Assembly (NCBI GenBank): GCA_016783965.1
Contig: JADHVO010000009.1
Location: 120,042 to 184,041 of the forward strand
From: Alphaproteobacteria bacterium
Lineage (GTDB): Bacteria > Pseudomonadota > Alphaproteobacteria > Micropepsales > Micropepsaceae
Reading direction: 5' to 3'
DNA length: 64,000 bases
Shown: positions 1 through 64,000 of the stretch, piece by piece
Numbering within the stretch: position 1 is the stretch's first letter
How the letters are laid out: each line of letters starts with the position of its first letter
Translations under genes and position numbers: made by a program
The notes under the pieces: model-generated
Told to the model about the DNA's origin: nothing
What the model saw: the letters and a program-made list of their open reading frames with translations, nothing else
Databases searched by the model: none

Positions 1-790
1 AGGTCGCTCCGTATCCAACGGTGTCTCCCCTGTCAATTCGGCGGAGCTGGAGCACGCGGCCGGCCAGCACGGCGACGGTCTGGAACGGATTCTGGGGCGC
101 GTTCTGCACGTTGCCGCCATAGAGGCCGATGCCGGGTCGCACGAGGTCGAAGGCGTAGTCCTTGCCGAGCAGCACGCCGCCCGAGGACGAGAGGCTGGCC
201 GGTGCGGGCGGCAGCATGGCAAGCGCGGTGCGAAAGCGGTCGAGCTGCACTGCATTCATCTTCGACGCGGGGTCGTCGGCGCAGGCGAGGTGGCTCATCC
301 ACAGGACGACGCGGATGCCTTCGAGGCGCTTCTTCCATTCGCGGGCGAGCACGGAGAGCTCCTCGCCGGGGAGGCCGAGACGGCTCATGCCGGTGTCGAT
401 GTGGATGGCGGCTTCGAGCTCGGAACTGGTCTCGCGCGCGGCGGCGGACCAGCCGGCGATCTCGGCCAGCGAATTCAGGACCGGCGTGAGGCGATGCGAG
501 AGCAGCGCCGGAATGGTGTCGGGTGCGCCGCCATCGAGGACGAAGATGCGTGCCGTGGGGACGACGGGGCGGAGCGCGATGCCCTCTTCCAGGCGCGCGA
601 CGAAATAGGTGTCGCAGCCGGCCGCAGCCAGCGCGCGCGCCACGGGCGCGGCGCCGCAGCCATAGGCGTCGGCCTTGACCACGCCGGCCACCGCGGCGGG
701 GCCGATCTGGCGCTGGCAGAGGCGATAATTGGCCGCGATCGCGCCCAACCGCACCGTCAGGCGTGCCGCCTCGAACTCCGTGTCGCTCAT
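1..790 (-). CDS. alr: Alanine racemase (partial, 3' end outside window)
   Basis: Reverse strand from ATG at 790 reads MSDTEFEAARLTVRLGAIAANYRLCQRQIGPAAVAGVVKADAYGCGA..., with the PLP-lysine motif VVKADAYG; not in the ORF track because it runs off the edge. Near dnaB, as is common in alphaproteobacteria. Confidence 0.88.
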   Translation of the reverse strand, partial: MSDTEFEAARLTVRLGAIAANYRLCQRQIGPAAVAGVVKADAYGCGAAPVARALAAAGCDTYFVARLEEGIALRPVVPTARIFVLDGGAPDTIPALLSHRLTPVLNSLAEIAGWSAAARETSSELEAAIHIDTGMSRLGLPGEELSVLAREWKKRLEGIRVVLWMSHLACADDPASKMNAVQLDRFRTALAMLPPAPASLSSSGGVLLGKDYAFDLVRPGIGLYGGNVQNAPQNPFQTVAVLAGRVLQLRRIDRGDTVGYGAT

Positions 791-858
791 GGCCGGACAA
801 TGCCGGGGGGATGCCGAGAGGTCAAAGTGGCGAAAGCGCCCTCGGGCGGAAGAGGCTG

Positions 859-1524
859 TCAGAACGGCTGTGGCGCGCCGCCGAGCGGATCGCCGTGCAG
901 GACCTTGCCGAGGCAAGGCACGTTCTGAAGCACGGGGCAAGGCGGCGCGGTCTGTTGTTCGTGGCGCATGATATCGGCGGCGGTCGGCATCTCGACGGGC
1001 TTGGGCGTCGCATCGAGCACGATGGTGCCGTCGGGCCTCTTCACCCACGCCCAGGGCTGGCGGCGGCAGGCTTCGCGCATGTTTGGCGGAAGGTTCTCGT
1101 AGGAGCCGGCGCCGCAGGCGAGCGAACGGCCGACGCCTTCGAGGCCCTCGCTGGCGGGCGGAGCCAACGGCGCGGGACGTGTACGCAGCGGCGGCACCGT
1201 GATGGGCGCGGTAATGATCGGCTCCGGCATCTGGACTTCGGGATTCTGGAGCTCGGGCCTCGGCGGGTTGGCCGGCTTCTTCGGCATCGGGATCCAGGTG
1301 ATCGCCTCGGGAATGGTCTCCTGGATGCGCTTGATGATCGGAATCTCGTTGCCGGCGAGAATCAGGATGATCGCAAGGATGTGGACAACGACGACGGCGG
1401 CCCAGGCCACACCGCGGCGGACGAGCTGGCGGCGGCGCGCGTCGGCTTCCTCAGCGCGCGCTGTACCGATCCCGGCGAAGTCCGAGGCTGGGCTGGTCGC
1501 CGTGCTGTCCGTCAATCCGTTCAA
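859..1524 (-). CDS. TonB-like, N-terminally membrane-anchored proline-rich protein
   Basis: One N-terminal TM segment (VAWAAVVVVHILAIILILAG) followed by a Pro-rich linker and Cys-containing C-terminus. Confidence 0.6.
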   Translation of the reverse strand: MNGLTDSTATSPASDFAGIGTARAEEADARRRQLVRRGVAWAAVVVVHILAIILILAGNEIPIIKRIQETIPEAITWIPMPKKPANPPRPELQNPEVQMPEPIITAPITVPPLRTRPAPLAPPASEGLEGVGRSLACGAGSYENLPPNMREACRRQPWAWVKRPDGTIVLDATPKPVEMPTAADIMRHEQQTAPPCPVLQNVPCLGKVLHGDPLGGAPQPF

Positions 1525-1559
1525 CTCGCTCTGACTCGCGTGGGCGTTGCGTTCTCGCC

Positions 1560-1934
1560 CTACCCGGCTTCCGCTTCGCTAACGTCCAGCCGATCCCGCG
1601 CCTTCTTTAGCCTAGCAGAATTCCACAACGCCATGGTGGCATCGAAGCGGCCCGGTAAATCGCCCCGCGCGCCCTGTGCCAGCGCGGTCCCGCCCTGTGA
1701 ATCTTCCGTCATGGTGGCGCGCGCGATCCCGGCGGGAATCGGACGGCCGAGGAAGGCATCCAGCGCGGCACTGGCGGATCCCGGATTGGCGAGCAGATCT
1801 TCTTAGCGAACCAGGTAGACGTTCGTGTTGCGCTTCAGCCAGGCATCAGCGTTGAGCGCAGGCAGGTACCCGTTGACCGTCTTGCCGGGCGCGTTGCGAA
1901 AAGCGCGGATGCTGGAACGCGCCCAGGCTTCCAA
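1560..1934 (-). pseudogene. Sulfotransferase-family C-terminal remnant with in-frame TAA
   Basis: Reverse strand reads ...NADAWLKRNTNVYLVR*EDLLANPGSASAALDAFLGRP...; VYLVR[Y]EDLL resembles the sulfotransferase VRYEDLL motif, with TAA (1803-1805) in place of the Tyr codon. Confidence 0.55.
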
Positions 1935-2137
1935 GCGTCAGGTCATGAAGAGCGCGCGCTTCTCCGCCGTCTGCCTGAGCAAGCGTCGCGCGCGGCAGGA
2001 TTTTGCCGAGCCTGCTCGCGAGATGGCCGCATCGGTGGGTGTTAACCAGCCGTCCTGATAGCCCGCCCCGACCGTCTGTTTCTGTTCCATAATCGAACGG
2101 ATGGATAACGCGGCGTTAACGCCGCGAAGAGGCGGAC

Positions 2138-2671
2138 ATGCGGGTTCTTCTGGCGTTGACGGGTGCCGCGATTGCGCTCGCGCTCTCGGGCTGCGACATC
2201 AACACGAACGGGCAGAAGCAGACGGCCTGCAACTGCGCGGCCACGCCACCGGCGGCCCCCGTCGCGGCGACCACGCCACCCGACATGCGCGGCAGCACGG
2301 CGTATATGCCCCCGGAAGAGCCGCGGCCTTATCATCATCGCCACCGCCATGCGGGGCACGGCTACGCCTATAGCGGCCATCACGGCTACTACTGGCGCCG
2401 GGAGTATTCGGAGATCTCGGTGGCGACCTACGACTACCACTCCGGCAGCACGAGCCGCTTCTTCGGTTACACCGGCGGCGATGCCTATCATGGCGGCGGC
2501 GATTATCACGGCGAACATGACGGCGCCGAGCACGGCTGGATCGATGGATACGGGCGAAGCCACGGCGGATATGCCGGCGGAGCGGTGCGTCGCGAGACCG
2601 GCAGCGACGGTCGCGATCGCCCCTGGCATGGCTACGACGCCGATTGCCCCGACGATCCGCACCACCACTAG
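2138..2671 (+). CDS. Histidine-rich lipoprotein, unknown function
   Basis: Lipobox MRVLLALTGAAIALALSGC; many His residues (YHHRHRHAGHGY, DPHHH C-terminus). Confidence 0.7.
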   Translation: MRVLLALTGAAIALALSGCDINTNGQKQTACNCAATPPAAPVAATTPPDMRGSTAYMPPEEPRPYHHRHRHAGHGYAYSGHHGYYWRREYSEISVATYDYHSGSTSRFFGYTGGDAYHGGGDYHGEHDGAEHGWIDGYGRSHGGYAGGAVRRETGSDGRDRPWHGYDADCPDDPHHH

Positions 2672-2674
2672 GGC

Positions 2675-4117
2675 TCAGCGGCCGAACTGATTTTCCTGCA
2701 CCAGGTTCGAGAAGCGCGTATAGCGCCCGTCGAATTGGAGCTCGATGCGGTTGGTTGCGCCGTGGCGGTGCTTTTCCACCAGCACTTCGGCCTTGCCCGT
2801 GGCGCGGTCGAGCTTCTCGGTCCACTTGACGTGTTCGGGCGAGCCGGCTTCGGGTTCGCGTGACGCGAGATAGTATTCCTCGCGATAGACGAACATCACG
2901 ACGTCGGCGTCCTGCTCGATGGAGCCGGATTCGCGCAGGTCGGACAGAACCGGGCGCTTGTCGTCACGGCTGTCGACGCTACGCGAAAGCTGCGAGAGCG
3001 CGACGACGGGGACGTTGAGGTCCTTGGCCAGCACCTTCAGCGCTTTCGAGATCTCGGTGATCTCCTGCACCCGGTTCTCGGCGCGGCCGGAACCCGCGAC
3101 GAGCTGGATATGGTCGATCATGATGCAGCCGATCTTCTTTTCGCGCTGCAGGCGGCGCGCGCGGGCGGCGATCTGCGCCACCGAGATGCCGCCGGTGTCG
3201 TCGATATAGAGCGGCAGGTTCGACAGCTCCTGCGTGGAGAGGACGAATTTCTCCCATTCCTGTTCGTTGAAGCGGCCGTTGCGGATCTTCCACATCTCGA
3301 TCTCGGTCTGCTCCGAGAGGATACGGGCGGCGATCTGCTGCGCGGCCATTTCGAGGGAGAAGAACAGGATCGGCGCGCCGGAGGGGACTTCGGCGCCGTT
3401 CTCGATGTCGCGCAAATAGGCACGCGCGGCGTGCACCGCCATGTTGGTGGCGAGCGAGGTTTTGCCCATGCCCGGCCGGCCGGCCAGAATGAGAAGGTCC
3501 GACGGCTGCAAGCCCCCGAGCAGGTTGTCGATGTCGACGAAACCGGTGGCGAGGCCGGAGATTCGGCCGCCGCGCTGCTGCGCCATCTCGGCGAGCTCGA
3601 CAGTGCGCTTCAGGCTCTCGGAGAAGTCGATCGGACCGGCGCCGTATTTCGAGCTTTCGGAAATGCGATAGAGCGCCCTCTCGGCCTCTTCAATCTGGTC
3701 CTTGGGCGTCTTGTCGTGCGGCGCCTCATAGGCCGTGTTGACGATGTCTTCGCCGATGCCGATTAGTGCGCGGCGCACAGCCAGGTCGTGCAGGATGCGC
3801 GCAAGATCGCGCACATTCGGGATCGCGGGCGCTGCCTGGGCGAGACCCGCCAGATAGGCGTGCCCGCCGACCTCCATCAGACCGGGATCGGCCTTCATCA
3901 ACGCGTGGACGGTGAGCGGCGTCAGCACCATGCTGCCGCGGTCGGCAGCATGGGTCATCACCTCATAGAGGCGCTGATGCAGCGGATCGTAGAAATCCTC
4001 CGCCTTGAGCACCGAGGAGATTCGCTCGACCACCTGGTTGTCGACGAAGACCGCGCCAAGCAGCGCCTGCTCGACCTCGATGTCGTAGGGGACGTGACGG
4101 TAAGCTTCCTGTTCCAT
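2675..4117 (-). CDS. dnaB: Replicative DNA helicase DnaB
   Basis: AGRPGMGKTSLA Walker A, DHIQLV, SDLRESGSIEQDADVV; start taken as MEQEAYRHVPYD. Confidence 0.96.
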   Translation of the reverse strand: MEQEAYRHVPYDIEVEQALLGAVFVDNQVVERISSVLKAEDFYDPLHQRLYEVMTHAADRGSMVLTPLTVHALMKADPGLMEVGGHAYLAGLAQAAPAIPNVRDLARILHDLAVRRALIGIGEDIVNTAYEAPHDKTPKDQIEEAERALYRISESSKYGAGPIDFSESLKRTVELAEMAQQRGGRISGLATGFVDIDNLLGGLQPSDLLILAGRPGMGKTSLATNMAVHAARAYLRDIENGAEVPSGAPILFFSLEMAAQQIAARILSEQTEIEMWKIRNGRFNEQEWEKFVLSTQELSNLPLYIDDTGGISVAQIAARARRLQREKKIGCIMIDHIQLVAGSGRAENRVQEITEISKALKVLAKDLNVPVVALSQLSRSVDSRDDKRPVLSDLRESGSIEQDADVVMFVYREEYYLASREPEAGSPEHVKWTEKLDRATGKAEVLVEKHRHGATNRIELQFDGRYTRFSNLVQENQFGR

Positions 4118-4342
4118 CTTCTTCTTGTTCTGGCGCCGAGTCAGGGCGAAAGGTCGAAAAATCACCATTGCGCATGCGCTTCAAGCGATGCGCAGGTTGT
4201 CCACAAATCAATTCGACGGTCGCGTGACAGGTTGTGTTCGGCGCGCCGCATGGCAACGGCAACGTCGAATGCAACGTGCGTTTCCTGTGCGTGGCCTTGT
4301 CGTCGCCGGGTGCGCCACGCACCAGATGTAGAGCGGCGCTGC

Positions 4343-4957
4343 TCAACCCACGTGGCGGACCGGCTCAGCAGTCGCCAGCGCGCGAACACGTTTCAGGTCG
4401 CGCACAAACGCCATGTATTCGCGTTCCTTCGAGTCCTCGTCCGTCTGGCGCAGCAGGAAGGACGGATGCACCGTGATGTAGCCGGGCAGAGTGCCGAACT
4501 GGAACGCGCCGCGGTTCTTGCCGATCGGCAGCGCCTTGCCTGAAAGCGCGAGCACGGCGGTAGCGCCGAGGGCGACGACGATTCTTGGTTTGACGAATTC
4601 CAGTTCCTTCTGGAGCCACCAGCGGTAGTGCTTCACCTCGCCGGCGGTCGGCTTCTCGTGAATGCGACGCTTGCCGCGCTGGATGAACTTGAAGTGCTTC
4701 ACCGCATTGGTGATGTAGCTCTTGCCACGATCGATACCAGCTTCTTCCATCGCCTTGTTCAGGATCATGCCCGCCGGACCGACGAAGGGCCTGCCCTGCT
4801 GGTCTTCCTGATCGCCCGGCTGCTCACCGACGAAAGCTATCGCCGCGTGCATCGGCCCCTCGCCCAGCACCGCGTGCGTCGAACCCGGCATTTCCGCGCG
4901 AGAGGCCGCGATCTGGCGATTCAGTTCAGCAAGCGATTTCGGTTCGTGCGCGGACAT
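4343..4957 (-). CDS. UdgX-type uracil-DNA glycosylase
   Basis: GEQPGDQEDQQGRPFVGPAG, KRRIHEKPT loop, VHPSFLLR; KRRIH is the UdgX signature. Confidence 0.88.
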   Translation of the reverse strand: MSAHEPKSLAELNRQIAASRAEMPGSTHAVLGEGPMHAAIAFVGEQPGDQEDQQGRPFVGPAGMILNKAMEEAGIDRGKSYITNAVKHFKFIQRGKRRIHEKPTAGEVKHYRWWLQKELEFVKPRIVVALGATAVLALSGKALPIGKNRGAFQFGTLPGYITVHPSFLLRQTDEDSKEREYMAFVRDLKRVRALATAEPVRHVG

Positions 4958-5084
4958 CGGGACTTCCTCCGGGTCCGGTAACGCCGAGAGCAGGTCGAAA
5001 GTATTACCACGACTCATTCGTTCACTATACGTTCTTCCACATTGAAATGCAAGCGGCTACAACCCGCTGCGCTGGAGGGCTGTC

Positions 5085-5554
5085 ATGAAAACACTTGTCA
5101 TGCAGGGGTCAGAGGCTCCTTCGTTTCGAAGCGATCCGCCGGAAGGTTGGATCAAGGGCGAGAAATTCCGCGGCAATATCGAAGCGCGGCTGGGACAAGC
5201 AGTGGAGCTGATGCAGTTCGGCGTCAATCACGTCACGCTGGCGCCGGGCAATTGGTCGTCGCTGCGGCATTGGCACGAAAGCGAAGATGAGTTCGTCTAG
5301 TGCTCGACGGCGAGTTGACGTTGGTCGACGAGAACGGCGCGCATGTTCTGCGCACGGGATCATGCGCCGGCTTTCCGGCCGGCGTGGCGAACGCGCACCA
5401 TCTCCAGAACCGCTCCGACAAGCCGGCAACCTTCCTGGCGGTTGGAACGCGCAAGATGGGACGCGAGGTGCTGCACTATCCTGACGAGACTTTGGCGACG
5501 CAAACGGTGGTTCGCGACACGTCGGGCCGACGGATCGCGCCTTCAGGCGAATAG
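5085..5554 (+). pseudogene. Cupin-domain protein split by a 1-nt deletion
   Basis: ...RHWHESEDEFV-TAG then VLDGELTLVDENGAHVLRTG... in the next frame; inserting one base after TA at about 5299 restores EDEFVYVLDGEL. Confidence 0.75.
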
Positions 5555-5683
5555 CTTGGCGTAGACCTCGGGCCTTGAAGCCCCTGCCGCTTCGAGCACC
5601 AGTCGTCTTTCGACGCCTTTTTTTTCGCTGGGGCATCGATGCGGATCCGTTGGCGGCGCTGGCGAAGACACTGTGACCCACGT

Positions 5684-6490
5684 CTACGCCGCGATGGCTT
5701 CCAGGTAGCGGTCGAAGGAGCGATCCACCGCCGCGCGGCCGTTGCCAATGATGTTGCGGTTCCAGGTGAAGCCGTAGACGTCGGCGAGGGCGCGGCCCGT
5801 GAGCAAGGAGCGCATATGGGCGATGTCGCGCGGGTGCATCGGGATCATGTTGGGGTAACTGTACAGAAAGCTGACCCCGGAACGGTCCTGGCGCACTTGC
5901 ATGGCGTCGCCGGGCAAGAGCGCACCAGCGGGGCGGTTGGCATCGTTCCAATGAAGCGCGGTACTGCCCGGGAAGTGACCGCCGCAGCGCAGAAGCGTGA
6001 GACCCGGCGCCAGCACGTGCTCATCGCCGGACCAGAGCTGGATCTTGGGCGACGGCCGCATGATCCAGTCCGCATCGGCTTCGTGCAGCAGGATCGGCAC
6101 GCCGCCGAGCGCGTCGCTCCATTCCACCATCGCGGAATAGAAATGCGGATGGGATATGGCGATCGCATCGATCGCGCCGCCCTGCTGGATCTGCGCGACG
6201 GCCTGCGGTGTGACGAGGCTGGTGCATTCCCACAGGATGCGGGCGCCGCGCGCCGGGACGACGATGGCGCGCTGGTTGATGGCGAAGGACGGCGACAGGC
6301 CGATACCGAGGAGGCCGTCATCCTGCTCCATCCGGACGGCGTGACCTGATGCGAGCGCCGCCATCGTGGTCCAGCGCTGGCCGCGCCAGCCGACATACTG
6401 CCGCTCATCGGTGCATATCACGCAACGCTCCGGTGTGTGTTCGGACGGCGCGTATTGCGTACCGCAGGTCTCGCACAGCCAGGCAATCAT
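5684..6490 (-). CDS. MBL-fold metallohydrolase with N-terminal rubredoxin-like Cys motif
   Basis: CETCGTQY...CVIC, AISHPHFYSAMVEWSDAL, GGHFPGSTALHW, LLPGDAMQV. Confidence 0.75.
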   Translation of the reverse strand: MIAWLCETCGTQYAPSEHTPERCVICTDERQYVGWRGQRWTTMAALASGHAVRMEQDDGLLGIGLSPSFAINQRAIVVPARGARILWECTSLVTPQAVAQIQQGGAIDAIAISHPHFYSAMVEWSDALGGVPILLHEADADWIMRPSPKIQLWSGDEHVLAPGLTLLRCGGHFPGSTALHWNDANRPAGALLPGDAMQVRQDRSGVSFLYSYPNMIPMHPRDIAHMRSLLTGRALADVYGFTWNRNIIGNGRAAVDRSFDRYLEAIAA

Positions 6491-6936
6491 AGTGCACCGA
6501 GAGCAGTCGGCGTGAAGCCGTTGGCGTGGCACCAGGCGAGATACTGCGCCTTGAGGCCGGGCGTGTCGGTGAAGCCTGTGACCGCGTCGCTGTTGTCGAG
6601 GTACTCGACACGGCCGGACATTGCGATCTGGACGATGCAGGGTTCGTCGCCCTCGCAGCTCCAGCAGTCCTCGTTGTGCGGCGGCTCGTAGACGTAGTCG
6701 CCGGGATACGCGACATGGCCGTTGCCCAGACGCCGGCGACCCGAAACGTTGAACGCATGCACGTGGCCGGTGTGGCGGTGGCGGCCGACAGTGACGCCGG
6801 GCTCGACCTTCAATTGCAGGGTGCGCTCATCGCCGGCGAAGCGCAGCGGGCGGACGGCGATGCCCGGGCCGAGCGGCATCCAGGGCAAATCGGCGGTCGC
6901 CAGCGGCTTTGATGTGCAATCCATCGGGGTCTCCAT
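6487..6936 (-). CDS. Cupin-domain protein, dihydroxyacetophenone dioxygenase-like
   Basis: VEPGVTVGRHRHTGHVHAF...YPGDYVYEPPHNE. Confidence 0.75.
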   Translation of the reverse strand: METPMDCTSKPLATADLPWMPLGPGIAVRPLRFAGDERTLQLKVEPGVTVGRHRHTGHVHAFNVSGRRRLGNGHVAYPGDYVYEPPHNEDCWSCEGDEPCIVQIAMSGRVEYLDNSDAVTGFTDTPGLKAQYLAWCHANGFTPTALGAL

Positions 6937-6937
6937 T

Positions 6938-6985
6938 TATCTCGACGTCGAGACAATAGAGGCAATGTATCTTGGCGTCAAGATA
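6938..6985. promoter_or_regulatory. Two MarR-type palindromic operators
   Basis: TCTCGACGTCGAGA (6940-6953) and TATCTTGGCGTCAAGATA (6968-6985), centres 30 bp apart, in the divergent cupin/MarR intergenic region. Confidence 0.7.
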
Positions 6986-7001
6986 TTTGTTATCGTGGCC
7001 C

Positions 7002-7529
7002 ATGACCAAGCGCATCCGCGCCGGCGATCCGGCAACCGATCATGTCGGCCGCGTGCATGCGCAGTGGCGGCGCGAACTGCCGGATGTGGACATGGAGGGC
7101 TCGCGCATCATAGGGCGGGCGCGGCGCATCACGCTGTTGTCGCGCGCGAAGATCGAGGCCGTGTTCGCGCGGCACGGTTTGGATACCGGCGAATTTGACG
7201 TCGTGGCGACCCTGCGGCGCGCGGGATCGCCCTATGCCCTGCGGCCGACGGAGCTGTATCGCGCGCTGATGATCTCCTCCGGCGGGCTGACCGATCGTCT
7301 GGCGCGGCTGGAGGAGCGCGGGCTGGTGCGGCGGCGGCCATCGGACGAAGACAAGCGCAGCCTGCTGGTCGAGTTGACGGCGAAAGGGTGCGTGGTGGCG
7401 GAAGCCGCGCTGCGCGAGGACATGCTGGTGGAAAGCGCGATGGTGGCGGCGCTGACCGCGCAGGAGCGCGACCAGCTTGCGGCCCTGTTGCAGAAGCTGG
7501 CCATGGCGTTCGAGACTGACGAGGCCTAG
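7002..7529 (+). CDS. MarR-family transcriptional regulator
   Basis: LRPTELYRALMISSGGLTDRLARLEERGLVRRRPSDEDKRSLLVELTAKG. Confidence 0.9.
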   Translation: MTKRIRAGDPATDHVGRVHAQWRRELPDVDMEGSRIIGRARRITLLSRAKIEAVFARHGLDTGEFDVVATLRRAGSPYALRPTELYRALMISSGGLTDRLARLEERGLVRRRPSDEDKRSLLVELTAKGCVVAEAALREDMLVESAMVAALTAQERDQLAALLQKLAMAFETDEA

Positions 7530-7879
7530 GCGAATAGCTTGGCGTAGACCTCCGGGTTGAAGCCGATGGTGATCTTGTTGGCGGCTTCGAGCACCGGGCG
7601 CTTGATCATAGAGGGCTGGGCCTGCATCAGGGCGACGGCCTTCTTCTCGTCGAGGTTCTCACGATCGGCGTCGGGCAGCTTGCGGAAGGTGGTGCCCGCG
7701 CGGTTGAGCACAGTCTCCCAGCCGGCGTTCTTCACCCAGGATTCGAGATGCGCCTTGTCGATGCCCTGTGCCTTGTAGTCATGGAATGTGTAGGCGACAC
7801 CGTGCTTGTCCAGCCAGTCGCGCGCCTTCTTCATCGTGTCGCAGTTCTTGATGCCGTAGATCGTGACGGTTTTGGCCAT
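7526..7879 (-). CDS. ArsC/Spx (YffB-like) family reductase
   Basis: MAKTVTIYGIKNCDTMKKARDWLDKHGVAYTFHDYKAQGI...MIKRPVLE. Confidence 0.9.
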   Translation of the reverse strand: MAKTVTIYGIKNCDTMKKARDWLDKHGVAYTFHDYKAQGIDKAHLESWVKNAGWETVLNRAGTTFRKLPDADRENLDEKKAVALMQAQPSMIKRPVLEAANKITIGFNPEVYAKLFA

Positions 7880-7887
7880 GGCTTCCC

Positions 7888-8466
7888 TTAGCTGGCGAGC
7901 TCGCGGCGCGCGAGATGGATGTGGGTGGTCTTGCCGAGGAGACTGTGGATCAGCACGAAGCCGCTTACGGTCCAGGAGATGGGTTCGACGGCGACAGGCT
8001 TCAGGCGAGTGTCGTCGCGCAGCAGCGTGACGTGCGGCTTGAATTCGTCGTTGAGATGCACGGCGCCGCCAAGGCCTGCGCCTTTGAGTGCTGCGCCAAG
8101 TGCGGTGCGCAGAGGCGACCAGGGCGATGCGTCCTTGTCGGTCAGCACGAAGGGATAGATACCCGTTCGATTTCGAAAGCTCTCGACCTTGCGGAACACG
8201 ACGGCGAATGGCGCGGCGAAGGTCTGCGCGGCGGCATCCTTGGCGCGGGCCACGATCTCCTCCGGCAGCGTGATCCAGTCCCCGAGATGGAAGAGCGTGA
8301 CGTGCAGGTGTTCGGGCAGGATGAGCGTGCCGTCGAGCTTGTGTTCGGCCTTGAGGCGTTCGGCGAGCGCATGGATGCGCGCCGCCGTTGCAGGATCCGG
8401 CATCGCGGCGAAGAAGATGCGCTCTTTCTGCGTGGCGCCGAACTTGCGGCGCGGCTTGGGCGGCAT
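7888..8466 (-). CDS. thpR: RNA 2',3'-cyclic phosphodiesterase / 2'-5' RNA ligase family
   Basis: RIFFAAMPD, HLHVTLFHLG, HVTLLRD. Confidence 0.88.
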   Translation of the reverse strand: MPPKPRRKFGATQKERIFFAAMPDPATAARIHALAERLKAEHKLDGTLILPEHLHVTLFHLGDWITLPEEIVARAKDAAAQTFAAPFAVVFRKVESFRNRTGIYPFVLTDKDASPWSPLRTALGAALKGAGLGGAVHLNDEFKPHVTLLRDDTRLKPVAVEPISWTVSGFVLIHSLLGKTTHIHLARRELAS

Positions 8467-8476
8467 GGCCTGAACC

Positions 8477-9074
8477 CTAGCCGCCGAGCGGCCAGCGGGC
8501 GAGGTAATTGTGTTCGCCTTCGCCCTGGATGCTGTCGATCAGCACCAGCTCGCGCGCGGTCCAGGAGATGGGCGCGGGGGGTGGACGTCGTGCCGTTCTT
8601 CTTCCCACCACAGCGTGACATGCGGCGCAAAGGTCCTGACCTCCCTCACAAGCATAGGCGAGGCCGTTATGACGCATCGCGGCGGCGATGGCGGCGGAGC
8701 GTCAACGCCGGTCCGGTACCGGGTTCGCCGAACAGGACGAACGGATAGTTCTTGCTCTTCATCGCGGCGGGATTGGCAAATGTGGCCGTCTGATCGAAGC
8801 CGATCTGGAACGACGCGCCGCGCACGGCCGCACCTACCGCGGTCGCACGCGCACGAAGGTCCTCCGGAACACGGCCGCGCCAGCCATCCACGTAGAACAT
8901 TGAGACGTGGAGATTTTCGGGCCGGATCAGCGGCGCGTAGGACTGGCGCACATCCTTAAGCAGACGCGCGAGCTTCGCGATTCTTGCGCGCGCCGCATCG
9001 TCAGGCAGCAGGGCGAAGAACAGGCGATGACGCTGGCCAGCCGCATTGTCTTCATCGTCGTAGGCGTGACCCAT
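8477..9074 (-). pseudogene. Second ThpR/2'-5' RNA ligase paralogue, frameshifted
   Basis: N-terminal part RHRLFFALLPDDAARARIAKL...NLHVSMFYVDGW in one frame, FAPHVTLWWEEE in another, C-terminus ELVLIDSIQGEGEHNYLARWPLGG in a third. Confidence 0.72.
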
Positions 9075-9120
9075 GACAAGAACATAACGGGAACAAAGAC
9101 CAGCGTCAACGCTGCCCGGA

Positions 9121-9945
9121 TCAACCCTTGATGAACGCCAACAGATCGGCGTTGATCGCGTCGGCATGTGTGGTCGGCATGCCGTGCGGATAGCCTTTAT
9201 ACGTCTTGAGCGTGCTGTGCTTCAGCAGCTTTGCCGACAGCGGACCGGAGTCGGCATACGGCACGATCTGGTCGTCGTCGCCATGCATCACCAGTACTGG
9301 CACACTGATCTTCTTCAGATCGTCGGTGAAGTCGGTCTGCGAGAAGGCGACGATGCCGTCGTAGTGCGCCTTGGCGCCACCCATCATGCCCTGCCGCCAC
9401 CAGTTCCAGATAACCGCCTGGTTCGGCGTCGCGCCCGGGCGGTTGTAGCCATAGAAGGGACCGGCCGGCAGATCGAAGTAGAAGGACGCACGACTGGCGG
9501 CGAGCTGCGCTTGCAGGCCGTCGAACACGCTCTTCGGCAGGCCGCCCGGGTTGGCGTCTGTTTTCACCATCAACGGCGGGACAGCGGCAATGATCGCAGC
9601 CTTCGCAACGCGGCTTTCGCCATGACGGGCGATGTAGTGTACGACCTCGCCTCCTCCGGTCGAGTGACCGACATGGACGGCGTTCCGGAGATTGAGGTGC
9701 TCGGCTAGGGCCGCGAGGTCGTCGGCGTAGTGATCCATGTCGTGGCCATCGGAGACCTGCGTCGAGCGGCCGTGGCCGCGGCGATCATGCGCCACGACAC
9801 GGAAGCCGTGCCGGACGAAGAACAGCATCTGCGCATCCCAGTCGTCGGACGAGAGCGGCCAGCCGTGACTGAAGACGATCGGCTGACCCGCACCCCAGTC
9901 CTTGTAAAAGATCTCGACGCCGTCTCTGGTATTGACTGTAGGCAT
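9121..9945 (-). CDS. Alpha/beta hydrolase (chloroperoxidase/arylesterase-like)
   Basis: [40 protein letters not shown]. Confidence 0.9.
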
Positions 9946-10272
9946 ATGAATTCCTTTCATTGAATGCAGCCGCATTTGCGACCAGCGCCCCTTGGCTCAA
10001 CCATACCTTGGTAGAGCGACGATTTGAGTAGGGGCTGCGGGCTCAACGGGCAGCGGGTCCAGCAAGACCGCGCGGCGACCAGGGGCTTGACCTTGGCGAG
10101 ATCGGCATCGTTCTCCACTCATAATTTCGCAAAGGAGGGACTGGTGCGGCGCACATCTTGCGATACCACGGCGCGATGATGCTGGGCGGTCGAGCCCCGG
10201 GGAAGGCTCGCCAGCTTTGTGGCGCGCGCGTTGCGCGACTGGTTCCGGCTGAGCAACGGGTAGGCTCACTTT

Positions 10273-10926
10273 CTACAGAGCAGGCACCGAGGCATAGAAG
10301 CCTCTTGTGGCCGGGCACGCATCGAGCGCGCGCGTGTAGCCTTCGCGGGCGGTGGTGCGGTCCATGTAGGCGCGCTCCGCATCGTCCAGGACAATGCCGC
10401 CGCGGCGGCGCGCGAGGTTCAGCGTGTAAGTCACCGAGATGTCGGCGGCAGTGAAGCGATCGCCGGCCATGAAAGGGGCGCGCGCGAGCTGGCGCTTCAC
10501 CAGCTTCATGCGGCTGTGGAACTGGCCCAGCGCCCAGCGGGCGCCCCAGTTGTCGCGCTCGGCTTCTGGCGCGATGAAGTTGCTGACGACGACGGTCTGG
10601 ATGTTGGCGCCAAGGCCGGCTTCGCCGAGGTGCAGGAATTGCTGGTAGAGCGCGAAGGCGGGATCGTGCGATGCGGGCGCGATGGCGGCCCTGGACTGGT
10701 CGCCGTAGCGCGCGATCAGATACTCCATGATCGCGATGGACTCGACCATCGTGACGTCGCCGTCTGTGAGCGCAGGGATGAAGCCGCCGGGATTGATGGC
10801 GAGGAATTCCGCATCGTTCTCGACGCCCTTGAGCAGGTCCACGTCGCGCAGGCGGTACGGGAGGCCCATCTCCTCCAGCAGCCAGATGACGCGGAAGCCG
10901 CGGCCTTCGCCCCAGACGGTGATCAT
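10273..10926 (-). CDS. Glutathione S-transferase family protein
   Basis: N-terminal thioredoxin-like fold (MITVWGEGRGFRVIWLLEEMGLPY...NPGGFIPALTDGDVTMVESIAIMEYL). Confidence 0.88.
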   Translation of the reverse strand: MITVWGEGRGFRVIWLLEEMGLPYRLRDVDLLKGVENDAEFLAINPGGFIPALTDGDVTMVESIAIMEYLIARYGDQSRAAIAPASHDPAFALYQQFLHLGEAGLGANIQTVVVSNFIAPEAERDNWGARWALGQFHSRMKLVKRQLARAPFMAGDRFTAADISVTYTLNLARRRGGIVLDDAERAYMDRTTAREGYTRALDACPATRGFYASVPAL

Positions 10927-10945
10927 GATCGGGACTCCTGTTTCT

Positions 10946-11479
10946 TCAAGCGGGAACGTAGGTCAGCCGCATCGCGTCCTCGCCGATCAGGTCGTGCGCG
11001 ACGAGCCGGAGAGGCGAGCGGGCGCCGGCGAAGAACGGCTTGCCGCGGCCGAGCACGTAGGGGCGGTAGTACAGCCGGTATTCATCGACCAAGCCGGCAT
11101 TGCCCAGGCTGTGCGCCAGCGCCGGGCCGGCGACTTCGATCTCGCCGCCGAGCCGCGCCTTCAGGTCATGGGCGATCGCGATTGCATCCGTGACGAGCGT
11201 GGCGTTGGGGCCGACCGCCTTCAGCGAGCGTGATGCCACCCATTTCGGCGTGTCCCGCCAAACCGCCGCGAATTCGCGTTCGTTGGCGTCCCAATCGGGC
11301 TGGTCGTCATCCCAGTACCGCATCACCTCGTACATGCGTCGGCCGTACACGCCGGCGGTGAAGCCGCGCACCTGCTCGATGAAGTGACGAAAAAGCAGCG
11401 GGCGGGGAGCGCCGCCGAACGCGTCGTGGTCGACATAGCCGTCCAGGGACACGTTCAATCCGAAAACGAGCTTCGCCAT
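10946..11479 (-). CDS. Dihydrofolate reductase/RibD C-terminal family protein
   Basis: MAKLVFGLNVSLDGYVDHDAFG...GEIEVAGPALAHSLGNAGLVDEYRLYYRPYVLGRGKPFF. Confidence 0.85.
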   Translation of the reverse strand: MAKLVFGLNVSLDGYVDHDAFGGAPRPLLFRHFIEQVRGFTAGVYGRRMYEVMRYWDDDQPDWDANEREFAAVWRDTPKWVASRSLKAVGPNATLVTDAIAIAHDLKARLGGEIEVAGPALAHSLGNAGLVDEYRLYYRPYVLGRGKPFFAGARSPLRLVAHDLIGEDAMRLTYVPA

Positions 11480-11493
11480 GGTCCGTCTCCAGA

Positions 11494-11967
11494 TCAGTGG
11501 CCGGTTGCGAGATGGTCTTGCAGACGTTCGAGCGATTGCGACCAGCCGGCTTCGAATTGTTCGACGCGATATTTTGCGGACGCCATGCCCTTGTGCGTGA
11601 CGGTGAGCTTCGTCTGGCCGTTCGCGTCCTCGAGCGTGAGGACGACGATCGAGACGGGGCGGTCCGGCGTGTCGCGTTCACGGCCATCCGCTTCGGAGGC
11701 GTGCTGTTGGAGGACCAGCCGTTGGTCCGGAGTGATCTCGCGATAGATCCATTTGAACCAGATCGGCGGATTGCCGGGTTGCGCGATCTCGCACAGCAGG
11801 GTGCCGCCGATGCGGAAATCGAGCTTGCAGGTGGGCATGGTGGCGCCGGTCGGCATGCCCCACCAGTGCCGGAGCGCCTCAGCCTGCGTGCAGGCGCGCC
11901 AGACCTTCGCGCGCGGCGCATCGAGCAGGCGGACGATGGTGAGTTCGTTCTTCACGTCGGTGGTCAT
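11494..11967 (-). CDS. SRPBCC (AHSA1-like) domain protein
   Basis: IVRLLDAPRAKVWRACTQAEALRHWWGM. Confidence 0.85.
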   Translation of the reverse strand: MTTDVKNELTIVRLLDAPRAKVWRACTQAEALRHWWGMPTGATMPTCKLDFRIGGTLLCEIAQPGNPPIWFKWIYREITPDQRLVLQQHASEADGRERDTPDRPVSIVVLTLEDANGQTKLTVTHKGMASAKYRVEQFEAGWSQSLERLQDHLATGH

Positions 11968-12290
11968 GGCTGGCTCTTCAGATAGGCCTCGAGCTTGTCG
12001 AGGCTGCTTTCCCAGATGTCACGATAGCGCTGGATGTGCTTGGCGGCGTCGTTCAGCGGCGCGGGCGCGAATTCCACGACCTGGAGCTTGCCCTCGCGGC
12101 GCTTGGTGACGAGGCGGGCCCTCTCCAGCACGATGAGATGCTTCGACACCGCCGCGAGCGAGATGTCGTAGGACGCCGCGATCTCCCCCACCGAAAGCTC
12201 CCGCCCCGCGACGCGCCGCAGGATGTCCCGCCGCGTCGTGTCCGCGAGGGAACCGAAGACCATGTCGAGTTCCGCAGAACGTTCAACCAT
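11964..12290 (-). CDS. ArsR-family regulator
   Basis: VFGSLADTTRRDILRRVAGRELSVGEIAASYDISLAAVSKHLIVLERARLVTKRREGK; overlaps the SRPBCC gene by 4 nt. Confidence 0.9.
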   Translation of the reverse strand: MVERSAELDMVFGSLADTTRRDILRRVAGRELSVGEIAASYDISLAAVSKHLIVLERARLVTKRREGKLQVVEFAPAPLNDAAKHIQRYRDIWESSLDKLEAYLKSQP

Positions 12291-12299
12291 TTGATTGAA
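12282..12299. promoter_or_regulatory. ArsR operator-like inverted repeat containing the start codon
   Basis: Minus strand TTCAATCA-AA-TGGTTGAA (7/8 arm match); ATG at 12290-12288. Confidence 0.55.
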
Positions 12300-12391
12300 T
12301 GATAGGGCAGCTCGCTTATCGGGTCAACACTGAAAACGACAGACGACCCTGCGTCGGCCCGGCTCACTTGCGCATCGCCAGTCGCTGCACT

Positions 12392-12419
12392 ATATACTGA
12401 ACCAAATGGTTCAGTATAT
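12392..12419. promoter_or_regulatory. ArsR operator-like perfect inverted repeat containing the start codon
   Basis: ATATACTGAACCA-AA-TGGTTCAGTATAT, 13-bp perfect arms; ATG at 12406 inside it. Confidence 0.65.
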
Positions 12420-12765
12420 GACTACCCGCCTTGATGCTTCGTTTGCTGCGCTTTCGGATGCCACGCGGCGTGGCGTTCTGGAGCAGCTCGGGCGCTCGGA
12501 TGCGTCGATCACGGAGCTGGCCGAGAAGTTTCACATGACCCTCACGGGCATGAAGAAGCATGTCGGTGTGCTGGAAGAGGCGGGGCTGGTCGCGACGCAG
12601 AAGGTCGGGCGCGTGCGGACGTGCCGGCTGGGGCCTCGGCGGCTGGCAGAAGAGACCGCTTGGATCGAGGCGTACCGCCAGATGTGGGCCGCGCGCTTCG
12701 ATGAACTGGACGGGATCGTCGAGGAACTCAAACGGAAGGAGAAGGCCGATGGCCGTAAGAGATGA
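12406..12765 (+). CDS. ArsR-family regulator
   Basis: FAALSDATRRGVLEQLGRSDASITELAEKFHMTLTGMKKHVGVLEEAGLVATQKVGRVR. Confidence 0.9.
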   Translation: MVQYMTTRLDASFAALSDATRRGVLEQLGRSDASITELAEKFHMTLTGMKKHVGVLEEAGLVATQKVGRVRTCRLGPRRLAEETAWIEAYRQMWAARFDELDGIVEELKRKEKADGRKR

Positions 12766-13258
12766 CACCGCGAAGAAGCCTACCGAAGCGGAACGGATAT
12801 CCGATCGCGAACTGGTCGTCACGCGGACGTTCAATGCGCCCGCGCGCATCGTGTTCAAGGCCTGGACCACGCCCGAGCTGTTCCAGCGCTGGTGGACGCC
12901 GAAGTCGTTTGGCATCACCATCCTCTCCTGCGAGATGGATGTCCGCACCGGCGGTACCTATCGGCTCGTGATGCGTCACCCGTCCTTCGAGCAGCCGATG
13001 GCGTTCTTCGGGCGCTACATCGAGGTGGTGCCGAACGCCCGCATCGTCTGGACGAATGACGAAGGCGGCGAAGTCGGAGCCGTCACCACGGTGACGTTCG
13101 AGGAACGCGGCGGCGAGACGCTGCTCGTCATGCGCGACACGTATCCGTCGAAAAAGGCGCTCGACGAAGCCATCGCGTCCGGAGCCACGAGCGGCGGGCA
13201 CGACGAGACGTTCAATCAGCTGGACGAAGTGCTCCGCAGCCTGGTGGGCGGGTCATAG
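12749..13258 (+). CDS. SRPBCC (AHSA1-like) domain protein
   Basis: LVVTRTFNAPARIVFKAWTTPELFQRWWTP; start overlaps the ArsR 3' end. Confidence 0.88.
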   Translation: MAVRDDTAKKPTEAERISDRELVVTRTFNAPARIVFKAWTTPELFQRWWTPKSFGITILSCEMDVRTGGTYRLVMRHPSFEQPMAFFGRYIEVVPNARIVWTNDEGGEVGAVTTVTFEERGGETLLVMRDTYPSKKALDEAIASGATSGGHDETFNQLDEVLRSLVGGS

Positions 13259-13422
13259 GGCGACCAACCACTCCGTCATGGTTTCTCCAAGCAGTAAGAA
13301 AGAAGAAATCCGCGGAGTGATCGCACGCTCGCCCGCAATTGCAGATATGGAACTTGTCCGTGTGGCACAGCCATTCTTGTAAAGCGTCCTGCATCGACCG
13401 CGTCCTGTAGACCGCACGGGTC

Positions 13423-13782
13423 TCAGCCGATTCGCCATCCACCATTGACAGGGATTAGCGCCCCGGTGACGAAGGATCCAGCCGCTGACACAAGCCAGAG
13501 CACTGCTCCGGCAATATCAGCCGGCGTGCCCGCCCGGCCCATCGGCGTCTCGGCGACGATCGCGGCGATGCGCTCTTCCGGCCAGGCACCGGTAAAGCCG
13601 GTGTCGGCGATGAACCCTGGCGCAATAACGTTCGCGGTAATGCCGCGCGGCGCCAAGCCGGCCCTCGTCCGGCCAATAAGGATGACCTCGTAGTCAACAC
13701 CTGACAACGCTTCCGCAATACCAAAGCCGATGCCGCTGGCTCCGCCTGTTACAACTGCGATCCTTCTGTCTTCGGCCATCAT
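13423..13782 (-). pseudogene. Short-chain dehydrogenase/reductase with internal in-frame deletion
   Basis: GGASGIGFGIAEALS...VILIGRT joined directly to LAPRGITANVIAPGF; the central region with the catalytic Ser and YxxxK is missing. Confidence 0.72.
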
Positions 13783-13964
13783 ACTGTCTCGCTTCTTGAA
13801 CGACGCTTGCAAGAGAGACCGCTGGGCGCCCTTCACACCGCACTTTGGCGGTTCAATCGCCCAAGGGTACTATGATCTGTCCAAAATACCGCCCCGGACT
13901 TTGCAGGGCTATTGTTGACCGCAAGATGCACTACGATATTTCCGCCGAGACTACGACAAACTCT

Positions 13965-14203
13965 ACTCCCACTCGATCATCTTGAGTGATTGTAACGTGC
14001 TGGTTTCTCAGCGCAAATTTCTTCTATGTACGACGAAGCACCGTCTCGGCGATCCGTCAGAAATTTGCGCTCTTGAATTCAAACACGAATTTCGGCGATC
14101 CGCGATTTTCTTGCTTTCAGCGACTATCGCCATCGATCGGTCGATTTTTCAAAATATTCGAGGAAGGTACCTTCCTCCCCAGCCTGACAAAAAGACCGTC
14201 ACG
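13965..14203. repeat. att-like repeat copy A (guaA 3'-end core + related flank)
   Basis: ACTCCCACTCGAT core (complement ATCGAGTGGGAGT = IEWE-stop of GuaA) plus AAATTTGCG motifs and ATCGATCGGTCGATTT, shared with copy B. Confidence 0.6.
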
Positions 14204-16688
14204 CGCTCCTGCCTCGCAGCCCATCCACGAGCGCTGAAAGCGCGTCGGCGAGTTGCCGCGCGGTCTCCTGTGCCGGCAGCGGCATTTTGAGGCTTGGCAC
14301 GCCGGTTGCCGGATCGCGTTCGATCCAGGGATGCGCCGGAGCCTTGGGATCGTTGGCGGCCGCCAGAACAGCAACGAACTGCGTTCCCACCTGCGCCAAG
14401 GCAAGCCACGGATCGGGCCGGGGATCGCGTCGCGACACCGCAGGCCCATTCGCGCGCGCGATATCGTCGGCGCCGATATCCGCATTCAAAACCGAGCCTT
14501 CCAAGGCCCCGGTATCCCCGGCTGCGACAACGCCGTTCCCGACCTCCTCCTCCGGCGTCACGGCTTCGCTTTCGCCCATCCGCCCGGTGACGTTCTCCAC
14601 CTCCTTTATGAAGCGAGTGAGACGCGAGCCGCCCAACGAAATCTCGCCGCTGCCGCCGTCGAGAATGCCGGCCGACAGCGAGCGCTTGAACGCCAGCACC
14701 GAAAGCATTCCTTCCTCGATGGTGCCCTTCGCAACGAAATTAATGACCCGCACGGGCTTTGCCTGACCAATGCGGTGGACGCGTGCGATGCGCTGCTCCA
14801 GGACGGCCGGATTCCACGGCAGGTCCATGTTCACGAGCGTCGAGGCATGCTGCAGATTGAGGCCCGTGCTGCCGGCGTCAGTGGACAGGAACACTCGACA
14901 GGCGGGATCGTCGCGAAAACGCTCGACGAGGGCCGGCCGCTTCTCCGACGGTACGCCGCCGTGGAAGCTGACATAGCCCAAACCACGCGCTTCGAGGCGC
15001 CGGATGACGATGTCGTGGGTCCGTGTCCATTGCGAGAATACCACCACCTTGGCTTTCGGCCCGACGAACAAATCGTCGAGCAGGGCCGCCAATTCATCGG
15101 TCTTGACGCCATGGTCTGTCTCTTGATCCAAGAGATAAGTGCTGTTGCACGACATGCGCATGTTCTGCAAGGCACAGGTCAGGCGCCGCTGATCCTTGTC
15201 CGACAAGAACCGGGTCTTCCGCCAGCGCTGGACGATTTTCGCCACCACATCGGCATTTTCCTAGTGATGGATCATCTGCATCTCGGTCATCGGCACCAGG
15301 AGGTTCTGGTCGAGACGGTTCGGCAGCTGCTTCAGCACTTCGGATTTGCGTCGGCGGATCATGATCGGCGCCAGCGTCTGACCGATCTTCTCGAGTCCCC
15401 TATAGCCGGTGACGCGCCCGCCTTCGTCTTTGACCTGATGCTCGTGCAACAGCTTCCAGGTCGGCCCGAGGCGATGCTGATCGACGAACTGAACGATCGA
15501 GATCAGCTCTTCGAGCTTGTTCTCCAAAGGCGTGCCGGTCAGCACGATCGCATAAGGACTGTCGATGCGCTTCAGGGCCCGTGCCGCGATGGTATTCCAG
15601 TTCTTTACCCGCTGCGCCTCATCGACGACCACGAGATCGGGCGCCCAGGCAGCAATCAGATCGAGGTCAGGCTTGAGCTTCTCATAATTCGTGATCTTGC
15701 AGAAATCGTCCAAACGATAGTCGTTCTGACGCTGCGCCCGGCCACCATTGATAACGCGCGCCGTATTTTCGTCCTGGCGGCCGGAGAAACGCAGAATTTC
15801 GCTTTGCCACTGGTATTTGAGCGAAGTCGGGCAGACCACCAACACCTTCGAAACGCCGAAATGTCGTGCCAGTATTTCCATGGCGGCGATGGCCTGGACG
15901 GTCTTGCCCAGTCCCATATCGTCACCGATCAATGCTCTTCCAGCTCGGACCGCGAACAGCGCGCCCTCGGCCTGATAGGGATAGAGCGGCACTTTCAGAA
16001 GGGAACCGAGTTCGGGGTCGGCGGCTCTCCGAGGGAACAGTTTCGCGAGTTTCGAGGCCCGGCGCTCCGCATCGCGCCTGCCCGCGATGAAATCGAGCGC
16101 ATCGTCATAGGTGCGGAACTCGTGCCCCGACTTCGATGCCATGGCCAAAAAAGATTCGAGTTCGTCATAGCGGTCATCCGGCAGCATCCCGTCATGGCCG
16201 ACGTCGAACAATGAAGCGGCGGCCTCACGCAATGCTGGCGGGCAGTCCGTTCCCGCCCGGAAATGGATGCGGCGCCTGCCGTCGTTGCGGAGATACAGTT
16301 CGGAAAAAGCCGGTCGGTAGCCGCGAGCAAACGCCGTCTTGGCGCCGCGCTTTTTCTCCAGCCGCGCCAGCGTGAACTCGATGTGCTTGCAGGTGCCAAG
16401 CTCGCTGGTCGCATAATCGGGGCAGGAGCAGAAATTGCCGCCGGGTCCCTTGCCTCGGATCGCCACGCGGTAGCTCGATTTCGAGGCGGGATTGCTGACC
16501 CGGAATTCGGAGAAAAACGGTTCGTCCGTTAGGTTCTCGAGCCCGAAGCCCTGTTCGCGTCCGAACTGGCGGCGCAAGCCTCTTTGCCATTCCACGGGCG
16601 ACAGATCGGCGGGCGCGTGGGTGCGAGCGAGCTTGGGTTCCTTCTTCGGCTCGGACGTGGAATTCAGGCTTCGGCGCTTGGCTTTCAT
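14199..16688 (-). pseudogene. SNF2-family helicase with SWIM zinc finger, interrupted by one in-frame TAG
   Basis: FCSCPDYATSELGTCKHIEF (SWIM), IGDDMGLGKTVQAI, VDEAQRVKN, VVFSQWTRTHDIV, STDAGSTGLNLQ; TAG at 15261-15263 lies between two ORFs in the same frame. Confidence 0.82.
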
Positions 16689-16710
16689 TGAATCGTATCC
16701 TGCGTCATTG

Positions 16711-17220
16711 TCATTTGAAGAGCGGCGAGATATCGGCCATCGGCCGAAAGAGCTTCATTGGCTGGTCCGGGAACGACAGAAAGCTTTCGCGCTCGTAAAA
16801 TCGCCGTGCGGCCTCATCCTTTGCATCGACGACCACGGCAAAGGACGCGATCTCGCTACGCACGGCGCGACCGAGCGCATCGGCCAGCAGAAACCGGCCA
16901 TAGCCTTTGCCTTGGTGTTTCCGGTCCACGGCGAGCCGGCCGAGCAGGACGGCCGGGACAAGAGGGTATCGCGGCAAACGACGCGCCACATTTGCGGGAA
17001 GCTCGGTGAGCTTCACCGAAGTTGCGGATAGCGTGTAATAGCCGCCAATCGAGCCGTCGGCGAGGATCAGCACGAACGGTGCTGCGATGTTCTTGCGCGC
17101 TTCCTGCCCTGCCTGCGTGCGGAAATACCGATCCAGAGGCTCAGCGCCGCTCGCGAAGAGGCTGCGATCATGGTGCGGGCCGAGAATCTCGACGCGTGCG
17201 TCGTCGAGCGGCCCCGCCAC
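16711..17220 (-). CDS. GNAT acetyltransferase toxin (TacT-like)
   Basis: LDRYFRTQAGQEARKNIAAPFVLI...LLGRLAVDRKHQGKGYGRFLLADAL; next to a DUF1778 antitoxin. Confidence 0.85.
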   Translation of the reverse strand: MAGPLDDARVEILGPHHDRSLFASGAEPLDRYFRTQAGQEARKNIAAPFVLILADGSIGGYYTLSATSVKLTELPANVARRLPRYPLVPAVLLGRLAVDRKHQGKGYGRFLLADALGRAVRSEIASFAVVVDAKDEAARRFYERESFLSFPDQPMKLFRPMADISPLFK

Positions 17221-17223
17221 GAA

Positions 17224-17526
17224 TCAAACGCCGGCCACCGTGCGATAGCGGCGCACCGTATCGCGCAACCGATCATTGACCGGCCGGGAATTCAACAGCG
17301 CTTCGACAAAAGCTTCGCTGTCGCGGATCGAGAGTTCGAGCTGCTGGTGCTCCTCGATCGTGCGACGGGCCGCGTCCTGGACGCTCGTCAGCACGAAATC
17401 GGTGATCGTTCGGCCTTGTAGGGCTGCGGCCCGCTCGATCAGATTCTTTTGCTCGGCGGTCACACGAGTCTCAAGCCGCTGCGCGCGGGCCCGGCCATGC
17501 TTTGATTTAGAAGCAGTACTTGGCAT
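17224..17526 (-). CDS. DUF1778 ribbon-helix-helix antitoxin (TacA-like)
   Basis: RLETRVTAEQKNLIERAAALQGRTITDFVLTSVQDAARRTIEEH. Confidence 0.87.
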   Translation of the reverse strand: MPSTASKSKHGRARAQRLETRVTAEQKNLIERAAALQGRTITDFVLTSVQDAARRTIEEHQQLELSIRDSEAFVEALLNSRPVNDRLRDTVRRYRTVAGV

Positions 17527-17786
17527 CGGCGTTTCTCCGCGAAGAGGCGTACGGCCAATACCCGGCCATGTCAAGATCGTTCCCAATGGACCGCTTGGAG
17601 GGCCATTTGAAATAATCCATACCCTCGTAGCCAAGCTACGATAACAACAACAATTCCAAATACACGGAAGGGTGCCCAGCGCAAAATTGAGCAAAATGGA
17701 ACCGGTTACTATCGGCCCCTTTCGATAGGGCTCGGCTGCCGACCGTAGTCTCCATTATCCGTGAGTATCCGTTGGTACGCTACCTC

Positions 17787-18022
17787 ACTCCCACTCGATT
17801 CTCTCAACGCATGGTAACGCGCTGATTTTTATACGCAAAATTTTCTGCTGACGGTCTAAACCCGACTGTCAGTCCGTCAAATTTTTTCGCTTTTGATTTC
17901 AAAGGGAAATTTGCGCGATTCAAATTTTGCGCGGCTTCGACAACTATCGCTATCGATCGGTCGATTTCCTCGAAGACTCCGGGGAGCAGCGTATGGCCAA
18001 GGGGCCTGAGAAAAGACCGTCA
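17787..18022. repeat. att-like repeat copy B
   Basis: ACTCCCACTCGAT core (17787-17799) and flank related to copy A (CTATCGnnATCGATCGGTCGATTT, GGAAATTTGCGCG, AAAGACCGTCAC). Confidence 0.6.
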
Positions 18023-18257
18023 CTGCTTATAGACCAGCTCGACCGCTTTGTCACAATCGCGATACTGGTGCCGCGCGGCACTAGCCCCAGAAGTCAGCCC
18101 GCATGCCGACTTTCTTTACGCCGGCAGCGTGTCCGGGTCATCGCCTGATGTTGGCGGAAGCCCGTGGATCATGACAGCTATTCGTCTTTCCCTCTGCGTG
18201 GTCGATCTCGCACCGTCATTCTCGATCGATGATCAAGCGTGCAGCTAACACAAGTCG

Positions 18258-19022
18258 CTATGACACTTCATCCAAAAGTGCTTTGAGGTTGGTGCCGATC
18301 CGGCGACCGACATCGGCTGCTTCCAAATCATGCAGGCTCGCCAAGCCTTCGACCGCGCGCCAAACATCACTGGGCTCGGATGGGCGAGCGCCGGTTCGTG
18401 TGAATGGGCCATCGGTCTCTGTAAGGACGCGCCCTAACGGGAACGCGCGGTTCGCGACGGTTCGACTTTCATTCGCGAGCATTTCAGCGTTGATTGAGAA
18501 ATAACAACCGAGATCTACGGCGCGGCGGATTTCGGACGCCGTCCCAGTGAACCAATGCAACACCACTCGGCCGCGCGGCGGCGGAAGATGCTTCTCGATC
18601 ATGTCGAGCACGATCTTCGTCGCGCGAACACTGTGGACGGTCAAGATCTTCTCGGATGCTGTGGCGCACGAGGTAAGGACCTCTGCGAAAACCTCCTTCT
18701 GCCGGTCGAACGAGCGGTAGAATCTCGGCCCTGCGTCGAGACCGACCTCTCCGACGTAGCGCGTCCGCGGCAGCAATTCCTTCCAGAGCGCAATTTCGTG
18801 GCCACGCTCGGCGACGAGCTGCGGATGAAGTCCCAAAGCAGCTCGGACGTGGCGCGTCGCTGCCGCGAGTTCGTGATTGCGTGGCCAAGCCTTCGGCGTC
18901 GTTGTCACGGCGAGGGTGAAGACACCTTCGCGCTCACACCGCGCCACCGCTTCGGCATGGTCGGGATAGAGGTCGAGATGGCAATGGAAGTCTACGAGCG
19001 GGCGCACTTTATCCGAAGTCAC
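18258..19022 (-). CDS. qatD: QatD: TatD-family DNase
   Basis: VDFHCHLDLYPDHAEAV, GEVGLDAG, VLHWFTGT, LTETDGPF; 4-nt overlap with qatC. Confidence 0.9.
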   Translation of the reverse strand: MTSDKVRPLVDFHCHLDLYPDHAEAVARCEREGVFTLAVTTTPKAWPRNHELAAATRHVRAALGLHPQLVAERGHEIALWKELLPRTRYVGEVGLDAGPRFYRSFDRQKEVFAEVLTSCATASEKILTVHSVRATKIVLDMIEKHLPPPRGRVVLHWFTGTASEIRRAVDLGCYFSINAEMLANESRTVANRAFPLGRVLTETDGPFTRTGARPSEPSDVWRAVEGLASLHDLEAADVGRRIGTNLKALLDEVS

Positions 19023-20368
19023 GTTGGAGCCGTCTGAACACCGGTCAAAAGTCGGCCGACCTCCTCTAGCCCCCTACGGTAGACGCCTGCCAGCGCATCG
19101 TGTCGGGCGGGATCGTCGTAGAGCGGCCCGGGCTTATGGATCAGCACCTTGGCGAGTTCAGGACGGTCAGCCAGACGCGCGATCGCAATCTGAAACGAGC
19201 GCACCTGCTGACCTGCGGCCTGTTTCGTGTCGAGGGGACCGGCGCGGAGATTCGCAAGCGTATACACCGTCGGGTCGTTCGGCTGGAGAGCGGCGCGCCG
19301 GATCAAACAGGGCAAACAGAATCCGCAATGACCTTGCGGCTGCTTTGTCCACCGTCCCTTGCTGGGCGACGAACACGACAAGGACGACAGCACGAGCTTC
19401 GACAGCACGGCCGGGCTCGCACAGGCGGTGACCATCTCGCCCTTGGTCTTGTCCCAGTACGGATTGTCGATGCGACCTCCGATCCCGAGTGCAGTAAGCA
19501 TCTCGTTCCAGCGCGCGATATAAAATGGGTGTGTCGTCCGCGTGCTGAGCGCCCCGAGCCTCAGGCGATCGAGCGGCACATTGAGCGCGATCAGACCATT
19601 CTCCGGCACCTTCAGCACGAACGGCCTCGCCAAGGATGTTCCGGCCGTCACCCCAAGAGAGAAAAATAGGAAGGATCGGCCGCGTGTCGTATCCTCCGAC
19701 GCCACATCATCAAATAGACCCGCATCGAAGCTCATCCAGACTCGGAGCCGATTGAATGCGGACCCGGGATATGCGGCCTTAAGGCCGTCGAAGCAGCGCT
19801 CTTGCGATTTGCTCACTAACCCTTCGCCTGCATGGCTCACGAGCAGCGGCGTCTCCTTACCTTCAAGGGCATCGATCGCGCCGATCAGGCTGTCGAGGCC
19901 GCCTGAAAATAGGCTGACGCCGTCAAACGGGGGCAGCAGCAAACTCGGCGGCGCGGCAGGCACGATCGTCTTGAACGCCTTCGGCCGTTTCCTGAAGCCG
20001 ACTACCCATCGGTCGCCGGTAAGGAAGTTGAGGGCCCGCACCAGGATCGGAGCGGCCGCTGCCCATCGAACCGGATCACTGACCGGGACGACCAATCGAA
20101 TCTCACGTGTCCAAGCGTCCTGCGACTCGCTGGAACGGGACAGCCGAGTGTCTGCCGCATGGACATGCGCCGCGACGACAAGCAGGTCCGCGCCGATTTC
20201 GCTTGGCGACAGAAACAGCGCCTTCAAGTCGTCCAAGGCCCGCCCAATCCCATGGTCTAAGCGCTTGCCGGCGACGAGTTGAAGGGTTGAAGCGACCTCA
20301 TCACGCGCTTTGGGCACGCGGGTTTTATCGTCGGCGCCGAAGCGCCCGATCAGGACGTGCCGCCTCAT
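19019..20368 (-). CDS. qatC: QatC: QueC-like ATPase/synthase
   Basis: SLFSGGLDSLIGAIDAL (PP-loop) and GHCGFCLPCLIRRAA (Zn motif). Confidence 0.9.
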   Translation of the reverse strand: MRRHVLIGRFGADDKTRVPKARDEVASTLQLVAGKRLDHGIGRALDDLKALFLSPSEIGADLLVVAAHVHAADTRLSRSSESQDAWTREIRLVVPVSDPVRWAAAAPILVRALNFLTGDRWVVGFRKRPKAFKTIVPAAPPSLLLPPFDGVSLFSGGLDSLIGAIDALEGKETPLLVSHAGEGLVSKSQERCFDGLKAAYPGSAFNRLRVWMSFDAGLFDDVASEDTTRGRSFLFFSLGVTAGTSLARPFVLKVPENGLIALNVPLDRLRLGALSTRTTHPFYIARWNEMLTALGIGGRIDNPYWDKTKGEMVTACASPAVLSKLVLSSLSCSSPSKGRWTKQPQGHCGFCLPCLIRRAALQPNDPTVYTLANLRAGPLDTKQAAGQQVRSFQIAIARLADRPELAKVLIHKPGPLYDDPARHDALAGVYRRGLEEVGRLLTGVQTAPT

Positions 20369-21252
20369 TCGCCCGCCTCCGCATCGCCCATTGTCTGTAG
20401 GACCTCGAACGCGGACTGGTAGACCGTCGTGACGAAGCCTGTGACCGCGTCCGACGACAGGGCCTGGATGTTGACGCCGGCCGCGTTAATGGCGTCGCTG
20501 ACACCGCGTTGAATGAAGTCCCGAAGCTGCGCTTCGACGCGCGCCGCCGCGCGAGGGTCCGCCGGCAACGTGACGACTTTGGTCCCGATGTCGTTGCACA
20601 AGCGAGCCTCGATCGCGTGGGTTGCGTAGAGTTCAAACACCGTCTGGATCTGTGTGGGGGTCAGAGAGTCGATGTCGGTGATACCGGCACCCGCGAGGTC
20701 TGCGATCGTCTCGATGAACGCGTCGCGCGCGATGCCCTCATCAATCGATCCGCCTTCCGGACAAATATAGTCCGCGAGCCCGGCGAACACCTCTTCGATC
20801 GGGCGTCCCGCTAGGCTTTCGAGGTTCAACGCCCGGAGCGCTTCGCGGGCGCCGTTGGCGCTCGCGTCGTTCAGGAAGCGGACAAGCCCCGCTCCTGCCC
20901 CACGGGACGAACCCATCCGTTGAGCGGCGCGACGAGCCCCGCCGGCCGAGGTCGAGACGTAGCGAGAGACCGCGCGTCCCAAGTTACGGCTATCGCTACC
21001 CCCTGAACCGGCGAAACGCGAGAAGCTGTTACGCGCGGCTCTGAAGCGGTCAGAATCCGCTGCCGCCGGCGCGATTGGTCTCGGCGCCGGCGCGGGAGGG
21101 ACCGCGGGCGTCGCGCCGTCCGCAGGGGGAAAGCGCGCGCCATCGCCCGGCGGTGCCGCGCCACTTCCTGCGCCGCCGCCATCGCTCTCTAACCAACTCG
21201 GGATCAAGGGGGTCCCGCCGCCGGCGCCGCCATATGCGTTCGAGGTTCCCAT
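20365..21252 (-). CDS. qatB: QatB
   Basis: MGTSNAYGGAGGGTPLIPSWL N-terminus; position between KAP ATPase and QueC-like gene; TGATG overlap with qatA. Confidence 0.85.
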   Translation of the reverse strand: MGTSNAYGGAGGGTPLIPSWLESDGGGAGSGAAPPGDGARFPPADGATPAVPPAPAPRPIAPAAADSDRFRAARNSFSRFAGSGGSDSRNLGRAVSRYVSTSAGGARRAAQRMGSSRGAGAGLVRFLNDASANGAREALRALNLESLAGRPIEEVFAGLADYICPEGGSIDEGIARDAFIETIADLAGAGITDIDSLTPTQIQTVFELYATHAIEARLCNDIGTKVVTLPADPRAAARVEAQLRDFIQRGVSDAINAAGVNIQALSSDAVTGFVTTVYQSAFEVLQTMGDAEAGE

Positions 21253-23204
21253 CAGCGTCGATTCCCGCGCGTGCGCAGCGCCGCCGCTGCCGTCGTCTTC
21301 AGGAACGAGCCCTTGGATGTGGACCAAGTCTGCAAGAGCCGCTCGAAGCGGGCCACCGATTCCCCATCCTTGATCACGCCCTCCCAGCCGGACGCCGGCC
21401 AGGGACCGCAGCGATCCGCCGGAAGAGCCTCCAGGAGATCGAGGAGATTCGGCTGCAAGGTCGGATGGGCGCGCACCAGCACGGCGACACCATCGATGCC
21501 GGGCGGCGCTGTCTCGAAGGCGTCGCTGCCCATGACGCGGCCGCGCAGTTCTTCGAACACCTGGGCCGCTTCCGCGGGCACGAGCTGCTTCAGCTCCCCT
21601 TCGAAGGCCTGTACGGCAAGCTTTGACCCGAGCAGCTTTTCGACCACAGCGGCCAGCCGACCCAGGACTGAGGCCGCCCCAAAATAGTCCTTCCGGTCTT
21701 TGGTGACGAAGAGGTACGGGCGAAGATCGACCTCGGCCAAGGACGGCGTGAGGCGCGCCCAGGCCCGGATTGCTTCCGCCGCCTTCCATTCCGCCAATAC
21801 AGCGCTGTCCTTCGCCTCGGCGTCCGATTTGACCTCGTCGTCGACCGCTGTCTTCGAACGGCTGCGTTTGGGTTTCGACGTATCCGCCATGTCGGTGGCG
21901 GCCCCTTCGAGGGCCGATAGGTCCGCGCAACGTCCATCGGAACTGCGGGCAGCGGCACTCGCGATCTGGTCGAACAACCGCGACATGAAGCGCTCGGCCA
22001 ACATGAGCTTGGCCAGGACCGGGAGCTTAACCTCCTCGCCGAACCCACGCGCCAGCGCCGTCTGGTGCCGCAGCATGAGCGTGTTCAAGAATCTCTTGAT
22101 CTGTCGCGGATTACCCTGAGTGCCGCTGGCGAGGATGGGGCCGATTTGATCGCTCAGTGTGAGCGCGTTCTGAACGTCACTGGCCTTGTCGCCGAGCGCG
22201 GTCCTGACGGTCTGCGCATCCAGGCCAGCCGTCGTCCACGGCCGCTTGAGAAGGCTGCGCGCCGCGTCGATCAGTTTCGCATAGTCTGCGTCGTCGTCGG
22301 CGAGTTCCGCGCCAATCAGGAGCAGCGTCACGTAGATGCGGGTCTCGGTCTCCCCCAACGCCGGTATGCGGAATGGTATCTGGATCAGCTTCTCGAGGTA
22401 GTTCCGAGCGTAGTCGCGGGGACCGGTCGTGTCCGGCAGCTCGGGGAAATGCTTGCGCACCGAATACTCGATCATCGCCTCATCGGCGGCCACGACGAAG
22501 GCGGTGCGGTCGGTAAATACAAACAGGCGGACCGCTTCGAGCGTCTCGATGGCAGTGTCGGGAAGGCAGCGATCGAGATCGTCGATCAATACGATCAACT
22601 GGTCGACACCGGCCGCCTTCAGGAGGCCCGTGAAAGCCTTCCGGAAGGCCTCGATCTCTTCCGGAACGTTCTTCGACTCGGCCGGCTTCAACAGCCCCTG
22701 CACGCCATCAACGGCCTTGTCGTAGTTCTCCTTGGTCGCGAGTTTGGCGGGATCGGCGAAGGCGCCCTTCACGGTGTCGACGACCGCGCCGATTTGGTCG
22801 GCTGTTGGAATGCCCGTCATGGCGGTGAACGCCAGACCGCCGCCGTGGCGCGCGATCTTGAGCCAATCGATCCGGCGGAAGATATCTGTGACCGCTGCCC
22901 CGGCCTTCGACAGCAACGGACGCTTCTCGATCAAACCGGTGACGATGCCCTCGATCAGCGCGATCTTGGCGTCTTCGAAACCCTGAAACCGCCATCCGTT
23001 GAACTTGAGACAGAGGACGCCGTCCTGGTCCGCGAGGCCACCCTCGATCATCTCGAGGATGCTGGACTTCCCCGCGCCCCAATCACCGTGAACGCCAATC
23101 GTCACCGGCCGCTCCGGTTTCTCCCGCAGCAACGCGATGATCGTCTTGGCGATCGCTTCGTTGTTAAGGAGATCGACCTTCGTCTCGTTGTCGGTCAATA
23201 TCAC
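21252..23204 (-). CDS. qatA: QatA: KAP-family P-loop NTPase
   Basis: IGVHGDWGAGKSSILEMIE, LKFNGWRFQGFEDAKIALIEGI, LIVLIDDLDRCLPDTAIETLEAVRLF. Confidence 0.92.
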   Translation of the reverse strand: MILTDNETKVDLLNNEAIAKTIIALLREKPERPVTIGVHGDWGAGKSSILEMIEGGLADQDGVLCLKFNGWRFQGFEDAKIALIEGIVTGLIEKRPLLSKAGAAVTDIFRRIDWLKIARHGGGLAFTAMTGIPTADQIGAVVDTVKGAFADPAKLATKENYDKAVDGVQGLLKPAESKNVPEEIEAFRKAFTGLLKAAGVDQLIVLIDDLDRCLPDTAIETLEAVRLFVFTDRTAFVVAADEAMIEYSVRKHFPELPDTTGPRDYARNYLEKLIQIPFRIPALGETETRIYVTLLLIGAELADDDADYAKLIDAARSLLKRPWTTAGLDAQTVRTALGDKASDVQNALTLSDQIGPILASGTQGNPRQIKRFLNTLMLRHQTALARGFGEEVKLPVLAKLMLAERFMSRLFDQIASAAARSSDGRCADLSALEGAATDMADTSKPKRSRSKTAVDDEVKSDAEAKDSAVLAEWKAAEAIRAWARLTPSLAEVDLRPYLFVTKDRKDYFGAASVLGRLAAVVEKLLGSKLAVQAFEGELKQLVPAEAAQVFEELRGRVMGSDAFETAPPGIDGVAVLVRAHPTLQPNLLDLLEALPADRCGPWPASGWEGVIKDGESVARFERLLQTWSTSKGSFLKTTAAAALRTRGNRR

Positions 23205-23372
23205 TCTGTTTCCCCCAGCCGACGTTCTCGCACTCTCGCGACGACCAATATTTCTTCACGACCGACATTGCCGTAACGCAGGACTTTCCGATACGCATGT
23301 GCTCGCCATGCTACCTGTTCTGAATAATCCCGCGGCCCAGCTTTTATTGACGTCACGCCGCCAATCTCCGAA

Positions 23373-24320
23373 CTACGAAAGCGCGCCGCGGAGCGATTTC
23401 AATAACACCTCCGCTTCGTCGATCTTCTTCAAGATATCCGCATCCCCTTTGAGTTCCTGCAGGGTCGAGAAAGGAATCTGTTTCATCGCGTCTACCGCAG
23501 CTTCAAGATCGCCGGATAGGCCGCCCTTGACTGGCTTAGGCGCGGGCCCCAGGCGCAGCATTGCCGACTCCAAATCTCCCGCATCGCTCAGAAACTGCGA
23601 ACGCGCGACTGGATCGGGCAAGATCGTCCGGAGCTTCCGAAGGTCTTTCGAATTGGTAATGCGCTTCTGGTTGACCTTCTTGACCACCGCTTCGATGACA
23701 GTCGGCGTAAGTAGTTTCTTGCTAACGCCCATCAGCTCACGTGACCAGGTGATCGCGGCGCTGGGGTCACGAAGACTGGTGAATTTTTCTGAGAGCTCGA
23801 ACACATCGACTAGCTTGTCCAGCTCACGCACTGTGATGCCGAGGATGTTGGCAGCGCTCGACCGGCCCATCATGTCGACTAGGCGATAGGCCACCATTTC
23901 CTTTTCCTTGGCGTCCCATTCCTTCCGCTGGCGATGGATATAAATCCAGACCCGAAGTCGGTCCTCCTCGCTCAAGGTTCGGTCGGTAACCTCGATTGGG
24001 ATCTGCCGATAATCTTCCTTCCCCTGTTCCACCAGAACCTGCGAATTGGTCCACCGGCGGTCGCCGTCAATAATCCGAAACTTTCCCGGTAAGTCAGGGT
24101 GTGGCTCGACAAGTAGGGGTTCGAAGAGGCCGCCATTCGCTTCGATCTGCCGCTGCAGCTCTTCATCGATCTTCGGACCCATGCGGGGCTGCTTTTCGTT
24201 CGGCACGATGTCGTCGATATCGGCCTTTGTCCGGTATGTGCGCAGGACGGTACGATCGAGCCGACGCTCCTGAAGATTGATGACATTGTTGCGGTCCGGA
24301 ATGACCTGCGCGCTCTTCAT
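23373..24320 (-). CDS. ParB/sulfiredoxin-like nuclease-fold protein
   Basis: DIVPNEKQPR...GLFEPLLVEPHPDLPGKFRIIDGDRRWTNSQVL...RVWIYIHRQRKEW. Confidence 0.78.
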   Translation of the reverse strand: MKSAQVIPDRNNVINLQERRLDRTVLRTYRTKADIDDIVPNEKQPRMGPKIDEELQRQIEANGGLFEPLLVEPHPDLPGKFRIIDGDRRWTNSQVLVEQGKEDYRQIPIEVTDRTLSEEDRLRVWIYIHRQRKEWDAKEKEMVAYRLVDMMGRSSAANILGITVRELDKLVDVFELSEKFTSLRDPSAAITWSRELMGVSKKLLTPTVIEAVVKKVNQKRITNSKDLRKLRTILPDPVARSQFLSDAGDLESAMLRLGPAPKPVKGGLSGDLEAAVDAMKQIPFSTLQELKGDADILKKIDEAEVLLKSLRGALS

Positions 24321-25936
24321 TGAGGGCTCTCCGGCGCGGATGCTGTGCCGATGATGGAGTCGATCTGGTTGCGCAATTCAGCCTGCACTTTCATGGCCGC
24401 GCGGATGGCTAGGCCCTGCTGCTTCCAGACGTTTTCGTGGGCTTTGACCTCCTTCGTCTGAATCTCCAGCAGCGACTCCGCTAGCTCATCCAGCCGCGCG
24501 AATGAGTCGGCGCACTGCTGGGAAGTAATGAAGCTGTACAGGGCCGCAGTTTTCTGGGTCCGTTCGGCGTTGCTCATGCGCAGGGTGTGAGATTGAACCA
24601 GATGGGCGCGAACGAGCTGGATGAGAGCAACTACCCGCGCCGGGCAAGCGATCACGACGCCGTCCTGAATATGCAACTGCCGGGCGCCGGACGGGAACTT
24701 GCTGGACGACAAGACGGCATGGTCGGCCTGCGCACTTAACTGGTCCGACCGCAGTTTGGTCACGAAATCATTCCGCCACGCGTTGTGGTTCTTCGAATCG
24801 TAGATGATCGTGCCGCACTCCTGTCCGTTGTGAATAACGGTGTGCAGGATGTCTGCGCCTTGTTGGCCCTTTGTCACGCGCACGATGCGATCACCATCGA
24901 ACTCAGCCTTCAGCGCTTCAAACAGATTGATTTCGGCGCCTTCGCCGAGCTCTTCGGCGGTCTTCTTCTCGAGGGCGCGTTGCAGTTCTTCCACCTTGTT
25001 GGCCAACTTCTGGCGGTCTTCAAACGTGGCCGACTTCTCGGCGTTGACGGCCGCTACCTTGTCGGCCTCGAGGGCCTCACGCTGTTCTTGCAGCCGCTCA
25101 TTGAGTTGAGCTTCATGGGATTCTTGGAGGCTTTTCGCTGTCGCCTCCGCGGCGGCCGCCTTAGCTTCGGCGTCGGCCTTGGCCTGTTCGGCGGCGCCAA
25201 TCTGCAGCAGTGCCGCGGCCTCAGCGGCCGCGCCGACTTCAGCACGGACTTCCACTTCACGGGCGGCCGCTTTTGCCTGGGCGTCCGCCAGGGCTTGATC
25301 GCTGGTCAGCCTGGCTTGCGTCAGTTCGGCCTTCAGTGCCTCGCCGGCATTTTCGGCGGTCACTTTCTGAGCCTCGACTTCCGCCAGCCGGCTCGCAGCC
25401 GCTTCCGTTGCGACGCGCGCCGCCTCTGAGCGGATCGCGTCTTCCTGCGCCGCCGCGTCCGCCTTCACCTTCTCGATCGCGGTGACGGCTTCACGCTGCA
25501 CCTGTTCGAGTTGGCCCTGAAGCGCAACCTTCGCCGCCTCAGCGTTGGTCTTCTCGGTCGCAGCCTCGACAGTCTTGGCCTGAAGCGCATCCTGGGCTGC
25601 AACACGCGCGGCTTCCGCCGCGTCCACCTGCGCCTTCGACTGGAGTTCAGCCGCCAGGCGGGCCTGTTCTCTGGCCTCAATGATTTTTTGGTCAGCTTCT
25701 AACCGTGCACGCTCGAGAGCCTCTGCCTTCTCGGTGTCGAACTTCTCCTGCAGCCGCGCGGTGATAGTGGCAGACTGAGCCTTCTCACGCGCCTGCAGCC
25801 GCTCAGCGACCTCGTCGGCGCGGTCGTGTGGGATGGCCTGCTCGCAAACCGGACAGACGTCGCCGACCGGATGAAGGTGGTGGATCGGACTGGAACGCAC
25901 GGTCGACGCTACTGAAGTCTGCGGATTCGCCATCAT
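24317..25936 (-). CDS. DUF2130-like coiled-coil protein with N-terminal CxxC
   Basis: CPVCEQAIPHDRADEVAERL, long Ala/Glu/Lys coiled coil, C-terminal GQECGTIIYDSKNHNAWRNDFVTKLRSDQLSAQADHAVLSSSKFPSGARQLHIQDGVVIACPARV. Confidence 0.78.
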   Translation of the reverse strand: MMANPQTSVASTVRSSPIHHLHPVGDVCPVCEQAIPHDRADEVAERLQAREKAQSATITARLQEKFDTEKAEALERARLEADQKIIEAREQARLAAELQSKAQVDAAEAARVAAQDALQAKTVEAATEKTNAEAAKVALQGQLEQVQREAVTAIEKVKADAAAQEDAIRSEAARVATEAAASRLAEVEAQKVTAENAGEALKAELTQARLTSDQALADAQAKAAAREVEVRAEVGAAAEAAALLQIGAAEQAKADAEAKAAAAEATAKSLQESHEAQLNERLQEQREALEADKVAAVNAEKSATFEDRQKLANKVEELQRALEKKTAEELGEGAEINLFEALKAEFDGDRIVRVTKGQQGADILHTVIHNGQECGTIIYDSKNHNAWRNDFVTKLRSDQLSAQADHAVLSSSKFPSGARQLHIQDGVVIACPARVVALIQLVRAHLVQSHTLRMSNAERTQKTAALYSFITSQQCADSFARLDELAESLLEIQTKEVKAHENVWKQQGLAIRAAMKVQAELRNQIDSIIGTASAPESPQ

Positions 25937-26276
25937 TGCCTCCAGATTTTTCTAGGTCCTATTTTCTCCTAATTGATCCTGGAGTCAATCCCCTTCAGCC
26001 TCGTGGCGGAGCGGATGGGCCGCGGGCCGGCATTGGAGACAAGCGGGGCGGCTGGCATCGATCTCGGACGAGTTCGGCGTCGTGGGGGCCCTCGGGGCGG
26101 CGCAACCAGGCGAGCCGACGTGAGAGCCGTCGGCGTTCAGGGCGTCGCCTTAATCGCCCTTCAGCATTGCTCGGGAGTTCCAACCGCTGGCGCAGGATTG
26201 TCTCAGTAGGAGTTCGCTCGCCGGAAGTGCTGAGCGATGCGCGCTTAGCATCTTCAGGGCCGATTAGCTGCCGCGC

Positions 26277-27419
26277 TTAATAGAATGCTTGGTGTAGCAG
26301 AGCCGGAATCAGACGAGCCAGCTCGCCCGCGACATCTGATTGACCGACATGGACACCGACGGCCTTCTGTTGGAGTTCATCGAACCAGAGTTGCGCGTCC
26401 AGAGACGGCGCGGGCACGACGATCGACTCTAAACCCTTGAGTCCGAGCGTGCGGTTGCGCCCTGCGCCGCCTGGCGAAGCAGCACCGAGACGCTCCGTCC
26501 CCTCCAATGTGAGAAAATAATAGAGAAGGAAATTGGACGTTGCGCGCCGAGGGTCGGGAACGCAGGTCAGGAACCTATGGGATCCTAAGCGGCCATGATC
26601 GGCCGCGCTCGCCACCGCGACCGCCCCCTCCCAAGCAAAGACAATATTAAAGAGTAGATCGCCCTCGTGAATTTCGAAAAGCCGTTTGCTGCCGACCTCA
26701 ATGCCCGAGAGTGATGGTTTTCGGAATGTCCCTTTGCCGAACGACCGCACGCCAAGTTCCGGGTAACTTCCGTCTGGATCAACTGCGATCGGTCGCCGCA
26801 CGAGCGGCGCAATGTCCATCATCGCGACGCGCGGAGCGCCTGCGATCACCTTCCGAAAAGCTGCCTCAATTGTTGCGTTGAGCTCCGCGCGCGCGGCATC
26901 GGCGGCCCGACGCATCGTCTTCAGTTGCGACGCCGCGCCGTCGAGCTTCGCAATGATCCGCCGTTGCTGCTCGATCGGAGGAAGGGGGATGGCGTGATCG
27001 AGGAGGCGCCTGGGATGCAGCCTCTCTCGGCGGGCGCCGATTCCCTTCCCGTCTGAGGCTAATTGCTGCCAGACTCGGTCCTGTTTGAAGTACCAGCCAA
27101 GGAATCCGGGCTCGAGTTGTTCATAATGCAGGTCGAAGGTCGGGAATTCGTTCGAGACGAAATACCCGTCCACCTCTGAAGAAACGATCGCATAAGCGCC
27201 TTCAAAAGACTTCAACCGGCTATAGATGAACTGGCCCGCCCGGATTCGAAACAACTGCGTGGCGGCCATCTCGCGTCCAGCGACCGCCGCGCGCTGAATC
27301 ATCCCGCGACCGAATCCATAGATGCCCGCGATCGGATACTCGCCGTCGGGCTCCACCCCGTGAGGCTCCGGCGCGTAGGTGAGGAGTTCACCCAGTGGGA
27401 TAAGAGGAAAGCTCGGCAT
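26277..27419 (-). CDS. hsdS: Type I R-M specificity subunit
   Basis: Two target-recognition halves; IPLPPIEQQRRIIAKLDGA; next to HsdM. Confidence 0.9.
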   Translation of the reverse strand: MPSFPLIPLGELLTYAPEPHGVEPDGEYPIAGIYGFGRGMIQRAAVAGREMAATQLFRIRAGQFIYSRLKSFEGAYAIVSSEVDGYFVSNEFPTFDLHYEQLEPGFLGWYFKQDRVWQQLASDGKGIGARRERLHPRRLLDHAIPLPPIEQQRRIIAKLDGAASQLKTMRRAADAARAELNATIEAAFRKVIAGAPRVAMMDIAPLVRRPIAVDPDGSYPELGVRSFGKGTFRKPSLSGIEVGSKRLFEIHEGDLLFNIVFAWEGAVAVASAADHGRLGSHRFLTCVPDPRRATSNFLLYYFLTLEGTERLGAASPGGAGRNRTLGLKGLESIVVPAPSLDAQLWFDELQQKAVGVHVGQSDVAGELARLIPALLHQAFY

Positions 27420-27422
27420 GAA

Positions 27423-28979
27423 CTACTCGCGCTCCGCCACAAGCGCCTTGATCTCGTTCAAGACGGCCAGCACGTGTTGCTCTTTGACGATGGCGCTCTC
27501 GACGATCTCCTCCGGCAGTCGGTGATCGATCGCTGCCTTCGCACGCGGATTTCTCAGATCTAAATCAACCGTGACGACGCGCCCCTGTTCATCGCGCTTG
27601 ATCAAATCGGGACCGAAGACCTTCCAAGCCTGCGATCCTTCCTTTCGGTCAGACCACCAGGCTCGGCAATCGGCGAGCTCCTCATACTGCAGCGGCTGCG
27701 TCTTGGAGTATTTCCGCCGGCCTTCCGGAAGCGGTTGCTCCCAGTACCAGATGTCGCGCGTCGGACCGGACGTATCGAAGAAGATGATGTTGATCGGGAT
27801 GTCCGTGTATGGCGCAAACGTGCCGTCGGGCAACCGGACGACGGTGTGAACATTGAACTGTTCCAGAAGGTCGGCCTTGATCCGCGCGGCAATGCCGTCG
27901 CCGAAGAGGATTCCGTGCGGCACGACTACGCCGGCGCGCCCGAGTCCGCCGCGCTTGAGCCGCCGCATGATGAGCTGCAGAAACAGCAGTGCGGTCTCAG
28001 CAGTGCGGCGATCATCCGGAAAATTCGTGAGGATGCCGGCTTCTTCCTCACCGCCGAACGGCGGATTGGTCAGAATGACTTCGACCCGATCCCGCTCGCC
28101 GATCTCGGTCAGCTTGAATCGCAGCGCGTTGCCGAATTCGATGTCGGGCGCTTCGATCCCGTGCAGCAGCAGGTTCATCTGCGCTAGCAGGAACGGAAGC
28201 GAGGAATCCTCGCCGCCGCGCAAGGTCTTGCGCTGAAGGATTTCGCGTTTTTCGACCGTGCTGGCTTGCGGCTTCATATGGTCAAAGGCAGCGGCCAGAA
28301 ACCCGCCCGTGCCGCAGGCAGGATCGAGCACGACTTCGCCGAGCTTGGGATCGATCGCCTCGACCATGAAACGCACGACGGGACGCGGCGTATAGAACTC
28401 TCCGTTCTGACCCGCGGCATCGCGCATCTCGCGTAACAGAGTCTCATACATCCGGCCGAGGGTCTGGATGTCCTCGGTGCTGTCGAAATGGATGCCGTTG
28501 ATCAAGTTGATGACGTCCCGCAGCACATACCCGCTGGTCGCGTAATTCCGGAGATCGCGAAACACTGCGGAGACCACATCGCGACGCTGGCGGCCGGCGC
28601 CATTGCCGCGCAGACCTCGTAGGAAAGCGAACAGGCCCGGACCCTGCGTGCCGTCCGCACGAACGGACTGCTCGCCGTTGATGAACGAAAGCAGGTCCGG
28701 CCCGGTGATGCCCGCCGGATCGGCCGCCCAGTCTCGCCAGCGGTAAGGCGCATCGATCAGAAGACGATACGGTTCGACGGCGAGCACAGCCTCGTCCTCG
28801 TGGACGCGCTCCATGTCGTCGACGAATTTCAGGAACATCAGCCAGGTAAGGGTGGGCAGCCGCGTGAGGTCCGTCTTTAGCTCCCGGTCCTTGCGCATCT
28901 TGTTGCGTGCGGACTTGATGAGGCTGTCGAGCCTCTGCGCCGTGGTTTTCGGCGTATTGATCTTCTTCTCACGGGGCAT
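27423..28979 (-). CDS. hsdM: Type I R-M methyltransferase subunit
   Basis: GEFYTPRPVVRFMVEAI, VLDPACGTGGFLAAAFDH, ILTNPPFGG. Confidence 0.96.
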   Translation of the reverse strand: MPREKKINTPKTTAQRLDSLIKSARNKMRKDRELKTDLTRLPTLTWLMFLKFVDDMERVHEDEAVLAVEPYRLLIDAPYRWRDWAADPAGITGPDLLSFINGEQSVRADGTQGPGLFAFLRGLRGNGAGRQRRDVVSAVFRDLRNYATSGYVLRDVINLINGIHFDSTEDIQTLGRMYETLLREMRDAAGQNGEFYTPRPVVRFMVEAIDPKLGEVVLDPACGTGGFLAAAFDHMKPQASTVEKREILQRKTLRGGEDSSLPFLLAQMNLLLHGIEAPDIEFGNALRFKLTEIGERDRVEVILTNPPFGGEEEAGILTNFPDDRRTAETALLFLQLIMRRLKRGGLGRAGVVVPHGILFGDGIAARIKADLLEQFNVHTVVRLPDGTFAPYTDIPINIIFFDTSGPTRDIWYWEQPLPEGRRKYSKTQPLQYEELADCRAWWSDRKEGSQAWKVFGPDLIKRDEQGRVVTVDLDLRNPRAKAAIDHRLPEEIVESAIVKEQHVLAVLNEIKALVAERE

Positions 28980-28992
28980 TCACAGGTCTTTC

Positions 28993-31365
28993 CTAAGCGG
29001 CGTACAACAGGCCGGACATTTCGTTGACGGCGTCGCGAAGCTTGTCCGGGCCGCCGAAGCGGCGAGCGATCTCGCTCGGATTGCCGAACCCGGCCAGCGG
29101 CGGCACCTTCAAGATACCCGGCAGGACGAACTGTGCGGCGCCGTGCTCGGCGTATTTCTCGAGTAGCGCCTCCAGCACGGTCCGGGCATCGCCGCCATAC
29201 CGGTCGAAGAAATCCGTTCGATCTCGCTTGAGACGTTCGGCGCGTTCACGTCGCGTGCGGAGCGGCGCGTTCCAGGCGAGATGGCAAAGGAGATCGAACG
29301 GATCGTCCTCCGGCCGCCCGGCTTCTTCGGCCAGGCTCTCCAGGTCGATGCCCCGTTCAGCGAGCGCCTCGACGATCGCGTGGCGCTTGTCCGCTCGCAC
29401 CCAGTCGGCGCGGAAGCTTGCAGCGGTCGGATAGAGCGTGCGGACCTTCTCACCGGTCCAGTCCGTCAGCTTCTTGCAGGTCAGTCGTTTGCCGTCCGTA
29501 TCAAGTTCGTAGACCAGATGCGCCACCACTTCGACCGTGCCGCCATCGACGTAGAGTTTACGCGGTTCTCCGGGCTCCTCGTCGGGGGGAAGACCACCCT
29601 CGGTTTCCGTCTCGATCTCGTCCGGCGCCTCCGGCGCTGGATTTTCCTCTTCTTGGGTGGTGACGATCTCGCCCTCGGCGTCGATTTCCGTGATCGTCTC
29701 TACGGTCGGCTCACCATCGAAGTCCGGATCAGCGAATTTTTCAGTCGCGGTGCCGGTGTAGTCGAGGATGTTGAAGAACAGCTTGCCGTAGTCTTCACGC
29801 AGCCGGGTCCCGCGGCCGATAATCTGCTTGAACTCCGTCATTGAGCCGACCACGCGCGCCAGCACGACGTTCTTGCAGGTCGGCGCGTCGACACCCGTGG
29901 TGAGAAGCTGAGATGTCGTCAGGATCACCGGAACCTTCGTCTCGACGTCCTGGAAACGGCTGAGTTTGCCCTTGCCGATATCACCCTCATCGGCCGTCAC
30001 GCGGCAGGCATAGTCCGGATAATCCGCAACGAGATCGGCACTGAGATTGGCAAGGGCGCGACGCATCTCGCTTGCATGCTCTTGGTCCACGCAGAAAACG
30101 ATCGTCTTCGCGAAACGATCGGTCTGCGCGAGGAAATGCGTGAGGTGGCGCGCGATCGCCTCGGTGCGAGCGCGCAGCGCGACGACGCGCTCGAAATCCC
30201 TCGTGTGGTACTCATCGTCGGGAATCTCGCGCCCGAAGCGGTCCAGTTCGCCCTTGGTTGGTCTCCATCCCGCGGCATCATAGTCCGTGACGACACGATG
30301 TACGCGATAGGGTGCCAGGAAGCCGTCCGCGATACCTTGCGCCAGAGAGTAGGTATAAAGCGGCGCACCGAAATAGGCGTAGGTGTCCCGGTTGTCTTCC
30401 CTTAGTGGTGTCGCCGTCATGCCGAGTTGATAGGCCGGTTCGAAATACTCCAGGATTTCGCGCCAGCTGCTGTCGTCGCGCGCGCTGCCGCGATGGCACT
30501 CATCGATGATGATCAGGTCGAAGAAATCCGGCGCATATTCCCGATACAGACCCGGCCGTCGTTCGTCGCTGGCGATGGCTTGGTAGATCGCGAAATAGAT
30601 GTCGCGACCATGGCTGATCTCGCCATTCTCGATCTTGAAACGCGCGTCGCCGAAGGGCGCAAAGGTCTTGGCCATCGGGTCGTCGACGAGAATGTTGCGA
30701 TCGGCGAGGAACAGGATTTTGGGTTTGCGGAAGTCCCCGCGCTTGTTCCAACCGGCGGTCCACAGCCGCCAGGCGATCTGGAATGCCACCGCGGTCTTGC
30801 CGGCGCCGGTGCACAGCGTGAGCAGCGCGCGCCGCTGGCCGGTGAGAACCGCCTGAAGCGCGCGATTGACGGCGATCTCTTGATAGTAGCGCAGCGGCTT
30901 GGCGGGATCGGGAAACCCGGGCGCGAGCAGGCGCTCGGCGGCCGTGTCATCAGTCAGACCGACACCGACCCGTTGGCGCCCCCACAGCTCAGCGGGTGTC
31001 GGAAAATCGTGCCGTAGGGCTTCGCGTCCGGTGAGAAAGTCGAATTCGAGAATCTCCGCGCCGTTGGTCGCGTACGCGAATTTCAATCCAAGAATCTCGG
31101 CGTAGTCCTTGGCTTGCTGCAGACCGTCGGCGGCAGATTTGTAGGCAGCCTTCGCCTCGACGACCGCGATCGGGTAGTCGGCGCGGTAGCGCAGGATGTA
31201 GTCGGCACGTTTTTGCCGGCCGCGCTTCGCCTTACCACCGATGAAGATCACCCGGCCATCGGTGAAGGTCCGTTGTTCGTTGATAGAGTGAGGCGCGCCT
31301 TCCCAACCTGCCGTCTGCAGGCGCGGAACAACGGATTTCCGACAGGTATCCGCTTCAGTATTCAC
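28993..31365 (-). CDS. hsdR: Type I R-M restriction subunit
   Basis: LLTLCTGAGKTAVAFQ, IIIDECHRGSARDDSSW, IGRGTRLREDYGK; GTG start at 31365 overlaps the upstream stop. Confidence 0.92.
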   Translation of the reverse strand: MNTEADTCRKSVVPRLQTAGWEGAPHSINEQRTFTDGRVIFIGGKAKRGRQKRADYILRYRADYPIAVVEAKAAYKSAADGLQQAKDYAEILGLKFAYATNGAEILEFDFLTGREALRHDFPTPAELWGRQRVGVGLTDDTAAERLLAPGFPDPAKPLRYYQEIAVNRALQAVLTGQRRALLTLCTGAGKTAVAFQIAWRLWTAGWNKRGDFRKPKILFLADRNILVDDPMAKTFAPFGDARFKIENGEISHGRDIYFAIYQAIASDERRPGLYREYAPDFFDLIIIDECHRGSARDDSSWREILEYFEPAYQLGMTATPLREDNRDTYAYFGAPLYTYSLAQGIADGFLAPYRVHRVVTDYDAAGWRPTKGELDRFGREIPDDEYHTRDFERVVALRARTEAIARHLTHFLAQTDRFAKTIVFCVDQEHASEMRRALANLSADLVADYPDYACRVTADEGDIGKGKLSRFQDVETKVPVILTTSQLLTTGVDAPTCKNVVLARVVGSMTEFKQIIGRGTRLREDYGKLFFNILDYTGTATEKFADPDFDGEPTVETITEIDAEGEIVTTQEEENPAPEAPDEIETETEGGLPPDEEPGEPRKLYVDGGTVEVVAHLVYELDTDGKRLTCKKLTDWTGEKVRTLYPTAASFRADWVRADKRHAIVEALAERGIDLESLAEEAGRPEDDPFDLLCHLAWNAPLRTRRERAERLKRDRTDFFDRYGGDARTVLEALLEKYAEHGAAQFVLPGILKVPPLAGFGNPSEIARRFGGPDKLRDAVNEMSGLLYAA

Positions 31366-32393
31366 ATGGTCTCTCCACGTGGCCGCCTTGCTCGTCGCGT
31401 GCGTGGGGCCAGCGACTTGTCGCCAGATTTCCATGCTTTGACGTTCTGTGCTTTCCACCGCAGAGCCGGACTGGCTTCTATCGAGGCGCGCACGTTCTCC
31501 GGCGCCTCCAGAGCCGACGCGTCGATCTCGCCCCGGTCCAGCACGGCATCGAGAAATGCCCTCTCCCCCGCCGTGAACCGAAACAGCGACGCGAGCTTGT
31601 CCCGGCACTCGGCCGTGACGCTCTCGATCCAGGCTGCGGGACCACCGAAGGCGTCGAAATACCGGTCGTGCAGGCACATGGTCAGCTTGCCGGTGATGTC
31701 GCCGACCTCGCATCCGATCTCGTTTGGCGAGGCCGTGCGCCAGTCGAAGCTCTTGGCGCTCGCGCCGATCATCAAGGTGCCCGCCTTGATCTTCACCCAG
31801 TCGAGACCCGGCATGGCGACGATCCGGTGCGCATCGAACAGATCACGCGCCGTGCGTCGCGTGACCAGCGCGACCATCTTGCCGGCGACGATTTCATGGA
31901 TGTCGAGAACCGGCACGTTCGTGGCTCGGTAGGATCCGATTGTCGCCGAGGACATGCGGTCCACACCGTAGAGAGGGCCGCGGTAGAGATAGTTGATATC
32001 GATCTCGATGGTCCCCGCCCCACCTAGCGCGGAGGCATAACGGTAGATCCATTTGCCGCCGGCATGTTCGGACGGCTCACGCCGCGCGGCATAGCCTTTC
32101 GATTCCATCAAGCGCTCGATCCGGTCTTCCAATCCCGGCCGATCCGCATCCATCTGCTCCTTCTTGAGCGCCCCGACATAGTTGACGTCGATATCGACCG
32201 AGAGGCGGTCCAGATCGGAGTGGAAGACGTTGAGCGCCGTGCCACCCTTCAAAGCGATCCGCGGCCCGATCAGCGTGTCGGCACCGAACGCATCGAGAAT
32301 GTCAATCAGCCGGATCACCCGTTCGAGCGTCGCGGGTTGAAGCTGCCGCTCGGCCGCAAGATCGTGAAGCGTTTCCCGCGACGCGACCATCAC
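31362..32393 (-). CDS. AbiEii/AbiGii nucleotidyltransferase toxin
   Basis: IALKGGTALNVFHSDLDRLSVDIDVNYVG. Confidence 0.88.
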   Translation of the reverse strand: MMVASRETLHDLAAERQLQPATLERVIRLIDILDAFGADTLIGPRIALKGGTALNVFHSDLDRLSVDIDVNYVGALKKEQMDADRPGLEDRIERLMESKGYAARREPSEHAGGKWIYRYASALGGAGTIEIDINYLYRGPLYGVDRMSSATIGSYRATNVPVLDIHEIVAGKMVALVTRRTARDLFDAHRIVAMPGLDWVKIKAGTLMIGASAKSFDWRTASPNEIGCEVGDITGKLTMCLHDRYFDAFGGPAAWIESVTAECRDKLASLFRFTAGERAFLDAVLDRGEIDASALEAPENVRASIEASPALRWKAQNVKAWKSGDKSLAPRTRRARRPRGETM

Positions 32394-33202
32394 ACGCCCT
32401 CAAAAGCAGCGTCGACAGCCTGCCGCGGCAGAAGCACACGCCACGCCTCGACGAGCACTGCGTGACCAGGTTCGGCGCCCAGCGCGTAATGCTTTGATCG
32501 TGGAAGACGGCGCTGCAAGCGCGTCAGGACGTCGTCGGTGACACCGAGCGCCGAACGTCGCCTCTCAAGCCACCAACCGGAAACGGAAGCGAGCGACCGG
32601 TTGTCCAGCAGTTCGACATAGTCAGCGACTTTCACCGGATCGAGATAGCGCACCAGGTCTAGCGACTGCAGAACCTCCTCGACGCCGCCAGCGAGTTCCG
32701 GCCGGTGCAAGGCATCAACAACCGTGCGTTCAACAGCCGTCACACGGACTGCCACGCCCTGCCGATCCATAGTCATGGTCAGGTAGTCGGCCTTGCCGGC
32801 CGCAACCAAAGCCTTCGGCGGCGTGACGAAACGGCAAGCGCCAAATGGCAAATCCACGCGTTCGGTTCGCCCGGCGCTGATGAGCTGAACCTCGTTGAAC
32901 TCGGAATAGGCTATGCCATGCAGCTCAAGGGCTGAGTGAAACCCCAAGACGCCATCGGGGCGCAGCTTGCTCGCCGCGGTGAAGCGGTCGATCACCATCC
33001 GCTCCGCCGGCAGATGGGCGGGTACCGCGGCAAACACCTCGCGACTGACGCGCTTGATGTTGCCGGCCCGCAGATGATGCCGGAGCAGGCTCGTAACATT
33101 GGCCCCGCCCGCGGGGTGGCCGAAGGCCGCCGCGAACTCAGCCCGGGTGAACACCGGATGAGCCGACAGGAAACTGGCCGTTTTGTGTTGGCGAGGTTGC
33201 AT
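32390..33202 (-). CDS. AbiEi-family antitoxin
   Basis: N-terminal HTH-like FTRAEFAAAFGHPAG..., GVLGFHSALELHGIAY; 4-nt overlap with AbiEii. Confidence 0.82.
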   Translation of the reverse strand: MQPRQHKTASFLSAHPVFTRAEFAAAFGHPAGGANVTSLLRHHLRAGNIKRVSREVFAAVPAHLPAERMVIDRFTAASKLRPDGVLGFHSALELHGIAYSEFNEVQLISAGRTERVDLPFGACRFVTPPKALVAAGKADYLTMTMDRQGVAVRVTAVERTVVDALHRPELAGGVEEVLQSLDLVRYLDPVKVADYVELLDNRSLASVSGWWLERRRSALGVTDDVLTRLQRRLPRSKHYALGAEPGHAVLVEAWRVLLPRQAVDAAFEGV

Positions 33203-33235
33203 AGTGGATCTGTGATTCTGCGTCAAAGTGGGCAG

Positions 33236-33265
33236 TAAATAGCCATTCTGACGCATATTTGTCAA
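33236..33265 (-). promoter_or_regulatory. Candidate sigma70 promoter of the abiE-hsd operon
   Basis: Minus strand TTGACA-N18-TATTTA. Confidence 0.4.
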
Positions 33266-33430
33266 CAAAGTCCTCTCGGCGGACGAACCGCCGGTACCGT
33301 CCTATCAGTCGCGAAAAAAGTGCCGCACAGGGTATAAAATGCCCCTTCCAACGCATTTTCAAGAACAAAGCGACCCTACGCGTCATCGAACCCGTGGCCT
33401 CGACATAGGCCCCCGAATACGCAAGTCTGA

Positions 33431-33497
33431 GGGGAAGGCCTTCCCCTGCGGCCGAGCCTAGGGTCTCGGCCGACCCCTTCTGCGGGGAAACCCCGCA
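33431..33497. other. Three consecutive perfect inverted repeats
   Basis: GGGGAAGGCCTTCCCC (33431-33446); GGCCGAG-CCTAGGGT-CTCGGCC (33450-33471); TGCGGGG-AAA-CCCCGCA (33481-33497). Confidence 0.8.
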
Positions 33498-33530
33498 ACG
33501 CCCCGAGAGTCAGAGTGCGGACGGGGTTTC

Positions 33531-33580
33531 CGTGACGGGTTGAGGGTCGAGAGAGAGGCTCCCGGCCGGCTCGTCATGGA
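33531..33580 (+). repeat. Duplicated 5' leader element, copy 1
   Basis: CGTGACGGGTTGAGGGTCGAGAGAGAGGCTCCCGGCCGGCTCGTCATGGAG upstream of the DUF932 gene. Confidence 0.75.
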
Positions 33581-33589
33581 GATTTTGCC

Positions 33590-34801
33590 ATGACCCAGAC
33601 AAGCATTCTCGCCGAGCAAGACGCCTTCGGCGCCCCGCCGGTTTCGGCCGGTTATAAAGTCGACATCTCGCGCGGCGAACGGATCGGGCGGGTGTCGTCC
33701 GAATGGTTCTCGCGGCCCGACGACGAGCGCTATCTGTCGCTCAGCGCCCTCTACGCCGCCGTTCGCGCACGCGCCGACCGTGCCACCGCCCGCACCGTCG
33801 AGACCCGGACCCTTCGCGTCGAGGCGAGTCGTGATAACGCCGAACGCCTGGCCCTGATCGTGCCCGGTCGCGAGGAGCCCATCGCTCCAACGCACTGGTC
33901 ATTCGGCCAGATGTGCAGCCTGGTCGGCGCGCCCGCCGGCTATATGCGGCAGCTCCCCGCGCCGCTTGCCGGCATCAACATGCAGCACGGGCTGCTTTCG
34001 CATCGGGCCGAGCTGGTGAAGACGCTGGAGGCGGACGACGGGCGGATCGAACTGCGCGCCGTCACCGGCCCCGACTATGGCCGCATCTGGGACCATGAGC
34101 TAGTCGCTGCGGTTGTGAAGATCGCCGGCGAAGGCACGGGTGATACGCGCTGGAAGGTGCCGGGCCTGCTCGATTGGTCGACCATGACCCACAACCCGTT
34201 CGTCGAGGTGACCAAGGATACGACCACCCTCTATGCCTCCGATCGCGATGTCTTCCTCTTTCTGGTCGACGACGCCCACCCGATCGAAGCCGGCCGCCTC
34301 CCCAACGGCGATCCCGACCTCTACTTCCGGGGCTTCTATTGCTGGAACAGCGAGGTGGGTTCCAAGACGCTCGGCATGGCGTCTTTCTATCTCCGCGCCG
34401 TCTGCATGAATCGCAATATCTGGGGCGCCGAGGGCTTCGAGGAGATCTCGATCCGTCACAGCAAGTTTGCCAGCCATCGCTTTGCGCATCAGGCGGCGCC
34501 GGCGCTGGAACGCTTCGCCACATCGTCACCGGCGCCGTTTCTGGCGGGGATCAGGGCGGCTCGCGAGCAGATTGTCGCCCGCAAGGACGAGGATCGCGAG
34601 AGCTTCTTGCGCAAGCGCGGCTTCTCGCGTCCCGAGACGGAGAAGATCATCGCCACCGTGCTGGAGGAGGAAGGGCGACCGCCGGAGTCGATCTTCGATT
34701 TCGTCCAGGGAATCACGGCGCTCGCCCGCGCCAAGCCGCATCAGGATGCTCGGCTGGAGCTGGAGGGCAAGGCCGCGAAACTCCTTTCCAGCGTCCGGTA
34801 A
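33590..34801 (+). CDS. DUF932 domain protein
   Basis: IELRAVTGPDYGRIWDHELVAAV, GFYCWNSEVGSKTLGMASFYLRAVCMNRNIWG, IRHSKFA. Confidence 0.85.
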   Translation: MTQTSILAEQDAFGAPPVSAGYKVDISRGERIGRVSSEWFSRPDDERYLSLSALYAAVRARADRATARTVETRTLRVEASRDNAERLALIVPGREEPIAPTHWSFGQMCSLVGAPAGYMRQLPAPLAGINMQHGLLSHRAELVKTLEADDGRIELRAVTGPDYGRIWDHELVAAVVKIAGEGTGDTRWKVPGLLDWSTMTHNPFVEVTKDTTTLYASDRDVFLFLVDDAHPIEAGRLPNGDPDLYFRGFYCWNSEVGSKTLGMASFYLRAVCMNRNIWGAEGFEEISIRHSKFASHRFAHQAAPALERFATSSPAPFLAGIRAAREQIVARKDEDRESFLRKRGFSRPETEKIIATVLEEEGRPPESIFDFVQGITALARAKPHQDARLELEGKAAKLLSSVR

Positions 34802-34894
34802 TACCGGGGGAGATGTGGAGCCGGATCCACGGCTCCACGCCTTTACGCTTCTGCGCGGCCCCAGCCTCCTAGAGGAAGAGGGCTGCGCCTGCTT

Positions 34895-34944
34895 CGTGAC
34901 GGGTTGGAGGCCGAGAGAGAGGCTTTCGGCCGCCCGTCGCGGAG
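34895..34944 (+). repeat. Duplicated 5' leader element, copy 2
   Basis: CGTGACGGGTTGGAGGCCGAGAGAGAGGCTTTCGGCCGCCCGTCGCGGAG upstream of parB. Confidence 0.75.
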
Positions 34945-34952
34945 TACATCCG

Positions 34953-37085
34953 ATGGCTACTGCTGTTAAGAAGATCATCCTGTCCTCGTCGCGGGACATC
35001 CCGTTCAATAAGCTGGTGCTGAGCCAGTCCAACGTCCGACGGATCAAGGCCGGCGTCTCGATCGAAGAGCTGGCCGAGGACATCGCGCGACGCACGCTCT
35101 TGCAGAGCATCACCGTGCGGCCGGTCTGCGACGCCGACGGTGTCGAGACCGGCATGTTCGAGGTGCCGGCCGGCGGCCGCCGCTTCCGCGCGCTCGAACT
35201 TCTGGTCAAGCAAAAGCGCTTGGCCAAGACCGCGCCCGTGCCCTGCGTCGTGCGCGAGGACGGCATTCCCGAGGAAGACAGCCTCGCCGAGAACGTCCAG
35301 CGCGCGCCGCTGCATCCGCTCGACCAGTTCCGGGCGTTCCTGGCGCTGCGCGAGAAGGGCCAGTCCGAGGAGGACATCGCCGCGGCGTTCTTCGTCGCCG
35401 TGCCGATCGTCAAGCAGCGCCTGCGCCTTGCCTCAGTCTCGCCTAAGCTGCTCGACGTTTATGCCGACGACGGCATGACCCTCGACCAGCTGATGGCGTT
35501 CACCGTCAACGGCGACCACGAGCGTCAGGAGCAGGTGTTCGAGCGCCTGAGCCAGTCCTACTCCAAGGAGCCGCATGTCATCCGCCGGATGCTCACCGAG
35601 GGCGCCGTGCGGGCATCGGACAAGCGCGCGCAGTTCGTCGGGCTCGACGCCTACATCGAGGCCGGCGGCGTGATCCTGCGCGATCTCTTCCAGGGCGACG
35701 ACGGCGGCTGGCTGCAGGATGCCGGTCTCCTCGACATGCTGGTGGTCGAGAAGCTGCGCGAGCAGTCCGAGGCGATCCGCGCCGAGGGCTGGAAGTGGAT
35801 CGATGTCGCGCCCGAGTTCGCCTATGGCCACACCTACGGCCTGCGGCAGCTGCGCGGCGAGCAGCGTCCGCTCACCGGCGAGGAGCAGGCGGCGCGCGAT
35901 GCGCTGCAGGCCGAGATGGACGGTCTGGAGGAGACCTACGCCGAGGCCGACGAGCTGCCAGAGGAAGTCGATCAGCGGCTCGGCGAGATCGAGACGGCGC
36001 TCGACCAGCTCGACGATCGCCCGCAGGTCTTCGACCCCGAGGAGATCGCGCGCGCTGGCGCCTTCGTCAGCATCGACGGCTCGGGCGGCTTGCGGGTCGA
36101 ACGCGGCTATGTCCGTCCCGAGGACGAGCGTCCGGTCGACCCGGAGCCCGATGTCGAGACCGATCCAGCAGACGAGCCGACGATCGCGGCGCGAGCCGAC
36201 TATGACGGCACGAGCGTGATCGCCGGTGCGGAGTCTCCTGCGGATGAGCCCGAGGAAGACGACGGCATCAGGCCGATCCCCGACCGGCTGATGACCGAGC
36301 TGACCGCTCATCGGACCCTCGCCCTTCGCCATGCGCTGGGCGAGAATCCCGACATCGCGTTCGTCGCCGCGCTTCACGCCCTCTGCCTCAAGGTGTTCTA
36401 CCGCTACGGGCAGGACACCTGTTTGGAGCTCGACCTGAAGAGCGCCGGTTTCAGCGCTCAGGCGCCGGGCCTCGCGGACAGCACGCTCGCTGTCGCTTTC
36501 GACGCCCGGCATCAGGCCTGGCTCGCCGCGCTGCCCAAGGAGCCGGCCGAGCTCTGGGACGCGCTGATCGCGTTCGACAGCGACAGCCGCCAGGCGCTCT
36601 TCGCGCACTGCGTCTCGCTGTCGGTCAACGCGATCTACGAGGCCTACAATCGCAAGCCCCGCGCGCTGGCCCATGCCGACCGCATCGCCCAGGCCGTCGA
36701 TCTCGACATGGTCGCGGCCGGCTGGACGCCGACGATCGGCAACTATCTCGGCCGGGTGACCAAGGCCCGCATCCTCGCAGCAGTACGGGAGGCGAAAGGT
36801 GCGCGGGCGGGCGACCGCATCGAGCACCTGAAGAAGGCCGAGATGGCGGAGCAAGCGGAAACGCTGCTCGCCGGGTCGGGATGGCTTCCGGAGCCGTTGC
36901 GCACCCCCGACCGCGGTGTGCCGAACGCCGCTGAGGCCGGCGCCATCGACGCTGCGCAAGCAGGCGCCGATGCGGCGGGCGAAGAAACGGCGGCCGACGG
37001 CGGCGAAACGGCCGTGGTGGAAGATGAGGAAGTGGCCGAGGATGACTCGGTCGCGCTCGAAGCCCACGCGACCGCGGCCGAATAA
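34953..37085 (+). CDS. ParB/RepB/Spo0J-type protein with long acidic C-terminus
   Basis: FNKLVLSQSNVRRIKAGVSIEELAEDIARRTLLQSITVRPV...FEVPAGGRRFRALELLV...DSLAENVQRAPLHPLDQFRAF. Confidence 0.9.
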   Translation: MATAVKKIILSSSRDIPFNKLVLSQSNVRRIKAGVSIEELAEDIARRTLLQSITVRPVCDADGVETGMFEVPAGGRRFRALELLVKQKRLAKTAPVPCVVREDGIPEEDSLAENVQRAPLHPLDQFRAFLALREKGQSEEDIAAAFFVAVPIVKQRLRLASVSPKLLDVYADDGMTLDQLMAFTVNGDHERQEQVFERLSQSYSKEPHVIRRMLTEGAVRASDKRAQFVGLDAYIEAGGVILRDLFQGDDGGWLQDAGLLDMLVVEKLREQSEAIRAEGWKWIDVAPEFAYGHTYGLRQLRGEQRPLTGEEQAARDALQAEMDGLEETYAEADELPEEVDQRLGEIETALDQLDDRPQVFDPEEIARAGAFVSIDGSGGLRVERGYVRPEDERPVDPEPDVETDPADEPTIAARADYDGTSVIAGAESPADEPEEDDGIRPIPDRLMTELTAHRTLALRHALGENPDIAFVAALHALCLKVFYRYGQDTCLELDLKSAGFSAQAPGLADSTLAVAFDARHQAWLAALPKEPAELWDALIAFDSDSRQALFAHCVSLSVNAIYEAYNRKPRALAHADRIAQAVDLDMVAAGWTPTIGNYLGRVTKARILAAVREAKGARAGDRIEHLKKAEMAEQAETLLAGSGWLPEPLRTPDRGVPNAAEAGAIDAAQAGADAAGEETAADGGETAVVEDEEVAEDDSVALEAHATAAE

Positions 37086-37109
37086 CGAAGAAGCCAACGG
37101 CACTGCCAG

Positions 37110-37138
37110 GGGCCCGCCAGCGATGGCGGGCCCTTTTT
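37110..37138 (+). terminator. Rho-independent terminator
   Basis: GGGCCCGCCA-GCGA-TGGCGGGCCC-TTTTT. Confidence 0.9.
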
Positions 37139-37154
37139 CGTCTTGGAGAACACG

Positions 37155-38198
37155 ATGTCGGACAATGCATCCGATCTTGCGCGCCGATTGGCCGGACAGG
37201 CTGAGGCGATCTGCCGTCATTATCTTTCCAACGGCCGCCGTGAAGGACGCTACTGGCTGGTCGGCGATGCCCGCAACACGCCGGGACGGTCCATGTTCGT
37301 CCGCCTGAAGGGCGCCGAATCCGGCAAGGGCGCCGCGGGCAAATGGACCGACGCCGCGACTGGCGAACACGGCGATCTGCTCGACGTCATTCGCGAGAGC
37401 CGCGGCCTTGTCAACTTCAAGGACGTCGCCGACGAGGCCCGGACCTTCCTCAGTCTCCCGCATCCCGAGCCTGAGCGGCAATCAAGTCCGCGGCACGCGC
37501 CAGCCCCGACCGGCTCGCCGGAGGCCGCATGCCGGCTCTTCACCATGTCGGAACCGATACCGGGCACGGTCGTGGAAACGTACTTACGCCAACGCGGCAT
37601 CGCGGCTTTGCACGAAACCGGATCGCTGCGCTTTCACCCGCGATGCTACTACCGGCGGGATGAGCATAGCCCGACCGAGAGCTGGCCGGCGATGATCGCA
37701 TCCGTCACCGATCTTGGCGGCCGGATCACCGGCGCGCATCGCACATGGCTCGCACCCGACGGCAGCGGCAAGGCGCCGGTCGACACGCCAAGGCGGGCGA
37801 TGGGCGACCTCCTCGGCCACGCGGTCCGGTTCGGTGTGGCGCATGACATAATGGCGGCCGGCGAAGGCATCGAAACCATTCTGTCGCTGCGATTGGCGGC
37901 GCCCCGCATGCCGATGGTCGCCGCTCTATCAGCCGCGCACCTCGCAGTCATCCTGTTCCCGGCGACGCTCCGCCGACTCTATATCGTGCGTGACGACGAT
38001 CCGGCCGGCGATGGTGCGCGCGACAGCCTGATCGAACGGGCGAACGCCGTCGGGATCGAGGCGATTGTCCTGTCGCCGACGCTCGGGGATTTCAACGAGG
38101 ATCTCAGGCTGATTGGCATCGTTGCGCTCCGGTCCAACGTCCGTGTCCAGCTCGCCCCGGAAGATGTCGCACGCTTCATGGCGGCAGAAGCGATGTAG
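37155..38198 (+). CDS. Toprim-domain (primase-like) protein
   Basis: GEGIETILSLRLAAP...RLYIVRDDDPAGDGARDSLIERA. Confidence 0.8.
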   Translation: MSDNASDLARRLAGQAEAICRHYLSNGRREGRYWLVGDARNTPGRSMFVRLKGAESGKGAAGKWTDAATGEHGDLLDVIRESRGLVNFKDVADEARTFLSLPHPEPERQSSPRHAPAPTGSPEAACRLFTMSEPIPGTVVETYLRQRGIAALHETGSLRFHPRCYYRRDEHSPTESWPAMIASVTDLGGRITGAHRTWLAPDGSGKAPVDTPRRAMGDLLGHAVRFGVAHDIMAAGEGIETILSLRLAAPRMPMVAALSAAHLAVILFPATLRRLYIVRDDDPAGDGARDSLIERANAVGIEAIVLSPTLGDFNEDLRLIGIVALRSNVRVQLAPEDVARFMAAEAM

Positions 38199-38512
38199 TC
38201 GGGGACGGGAGGGATAGCGGCAGCGCTGTCAGCGCGACCGCTCTGGCTGCTTCCCATCTCGCCGGAGAGACCGCGACCCGGCCTTCAAGAGGGCGATCGG
38301 CCGTCAAACGGTCCGGCGCCGCAATGGCTGCGCCCGGTTCTTTTCCGCCGGCCCTCCGGGCCTTTGCATCGCGAAGCAAAACAACCGGCTTCGCCATCCT
38401 CCGCTGACGCTTCGGCCCTGCGCTTCGCTCCGGGTGCTGGTCCGGCCCGCCCGACGGCTTTCGTCGCCAGAAGGCCGCGAAGGTCGCGGTCAGACCGACG
38501 AAGGAGCATCCC

Positions 38513-39439
38513 ATGACGAGCGATCGCGACGACTTCGAGCCCCATCACGCTTCATCGCCTACCGACCACGTTCTCACCGAACTCCAGCTTTACGGCTTCC
38601 GTCCCTTTCAGGACGAGCTCGACCCGAGGCCGCTTCCCGAGGGGAACGCCGTTGCCGGCGCCATCGCCGACATCTTCGATGCGCTGATTGTCGCCTTGCA
38701 GGACACCCGCCTCGAGCCCGACCTCGACGATCTGCTCTGGTCGACCGTCAATCTCTTCCATCGCGCCACCGGCCGGATCGAACGCGAACTCGACGACAAC
38801 GAGCAGGCGCAGCGGCGGAGCCAGCGGGAACAGGACTGCTCCGAGGTGAAGTCCGTCGAGCTGGAGCGGCTTACCGCTGAGGGCCAGACGCTGATCGAAC
38901 GCCGTGACGCCTTCGAATTGATGCGCGACCAGGCCGCCGAGCACTTCGAGCGCCATGCCGGATCATCCTGGCGGCCGCACAGCGGATCGATGGTCAACCA
39001 CCGCACCATGACCTCGGCCATGATCGACAGCCGTGATTTTCTCGCCGCCAAGCGCCGCGCAGAAACCGAAGTGATGCTGCCGGCCGGTCCGAAGATCGCC
39101 TTCACCGGCGGTCTTGACTTCAACGACCACCGGCTGATCTGGGCCAAGCTCGATCAGGTGCACGCCAAGCATCCGGACATGGTGCTGCTGCATGGCGGAT
39201 CGCCCAAGGGCGCCGAGCGCATCGCCGCCCGCTGGGCCGACCATCGCAAGGTTCCGCAGGTCGCCTTCAAACCCGACTGGACGAAACACGCCAAGGCCGC
39301 ACCGTTCAAGCGCAACGATCAGATACTCGAAGTCCTGCCCATTGGCGCCATGGTATTTCCGGGAACCGGCATCCAGGGCAACCTTGCGGACAAGGCTCGT
39401 AAGCTCGGCATCCCAGTTTGGAAGTTCGGCGGCGCGTGA
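38513..39439 (+). CDS. DUF2493 (SLOG/YspA-like) domain protein
   Basis: IAFTGGLDFNDHRLIWAKLDQVHAKHPDMVLLHGGSPKGAERIAARWADHRKV. Confidence 0.85.
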   Translation: MTSDRDDFEPHHASSPTDHVLTELQLYGFRPFQDELDPRPLPEGNAVAGAIADIFDALIVALQDTRLEPDLDDLLWSTVNLFHRATGRIERELDDNEQAQRRSQREQDCSEVKSVELERLTAEGQTLIERRDAFELMRDQAAEHFERHAGSSWRPHSGSMVNHRTMTSAMIDSRDFLAAKRRAETEVMLPAGPKIAFTGGLDFNDHRLIWAKLDQVHAKHPDMVLLHGGSPKGAERIAARWADHRKVPQVAFKPDWTKHAKAAPFKRNDQILEVLPIGAMVFPGTGIQGNLADKARKLGIPVWKFGGA

Positions 39440-39585
39440 GCGCCTTCCAACGCAACCTGCTCGCGGGAGCGGAAGTCCAGCCGGATTTCCACTCCCGTTT
39501 TCGCTCAATTTCAGCTATGCTCAGGTCGCGCCATGGTGGTGGTGGAAGGCGACCGTCAGACCTTTTCTCACGGGAGACCATCGCC

Positions 39586-40026
39586 ATGATCTTCATTGGC
39601 ATCCTCGCCAGCATCGCAGCCATCGGCACGCTCTGCTGGCTCTTGTTCACACTCGCCGTATTTGCGCTCCCGGTCTTTGCCGGCGCCACCGCTGGCGCTT
39701 GGGCTTATCAGACCGGCGCAGGCTGGACTGGCGGGATCATCGTCGGCTTTGTCGCCGCCGCGCTGACGCTCGGCATCGGTCAGTTCATACTCGTCTTCGC
39801 GCGGCCGCTCTGGCTGCGCCTCGCGGTCGCGATGGTCTTTGTCGCGCCCGCCGCTCTCGCCGGCTATCACGCCACCCATGGTATCGTGAAGCACACGATG
39901 CCTTCCGACACGTGGCAGATCGTCTTTTCCGTCATCGGCGCAATTGCGGTCGGCATCACGGCGTTCGTCCGGGTGACGGCTATGGCAGCGCCCGAACCGT
40001 CCGGGCGGGGCTTAGCGCGCGCCTGA
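39586..40026 (+). CDS. Small multi-pass membrane protein
   Basis: Several hydrophobic helices (MIFIGILASIAAIGTLCWLLFTLAVFALPVFAGATAG...). Confidence 0.6.
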   Translation: MIFIGILASIAAIGTLCWLLFTLAVFALPVFAGATAGAWAYQTGAGWTGGIIVGFVAAALTLGIGQFILVFARPLWLRLAVAMVFVAPAALAGYHATHGIVKHTMPSDTWQIVFSVIGAIAVGITAFVRVTAMAAPEPSGRGLARA

Positions 40027-40613
40027 CGCCATCAGCAGCAAAGGCGGGACCAGCGGCTGACCTCCGCAGCGCCGCTCTCGTCATCGAAACCATTGGATGG
40101 CGGTCAGCGCTGCTTCGACCTTAGCTTCGGCCACCCCGTGTCGCGTCATCGCAGTGTCCTGCTGGAGCAGTGTGACGCCATTGGGTCGCGCGATCAAAAC
40201 ATCGGTGCGCTGGCTTTCTTGCCAGAGCGGTGTCGGCATCGAGATGCGTCAGGCCTGGACGGTCGCGTGGAATCGCCGGCCGCGTTATTGCCGGGATCGC
40301 GACGGCAGCGCGCGCTCGGCCACGTTCTCCTTGATCAATCTCTGTCTAACCGACCGCTCCAAAACGGCCTCTTCAATGGGCTGATCTGGCCGAAGGCCGG
40401 CTGCGCCTCGATCGCCTATACGGCAATGGCGCCGATCGACTTTCTTCCCCTGCCGGCTGCGCCGTCATTCCTCGCGAAACAACAAAGTCGCCTGGCTGCC
40501 ATCCTCCGCTGCGCTGCGGTCGCAAGCGATGCCGCGTCGATCGCCTTCGGCCTGCCGATCGCCATCGAGGCCGCAATGGTGCGGGCTCGGAACAGAGTTC
40601 AAGGAGAACTACC

Positions 40614-40940
40614 ATGGCGACCATCGGCACCTTCAAGAAGACCGGCACCAACGAATACGTCGGCGAAATCGTCACCCTCTCGGTCCAGGCCAGAAACGTC
40701 CGCATCGTCCCGGAGAGCAACCGCTCAACCGAGAACGCTCCCAGCCACCGCGTCTTCGTCGGCCGCGCCGAGATCGGCGCAGCCTGGTCCAAGCGCTCGA
40801 ACGAAGGCCGTGACTATCTGGGCCTCAAGCTCGACGATCCGAGCTTCACCGCCCCGATCTTCGCCAACCTCTTCGACGACGAAGGCGGCGAGGGCTACAG
40901 CCTCATCTGGTCCCGCCCGAGCCGCCGCAACGCGGATTGA
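40614..40940 (+). CDS. DUF736 protein (copy 1)
   Basis: MATIGTFKKTGTNEYVGEIVTLSVQARNVRIVPE...HRVFVGRAEIGAAW. Confidence 0.88.
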   Translation: MATIGTFKKTGTNEYVGEIVTLSVQARNVRIVPESNRSTENAPSHRVFVGRAEIGAAWSKRSNEGRDYLGLKLDDPSFTAPIFANLFDDEGGEGYSLIWSRPSRRNAD

Positions 40941-40951
40941 CGCCTGGCTCA

Positions 40952-40988
40952 GGACTTGCCCCGCCCGATCGTCGGGCGGGGCAAGTCC
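40952..40988 (+). other. Strong hairpin downstream of DUF736
   Basis: GGACTTGCCCCGCCCGA-TCG-TCGGGCGGGGCAAGTCC, 17-bp perfect arms, no U-tract. Confidence 0.8.
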
Positions 40989-41119
40989 CCCTCAGGGTGC
41001 TCGTTGTTTTGCGAATTGCCGGCTTTACGTGGTGGCGGCTCGACCGCTCTGCAGGTTTCCGCCGATCCGGCCGTATAGACCGTGCGCGCAAGTTGGGTCC
41101 GACCGCGACTCACCGAGAC

Positions 41120-41365
41120 TCATGTCTCAGTGTCCTCCACCGCCTCATCGAGAAGGTCGGCAGGTCTCACGCCCAACGCTTCCGACAAATGCCACATCGT
41201 CAACAGCGTGACGTTCTGCTGGCCCCGCTCCATGCCGCTCACATAGGCGCGGTCCACACCCATTTTCACGGCGACCGCCTCCTGGCTCAGACCGGCCGCG
41301 ACGCGATACCTCCTGACGTTGGCTCCAAAAGTTCTGCGAATGTCCATCCGCAGGATAGGAGGCAA
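41120..41365 (-). CDS. XRE-family HTH regulator
   Basis: FGANVRRYRVAAGLSQEAVAVKMGVDRAYVSGMERGQQNVTLLTMWHLSEALGV. Confidence 0.9.
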   Translation of the reverse strand: MPPILRMDIRRTFGANVRRYRVAAGLSQEAVAVKMGVDRAYVSGMERGQQNVTLLTMWHLSEALGVRPADLLDEAVEDTET

Positions 41366-41366
41366 T

Positions 41367-41399
41367 CGTGCATTATAGCGCTACGTGTTATAATACACG
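41367..41399. promoter_or_regulatory. Inverted repeat/promoter of the XRE regulator
   Basis: CGTGCATTATA-N11-TATAATACACG (10/11 arm match) 2 bp upstream of the XRE start. Confidence 0.55.
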
Positions 41400-41522
41400 G
41401 CCGCGAAGCCAGCGTGCGATGCCGCCAGTGGGACCGCGCGATGCTTGAAAAGCATCGGGAAAATTTCAGCTATCGGTCTGGTTTGCATTGGCGATGCGGA
41501 TACGATCAATTAACCAAAGAAG

Positions 41523-41798
41523 ATGGGCGCATCGATGACCGTCATTGCTTTCCAGGACCGCCCGCCCGAAGGCGACCACCTGACGGGCTACGACGAAAGC
41601 CATCTTGCTCTCTATATTCGGCTCCTGGACGCTGCCGCCGAGGGTGCCGACTGGCGTGAGGCGGTGCGGATTCTTTTCGGGCTCGATCCCGATCGCGATC
41701 CCGGCCGCGCCCGGATGGTTCATGACAGCCATCTCGCCCGCGCCCGCTGGATGACCACCACGGGCTATCGCGAGCTCCTCCGCCCCCGCGTGTCATAA
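41523..41798 (+). CDS. Short ICE-backbone protein of unknown function
   Basis: LTGYDESHLALYIRLLDAAAEGADWREAVRILFGLDPDRDPGRARMVHDSHLARARWMTTTGYRELLR. Confidence 0.6.
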   Translation: MGASMTVIAFQDRPPEGDHLTGYDESHLALYIRLLDAAAEGADWREAVRILFGLDPDRDPGRARMVHDSHLARARWMTTTGYRELLRPRVS

Positions 41799-41922
41799 AA
41801 CAGGACACTCCTCCCGGTTGTGCGAGGCATCACGCCGCGCGGTTTTGGGGGCTTCCGCCGCGCCTTGTCGGCGGCAAGGCTTCGCGTAGGGGGCTACTCA
41901 AAGCGCGGACGAGGAGACGCGT

Positions 41923-42700
41923 ATGGCCGAGCCGCCGGATTGGCGATTGCAGACAACCGAACGCGCGCTGAACCGACTGGAGCGGCAAGGGTTCGCATGG
42001 GAGTTTCTGCGGCGGAATCCCGACTATCGCAGCGACTATGACCGCCTGCACAGTACGCCGCCGAGTCGGCGAGACGTTTCGTTGCTGAGGAGCGCTCCTC
42101 CGCAATGGGGGTTACGCTTTCCTGCTCAACCCCGACCTCTCCGCTCATGAGACCGCGATTTATTGGCGGCCCGAACTAATCCCCAGCGTACTGTTGCTTG
42201 AAGCTGCGCCGGCAGTGTTTCGATCGGCGCGACGGCTCGAACAACTCGACCTGACCCACGCCATGCTGCACGCGCAGCCCGGCAGTGGACCAGCGATCCT
42301 ACTGGCCGATCCCGACGGTGATCATCATCTGGTCGCCAGCGCCATCGACTCCGCCCAGCCGCTCGCCGTGTTGCTGCCGCTCGACGACGACTTCCACATC
42401 CGCGCCGAAGCGGCGTTGCGATTCCAGCGCCGTCTGTTCGGACGCGCCGCCGGCCCGCTGCCGCGCGCGCTCGCGCTCACGCCGCGTCACCGTCAACGGC
42501 TGGTGCGGATGGTGCGCGCGCTGGACGGCAGATCCTCAGGCGCCACCTACCGCGAAATCGCCGGCGTGCTGTTCGAGTCGCACCAGCAGACCGCCACCGA
42601 ATGGAAAACGTCGTCCATCCGCGCCCAGACGATCCGCTTGGTCAAGGACGGGCAGACGATGATGCACGGCGGCTATCTCCGCCTGCTTGCAGGCCGCTGA
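41923..42700 (+). pseudogene. DUF6499/DUF2285 protein split by a +1 insertion
   Basis: N-terminus DWRLQTTERALNRLERQGFAWEFLRRNPDYRSDY; C-terminus LTPRHRQRLVRMVRALDGRSSGATYREIAGVLF...WKTSSIRAQTIRLVKDG; removing one C from TTTCCTG (about 42120) restores WGLRFLLNPDLSAHETAIYWRPELIPS. Confidence 0.75.
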
Positions 42701-42830
42701 CCCGCATTCCCTGGGGTACGCGCACAGAGGGGTCTCACTCCGTCATCCACCCGGACGCCGGTGGTTCGCCATCGTGATCGCTGCTTCGCCATCGCACGCC
42801 GACGGCGCGGCCGCAGCTCCGGAGGAGACC

Positions 42831-43121
42831 ATGTCAGCAGCGCGACTCGACCCACCGCCACGCTATCTGCGCACGCCCGAGGCAGCGCGCTTCCTCGGCC
42901 TGTCGGGTCGCACGCTCGAGAAACATCGCACCTATGGCACCGGACCGGTGTATCGCAAGCTCGGCGGCCGTATCGTCTACGCCCTCGACGATCTGCAGGC
43001 CTGGGCCGATCGCGGCACAAGGCAGTCGACGTCTGATCCGGGCCACGGCGTTGTCCACCCTGCAAAACGGCAGGCGACTCCCGCCGGGGGAATGCCCGTG
43101 CGACGCGGCGGCGCGTCATGA
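42831..43121 (+). CDS. AlpA/excisionase-like HTH protein
   Basis: PRYLRTPEAARFLGLSGRTLEKHRTYGTGPVYRKLGGRIVYALDDLQAW. Confidence 0.85.
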   Translation: MSAARLDPPPRYLRTPEAARFLGLSGRTLEKHRTYGTGPVYRKLGGRIVYALDDLQAWADRGTRQSTSDPGHGVVHPAKRQATPAGGMPVRRGGAS

Positions 43122-43756
43122 TCGTCGCGCTCCTCAATCAGAAGGGCGGCGTCGGCAAGACGACGCTCGCGCTGCATCTCGCCGGTGAATGGGCTCGGCG
43201 AGGGAAGCGCGTCGTTCTCATCGACGCCGATCCCCAAGGCTCGGCGCTCGACTGGTCGCAGCAGCGAGGGCGCGAAGGCCTGCCGCGCCTGTTTGGTGTC
43301 GTCGGTCTGGCGCGAGATACGCTTCATAGCGAAGCGCCGGAACTGGCGCGCGGCGCCGATCATGTGGTGATCGACGGGCCACCGCGCGTCGCCAGCCTGA
43401 TGCGGTCCGCGCTGCTTGCCGCCGACCTGGTGCTGGTTCCGGTGCAGCCATCGCCTTTCGATGGCTGGGCCTCGGCGGAGATGCTCTCGCTGCTCGGCGA
43501 GGCGCGGATCTACCGCCCCCAGCTCGCCGCCCGCTTCGTGCTGAATCGGTGTGGAGCACGCACGGTCATTGCCCGCGAGACGGCCGAGACGCTCGCCGAT
43601 CACGATCCGCCCGTACTCACCAGCACCGTCGGCCAGCGCGTCACCTTCGCCGACGCGGCGCGCTCCGGCCGGCTGGTCTCCGAAATCAACGGACGCAGCC
43701 CCGCCGCGCGCGAAATCGTCGCGCTCTGCGCCGAGATCGGAAGGATCGCGCCATGA
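43118..43756 (+). CDS. parA: ParA-family partition ATPase
   Basis: MIVALLNQKGGVGKTTLALHLAGEWARRGKRVVLIDADPQGSALDW. Confidence 0.95.
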   Translation: MIVALLNQKGGVGKTTLALHLAGEWARRGKRVVLIDADPQGSALDWSQQRGREGLPRLFGVVGLARDTLHSEAPELARGADHVVIDGPPRVASLMRSALLAADLVLVPVQPSPFDGWASAEMLSLLGEARIYRPQLAARFVLNRCGARTVIARETAETLADHDPPVLTSTVGQRVTFADAARSGRLVSEINGRSPAAREIVALCAEIGRIAP

Positions 43757-44007
43757 CGGAGCGATCCCAGAAACGTGCCTTCACTGCACGTCCAGCCGAT
43801 CCTGAGAGCTGGGTGAAAGCCCCCGATCCGCGCCCTGCGCGCGGCGGCGAAGCCGCCAATTTCACCGCACGCCTCACTATCGACGTCACGCCCGGCATGC
43901 GCGGTCAGATCAAAATCGTCGCGTTCCAGCGCGGCGTCACCGTCGCCGACATGCTGCGCGAACTGCTCGCCCGCGAATTTCCCCCAGCCGACGGAGACAC
44001 GCCATGA
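43753..44007 (+). CDS. Small ParA-partner/RHH-like protein
   Basis: Overlaps the parA stop; FTARLTIDVTPGMRGQIKIVAFQRGVTVADMLRELLAREF. Confidence 0.65.
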   Translation: MTERSQKRAFTARPADPESWVKAPDPRPARGGEAANFTARLTIDVTPGMRGQIKIVAFQRGVTVADMLRELLAREFPPADGDTP

Positions 44008-44513
44008 ACGGCGCTCCTCATTTGCGCCGCGTGCCGCCGGCGCTCCTCTTCGACGGTCTGACCCGCGTCGAGCTGACCTGGATTGAGAAGAAGATCGAAT
44101 ACTGGGTCAGGTTCGGCCAGGACGTCCACGAACAGATTCTTGACCGCCGCCGACGCGTGGTCAGCTTCCCGCCCCATAGCGTCTTCGCCTTTGTCCGCTG
44201 GGCGGCCAACGACTTCGGCACGATCATCTCACGCATCGACATCGTGCGCGCGATCTCGCCGGGCGAACCCTATCAGACGCTCCCCTTCGTGCGCCCCGGC
44301 GGCGACATTCTGCTGCGGATGGACGGCTGGCCGAAGGTCGAGCGCGTTCTGCAGATCGTCGACGCCATCGAGGCGATCGGCATCAATCCCGCCGAGGTCT
44401 CGCCGCATCATTGGCGGCACGTTCACAATCGTCTCGCTGCCGGCCAGGAGCCACGCAGCTACACGGTCGAGCAGCATCGCGCCATCCTTCTGCGCCGCGG
44501 GGTCGAGCCATGA
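44004..44513 (+). CDS. DUF2840 protein
   Basis: LTRVELTWIEKKIEYWVRFGQDVHEQILDRRRRVVSF. Confidence 0.75.
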   Translation: MNGAPHLRRVPPALLFDGLTRVELTWIEKKIEYWVRFGQDVHEQILDRRRRVVSFPPHSVFAFVRWAANDFGTIISRIDIVRAISPGEPYQTLPFVRPGGDILLRMDGWPKVERVLQIVDAIEAIGINPAEVSPHHWRHVHNRLAAGQEPRSYTVEQHRAILLRRGVEP

Positions 44514-45055
44514 CCCGCTTTGGCTACGTCATGACGACGTACTTCACCGTGATGCTGATCGGTGGCCTCTCCTTCACCCACATCACGCCCAGGCTGATCT
44601 GGAACGCGTCCGCCAGCACCCCGATCGGACTCTATTCGCTCGAGCGGTTGCCACGCCTTGAAGTGACCGATCTCGTCGCCGTAGACGCCCCGGAGCCGCT
44701 CGCATCGTTCCTCGCCGAACGTGGCTACGTGCCGCGCGGCGTCCCCCTCATGAAACGTGTCGCCGCTCTTCCCGGGCAGCAGGTCTGCCGTACCGGCGCA
44801 CACGTCACCGTCGATGGCATCGCGATGGGCGAAGCGCTGACGCACGATCGTCTCGGCCGCGATCTTCCCGTTTGGCAGGGCTGCCAGCGCATCGCCGACG
44901 GCGAGATTCTCCTCATGAACTGGTCCGTCGAGGACAGCCTCGACGGTCGCTACTTCGGTCCGATTTCCACCCGCTCGATCATCGGCCGCGCAACACCCGT
45001 GTGGACCGATGAAGACGGTAGCGGCCGCTTCGAATGGCGCGCCGCGACGCGGTGA
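44510..45055 (+). CDS. traF: S26-family signal peptidase, TraF-like
   Basis: WNASASTPIGLYSLERLPRLEVTDLVAV...GVPLMKRVAALPGQQVC. Confidence 0.9.
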   Translation: MTRFGYVMTTYFTVMLIGGLSFTHITPRLIWNASASTPIGLYSLERLPRLEVTDLVAVDAPEPLASFLAERGYVPRGVPLMKRVAALPGQQVCRTGAHVTVDGIAMGEALTHDRLGRDLPVWQGCQRIADGEILLMNWSVEDSLDGRYFGPISTRSIIGRATPVWTDEDGSGRFEWRAATR

Positions 45056-45100
45056 ACGACGCGCTTACCCGACCTCACCGCATAGCAAAGGAGTCTTCTC

Positions 45101-45436
45101 ATGCCGCAGATCGGCGAATTCAAGCGCACAAAGAATGGCTACGCCGGCCACATCCGCACGCTCTCGCTCGACGCCGAGATCGTGCTCATCCCCGCTGAGC
45201 ACACCGACGCCGAGAATGCGCCGGACTATCGTGTTCACCACGGCAGTGATGATGGGCCTGAGATCGGCGCCGGATGGAAGCGGACCGGTGAAAAGGCAGG
45301 CGATTATGTCTCCCTGCAGATCGATGATCCCACGTTGGCCCAGCCGATCCGCGCGAACCTGTTCCAATCGACCGAGGACAAATCCGCGTGGAACCTACAC
45401 TGGAATCGTCCGCCCAAGCGCGGCGAGCGGGACTGA
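45101..45436 (+). CDS. DUF736 protein (copy 2)
   Basis: MPQIGEFKRTKNGYAGHIRTLSLDAEIVLIPAEH...GPEIGAGWKR. Confidence 0.88.
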   Translation: MPQIGEFKRTKNGYAGHIRTLSLDAEIVLIPAEHTDAENAPDYRVHHGSDDGPEIGAGWKRTGEKAGDYVSLQIDDPTLAQPIRANLFQSTEDKSAWNLHWNRPPKRGERD

Positions 45437-45439
45437 ACG

Positions 45440-46201
45440 GTGTCTGGCCCGCGCCACCAAACTGTCGTCGGGCGGCCAAACGCCGTCCGACTGACAGCCT
45501 TCCTTCTCCTTTCCGGCCTGCTCCTCGCCGTGCCGCTCAGCGCCACAGCGAACGCGCAGAATGCACCGGCCACGCGCACGGCGCCGGCCCATCCGTTCGC
45601 GGCCTACATTGAGGAGGCCGCACAGCGTTTCGGCATCCCGGCCGCTTGGATTCGCGCCGTCATGCACGCGGAAAGCGCTGGTGATGTACGTGCGGTCTCC
45701 TCTGCAGGCGCGATGGGCCTGATGCAGATCATGCCGGATACCTGGGCGGAGCTGCGCGTCCGCCATAGGCTCGGGCGTAATCCTTACGATCCGCGGGACA
45801 ACATCCTGGCCGGTGCGGCGTACTTGCGCGAGATGTATGATCGCTACGGTTCGCCGGGTTTTCTTGCAGCCTATAACGCGGGACCAGGGCGCTACGAAGA
45901 ATATCTCGCGGGCCGCCCGTTGCCGGCTGAGACCCGCGCCTATGTGGCCGCATTGGTCCCTTCCTTCGGCGGCGGTGACCTGCCCGGTGCAATCACCGTC
46001 GCCGCGGCTGATCCTCGCGCCTGGACTGGCGCGCCGTTGTTCATCACGCGGGCTGACGGCATCACCGCTGTCGATCCAGCGCAGACGGGAAGCCCTCCGG
46101 ACGAGGCTCCGGCAGCAACTCCGGTGCGCGAGACTTCCGTGATGGCCCCGCAATCTTCGGGCCTGTTCGTGGCGCGTTCGGATGGTGGAGGCCCGCGATG
46201 A
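45440..46201 (+). CDS. Lytic transglycosylase
   Basis: IPAAWIRAVMHAESAGDVRAVSSAGAMGLMQIMPDTWAELR...AGAAYLREMYDRYG...AYNAGPGRYEEYL. Confidence 0.93.
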   Translation: MSGPRHQTVVGRPNAVRLTAFLLLSGLLLAVPLSATANAQNAPATRTAPAHPFAAYIEEAAQRFGIPAAWIRAVMHAESAGDVRAVSSAGAMGLMQIMPDTWAELRVRHRLGRNPYDPRDNILAGAAYLREMYDRYGSPGFLAAYNAGPGRYEEYLAGRPLPAETRAYVAALVPSFGGGDLPGAITVAAADPRAWTGAPLFITRADGITAVDPAQTGSPPDEAPAATPVRETSVMAPQSSGLFVARSDGGGPR

Positions 46202-46445
46202 CGGCGCTTCGCACGGATCGCGGTTTGGCGGGCTCCAGCGCATCACGGAGTGCGTGGAGGGGGAAGCAGGGCAACACAACCGCACGATGGCAGGATAAAG
46301 GGGCGCGATGTGCGCCTCGGTTCGGTTGTGCTTTTTCAAGGACTTACGCAGCGATTTCGCGAGGTGCGCCTGACCGGCGCAGCCTGCGGCTTCGGCCATT
46401 TCATAAGCAAATCAGCGCCATCGCGCGATGTGCGGTCTTGCCGCT
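46202..46445. other. Candidate oriT region
   Basis: Noncoding interval before the relaxase; CACAACCG/CGGTTGTG inverted repeat (46275-46282/46323-46330); direct repeat GCGCGATGTGCG (46303-46314, 46423-46434). Confidence 0.4.
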
Positions 46446-48185
46446 ATGAGCGACGAGATCGATTTCCGCATCCGGCCAGGCCGCATCCGCTCCAGCCGCG
46501 TGCAGCGCGCCAGACCGTTCATCGCGCAAGCACTCGCCGCAGCCCAGCGGGCTGGCGGATCGGTCTCCCGCAAGGGGACGATCGGGCCGGGCCACCGCTC
46601 CCGGTTCGGTCGGGGTCAGCGGGCGTCGGTGCAGGCCAACCGGCTCATCACGTCCCGTTCGCGCGGCGCTGTCGTCAAGGCGCGCGTCGTCCGTCACGCC
46701 GGACGCGGCGCGCCGCTCGCCACCCATCTCAATTATCTGCGCCGCGAGGGCGTCACCCGGGACGGAGAGAAAGCTAGGCTGTTCGGCCCCGGTGCCGATG
46801 ACTCTGATCCGAAGGCGTTCGCCGAGCGCTGCGAGGATGACCGGCATCATTTTCGGTTCATCGTATCGCCTGACGACGCGGTGGAGATGACGGATCTCAA
46901 GACCTTCGCGCGCGATCTCGTCGGGCAGATGGAGAAAGACCTCGGCACCGAGCTCGATTGGGTCGCCGTCGACCATTGGAACACCGAGCATCCCCACGTC
47001 CACCTGATCGTTCGCGGGGTGCGCGAGGATGGCGAGAACCTCGTCATCTCCCGCGACTACATCAAGGAGGGGATGCGGGATCGGGCGCGGGATCTGATCA
47101 CCCAAGAACTCGGACCGCGCACCGATCATGAAATCCGTCGCACCCTTGAACGCCAGGTCGACGCCGAGCGCTGGACCAACCTTGATCGCCAGCTCGCGCG
47201 CGATGGCTATCGCACCGGCGTCATCGACCTCGCGCCGCACCCCAACCGACAGCCCGACGAATTCCACGCCCTCAAGGTCGGGCGCCTTCGCAAGCTGGAA
47301 TCGCTCGGGCTCGCCGACCAGGTCGGCCCCGGCCAGTGGACTGTGTCGGAGAGTGCCGAGGCGACGTTGCGTGATCTCGGCGAACGCGGCGACATCATCA
47401 AGCGCATCCATCGCGGTCTTGCCGAACGCGGCATCGAGCGCGGCGCGGCCGGCTACGTACTAGCCGGCGAAAGCCTTGACGATCCTGTCGTCGGCCGTCT
47501 CATGGCTCGCGGCCTCGACGACGAGTTGAAAGGCACGGCTTATGCCGTGGTCGACGGAGTGGACGGGCGGACCCACCACATCAAGCTGCCCGATCTCGAC
47601 GCCGCCGGTGACAGCGCGCCGGGCTCGATCGTCGAGCTTCGCAGGTTCGACGACGCGAAGGGGCAGCGCCGCGTAGCACTGGCAGTCCGGTCTGACCTCA
47701 CGATCGATCAGCAGATCACCGCGACGGGAGCTACTTGGCTTGACCGGCAGGCCATTGCCCGCGAGCCGGTTGCGCTCGGCGGCGGAGGCTTCGGTGCCGA
47801 GGTGCGCGAGGCCATGGATCACCGTGCCGAGCACTTGATCGGACAAGGCTTGGCCGAGCGTCAGAACCGCGGCGTCAGCTTCAGCCGCAACCTGATCGAG
47901 ATGCTGCGCCGGCAGGAGCTGGATGCCGTCGGCGCCAAGCTCGCCGCTGAGATCGGCCGCCCATTCAATAAGTCTGGGACTGGTGAGTATGTCGCTGGCG
48001 CCTACCAGCGGCGCATCGCGCTCGCCTCCGGTCGCTTCGCGATGATCGACGACGGCATTGGCTTCCAGCTCGTGCCCTGGTCCCCCTCGCTCGAAAAGCA
48101 GCTCGGCCGCCATGTCTCCGGCCTCGCCCGGAGCGATGGTGGAATCGATTGGAGCTTCGGCCGCAAGCGGGGGCTGGGCCTGTGA
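46446..48185 (+). CDS. Relaxase (VirD2-like/DUF3363)
   Basis: VVRHAGRGAPLATHLNYLRREGVTRDGE...WNTEHPHVHLIVRGVREDGENLVISRDYI. Confidence 0.92.
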   Translation: MSDEIDFRIRPGRIRSSRVQRARPFIAQALAAAQRAGGSVSRKGTIGPGHRSRFGRGQRASVQANRLITSRSRGAVVKARVVRHAGRGAPLATHLNYLRREGVTRDGEKARLFGPGADDSDPKAFAERCEDDRHHFRFIVSPDDAVEMTDLKTFARDLVGQMEKDLGTELDWVAVDHWNTEHPHVHLIVRGVREDGENLVISRDYIKEGMRDRARDLITQELGPRTDHEIRRTLERQVDAERWTNLDRQLARDGYRTGVIDLAPHPNRQPDEFHALKVGRLRKLESLGLADQVGPGQWTVSESAEATLRDLGERGDIIKRIHRGLAERGIERGAAGYVLAGESLDDPVVGRLMARGLDDELKGTAYAVVDGVDGRTHHIKLPDLDAAGDSAPGSIVELRRFDDAKGQRRVALAVRSDLTIDQQITATGATWLDRQAIAREPVALGGGGFGAEVREAMDHRAEHLIGQGLAERQNRGVSFSRNLIEMLRRQELDAVGAKLAAEIGRPFNKSGTGEYVAGAYQRRIALASGRFAMIDDGIGFQLVPWSPSLEKQLGRHVSGLARSDGGIDWSFGRKRGLGL

Positions 48186-48216
48186 ACAGCGCACCTCATC
48201 AAGAAAGGACTCCGCT

Positions 48217-50202
48217 ATGTCAGCCACCAAAATCCTCTGGGGCCAAATCCTTGTCGTCTCCCTAATTGTGCTCGCCACCAACTGGGCCGCGACGCAGTGG
48301 ACGGCATGGCAGCTCGGCTTCCAGCCGCAGCTCGGCCGGCCATGGTTCGAGTTGTTCGGCTGGCCGGTCTATTATCCGCCCGCCTTCTTCTGGTGGTGGT
48401 ACTTCTACGATGCCTATGCGCCGCACGTTTTCGTCAAGGGCGCCTATATCGCGGCATCGGGCGGCTTTATCGCCATCGCGGTCGCCATCGGCATGTCGGT
48501 CTGGCGCGCGCGCGAGGCCAAGAATGTCGAGACCTATGGCTCGGCGCGGTGGGCGCGAGCCGATGAAGTCCAGGCGGCCGGCCTGCTCGGACCCGATGGC
48601 GTGGTGCTCGGCAGGTTTGATGGCGCCTATCTTCGTCATGACGGACCTGAGCATGTGCTGTGCTTCGCCCCGACCCGCTCCGGCAAGGGCGTCGGCCTGG
48701 TGGTGCCGTCGCTGCTGACCTGGCCCGGCTCCGCCATTGTTCACGACATCAAAGGAGAGAACTGGCAGCTCACCGCCGGCTTCCGCGCGAAGCACGGCCG
48801 CGTGCTGCTGTTCGATCCGACCAATGCGAAGTCCTCCGCTTATAACCCGTTGCTCGAAGTCCGGCGCGGCGAATGGGAAGTCCGCGACGTCCAGAACATC
48901 GCCGATATCCTGGTCGATCCCGAAGGGAGCCTGGAAAAGCGGAACCATTGGGAAAAGACAAGCCATGCGCTGCTGGTCGGCGCAATCCTGCACGTCCTAT
49001 ATGCCGAGACCGACAAGACGCTCGCCGGCGTCGCCGCCTTCCTGTCCGATCCCAGGCGGCCGATCGAGTCGACGCTCGCCGCCATGATGAAGACCGCCCA
49101 TCTCGGCGAAGCCGGGCCGCACCCGGTCATCGCATCGGCTGCGCGCGAACTGCTCAACAAATCGGACAATGAGCGATCGGGCGTGCTGTCCACCGCCATG
49201 TCGTTCCTCGGGCTCTACCGCGATCCGGTGGTGGCCGAAGTGACTTGCCGCTGCGATTGGCGCATCACCGACATTGCCGGCGGGACGCGACCATCGACCC
49301 TCTATCTCGTTGTCCCCCCGTCCGACATCGCGCGCACCAAGCCGCTGATCCGGCTCATCCTCAACCAGATCGGGCGCCGGCTGACCGAGGACCTGCAGGC
49401 GAAAGGCGGCCGGCACCGCCTGCTCCTCATGCTCGACGAATTTCCGGCGCTCGGGCGGCTCGACTTCTTCGAATCCGCATTGGCCTTTATGGCTGGCTAT
49501 GGCCTGAAGAGCTTCCTGATCGCCCAATCGCTGAATCAGATTGAGAAAGCCTACGGGCCGAACAATTCGATTCTCGACAACTGCCATGTCCGCGTCAGCT
49601 TCGCCACCAACGACGAACGGACGGCCAAGCGCGTGTCCGATGCGCTGGGAACCGCGACCGAGATGCGCGCGATGCGCAACTATGCCGGACACCGGCTCAG
49701 CCCATGGCTTGGCCATTTGATGGTGTCGCGATCGGAGACCGCGCGTCCGCTGCTGACGCCAGGCGAGGTGATGCAGCTCCCGCCCGCCGACGAGATCGTT
49801 ATGGTCGCCGGCACGCCGCCGATCCGAGCGAAGAAGGCGCGCTACTTCGAGGATCGCCGTTTTCAGGAGCGCGTGCTGCCGTCGCCGGCGCTTGCGAAGC
49901 CAGCCGCGGGAAAGCCGGACGATTGGAGCGTCTTGCCATTGCCGTCGCGGCCGCAACTCGATGCAGCCGCGCAGCAGGACGGTACCGGCGACGAGGACTC
50001 GACTGGCTCCGAACGGCGTCAGCAACCGGAGCTGACTGCGGTGAAGCCTGTCGAGAGGAAGGCGCCGATCGACAACGAGTTCGACCTCGATGGTCCCGAC
50101 GACGCCGATGACGACGCTGCGCGCGCAGGTAGGCTGAACCAGGTCATGCAGGGCGTCGCGCGGCAGGTGTCGCTCGATCCCAATGACGGGATGGACCTCT
50201 GA
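48217..50202 (+). CDS. traG: Type IV coupling protein TraG/VirD4
   Basis: CFAPTRSGKGVGLVVPSLLTWPGSAIVHDIKGEN...LLLMLDEFPALGRLDFFE. Confidence 0.96.
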   Translation: MSATKILWGQILVVSLIVLATNWAATQWTAWQLGFQPQLGRPWFELFGWPVYYPPAFFWWWYFYDAYAPHVFVKGAYIAASGGFIAIAVAIGMSVWRAREAKNVETYGSARWARADEVQAAGLLGPDGVVLGRFDGAYLRHDGPEHVLCFAPTRSGKGVGLVVPSLLTWPGSAIVHDIKGENWQLTAGFRAKHGRVLLFDPTNAKSSAYNPLLEVRRGEWEVRDVQNIADILVDPEGSLEKRNHWEKTSHALLVGAILHVLYAETDKTLAGVAAFLSDPRRPIESTLAAMMKTAHLGEAGPHPVIASAARELLNKSDNERSGVLSTAMSFLGLYRDPVVAEVTCRCDWRITDIAGGTRPSTLYLVVPPSDIARTKPLIRLILNQIGRRLTEDLQAKGGRHRLLLMLDEFPALGRLDFFESALAFMAGYGLKSFLIAQSLNQIEKAYGPNNSILDNCHVRVSFATNDERTAKRVSDALGTATEMRAMRNYAGHRLSPWLGHLMVSRSETARPLLTPGEVMQLPPADEIVMVAGTPPIRAKKARYFEDRRFQERVLPSPALAKPAAGKPDDWSVLPLPSRPQLDAAAQQDGTGDEDSTGSERRQQPELTAVKPVERKAPIDNEFDLDGPDDADDDAARAGRLNQVMQGVARQVSLDPNDGMDL

Positions 50203-50213
50203 GCGAGGCGGTC

Positions 50214-50645
50214 ATGAAGATTCTGAAGAAGCAGCGCCTCTCGGTCTATCTCGATCCGGACATCATGAAGGCGCTCGCCGTTTATGCTGCGCGTCGCGAT
50301 CAATCGCGATCCCTGGTCGCGGAAGCGGCGATCGCATCCTTCCTGTCGCCCGACGCCGCCGAGCGCCAGGAAGCCGCGACCACCAAGCGATTGGACCAGC
50401 TTGACCGGCGCATGACGCGCATGGAACGCGACCTCGGCATTTCCGTGGAAATGCTGGCGGTTTTCGTCCGCCACTGGCTCACCACCAATCCGCCGTTACC
50501 GGAGCCAGCCCAGGCAGCCGCACGCGCACAGGCGGGCGAGCGGTACGAAGCCTTCGTCGCAGCACTCGGGCGGCGACTCGCGAAGGGACCGAAAGTGCGT
50601 GAGGAGATTTCCGAAGACATCGCAGGTGTCCCCGGCGCGGAATAA
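50214..50645 (+). CDS. CopG/ribbon-helix-helix protein
   Basis: KQRLSVYLDPDIMKALAVYAARRDQSRSLVAEAAIASFL. Confidence 0.85.
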   Translation: MKILKKQRLSVYLDPDIMKALAVYAARRDQSRSLVAEAAIASFLSPDAAERQEAATTKRLDQLDRRMTRMERDLGISVEMLAVFVRHWLTTNPPLPEPAQAAARAQAGERYEAFVAALGRRLAKGPKVREEISEDIAGVPGAE

Positions 50646-50812
50646 TCGTCGCTCCGCATCGCAAGAGTTTGTCAGTTCCGCCGTCGCCCTGTCTTTGTAC
50701 GCCAGAGCACTACGACCCCATCCTGCTTGTTGTCATGACCTGATTTCTGCCTCTTCTACTGATCCCCGATCCAGGGCCGCGTGTTTGCGGTCCCGCGCAG
50801 AACGGGGACGAC

Positions 50813-51796
50813 ATGGCGGTTTCTCACCAGCAATCAGAGGCGATCCTTCGAGGCGCGCGCATGTTGCGCACGGCCCTCGGCCCCGCCATCGCCGGATTCC
50901 TGGAAGACCCGTCGATCGTCGAGGTGATGCTCAATCCCGACGGGCGGCTCTGGATCGACCGGCTGTCCGATGGACTTTCTGATACCGGAGCGCGCCTGTC
51001 GCCCGCGGACGGCGAGCGCATCGTCCGCCTCGTGGCGCATCATGTCGGCGCAGAAGTTCATTCCGGTTCACCGCGCGTGTCGGCGGAGCTTCCCGAGACG
51101 GGGGAGCGGTTCGAGGGCTTGCTGCCTCCGGTCGTGGCGGCCCCGGCGTTCGCAATCCGCAAGCCTGCCGTCGCCGTCTTCACACTCGCTGACTACGTCG
51201 CCGCCGAGATCATGTCGGCCGGACAGGCTGAGATCCTCAGCCGCGCCGTCGCGGACCGGCGCAACATCCTCGTCGCCGGGGGCACCTCCACCGGCAAAAC
51301 CACGCTCATCAACGCCTTGCTCGCCGAAGTGTCAAAGACCTGCGACCGCGTCGTGCTGATCGAGGACACGCGCGAGCTGCAATGCGCCGCGCCCAACCTA
51401 GTCGCCATGCGCACGAAGGATGGCGTCGCATCGCTCTCCGATCTCGTCCGCTCCTCGCTTCGCTTGCGCCCCGATCGCATTCCGATCGGAGAGGTGCGCG
51501 GCGCCGAGGCGCTGGATTTGCTCAAGGCCTGGGGGACGGGCCACCCGGGCGGCATCGGCACGATCCACGCCGGCACCGCGCTCGGCGCGCTGCGCCGCCT
51601 CGAGCAGCTCATTCAGGAAGCCGTCATCACCGTCCCGCGCGCGCTGATCGCCGAGACCATCGATCTCGTCGCCGTGCTCAGCGGCCGCGGCTCGACCCGT
51701 CGCCTCGCCGAACTCGCCCGCGTCAAGGGCCTCCAGTCTGACGGCGACTACCGCGTCATCCCCGCAACCCAACCTGCTTCAGGAGATTCCGCATGA
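50813..51796 (+). CDS. trbB: Conjugal transfer ATPase TrbB
   Basis: [69 protein letters not shown]. Confidence 0.95.
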
Positions 51797-52125
51797 TCCT
51801 CTATGCCTTACGTATTCGCCGTCAAATCGTGACCGCCGCGTCCGTCGCCGTCGTCAGCATGATGCTGGCCCCAGCAGCCCATGCCTCCGGCTCTTCGATG
51901 CCGTGGGAAGCGCCGCTGCAGTCCATTCTCGAATCCATCGAGGGACCTGTGGCCAAGATCATCGCCGTGATGATCATCATCATCACAGGTCTGACACTTG
52001 CCTTCGGCGACACATCAGGCGGCGCGCGGAAGCTGATCCAGATCGTCTTCGGGCTCAGCATCGCTTTCGCCGCGTCAAGCTTCTTCCTGTCGTTCTTCTC
52101 ATTCGGCGGCGGAGCGCTCGTCTGA
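51793..52125 (+). CDS. trbC: TrbC/VirB2 pilin
   Basis: SSMPWEAPLQSILESIEGPVAKIIAVMIIIITGLTLAFG. Confidence 0.92.
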   Translation: MILYALRIRRQIVTAASVAVVSMMLAPAAHASGSSMPWEAPLQSILESIEGPVAKIIAVMIIIITGLTLAFGDTSGGARKLIQIVFGLSIAFAASSFFLSFFSFGGGALV

Positions 52126-52406
52126 TGGCGAGCCTGATCGACAGCGCTGGCGACGTGCCAGGCTATGCCGTCCCGGTCCATCGCGCCCTCACCGAGCACA
52201 TCCTGCTCGGCGGCGCGCCGCGCTCGATCGCTATCCTTAACGGCACGCTGGCGGCGGCGCTCGGCCTTGGCCTGCGCCTCTGGCTGGTCGGCCTCGGGCT
52301 CTGGGCGATCGGGCATTTCGCGGCGGTGTGGGCGGCCAAACGCGATCCGCAGTTCGTCGACGTGGTGCGCCGCCACCTGCGCATCCCCGGCTTCTTAGGC
52401 GCGTGA
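52125..52406 (+). CDS. trbD: TrbD/VirB3 family
   Basis: VPVHRALTEHILLGGAPRSIAILNGTLAAALGLGLRLWLVGLGLWAIGHF; between trbC and trbE. Confidence 0.9.
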   Translation: MASLIDSAGDVPGYAVPVHRALTEHILLGGAPRSIAILNGTLAAALGLGLRLWLVGLGLWAIGHFAAVWAAKRDPQFVDVVRRHLRIPGFLGA

Positions 52407-52413
52407 GGTCCCA

Positions 52414-54852
52414 ATGATGAACCTCGCCGAATATCGCCGGACCTCAACCCGCCTCGCCGATTTCCTGCCCTGGGCTGCGCTCGCGGGCGAGGGCATCGTC
52501 CTCAATAAGGACGGCAGCTTCCAGCGCACCGCCAGGTTTCGTGGTCCCGACCTGGATTCCGCGGTGCCGGCCGAACTCGTGGCCGTCGCCGGCCGGCTCA
52601 ACAACGCCTTCCGCCGCCTTGGGTCGGGCTGGGCGATTTTCGTCGAAGCACAGCGCCATGGCGCCGGCGCCTATCCGCTGAGCCGCTTTCCCGAGGCGGC
52701 GTCGGCGCTGGTCGACGCCGAGCGCAAGGCCGACTTCGAGGAAGAGGCGTCGCACTTCGAGTCCAGCTACTTCCTGACCTTCGTCTACCTGCCGCCGGCC
52801 GAAGACGCCGCCCGCGCCGAGAGCTGGCTCTATGAAGGCAAAGCGGACAACAGTCTCGACCCGCATGAGGTACTGCGCGGCTTCGCCGATCGTACCGACC
52901 GCGTGCTCCAGCTCATCGAGACCTTCATGCCGGAATGCGCCTGGCTCGATGACGGCGAGACGCTGACTTATCTGCATTCGACCGTCTCGACCAAGCGCCA
53001 CCGCGTGCGGGTGCCCGAGACGCCGATGTATCTCGACGCGCTGCTAGCCGACCAGCCGCTCACGGGCGGGCTTGAGCCGCGCCTGGGCGACGCGCATCTG
53101 CGCATCCTGACCATCGTCGGCTTTCCGACCGCGACTACGCCCGGGCTGCTCGACGATTTAAACCGGCTCGCCTTTCCGTATCGCTGGTCGACGCGCGCGA
53201 TCCTGCTCGACAAGACCGACGCCACCAGGCTGCTCACCAGGATCCGCCGGCAATGGTTCGCCAAGCGCAAGAGCATCATGGCGATCCTGAAGGAGGTGAT
53301 GACCAACGAGGCGTCGGTGCTCGTCGACACCGATGCGGCGAACAAGGCGGCCGATGCCGACCTCGCGCTGCAGGAGCTCGGCGCCGACTATGCCGGTCAG
53401 GCCTATGTCACCGCGACGGTCGCCGTCTGGGACGCCGACCCTCGCATCGCGGCCGAGAAGCTGCGCCTGGTCGAGAAGATCGTTCAGGGCCGCGACTTCA
53501 CCGCGATGGCCGAGACGATCAACGCCGCCGACGCCTGGCTTGGCTCGCTGCCGGGCCATGTCTACGCCAACGTCCGGCAGCCGCCGATCTCGACGCTCAA
53601 TCTCGCCCACATGATTCCGCTGTCGGCGGTGTGGGCGGGGCCGGAACGGGACGAGCATTTTGGTGAGCCCCCCTTGCTTTACGGCAGGACCGAAGGCTCG
53701 ACCCCGTTCCGGTTTTCCCTTCATGTCGGCGATGTCGGCCACACGCTTGTCGTCGGACCGACCGGCGCCGGAAAATCCGTGCTCCTGGCGCTGATGGCGC
53801 TGCAGTTCCGGCGCTATCCCGGTTCACAGGTCTTCGCCTTCGACTTCGGGGGAAGCATCCGCGCGGCGGCGCTCGCCATGGGCGGAGACTGGCACGATCT
53901 CGGCGGCGGCCTGACCGAAGGCGCAACTGACAGCGTTTCGCTGCAGCCGCTCGCCGGCATCCACCACGTGCCGGAACGCGCGTGGGCCGCGGATTGGATC
54001 GTCGCGATCCTGCAGCGCGAGGGCGTGACGATCGCGCCGGAGGTGAAGGAATATATCTGGACGGCGCTGACCTCGCTGGCAAGCGCGCCCGTCGGCGAGC
54101 GCACCCTGACCGGACTCGCCGTCCTCCTTCAATCGAACGATCTCAAACAGGCGCTGCGGCCCTATTGCGTCGGGGGCGCCTATGGCCGGCTGCTCGACGC
54201 TGAGAGCGAGCATCTTGGCGAAGCCGTTGTGCAGGCGTTCGAGACCGAGGGCCTGATCGGCACCGCCGCCACGCCCGCTGTCCTCGCTTATCTCTTCCAC
54301 CGCATCGAGGACCGCCTCGACGGCAGCCCAACGCTGCTCATCGTCGACGAAGGCTGGCTGGCGCTCGATGACGAGGATTTCGCCGGCCAGCTCCGCGAGT
54401 GGCTGAAGACGCTCCGCAAGAAGAACGCGTCCGTCGTCTTCGCCACCCAATCGCTCTCCGACATCGACAGTTCCGCTATTGCGCCGGCCATTGTCGAGAG
54501 CTGCCAGACGCGGCTGCTGTTACCGAACGAGCGCGCGATCGAACCGCAGATCACCGCGATCTACCGCCGCTTCGGGCTCAACGATCGCCAGATCGAGATC
54601 CTCGCCCGCGCGATGCCGAAGCGCGACTACTACTGCAAATCCCGCCGGGGCAACCGACTCTTCGAACTCGGTCTGTCCGACGTGGCGTTGGCACTCTGCG
54701 CCGCCTCCTCAAAAGCCGATCAGGCCGCGATCGAGCGCGTCATCGCAGAGCACGGCCGCGAAGGTTTCCTGCCGGCCTGGCTGCGTCTGCGCGGCGTCGC
54801 CTGGGCCGCCGACCTCATCCCCAACCTCAATAACCTGGAGACCCAGCCATGA
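52414..54852 (+). CDS. trbE: TrbE/VirB4 ATPase
   Basis: VGPTGAGKSVLLALMALQF, LLIVDEGWLAL. Confidence 0.96.
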   Translation: MMNLAEYRRTSTRLADFLPWAALAGEGIVLNKDGSFQRTARFRGPDLDSAVPAELVAVAGRLNNAFRRLGSGWAIFVEAQRHGAGAYPLSRFPEAASALVDAERKADFEEEASHFESSYFLTFVYLPPAEDAARAESWLYEGKADNSLDPHEVLRGFADRTDRVLQLIETFMPECAWLDDGETLTYLHSTVSTKRHRVRVPETPMYLDALLADQPLTGGLEPRLGDAHLRILTIVGFPTATTPGLLDDLNRLAFPYRWSTRAILLDKTDATRLLTRIRRQWFAKRKSIMAILKEVMTNEASVLVDTDAANKAADADLALQELGADYAGQAYVTATVAVWDADPRIAAEKLRLVEKIVQGRDFTAMAETINAADAWLGSLPGHVYANVRQPPISTLNLAHMIPLSAVWAGPERDEHFGEPPLLYGRTEGSTPFRFSLHVGDVGHTLVVGPTGAGKSVLLALMALQFRRYPGSQVFAFDFGGSIRAAALAMGGDWHDLGGGLTEGATDSVSLQPLAGIHHVPERAWAADWIVAILQREGVTIAPEVKEYIWTALTSLASAPVGERTLTGLAVLLQSNDLKQALRPYCVGGAYGRLLDAESEHLGEAVVQAFETEGLIGTAATPAVLAYLFHRIEDRLDGSPTLLIVDEGWLALDDEDFAGQLREWLKTLRKKNASVVFATQSLSDIDSSAIAPAIVESCQTRLLLPNERAIEPQITAIYRRFGLNDRQIEILARAMPKRDYYCKSRRGNRLFELGLSDVALALCAASSKADQAAIERVIAEHGREGFLPAWLRLRGVAWAADLIPNLNNLETQP

Positions 54853-55610
54853 TCTTCCGTCGCTCACGCGCGGCGCTTCTTGCCGCGTCGATCCTTTCCG
54901 TCCCCGTGGCGATGTCGCCCCTGATGGTCCAGCCCGCGTCCGCGCAATGGATCGTCTACGACCCGACGAACTACGTGCAGAATGTTCTCTCCGCCGCTCG
55001 TGCCCTGGAGCAGATCAACAACCAGATCACCTCGCTTCAGAATGAAGCGACGATGCTGATCAACCAGGCGCGAAACCTCGCGAGCCTGCCTTACTCTTCG
55101 CTTCAACGCCTGCAACAGTCCGTGCAGCGGACGCAGCAACTCCTCGGCCAGGCGCAGCGCATCGCCTACGACGTCCAGCAGATCGACCAGGCCTTCACCT
55201 CCACCTACGGCAATGCGTCGATGTCTGCCTCCGATCAGCAGCTCGTCGCGCAGGCGCGCGAGCGCTGGCAGAACACGGTCGGCGGCTTGCAGGACGCTAT
55301 GCGGGTGCAGGCCGGCGTCGTCGGCAACATCGACACCAATCGCGCCGAGATGTCGGCGCTCGTCGGCCAAAGCCAGGGAGCGACCGGCGCCTTGCAGGCG
55401 GCGCAGGCCGGAAATCAGCTTCTCGCGCTTCAGGCCCAGCAGCTCGCCGACCTCACGGCCGTCGTCGCTGCGAACGGACGGGCGCAAGCGCTGACCGAAG
55501 CGGATCGTGCGGCGGCTGCCGAGCAGGGTCGCGAGCAACGCCGCCGCTTCCTGACGCCCGGCGTCGGCTATCAGCCGGGCAACGCCCGCATGTTTCCGAA
55601 TGACAACTAA
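54849..55610 (+). CDS. trbJ: TrbJ
   Basis: QWIVYDPTNYVQNVLSAARALEQINNQITSLQNEATMLINQARNLASLP. Confidence 0.93.
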   Translation: MIFRRSRAALLAASILSVPVAMSPLMVQPASAQWIVYDPTNYVQNVLSAARALEQINNQITSLQNEATMLINQARNLASLPYSSLQRLQQSVQRTQQLLGQAQRIAYDVQQIDQAFTSTYGNASMSASDQQLVAQARERWQNTVGGLQDAMRVQAGVVGNIDTNRAEMSALVGQSQGATGALQAAQAGNQLLALQAQQLADLTAVVAANGRAQALTEADRAAAAEQGREQRRRFLTPGVGYQPGNARMFPNDN

Positions 55611-55632
55611 GGCCCCTGAAGAGGATCGTGTC

Positions 55633-55929
55633 ATGGACGGCAAGCTCATGGCGCGCCTTGGCGCCGTCGTCTTCGTCGCCGTCGCCATCGCTGCGACGGC
55701 GATCGAGATGACCCGGAAAGAGGAAGAACCGCCCGCCCAGGCGTCGCGACCAAGCGAAGACACGCCGGTGGATCCTCTGCGCGAAGCGCAGCGGCGGTGC
55801 CAACTGCTTGGCGAGGCCGCCGTGCGCGATGCCGAATGCCTGCGAACCTGGGCCGAAACACGCGACCGATTCCTCGGCATTGCGCCCGCACCAACGCGGA
55901 CGCCGCCGCAGCATGACGACGGGCGGTGA
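55633..55929 (+). CDS. TrbK-alt entry-exclusion-like protein
   Basis: Short single-TM protein between trbJ and trbL; DPLREAQRRCQLLGEAAVRDAECLRTWAETRDRFLG. Confidence 0.8.
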   Translation: MDGKLMARLGAVVFVAVAIAATAIEMTRKEEEPPAQASRPSEDTPVDPLREAQRRCQLLGEAAVRDAECLRTWAETRDRFLGIAPAPTRTPPQHDDGR

Positions 55930-55932
55930 TCC

Positions 55933-57285
55933 ATGGGCGGCACCGGCGTCATCGACCAATTCCTAGAGGTCTTCACCCGCTACATCGACAGCGGTTTCGG
56001 CCTGCTCGGCGGCGAGGTGGCGTTCATAGCCACGACGCTGATCGTCATCGACGTGACGTTGGCCGCCCTGTTTTGGAGCTGGGGCGCCGACGACGACATC
56101 ATGGCGCGACTGGTCAAGAAGACGCTGTTCGTCGGCGTCTTCGCCTACATCATCGGCAACTGGAACAATCTTGCACGCATCGTCTTTGAGAGCTTCGCCG
56201 GGCTCGGCCTGAAAGCTTCGGGCACGGGGTTCACCGTCGAAGATCTCATGCGCCCCGGCCGTGTTGCGCAGACCGGGCTCGACGCCGGTCGGCCGCTGCT
56301 CGATTCCATCTCGAATCTGATGGGCTGGATCGCCTTCTTCGAGAATTTCATCCAGATCGTCTGCCTGCTGTTCGCCTGGGTTCTGGTGCTGCTTGCCTTC
56401 TTCATTCTCGCCGTCCAGCTCTTCGTTACCCTGATCGAGTTCAAGCTGACGACGCTCGCCGGCTTCGTGCTGATCCCGTTCGGGCTGTTCGGCAAATCGG
56501 CGTTCATGGCCGAACGCGTTCTCGGCAACGTCATCTCAAGCGGCATCAAGGTGCTGGTCCTCGCCGTCATCATCGGCATCGGCTCAACCTTGTTCTCCCA
56601 GTTCACCGCCGGCTTCGGCACTGAGGCGCCGACGATCGATCAGGCGATGGCGATCGTGCTCGCCGCGCTCTCGCTGCTCGGACTCGGGATCTTCGGCCCT
56701 GGCATCGCCAACGGCCTCGTCTCCGGCGGTCCGCAGCTCGGCGCCGGCGCGGCGGTCGGAACCGGGCTCGCCGCGGGCGGGGCTCTGGTCGCGGCCGGCG
56801 CGGCTGGTGGAATGGCCCTGCGCGGCGGCGCCGCTGCGCTTTCCGGAACTGCCGCTGCCGCTCGAGGGGGAGCGGCCCTGGCCGGTGGCGCCTCGACGGC
56901 CTACAGCCTCGGCGCTGCCGGCCAGTCGGGCGCGTCCGCCGTCGGGTCCGGACTCGGTGGCGTTGCTCGCGCCGCTGGCGCGGCCGCCACCTCACCGCTG
57001 CGCCGCACGGCCTCCAAGGCAGCAGACAGCATGAAGTCGAGCTTCTCAGAAGGCGCCAAATCCGCGTTCGCGGCGACCGGCGGCACATCGACCATGGGTT
57101 CGGTCGGCGCGAGCGCGTCCGAGGCTGCGCCGTCCGCGGCGGCTGACGGGCCGCCGGCGTGGGCCCAGCGGATGAAGCGCTCTCAGGCCTTGAGCCACGG
57201 TGTGACCGCGGCCGCCCATGCCGTGCGCAGCGGCGACAGCCACGGCGGCGGCTCTTCCATCAATCTCTCCGGAGGCGACCGCTGA
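55933..57285 (+). CDS. trbL: TrbL/VirB6
   Basis: Multiple TM segments, Gly/Ala-rich C-terminus, synteny. Confidence 0.93.
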   Translation: MGGTGVIDQFLEVFTRYIDSGFGLLGGEVAFIATTLIVIDVTLAALFWSWGADDDIMARLVKKTLFVGVFAYIIGNWNNLARIVFESFAGLGLKASGTGFTVEDLMRPGRVAQTGLDAGRPLLDSISNLMGWIAFFENFIQIVCLLFAWVLVLLAFFILAVQLFVTLIEFKLTTLAGFVLIPFGLFGKSAFMAERVLGNVISSGIKVLVLAVIIGIGSTLFSQFTAGFGTEAPTIDQAMAIVLAALSLLGLGIFGPGIANGLVSGGPQLGAGAAVGTGLAAGGALVAAGAAGGMALRGGAAALSGTAAAARGGAALAGGASTAYSLGAAGQSGASAVGSGLGGVARAAGAAATSPLRRTASKAADSMKSSFSEGAKSAFAATGGTSTMGSVGASASEAAPSAAADGPPAWAQRMKRSQALSHGVTAAAHAVRSGDSHGGGSSINLSGGDR

Positions 57286-57968
57286 TGTTCAAACGACCTT
57301 CTACTCACTACGGCAAAGCGCCAGAACCCGAGACACCTTATCAGCGCGCCGCCCAGGTCTGGGACGAGCGCATCGGCACCGCGCGCGTCCAGGCGAAGAA
57401 CTGGCGCTTCATGGCGTTCGGTTCGCTGCTTCTGTCCGCCAGCTTCGCGGCGGCGCTGGTCTGGCAATCGGCCCGCGGCACGATCGTGCCCTGGGTCGTG
57501 CAGGTCGACAAGCTCGGCCAGGCGCAGGCCGTGGCGCCAGCGGTCGCCGATTATCGCCCGACCGATCCCCAGATCGCCTTTCATCTCGCGCGCTTCATCG
57601 AGCAGGTCCGCTCGATTCCGTCCGACGCCATCATCGTCCGGCAGAATTGGCTACGCGCATACGATTTCACGACCGATCGCGGCGCGATGGCGCTCAACGA
57701 CTACGCGCGGTCGAACGACCCTTTCGCCAAGGTCGGTCGACAGCAGATCGCTGTCGACGTCTCCAGCGTTATCCGGGCGTCGCCCGACAGCTTCCGCGTC
57801 GCCTGGGTCGAACGCCGCTACGAGAACGGCCAGCTCGCCGAGACGACCCGTTGGACCGCCATCCTCACCATCGTCGTGCAGGTGCCTCGCAACGCCGATC
57901 GGCTGCGCGCCAACCCGCTCGGAATCTACGTCAATGCCATCAACTGGTCACGGGAGCTTGGGCAATGA
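57285..57968 (+). CDS. trbF: TrbF/VirB8
   Basis: KAPEPETPYQRAAQVWDERIGTARVQAKNWRFMAFGSLLLSASFAAALVWQS. Confidence 0.94.
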   Translation: MFKRPSTHYGKAPEPETPYQRAAQVWDERIGTARVQAKNWRFMAFGSLLLSASFAAALVWQSARGTIVPWVVQVDKLGQAQAVAPAVADYRPTDPQIAFHLARFIEQVRSIPSDAIIVRQNWLRAYDFTTDRGAMALNDYARSNDPFAKVGRQQIAVDVSSVIRASPDSFRVAWVERRYENGQLAETTRWTAILTIVVQVPRNADRLRANPLGIYVNAINWSRELGQ

Positions 57969-58990
57969 AGCCGTCTATCCGTAAAGCTGGAAACCCGGCT
58001 TCTCGCACTTCCGCATTTGCGGTTCTCCTCCTGTGGACATCGGCGCTCGCCGGCTGCGCCACAGCGAACAGGCCGCCGGAGATCTCTTATGATGATGCGG
58101 TGCCGGCGGCCCTGAGCGCCGATCCTCCTGCTCCCGTGCGGGTGGTCGAGCTGCCGCGACCTCTGCCGCTTCCTGGTCAGATGAAGCCTGTCGAACCATC
58201 CCGCGGCACACCCGAACCCACCGATCCGACCGCGCGCGTCAATCAGGCCAACGCCGCCGCGCGCGTGCAGCCGGTCCGCGACGGCTTCATCAACGCCATG
58301 CAGGTGTATCCCTATACGGGCGGCGCGCTCTATCAGGTCTACACCGCGGTCGGCCAGATCACCGACATCGCGCTTCAGCCGGGCGAGCAACTGGTCGGCT
58401 CCGGGCCGGTCGCTGCCGGCGACACTGTTCGCTGGATTATCGGCGACACGGTGAGCGGCTCGGGCGCGACCAGCCAAGTCCACATCCTGGTGAAGCCGAC
58501 CCGCGCCGAGCTGATGACCAATCTCATCATCAACACCAATCTGCGCACCTACCACATGGAGCTGCGCTCGACCGAACGCACCTATATGGCGTCGGTGTCC
58601 TGGCAGTATCCGCAGGACCAGCTCATCGCCCTGCGGCGCCAGAACGCACAAGCCGAGGCCGCCAGCCCGGTCGCCACCGGCATCGACCTCGCCAACATCA
58701 ACTTCCGATATGCGATCGAAGGCGACCGTGCGCCGTGGCGACCACTGCGCGCCTACGATGACGGCCGGCAGGTCTTCATCGAGTTCCCACGCGGGATCGG
58801 CCAGGGCGAGATGCCGCCGCTGTTCGTCGTCGGTCCAGAGGGCAACACCTCCGAGCTCGTGAATTACCGCGTCCGCGCCAACTACATGATCGTCGACCGG
58901 CTGTTCGCCGCCGCCGAGCTGCGCTTCGGCGCCGGCGACCGCCAGAAGCGCGTCCGGATCGTCCGCACCGATGGGAGGCCGGCGTCGTGA
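57965..58990 (+). CDS. trbG: TrbG/VirB9
   Basis: Lipobox LLLWTSALAGC; YQVYTAVGQITDIALQPGEQL; NLRTYHMELRSTERTYMASVSW. Confidence 0.95.
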   Translation: MKPSIRKAGNPASRTSAFAVLLLWTSALAGCATANRPPEISYDDAVPAALSADPPAPVRVVELPRPLPLPGQMKPVEPSRGTPEPTDPTARVNQANAAARVQPVRDGFINAMQVYPYTGGALYQVYTAVGQITDIALQPGEQLVGSGPVAAGDTVRWIIGDTVSGSGATSQVHILVKPTRAELMTNLIINTNLRTYHMELRSTERTYMASVSWQYPQDQLIALRRQNAQAEAASPVATGIDLANINFRYAIEGDRAPWRPLRAYDDGRQVFIEFPRGIGQGEMPPLFVVGPEGNTSELVNYRVRANYMIVDRLFAAAELRFGAGDRQKRVRIVRTDGRPAS

Positions 58991-60192
58991 GTGAGCCCGA
59001 ACCCCGGAAAGAGGAAGACGAGGCACCGCTGACCGGGTCGGCCAGCGATGCGGCCGCCCCGATGCGGCTGCGTGCCGAAGCGCCGCGCGTTACGCGGCTC
59101 TCACGCAAGGTGCTGGCCGGCATCGGTCTCGTCGCGAGCGTGGGCATTGGCGGCGCGCTCATCTATGCGCTCCAATCACGCGACGGCGGCAAGTCCGCCG
59201 AAGAACTCTATTCGACCGACAATCGCTCGACCGCTGACGGCCTTGCCGGATTGCCGCGCGATTACAGCAGTGTTCCCCAATTGGGTCCGCCGCTTCCCGG
59301 CGACCTTGGGCGACCCATCCTAGGCGCACAAAATCGTGGCCAGCCGTTGCCGAACCAGCCCAATCCCGGCCTCAGCGCGGAGGAGCAACGGCGCCTGCAG
59401 GAGATCGAAACGGCCCGCGTCAGCAGGCTTTTCAGCGGTACCGAGAATCGGCCTATGGCTTCGACGAGCCCCGGCGGCGCGACGATCGCGCCGCCACCGG
59501 CGCCGGACCTCACTGGCCTCGGCCTCGCGCCGCCACCCGCCACGCCATCGGCCCAGGATCGGCAGCTCGCATTCCTCAATGCGGCCGCCGATCGGCGCAC
59601 AGTCGCGCCGGATCGCGTCGCCGCGCCCGCGTCGCCTTACATCCTTCAGGCAGGCGCCGTGATCGCAGCGGCGCTCATCACGGGCATCCACTCGGATCTT
59701 CCAGGCCAGATCACGGCGCAGGTGACGGAGAATATCTACGACAGCCCAACGGGCCGCGTTCTTCTGGTGCCCCAAGGCACACGCGTGATCGGTCAATACA
59801 ACAACAGCGTTCAGTTCGGTCAGAGCCGCGTACTCTTGGTCTGGAACCGGCTGATCTTCCCGAACGGACGCTCCGTTGTGCTCGAGCGTCAGCCGGGCGC
59901 AGACGTCGAGGGCTATGCGGGCCTTAAAGATGGCGTCGATTACCATTGGTGGGATCTCGCGAAGGCGGCGGGCCTCTCGACACTGCTGAGCGTCGGCGCC
60001 GAGCTTGCCACCAATGACGACAACCGCCTGATCCAAGCGATCCGAAACGGCGGGCAGGACACCATTAATGATGCGGGCCAGCAGATCGTGCGCCGCCAGC
60101 TCAACGTCGCGCCGACGCTCACGATCCGGCCGGGCTTCCTCGTGCGCGTGATCGTTACGCGTGACCTGGTGCTCGAACCCTATGGAGGCTAA
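58987..60192 (+). CDS. trbI: TrbI/VirB10
   Basis: YILQAGAVIAAALITGIHSDLPGQITAQVTENIYDSPTGRVLLVPQGTRVIGQYNNSVQFGQSRVLLVWNRLIFPNG. Confidence 0.95.
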   Translation: MSEPEPRKEEDEAPLTGSASDAAAPMRLRAEAPRVTRLSRKVLAGIGLVASVGIGGALIYALQSRDGGKSAEELYSTDNRSTADGLAGLPRDYSSVPQLGPPLPGDLGRPILGAQNRGQPLPNQPNPGLSAEEQRRLQEIETARVSRLFSGTENRPMASTSPGGATIAPPPAPDLTGLGLAPPPATPSAQDRQLAFLNAAADRRTVAPDRVAAPASPYILQAGAVIAAALITGIHSDLPGQITAQVTENIYDSPTGRVLLVPQGTRVIGQYNNSVQFGQSRVLLVWNRLIFPNGRSVVLERQPGADVEGYAGLKDGVDYHWWDLAKAAGLSTLLSVGAELATNDDNRLIQAIRNGGQDTINDAGQQIVRRQLNVAPTLTIRPGFLVRVIVTRDLVLEPYGG

Positions 60193-60195
60193 CCG

Positions 60196-60450
60196 ATGGG
60201 CAAGCTAAAGCTCGGACCGCTCGAAGACGACAAGCCCGTAAAGATTTCGGTGGAGCTGCCCGCTGCTCTCCACCGCGATCTCCTTGCCTATGCGGAGATC
60301 CTGGGCCGCGAGACTGGGCAAGATGTTGAGCCCGCCAAACTGGTCGCGCCGATGGTCGCGCGCTTCATGGCGACGGATCGCGGGTTTGCGAAGATGCGCC
60401 AGGGTTCCCGCCCGCGACCGGCGGGCAGCGTTCCTCCAAAAGGCGAATGA
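60196..60450 (+). CDS. DUF2274 protein
   Basis: MGKLKLGPLEDDKPVKISVELPAALHRDLLAYAEILGRE; downstream of trbI. Confidence 0.88.
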   Translation: MGKLKLGPLEDDKPVKISVELPAALHRDLLAYAEILGRETGQDVEPAKLVAPMVARFMATDRGFAKMRQGSRPRPAGSVPPKGE

Positions 60451-61312
60451 AGTTTCGGAGCGCCGGATTCTCGTTGCCGTCTCGCCAATAGGCGCGATAG
60501 CCGATCCGGGTCGAGCCGTTGCCGTCGCGCGCTTCGCGGTAGACGACCCCGGCATAGCTGGCGCCCATGCAGGCCTCACACATCAAGCTGACGCCGCGAC
60601 CGGTGCCGACCAGGCTCTTGATATTCTCGGGACTGACATCATGCCGAACGACGTCAGGCAGGTCGCCGGGCGAAGACAGCTTTGCCACGAGTATGTCTTG
60701 GATCTCCGGGCCGGGATCGCGCTCGCTCAGCAAGAAGCGTTCGCGTTTCAGGTCCGTCCAATAGATAATCTCGTTCGCGGCCAGCGGATGGTCCTCGGGT
60801 AAAGCGACGATGACGCGCTCACTCCACAAGACCATCGAACGATTGCAATCCGAGGCGGGCTCCCCTGTGACGACAGCAATATCAATGGTGCCAATCTGAA
60901 TTCCATCAAACAAGCGCGAACGTGATCCTTCGATTGTGCTTATCTCGACCTGAGGAAAGCGGCGCCCGTACTCGATGAGACTCGCCCTGAGATTGCCGGC
61001 CGAGAGAGAGGTGTAGAAGCCGACTGTTAGATATCCGGCCTCGCCGCGGCCGACGGCCTTGGTTCCATCAATTACAATCTGCAATTCATCGAGAACCCGC
61101 CTAACACCGCAAAGAAAATCCCGGCCTGCCGCGGTCGGCTCCACTCCGCCATTGGTCCGCTCGAACAACTTGATCCCAAGTTGCTCCTCCAGATGCTTGA
61201 CCCTTCGACTGAGATTCGACTGTTTGAGGCCGAGCAAATCCGCCGCTTTGCGAAAGCTGCCACAGCGTTCTGCCGTTTCGGCATAACGGAGATGCTTGAA
61301 CTCAATAGCCAT
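60365..61312 (-). CDS. LysR-family regulator
   Basis: FKHLRYAETAERCGSFRKAADLLGLKQSNLSRRVKHLEEQLGIKLFERTNGGVEPTAAG; converges on and overlaps DUF2274. Confidence 0.92.
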   Translation of the reverse strand: MAIEFKHLRYAETAERCGSFRKAADLLGLKQSNLSRRVKHLEEQLGIKLFERTNGGVEPTAAGRDFLCGVRRVLDELQIVIDGTKAVGRGEAGYLTVGFYTSLSAGNLRASLIEYGRRFPQVEISTIEGSRSRLFDGIQIGTIDIAVVTGEPASDCNRSMVLWSERVIVALPEDHPLAANEIIYWTDLKRERFLLSERDPGPEIQDILVAKLSSPGDLPDVVRHDVSPENIKSLVGTGRGVSLMCEACMGASYAGVVYREARDGNGSTRIGYRAYWRDGNENPALRNFIRLLEERCPPVAGGNPGASSQTRDPSP

Positions 61313-61390
61313 AGTTACCGCGCGCACCGGTTAAGCGCCGAACTGACAATTGGCGTCTTGTTGAGATTTCCGCCTGGACATGAAGCATGA

Positions 61391-61621
61391 TCAAAACGGA
61401 CGTCGAGGATTGCGCAGCGCCTGGTCGATGACTGCTTGCGATCTCGCTCTTAAGAGCAAACCTAGGATCTCCAGATCATTCAGAAGGTGCACCGGGTCCT
61501 GATGTAGGGCCGTCCGCAACGCGCCCTTAAGCCACCCGCTCATGCCTGGGTGCGCCAATACCCATTCGATCTGTCGCTCAGCCTCGCTCAGCTCATCACC
61601 GGACAGCTCGGATATGCCCAT
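61391..61621 (-). CDS. Small protein of unknown function
   Basis: MGISELSGDELSEAERQIEWVLAHPGMSGWLKGALRTALHQDPVHLLNDLEILGLLL; directly downstream of the DUF6671-like gene, same strand. Confidence 0.6.
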   Translation of the reverse strand: MGISELSGDELSEAERQIEWVLAHPGMSGWLKGALRTALHQDPVHLLNDLEILGLLLRARSQAVIDQALRNPRRPF

Positions 61622-61648
61622 TCGAACCTCCTTTCCCCGGTCCATGCG

Positions 61649-62512
61649 TCACGGGTTGCAGTCGCTGCATTGCCCAGGATCCGCGGTTGTTGGTGGCACC
61701 AAATTCTCGATCCGGTGGCCACAGGCCGAGCACGACAGCACCTCCGCCCTGATCGCCAAGGTCGGCCCGCCGCACCATGAACAAGGCAGACCGGCGAGGC
61801 GTTCGGTCACGGCGAACCCGGGCGCTGCGCAAACTGGACACGGGCTGCGGAACCGGCGGACCAGATCGAGGGTCGCGCGCTTGATGGCGCGCATGCGCGT
61901 CGGATTACGATGCGCGCGCATGTCGGTCTCGACAAAAGCGGCGCCGCACATCCCGATGACCTTCGTCACGGCGTATTCGAGGTCTTCCGTGTTCCGGATA
62001 TCCTTGATCAGGGCGCGGGCCGGCGCCGGCTGGCCGTCGATGACGCCCATGACGATCACGCCGTGCTCAGGGAACTGCGCGCGCTCCGCGAAAGCGCGTG
62101 CCGCACCCACGTCCGACACAACCGCATGGCTGAAGTTCGTGGTCGGACTCGCATGATGCCCGATCAGTTCGAGGCCGGAGGCGCGGTCGGCGAGAACGAC
62201 GATTTCACGGGCAAGCGGGAGGAATGGAATATACGGGTGCGGACCGAAAGTGCCTTCGCTGGCCAACGCCACCTGGGCATCGGGCGTGTCCGCGAACGCT
62301 GCCGCGATCTTGGCCCGCGCCGCATCGAGCTGCGAGCCGGTCCGCTCGACGTCCCGGCTGAAGGTGCCGAAGCGGTCGGTATCGATGCCATTGCTCACCC
62401 TGACCCGCAGGCCAAGCGCGCGCTCCAGCAACGGCGCGATCACCCGCTCCTTGGCGTGCATCGTCGCGAGCACCGCCAGTTCGTGGTCGTAGGGGCGTGG
62501 AGCAGCCGACAT
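61649..62512 (-). CDS. DUF6671-like protein with C-terminal zinc-ribbon Cys pairs
   Basis: LATMHAKERVIAPLLERALGLRV...GTFSRDVERTGSQLDAARAK...LASEGTFGPHPYIPF; CPVC...CSWCG...CSACG...CSDC. Confidence 0.7.
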   Translation of the reverse strand: MSAAPRPYDHELAVLATMHAKERVIAPLLERALGLRVRVSNGIDTDRFGTFSRDVERTGSQLDAARAKIAAAFADTPDAQVALASEGTFGPHPYIPFLPLAREIVVLADRASGLELIGHHASPTTNFSHAVVSDVGAARAFAERAQFPEHGVIVMGVIDGQPAPARALIKDIRNTEDLEYAVTKVIGMCGAAFVETDMRAHRNPTRMRAIKRATLDLVRRFRSPCPVCAAPGFAVTERLAGLPCSWCGGPTLAIRAEVLSCSACGHRIENLVPPTTADPGQCSDCNP

Positions 62513-62514
62513 GG

Positions 62515-63420
62515 CTAGAAATACCCCTCGCGCTTTTTCTGTTCGAGCGAGCCGCCGTCCTCGCCGTCGCTGATCCGGCCCTGCCGTTCCGACCCGGTCG
62601 CCGCCATCGTCTCCTGCACGACGGAGCGGAGGTCCGCCGCTTCGGATTCGACCGCAGCCGTTACCGGCCAGCAGCCAAGCGTCCGAAAACGCACAGTCTT
62701 GGTTTGGACGGTTTCGCCGGCCAGCAGCCGGATGCGGGGTTCGTCATCGACGACGATCAGCCCGCCGCCCCTCTCGACAACCGGCCGGGGCGCGGCGAAA
62801 TACAGCGGCGCCAGCGCGATGTCATGGACGAGCGCATAGGTCCAGACGTCCGTCTCGGTCCAGTTCGACAGCGGGAATACCCGCGCCGACTGATCCTTGC
62901 CGAGCCGGGTGTTGTAGAGATTCCAGAGCTCGGGCCGCTGTTGGCGCGGATCCCAGACATGGCCGGCGCTCCGAACTGAAAATACCCGCTCCTTGGCCCG
63001 CGACTTCTCTTCGTCGCGGCGCGCCCCGCCGAAGATAAAGTCATAGCCGCCCTGGTCGAGCGCGGCTTTGAGCGGCTCGGTGCGCATCTCCAGCGTATAG
63101 CGGTCGCCATGATCGAAGGGGTTGAGGCCGGCGGCGCGACCCGCCTCGTTGGCATGGACGATCAGCACGAACCCATGCTCGCGCGCGAAGCCGTCGCGGA
63201 AGTCGAGCAGCGACCGGAACTCCCAGGTGGAGTCGATGTGGAGCAGCGGGAACGGAGGCCTTCCTGGGAAGAACGCGCGCAAGGCGAGGTGGGCGAGCAC
63301 GGTCGAGTCCTTGCCGGCCGAGAACAGCATCACCGGCTTGCGCGCTTCGGCGACGGCTTCTCGCAGGATGTGGATCGCCTCCGATTCCAGTCGAGCGAGG
63401 TGGGACAGCCTTGCGGTCAT
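62515..63420 (-). CDS. cysD: Sulfate adenylyltransferase subunit 2 (CysD)
   Basis: [52 protein letters not shown]...[21 protein letters not shown]...[14 protein letters not shown]...[17 protein letters not shown]. Confidence 0.93.
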
Positions 63421-64000
63421 GCGGCGGCTTCCCATTGAAGACCGCCGACGTAGCGGCGGATCATCCGGCCTTCGTCGGCAAGAACGAAGAGGTGAACCCA
63501 GCCGTTATCGACGAGATGACGAACGCTCGCGTGCTTCTCGATGACGCCGTTGATCGCGTCCTCGGGGGCTGCGATGAAGACGTTGAGCCGCAGCGGCTCG
63601 TGCACGAAGCGCTCACCGTCGTGAACCGACTGCCACGGCAATCCCACCTTGAGGTCGCCGGAATTGCCCTCCAGCACCCCCAGCTGCCCGACCACATTGT
63701 GCAGCACCTTGTTGCCGCTGCCGAAGGCGCGGTTGTTCACCGTCGAGCCGTAATATTGCAGGTTGATCCAGCTCGCGACGACCATCGGCGCGGTCATGAT
63801 CAGCTCGAGCACGCCGAACCCGTCGTCCTTGCGCCAGTCATAGTCGTGCAGGAAGGCGCGACCGCCGAGATCGAGCCCGCGCGTCCGTGACCGCGGCGCG
63901 GCGATGAAGGCGGCGTTGCCCGCGAGCCCCCATTCGGGACGGACCTGCGCCCAGTCGCGGCTACGCGCCTTCACCGCACGATCAACGTCCCTGGTCTTGT
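63417..64000 (-). CDS. dabA: DabA-like (DUF2309) inorganic carbon transport protein, C-terminal part
   Basis: [36 protein letters not shown]...[53 protein letters not shown]; frame continues upstream past the window edge. Confidence 0.8.

Follow-up and report, generated by a model that had tools for sequence, protein, structure and literature searches.

A dabB-dabA-cysD-DUF6671 operon beside a conjugation cluster in a Micropepsaceae genome: a probable mobile carbon-uptake cargo with a predicted ITPase-fold accessory

The window, i.e., the whole stretch of DNA analysed here (64,000 nucleotides), ends where contig C2 of this alphaproteobacterial genome ends. A preliminary description had placed four tightly spaced minus-strand genes at this end followed by a LysR gene on the same strand, and both the genes and their spacings proved correct. 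The features, with the neighboring conjugation cluster, are:

63417..64000, minus strand: 3' part of dabA, encoding the C-terminal 193 aa (PF10070, E 4.9e-92); the remainder is on contig C8 (locus L004, about 1-2114)
62515..63420, minus strand: cysD-like gene of the DAB-linked subfamily, without cysN (TIGR02039, 421 bits; PRK12563, 440 bits; 1zun_A, E 3e-111)
61649..62512, minus strand: DUF6671 gene (PF20376, E 1e-50)
61391..61645, minus strand: small ORF conserved in relatives (likely start 61621, 76 aa)
60365..61327, minus strand: downstream LysR regulator (PF00126 and PF03466; likely ATG start 61312)
50813..60450, plus strand: trb-type conjugation cluster, from a TrbB-like ATPase to TrbI and DUF2274 (PF00437, PF19044, PF04610, PF03743, PF10038)

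The dabA stop and the cysD start overlap as ATGA, and 2 nt separate cysD from the DUF6671 gene. The next part of the region lies on C8 of the same genome; the two contigs share an exact 139-bp overlap, the first bases of C8 being the last 139 of the window, and joining them gives an uninterrupted DabA of 852 aa, a DabB of 541 aa, and a divergent NhaR-like LysR gene. Judged by alignment, the join is very likely genuine since the relative L020 spans the C2-C8 junction in a single 6.9-kb alignment (92.9% identity) that runs from DUF6671 to the LysR gene divergent from dabB. The complete operon order is dabB-dabA-cysD-DUF6671-small ORF with a second LysR gene downstream, and the earlier assignment of DabA to a DAB pair was borne out by the dabB found just upstream of dabA, on C8 beyond 64 kb.

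The same gene order recurred in many alphaproteobacterial contigs and plasmids. Every close relative compared has the dabA-cysD overlap, as ATGA or GTGA, and ATGA persists even in a Mesorhizobium plasmid with just 48% DabA identity, while the remaining divergent loci have a short gap and no overlap. The preliminary description had regarded cysN and other assimilatory sulfur genes immediately upstream, or a lack of conserved DUF2309-CysD-DUF6671 co-occurrence, as speaking against its reading; no cysN lies there, and gene-neighborhood comparison identified the co-occurrence as conserved across genomes and plasmids. Chance can be excluded because the operon genes are conserved, with dN/dS values of about 0.08-0.12 for cysD (strong purifying selection), 0.14-0.17 for DUF6671, and, from a single pair with L015, 0.26 for the small ORF; the latter two are likewise under purifying selection.

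Both components of a DAB complex were present, namely DabA (PF10070) and a NuoL-like DabB partner that exceeds the NCBIfam PRK08168 cut-off (393.5 bits vs 380). DabA aligned over 817 residues with DabA2 of Halothiobacillus neapolitanus (PDB 9rd0; E 1e-197) and is identical to it at C351, H524, C539, D353, R355, and E444. In DabA2, Cys351/His524/Cys539 make up the zinc site, Asp353-Arg355 the dyad, and Glu444 is the finger residue (PMC13144422). Retention of all six residues suggests that the complex encoded here is likely functional. The region between the upstream LysR gene and dabB contains a conserved CTTTGTATTATNAAGAA-like block, plausibly a putative LysR site, and the downstream LysR gene was kept at the equivalent place in L022, L023, L024, L025, and L037 (83-89% identity).

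CysD scored 421.3 bits against NCBIfam TIGR02039 (cut-off 396.6) and is full length relative to 1zun, retaining the PP-loop, the other core motifs, and the C-terminal KKREGYF-type motifs. Comparison of 15 DAB-linked with seven CysN-linked CysDs revealed fixed differences, including a one-residue deletion in the DAB-linked proteins at the HGSxxHT segment of the canonical ones, by which the former are a distinct subfamily at the sequence level. The earlier observation that cysD stands without cysN held for the operon and for the genome (estimated 100% complete), in which no CysN exceeded the cut-off and neither Sat nor a second CysD was found. CysH (contig C3) and a CysI-like protein of the two-domain sulfite/nitrite-reductase family (583 aa; contig C11) are present, and the assimilatory sulfate gene set is incomplete. 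Many genus mates carry a canonical CysDN pair; four other sampled genus mates are without CysN over the cut-off yet have a CysH-like match. An orphan CysD in a genome that lacks both cysN and sat while keeping cysH and a CysI-like gene offers a sharp test of whether the protein acts alone or has another job. In a literature search, DUF2309 was not mentioned together with sulfate adenylyltransferase, and nothing relevant on DabA with CysD was retrieved.

The DUF6671 protein scored 173 bits against PF20376 (gathering cut-off 23.8), and its AlphaFold2 model has a mean pLDDT of 90. A Foldseek search with the N-terminal region gave YjjX as the top three matches (E 3.4e-4 to 8.4e-4), followed by human ITPA, HAM1-type, and Maf proteins, with modest TM-scores (<=0.59 by target length). 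At the profile level, no YjjX/ITPase-type Pfam family appeared at E<=5, hhalign against Escherichia coli YjjX was not significant (E 0.07-0.08), and solved structures gave weak Zn-ribbon matches only; a viral fold library added little. H19, K21, T45, D46, G49, F51, R57, K68, E86, E103, D197, R199, and N203 were invariant in 52 DUF6671 sequences, and the C-terminal region holds eight conserved cysteines in CxxC-like pairs. DUF6671 is consequently predicted to combine an ITPase/YjjX-like N-terminal fold with an eight-cysteine zinc-ribbon region, so that the earlier label of a Zn-ribbon protein stood for the cysteine-rich part and was too narrow for the whole. The fold match, with the invariant residues, suggests that it is likely an enzyme acting on a nucleotide. 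Phage records contained no DUF6671 match and the family was not named in the literature searched.

For the small ORF, an AGGAGG upstream of 61621 makes this the likelier start. The ORF was conserved among 17 aligned relatives, and the AlphaFold2 model of its product has three helices (pLDDT 85) and found no match in a structure search.

The strongest lead from this analysis is DUF6671, whose link to inorganic-carbon uptake extends far outside the dabA-cysD operon. Within 5 kb of DUF6671 at 57 loci, DabA was identified at 33 (not an unbiased rate, many loci having been gathered by similarity to the window protein), SbtA at 6, CysD and the small ORF at 23 each, IlvD at 8, PyrC and TerC at 6 each, and TsaC at 5. 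An even sample of 385 genomes of the class gave DabA in 7/13 genomes with DUF6671 vs 40/372 without (Fisher p 2.6e-4). About half of the DUF6671 genes in the own-genome and class samples had no carbon-uptake gene within 5 kb. SbtA is a neighbor of DUF6671 in three genomes and in plasmids of Arthrobacter, a SulP permease gene directly follows dabA-DUF6671 once only (L064), and a different genus of the phylum (L081 and L082) has a DUF6671-CysD operon facing DabA/DabB. SbtA, SulP, and DAC are the recognized types of non-ABC inorganic-carbon transporter (PMC10880623). The hosts of DUF6671 with carbon-uptake genes include alphaproteobacteria, other Pseudomonadota, and actinobacterial plasmids. Most bacteria, autotrophic or not, need a bicarbonate supply, and DUF6671 provides a concrete candidate for a regulator or helper of DAB-type complexes: it is conserved, predicted to be an enzyme, and travels with DAB, SbtA, and once SulP.

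Two further neighborhoods were observed. Divergent DUF6671 genes in L065, L066, L067, L068, and L069 have no carbon-uptake gene nearby, and three of these loci share a peptide-transporter-like neighborhood. A Sua5/TsaC-type threonylcarbamoyl-AMP synthase, an enzyme that uses bicarbonate, recurs near DUF6671 in L082 (7362-8303), L084, L038, L046, and L081.

The linkage could be shuffled mobile-element cargo in which DAB, CysD, and DUF6671 are functionally unrelated, as might be expected of an operon that abuts conjugation genes, has widely varying neighbors, and occurs as near-identical islands in distant taxa (L015/L016 and L020/L021). The 52-sequence DUF6671 tree makes this unlikely: its contexts require 20 changes, of which supported branches force at least seven for DAB+CysD and three for SbtA, showing that the association with carbon uptake arose several times independently, and in divergent forms. 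It also extends to different transporter families, involves overlapping starts, and appears in the even genome sample. The island pairs themselves, L020/L021 from Sphingomonas and Bradyrhizobium records and L015/L016 from Bradyrhizobiaceae and Hyphomicrobiales MAGs, have equal coordinates and identities within each pair and reflect either recent transfer or record contamination. Several records bear host names that suggest cold sites, mine/acid sites, and SCN-named bioreactor bins, which may be sampling only.

The preliminary description had further proposed that CysD and the DUF6671 protein are partners or regulators of the DAB complex, or that the genes form a new cation-coupled system; neither proposal found support. 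In its direct form, the first would have CysD make and DUF6671 remove an adenylyl nucleotide (or CysD modify a protein), tuning DabAB, much as the nucleotide-binding SbtB tunes SbtA. The conserved dabA-cysD translational overlap, the separate DAB-linked CysD subfamily with its fixed differences and one-residue deletion at the HGSxxHT segment, the genome without CysN or Sat, and the nucleotide-hydrolase-like fold of DUF6671 would all fit such control. It is nevertheless judged improbable, given that many DAB-DUF6671 operons have no CysD (e.g., L027, L032, L035, L042, L045, and L047), that CysD has the core motifs of an ATP sulfurylase, and that CysD-CysN directly precede DUF6671 in the L024 and L025 islands with no DAB nearby. 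The broader claim that CysD without CysN forms with DUF6671 an adenylyl-nucleotide switch (or a new adenylylation) that controls or supports DAB, DUF6671 being a general regulator of inorganic-carbon uptake, likewise has a low probability. CysD-CysN also lie a few kb from DUF6671 on a Pseudomonas plasmid (L046), and because the pair occurs by DUF6671 in all three of these loci, the association of CysD is broader than with DAB alone; the idea of a DAB-specific CysD is weakened by the two islands without DAB. Since DUF6671 adjoins DAB without CysD and CysD-CysN islands without DAB exist, CysD resembles less a DAB subunit than a member of a group of spare biosynthetic enzymes, IlvD, PyrC, FolC, and TsaC among them, that seem to be interchangeable.

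The earlier placement of the operon beside a conjugative element was confirmed, the carbon-uptake cargo abutting the Trb-type cluster, and a relaxase and a coupling protein were also present. On the minus strand at window 26277-31713 and 32390-33268, the same element carries type I restriction-modification genes (specificity, methyltransferase, and restriction subunits) and an AbiEi antitoxin-like gene, and the window (18258-23204, minus strand) contains a complete QatABCD anti-phage defense system:

21252-23204, minus strand: QatA
20368-21255, minus strand: QatB
19019-20368, minus strand: QatC
18258-19022, minus strand: QatD

A second DUF6671 copy was identified on C8 (L004, about 4771-16033) with pyrC (class TIGR00856), ilvD, and folC, a partial second pyrC at 10715-11488, and, further along the contig, pyk, TerC/Alx, and a universal stress protein gene. 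This neighborhood, seen also on several plasmids (TerC/Alx, universal stress protein, IlvD, PyrC), might indicate an island for general stress or metal tolerance that carries spare Fe-S and Zn enzymes and supplies bicarbonate only as a side role. TerC is near only 6/57 DUF6671 loci vs 39 with DabA or SbtA, and the compact DAB operons contain none of TerC/Alx, the universal stress protein, IlvD, and PyrC, leaving this explanation very unlikely. Zinc starvation as an explanation was dropped, none of FolC, CysD, and IlvD being a zinc enzyme. Other genomic copies exist for ilvD (C12, 69%) and folC (C7, 48%), and because the chromosome has these, the island genes are spares; replacement of lost chromosomal genes was ruled out for these two only. 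For cysD, replacement of a lost chromosomal gene might still apply, no canonical cysDN being encoded in this genome. The literature search retrieved nothing relevant on spare pyrC/ilvD/terC sets, and a paper on bicarbonate depletion in Staphylococcus aureus is silent on cys, ilv, sulfur, and folate genes.

On balance, the locus is probably a mobile DAB-type carbon-uptake system that travels on a conjugative element together with spare enzymes of biosynthesis and an accessory predicted to have an ITPase fold. The operon would be cargo of the element, with the NhaR-like LysR divergent from dabB probably switching on dabB-dabA. DabAB would then probably hydrate CO2 to bicarbonate in the cell, with the membrane potential as the driving force, as it is for the DAB2 complex, if DabAB is active in this host. 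CysD, DUF6671, and the small protein would be co-transcribed accessories; of these, CysD most likely retains ATP-sulfurylase-type chemistry and belongs to a spare set with IlvD, PyrC, FolC, and TsaC, while DUF6671, most likely a nucleotide hydrolase, would be the most general tie to bicarbonate supply. The islands appear to shuffle spare biosynthetic enzymes, and the preferred account leaves unexplained why sulfate-activation, branched-chain, pyrimidine, and folate enzymes travel with carbon uptake.

Among known systems, the dabB-dabA pair with the DabA2 zinc ligands, Asp-Arg dyad, and Glu444 resembles the DAB/DAC complexes (DabA2-DabB2 of H. neapolitanus and MpsAB of S. aureus), but here it forms a single operon with the genes for CysD, DUF6671, and a small protein, next to an NhaR-like LysR gene and on a conjugative element. 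The full-length CysD with its PP-loop and C-terminal KKREGYF-type motifs is like that of the CysDN ATP sulfurylase (1zun), from which the locus differs by having no CysN in the operon or genome, the subfamily residues and one-residue deletion, and the coupling to dabA. The YjjX/ITPase/HAM1/Maf nucleotide hydrolases are the nearest Foldseek folds to the DUF6671 N-terminal region and share conserved K, E, and D residues, whereas the DUF6671 motifs TMHxKE, SEGSFGPHP, and ETDMRAHxNPxRM and the extra Zn ribbons set it apart, and sequence similarity is not significant. SbtA (Sbt_1) and SulP are, like DabA, neighbors of DUF6671 elsewhere, although neither gene is within this window.
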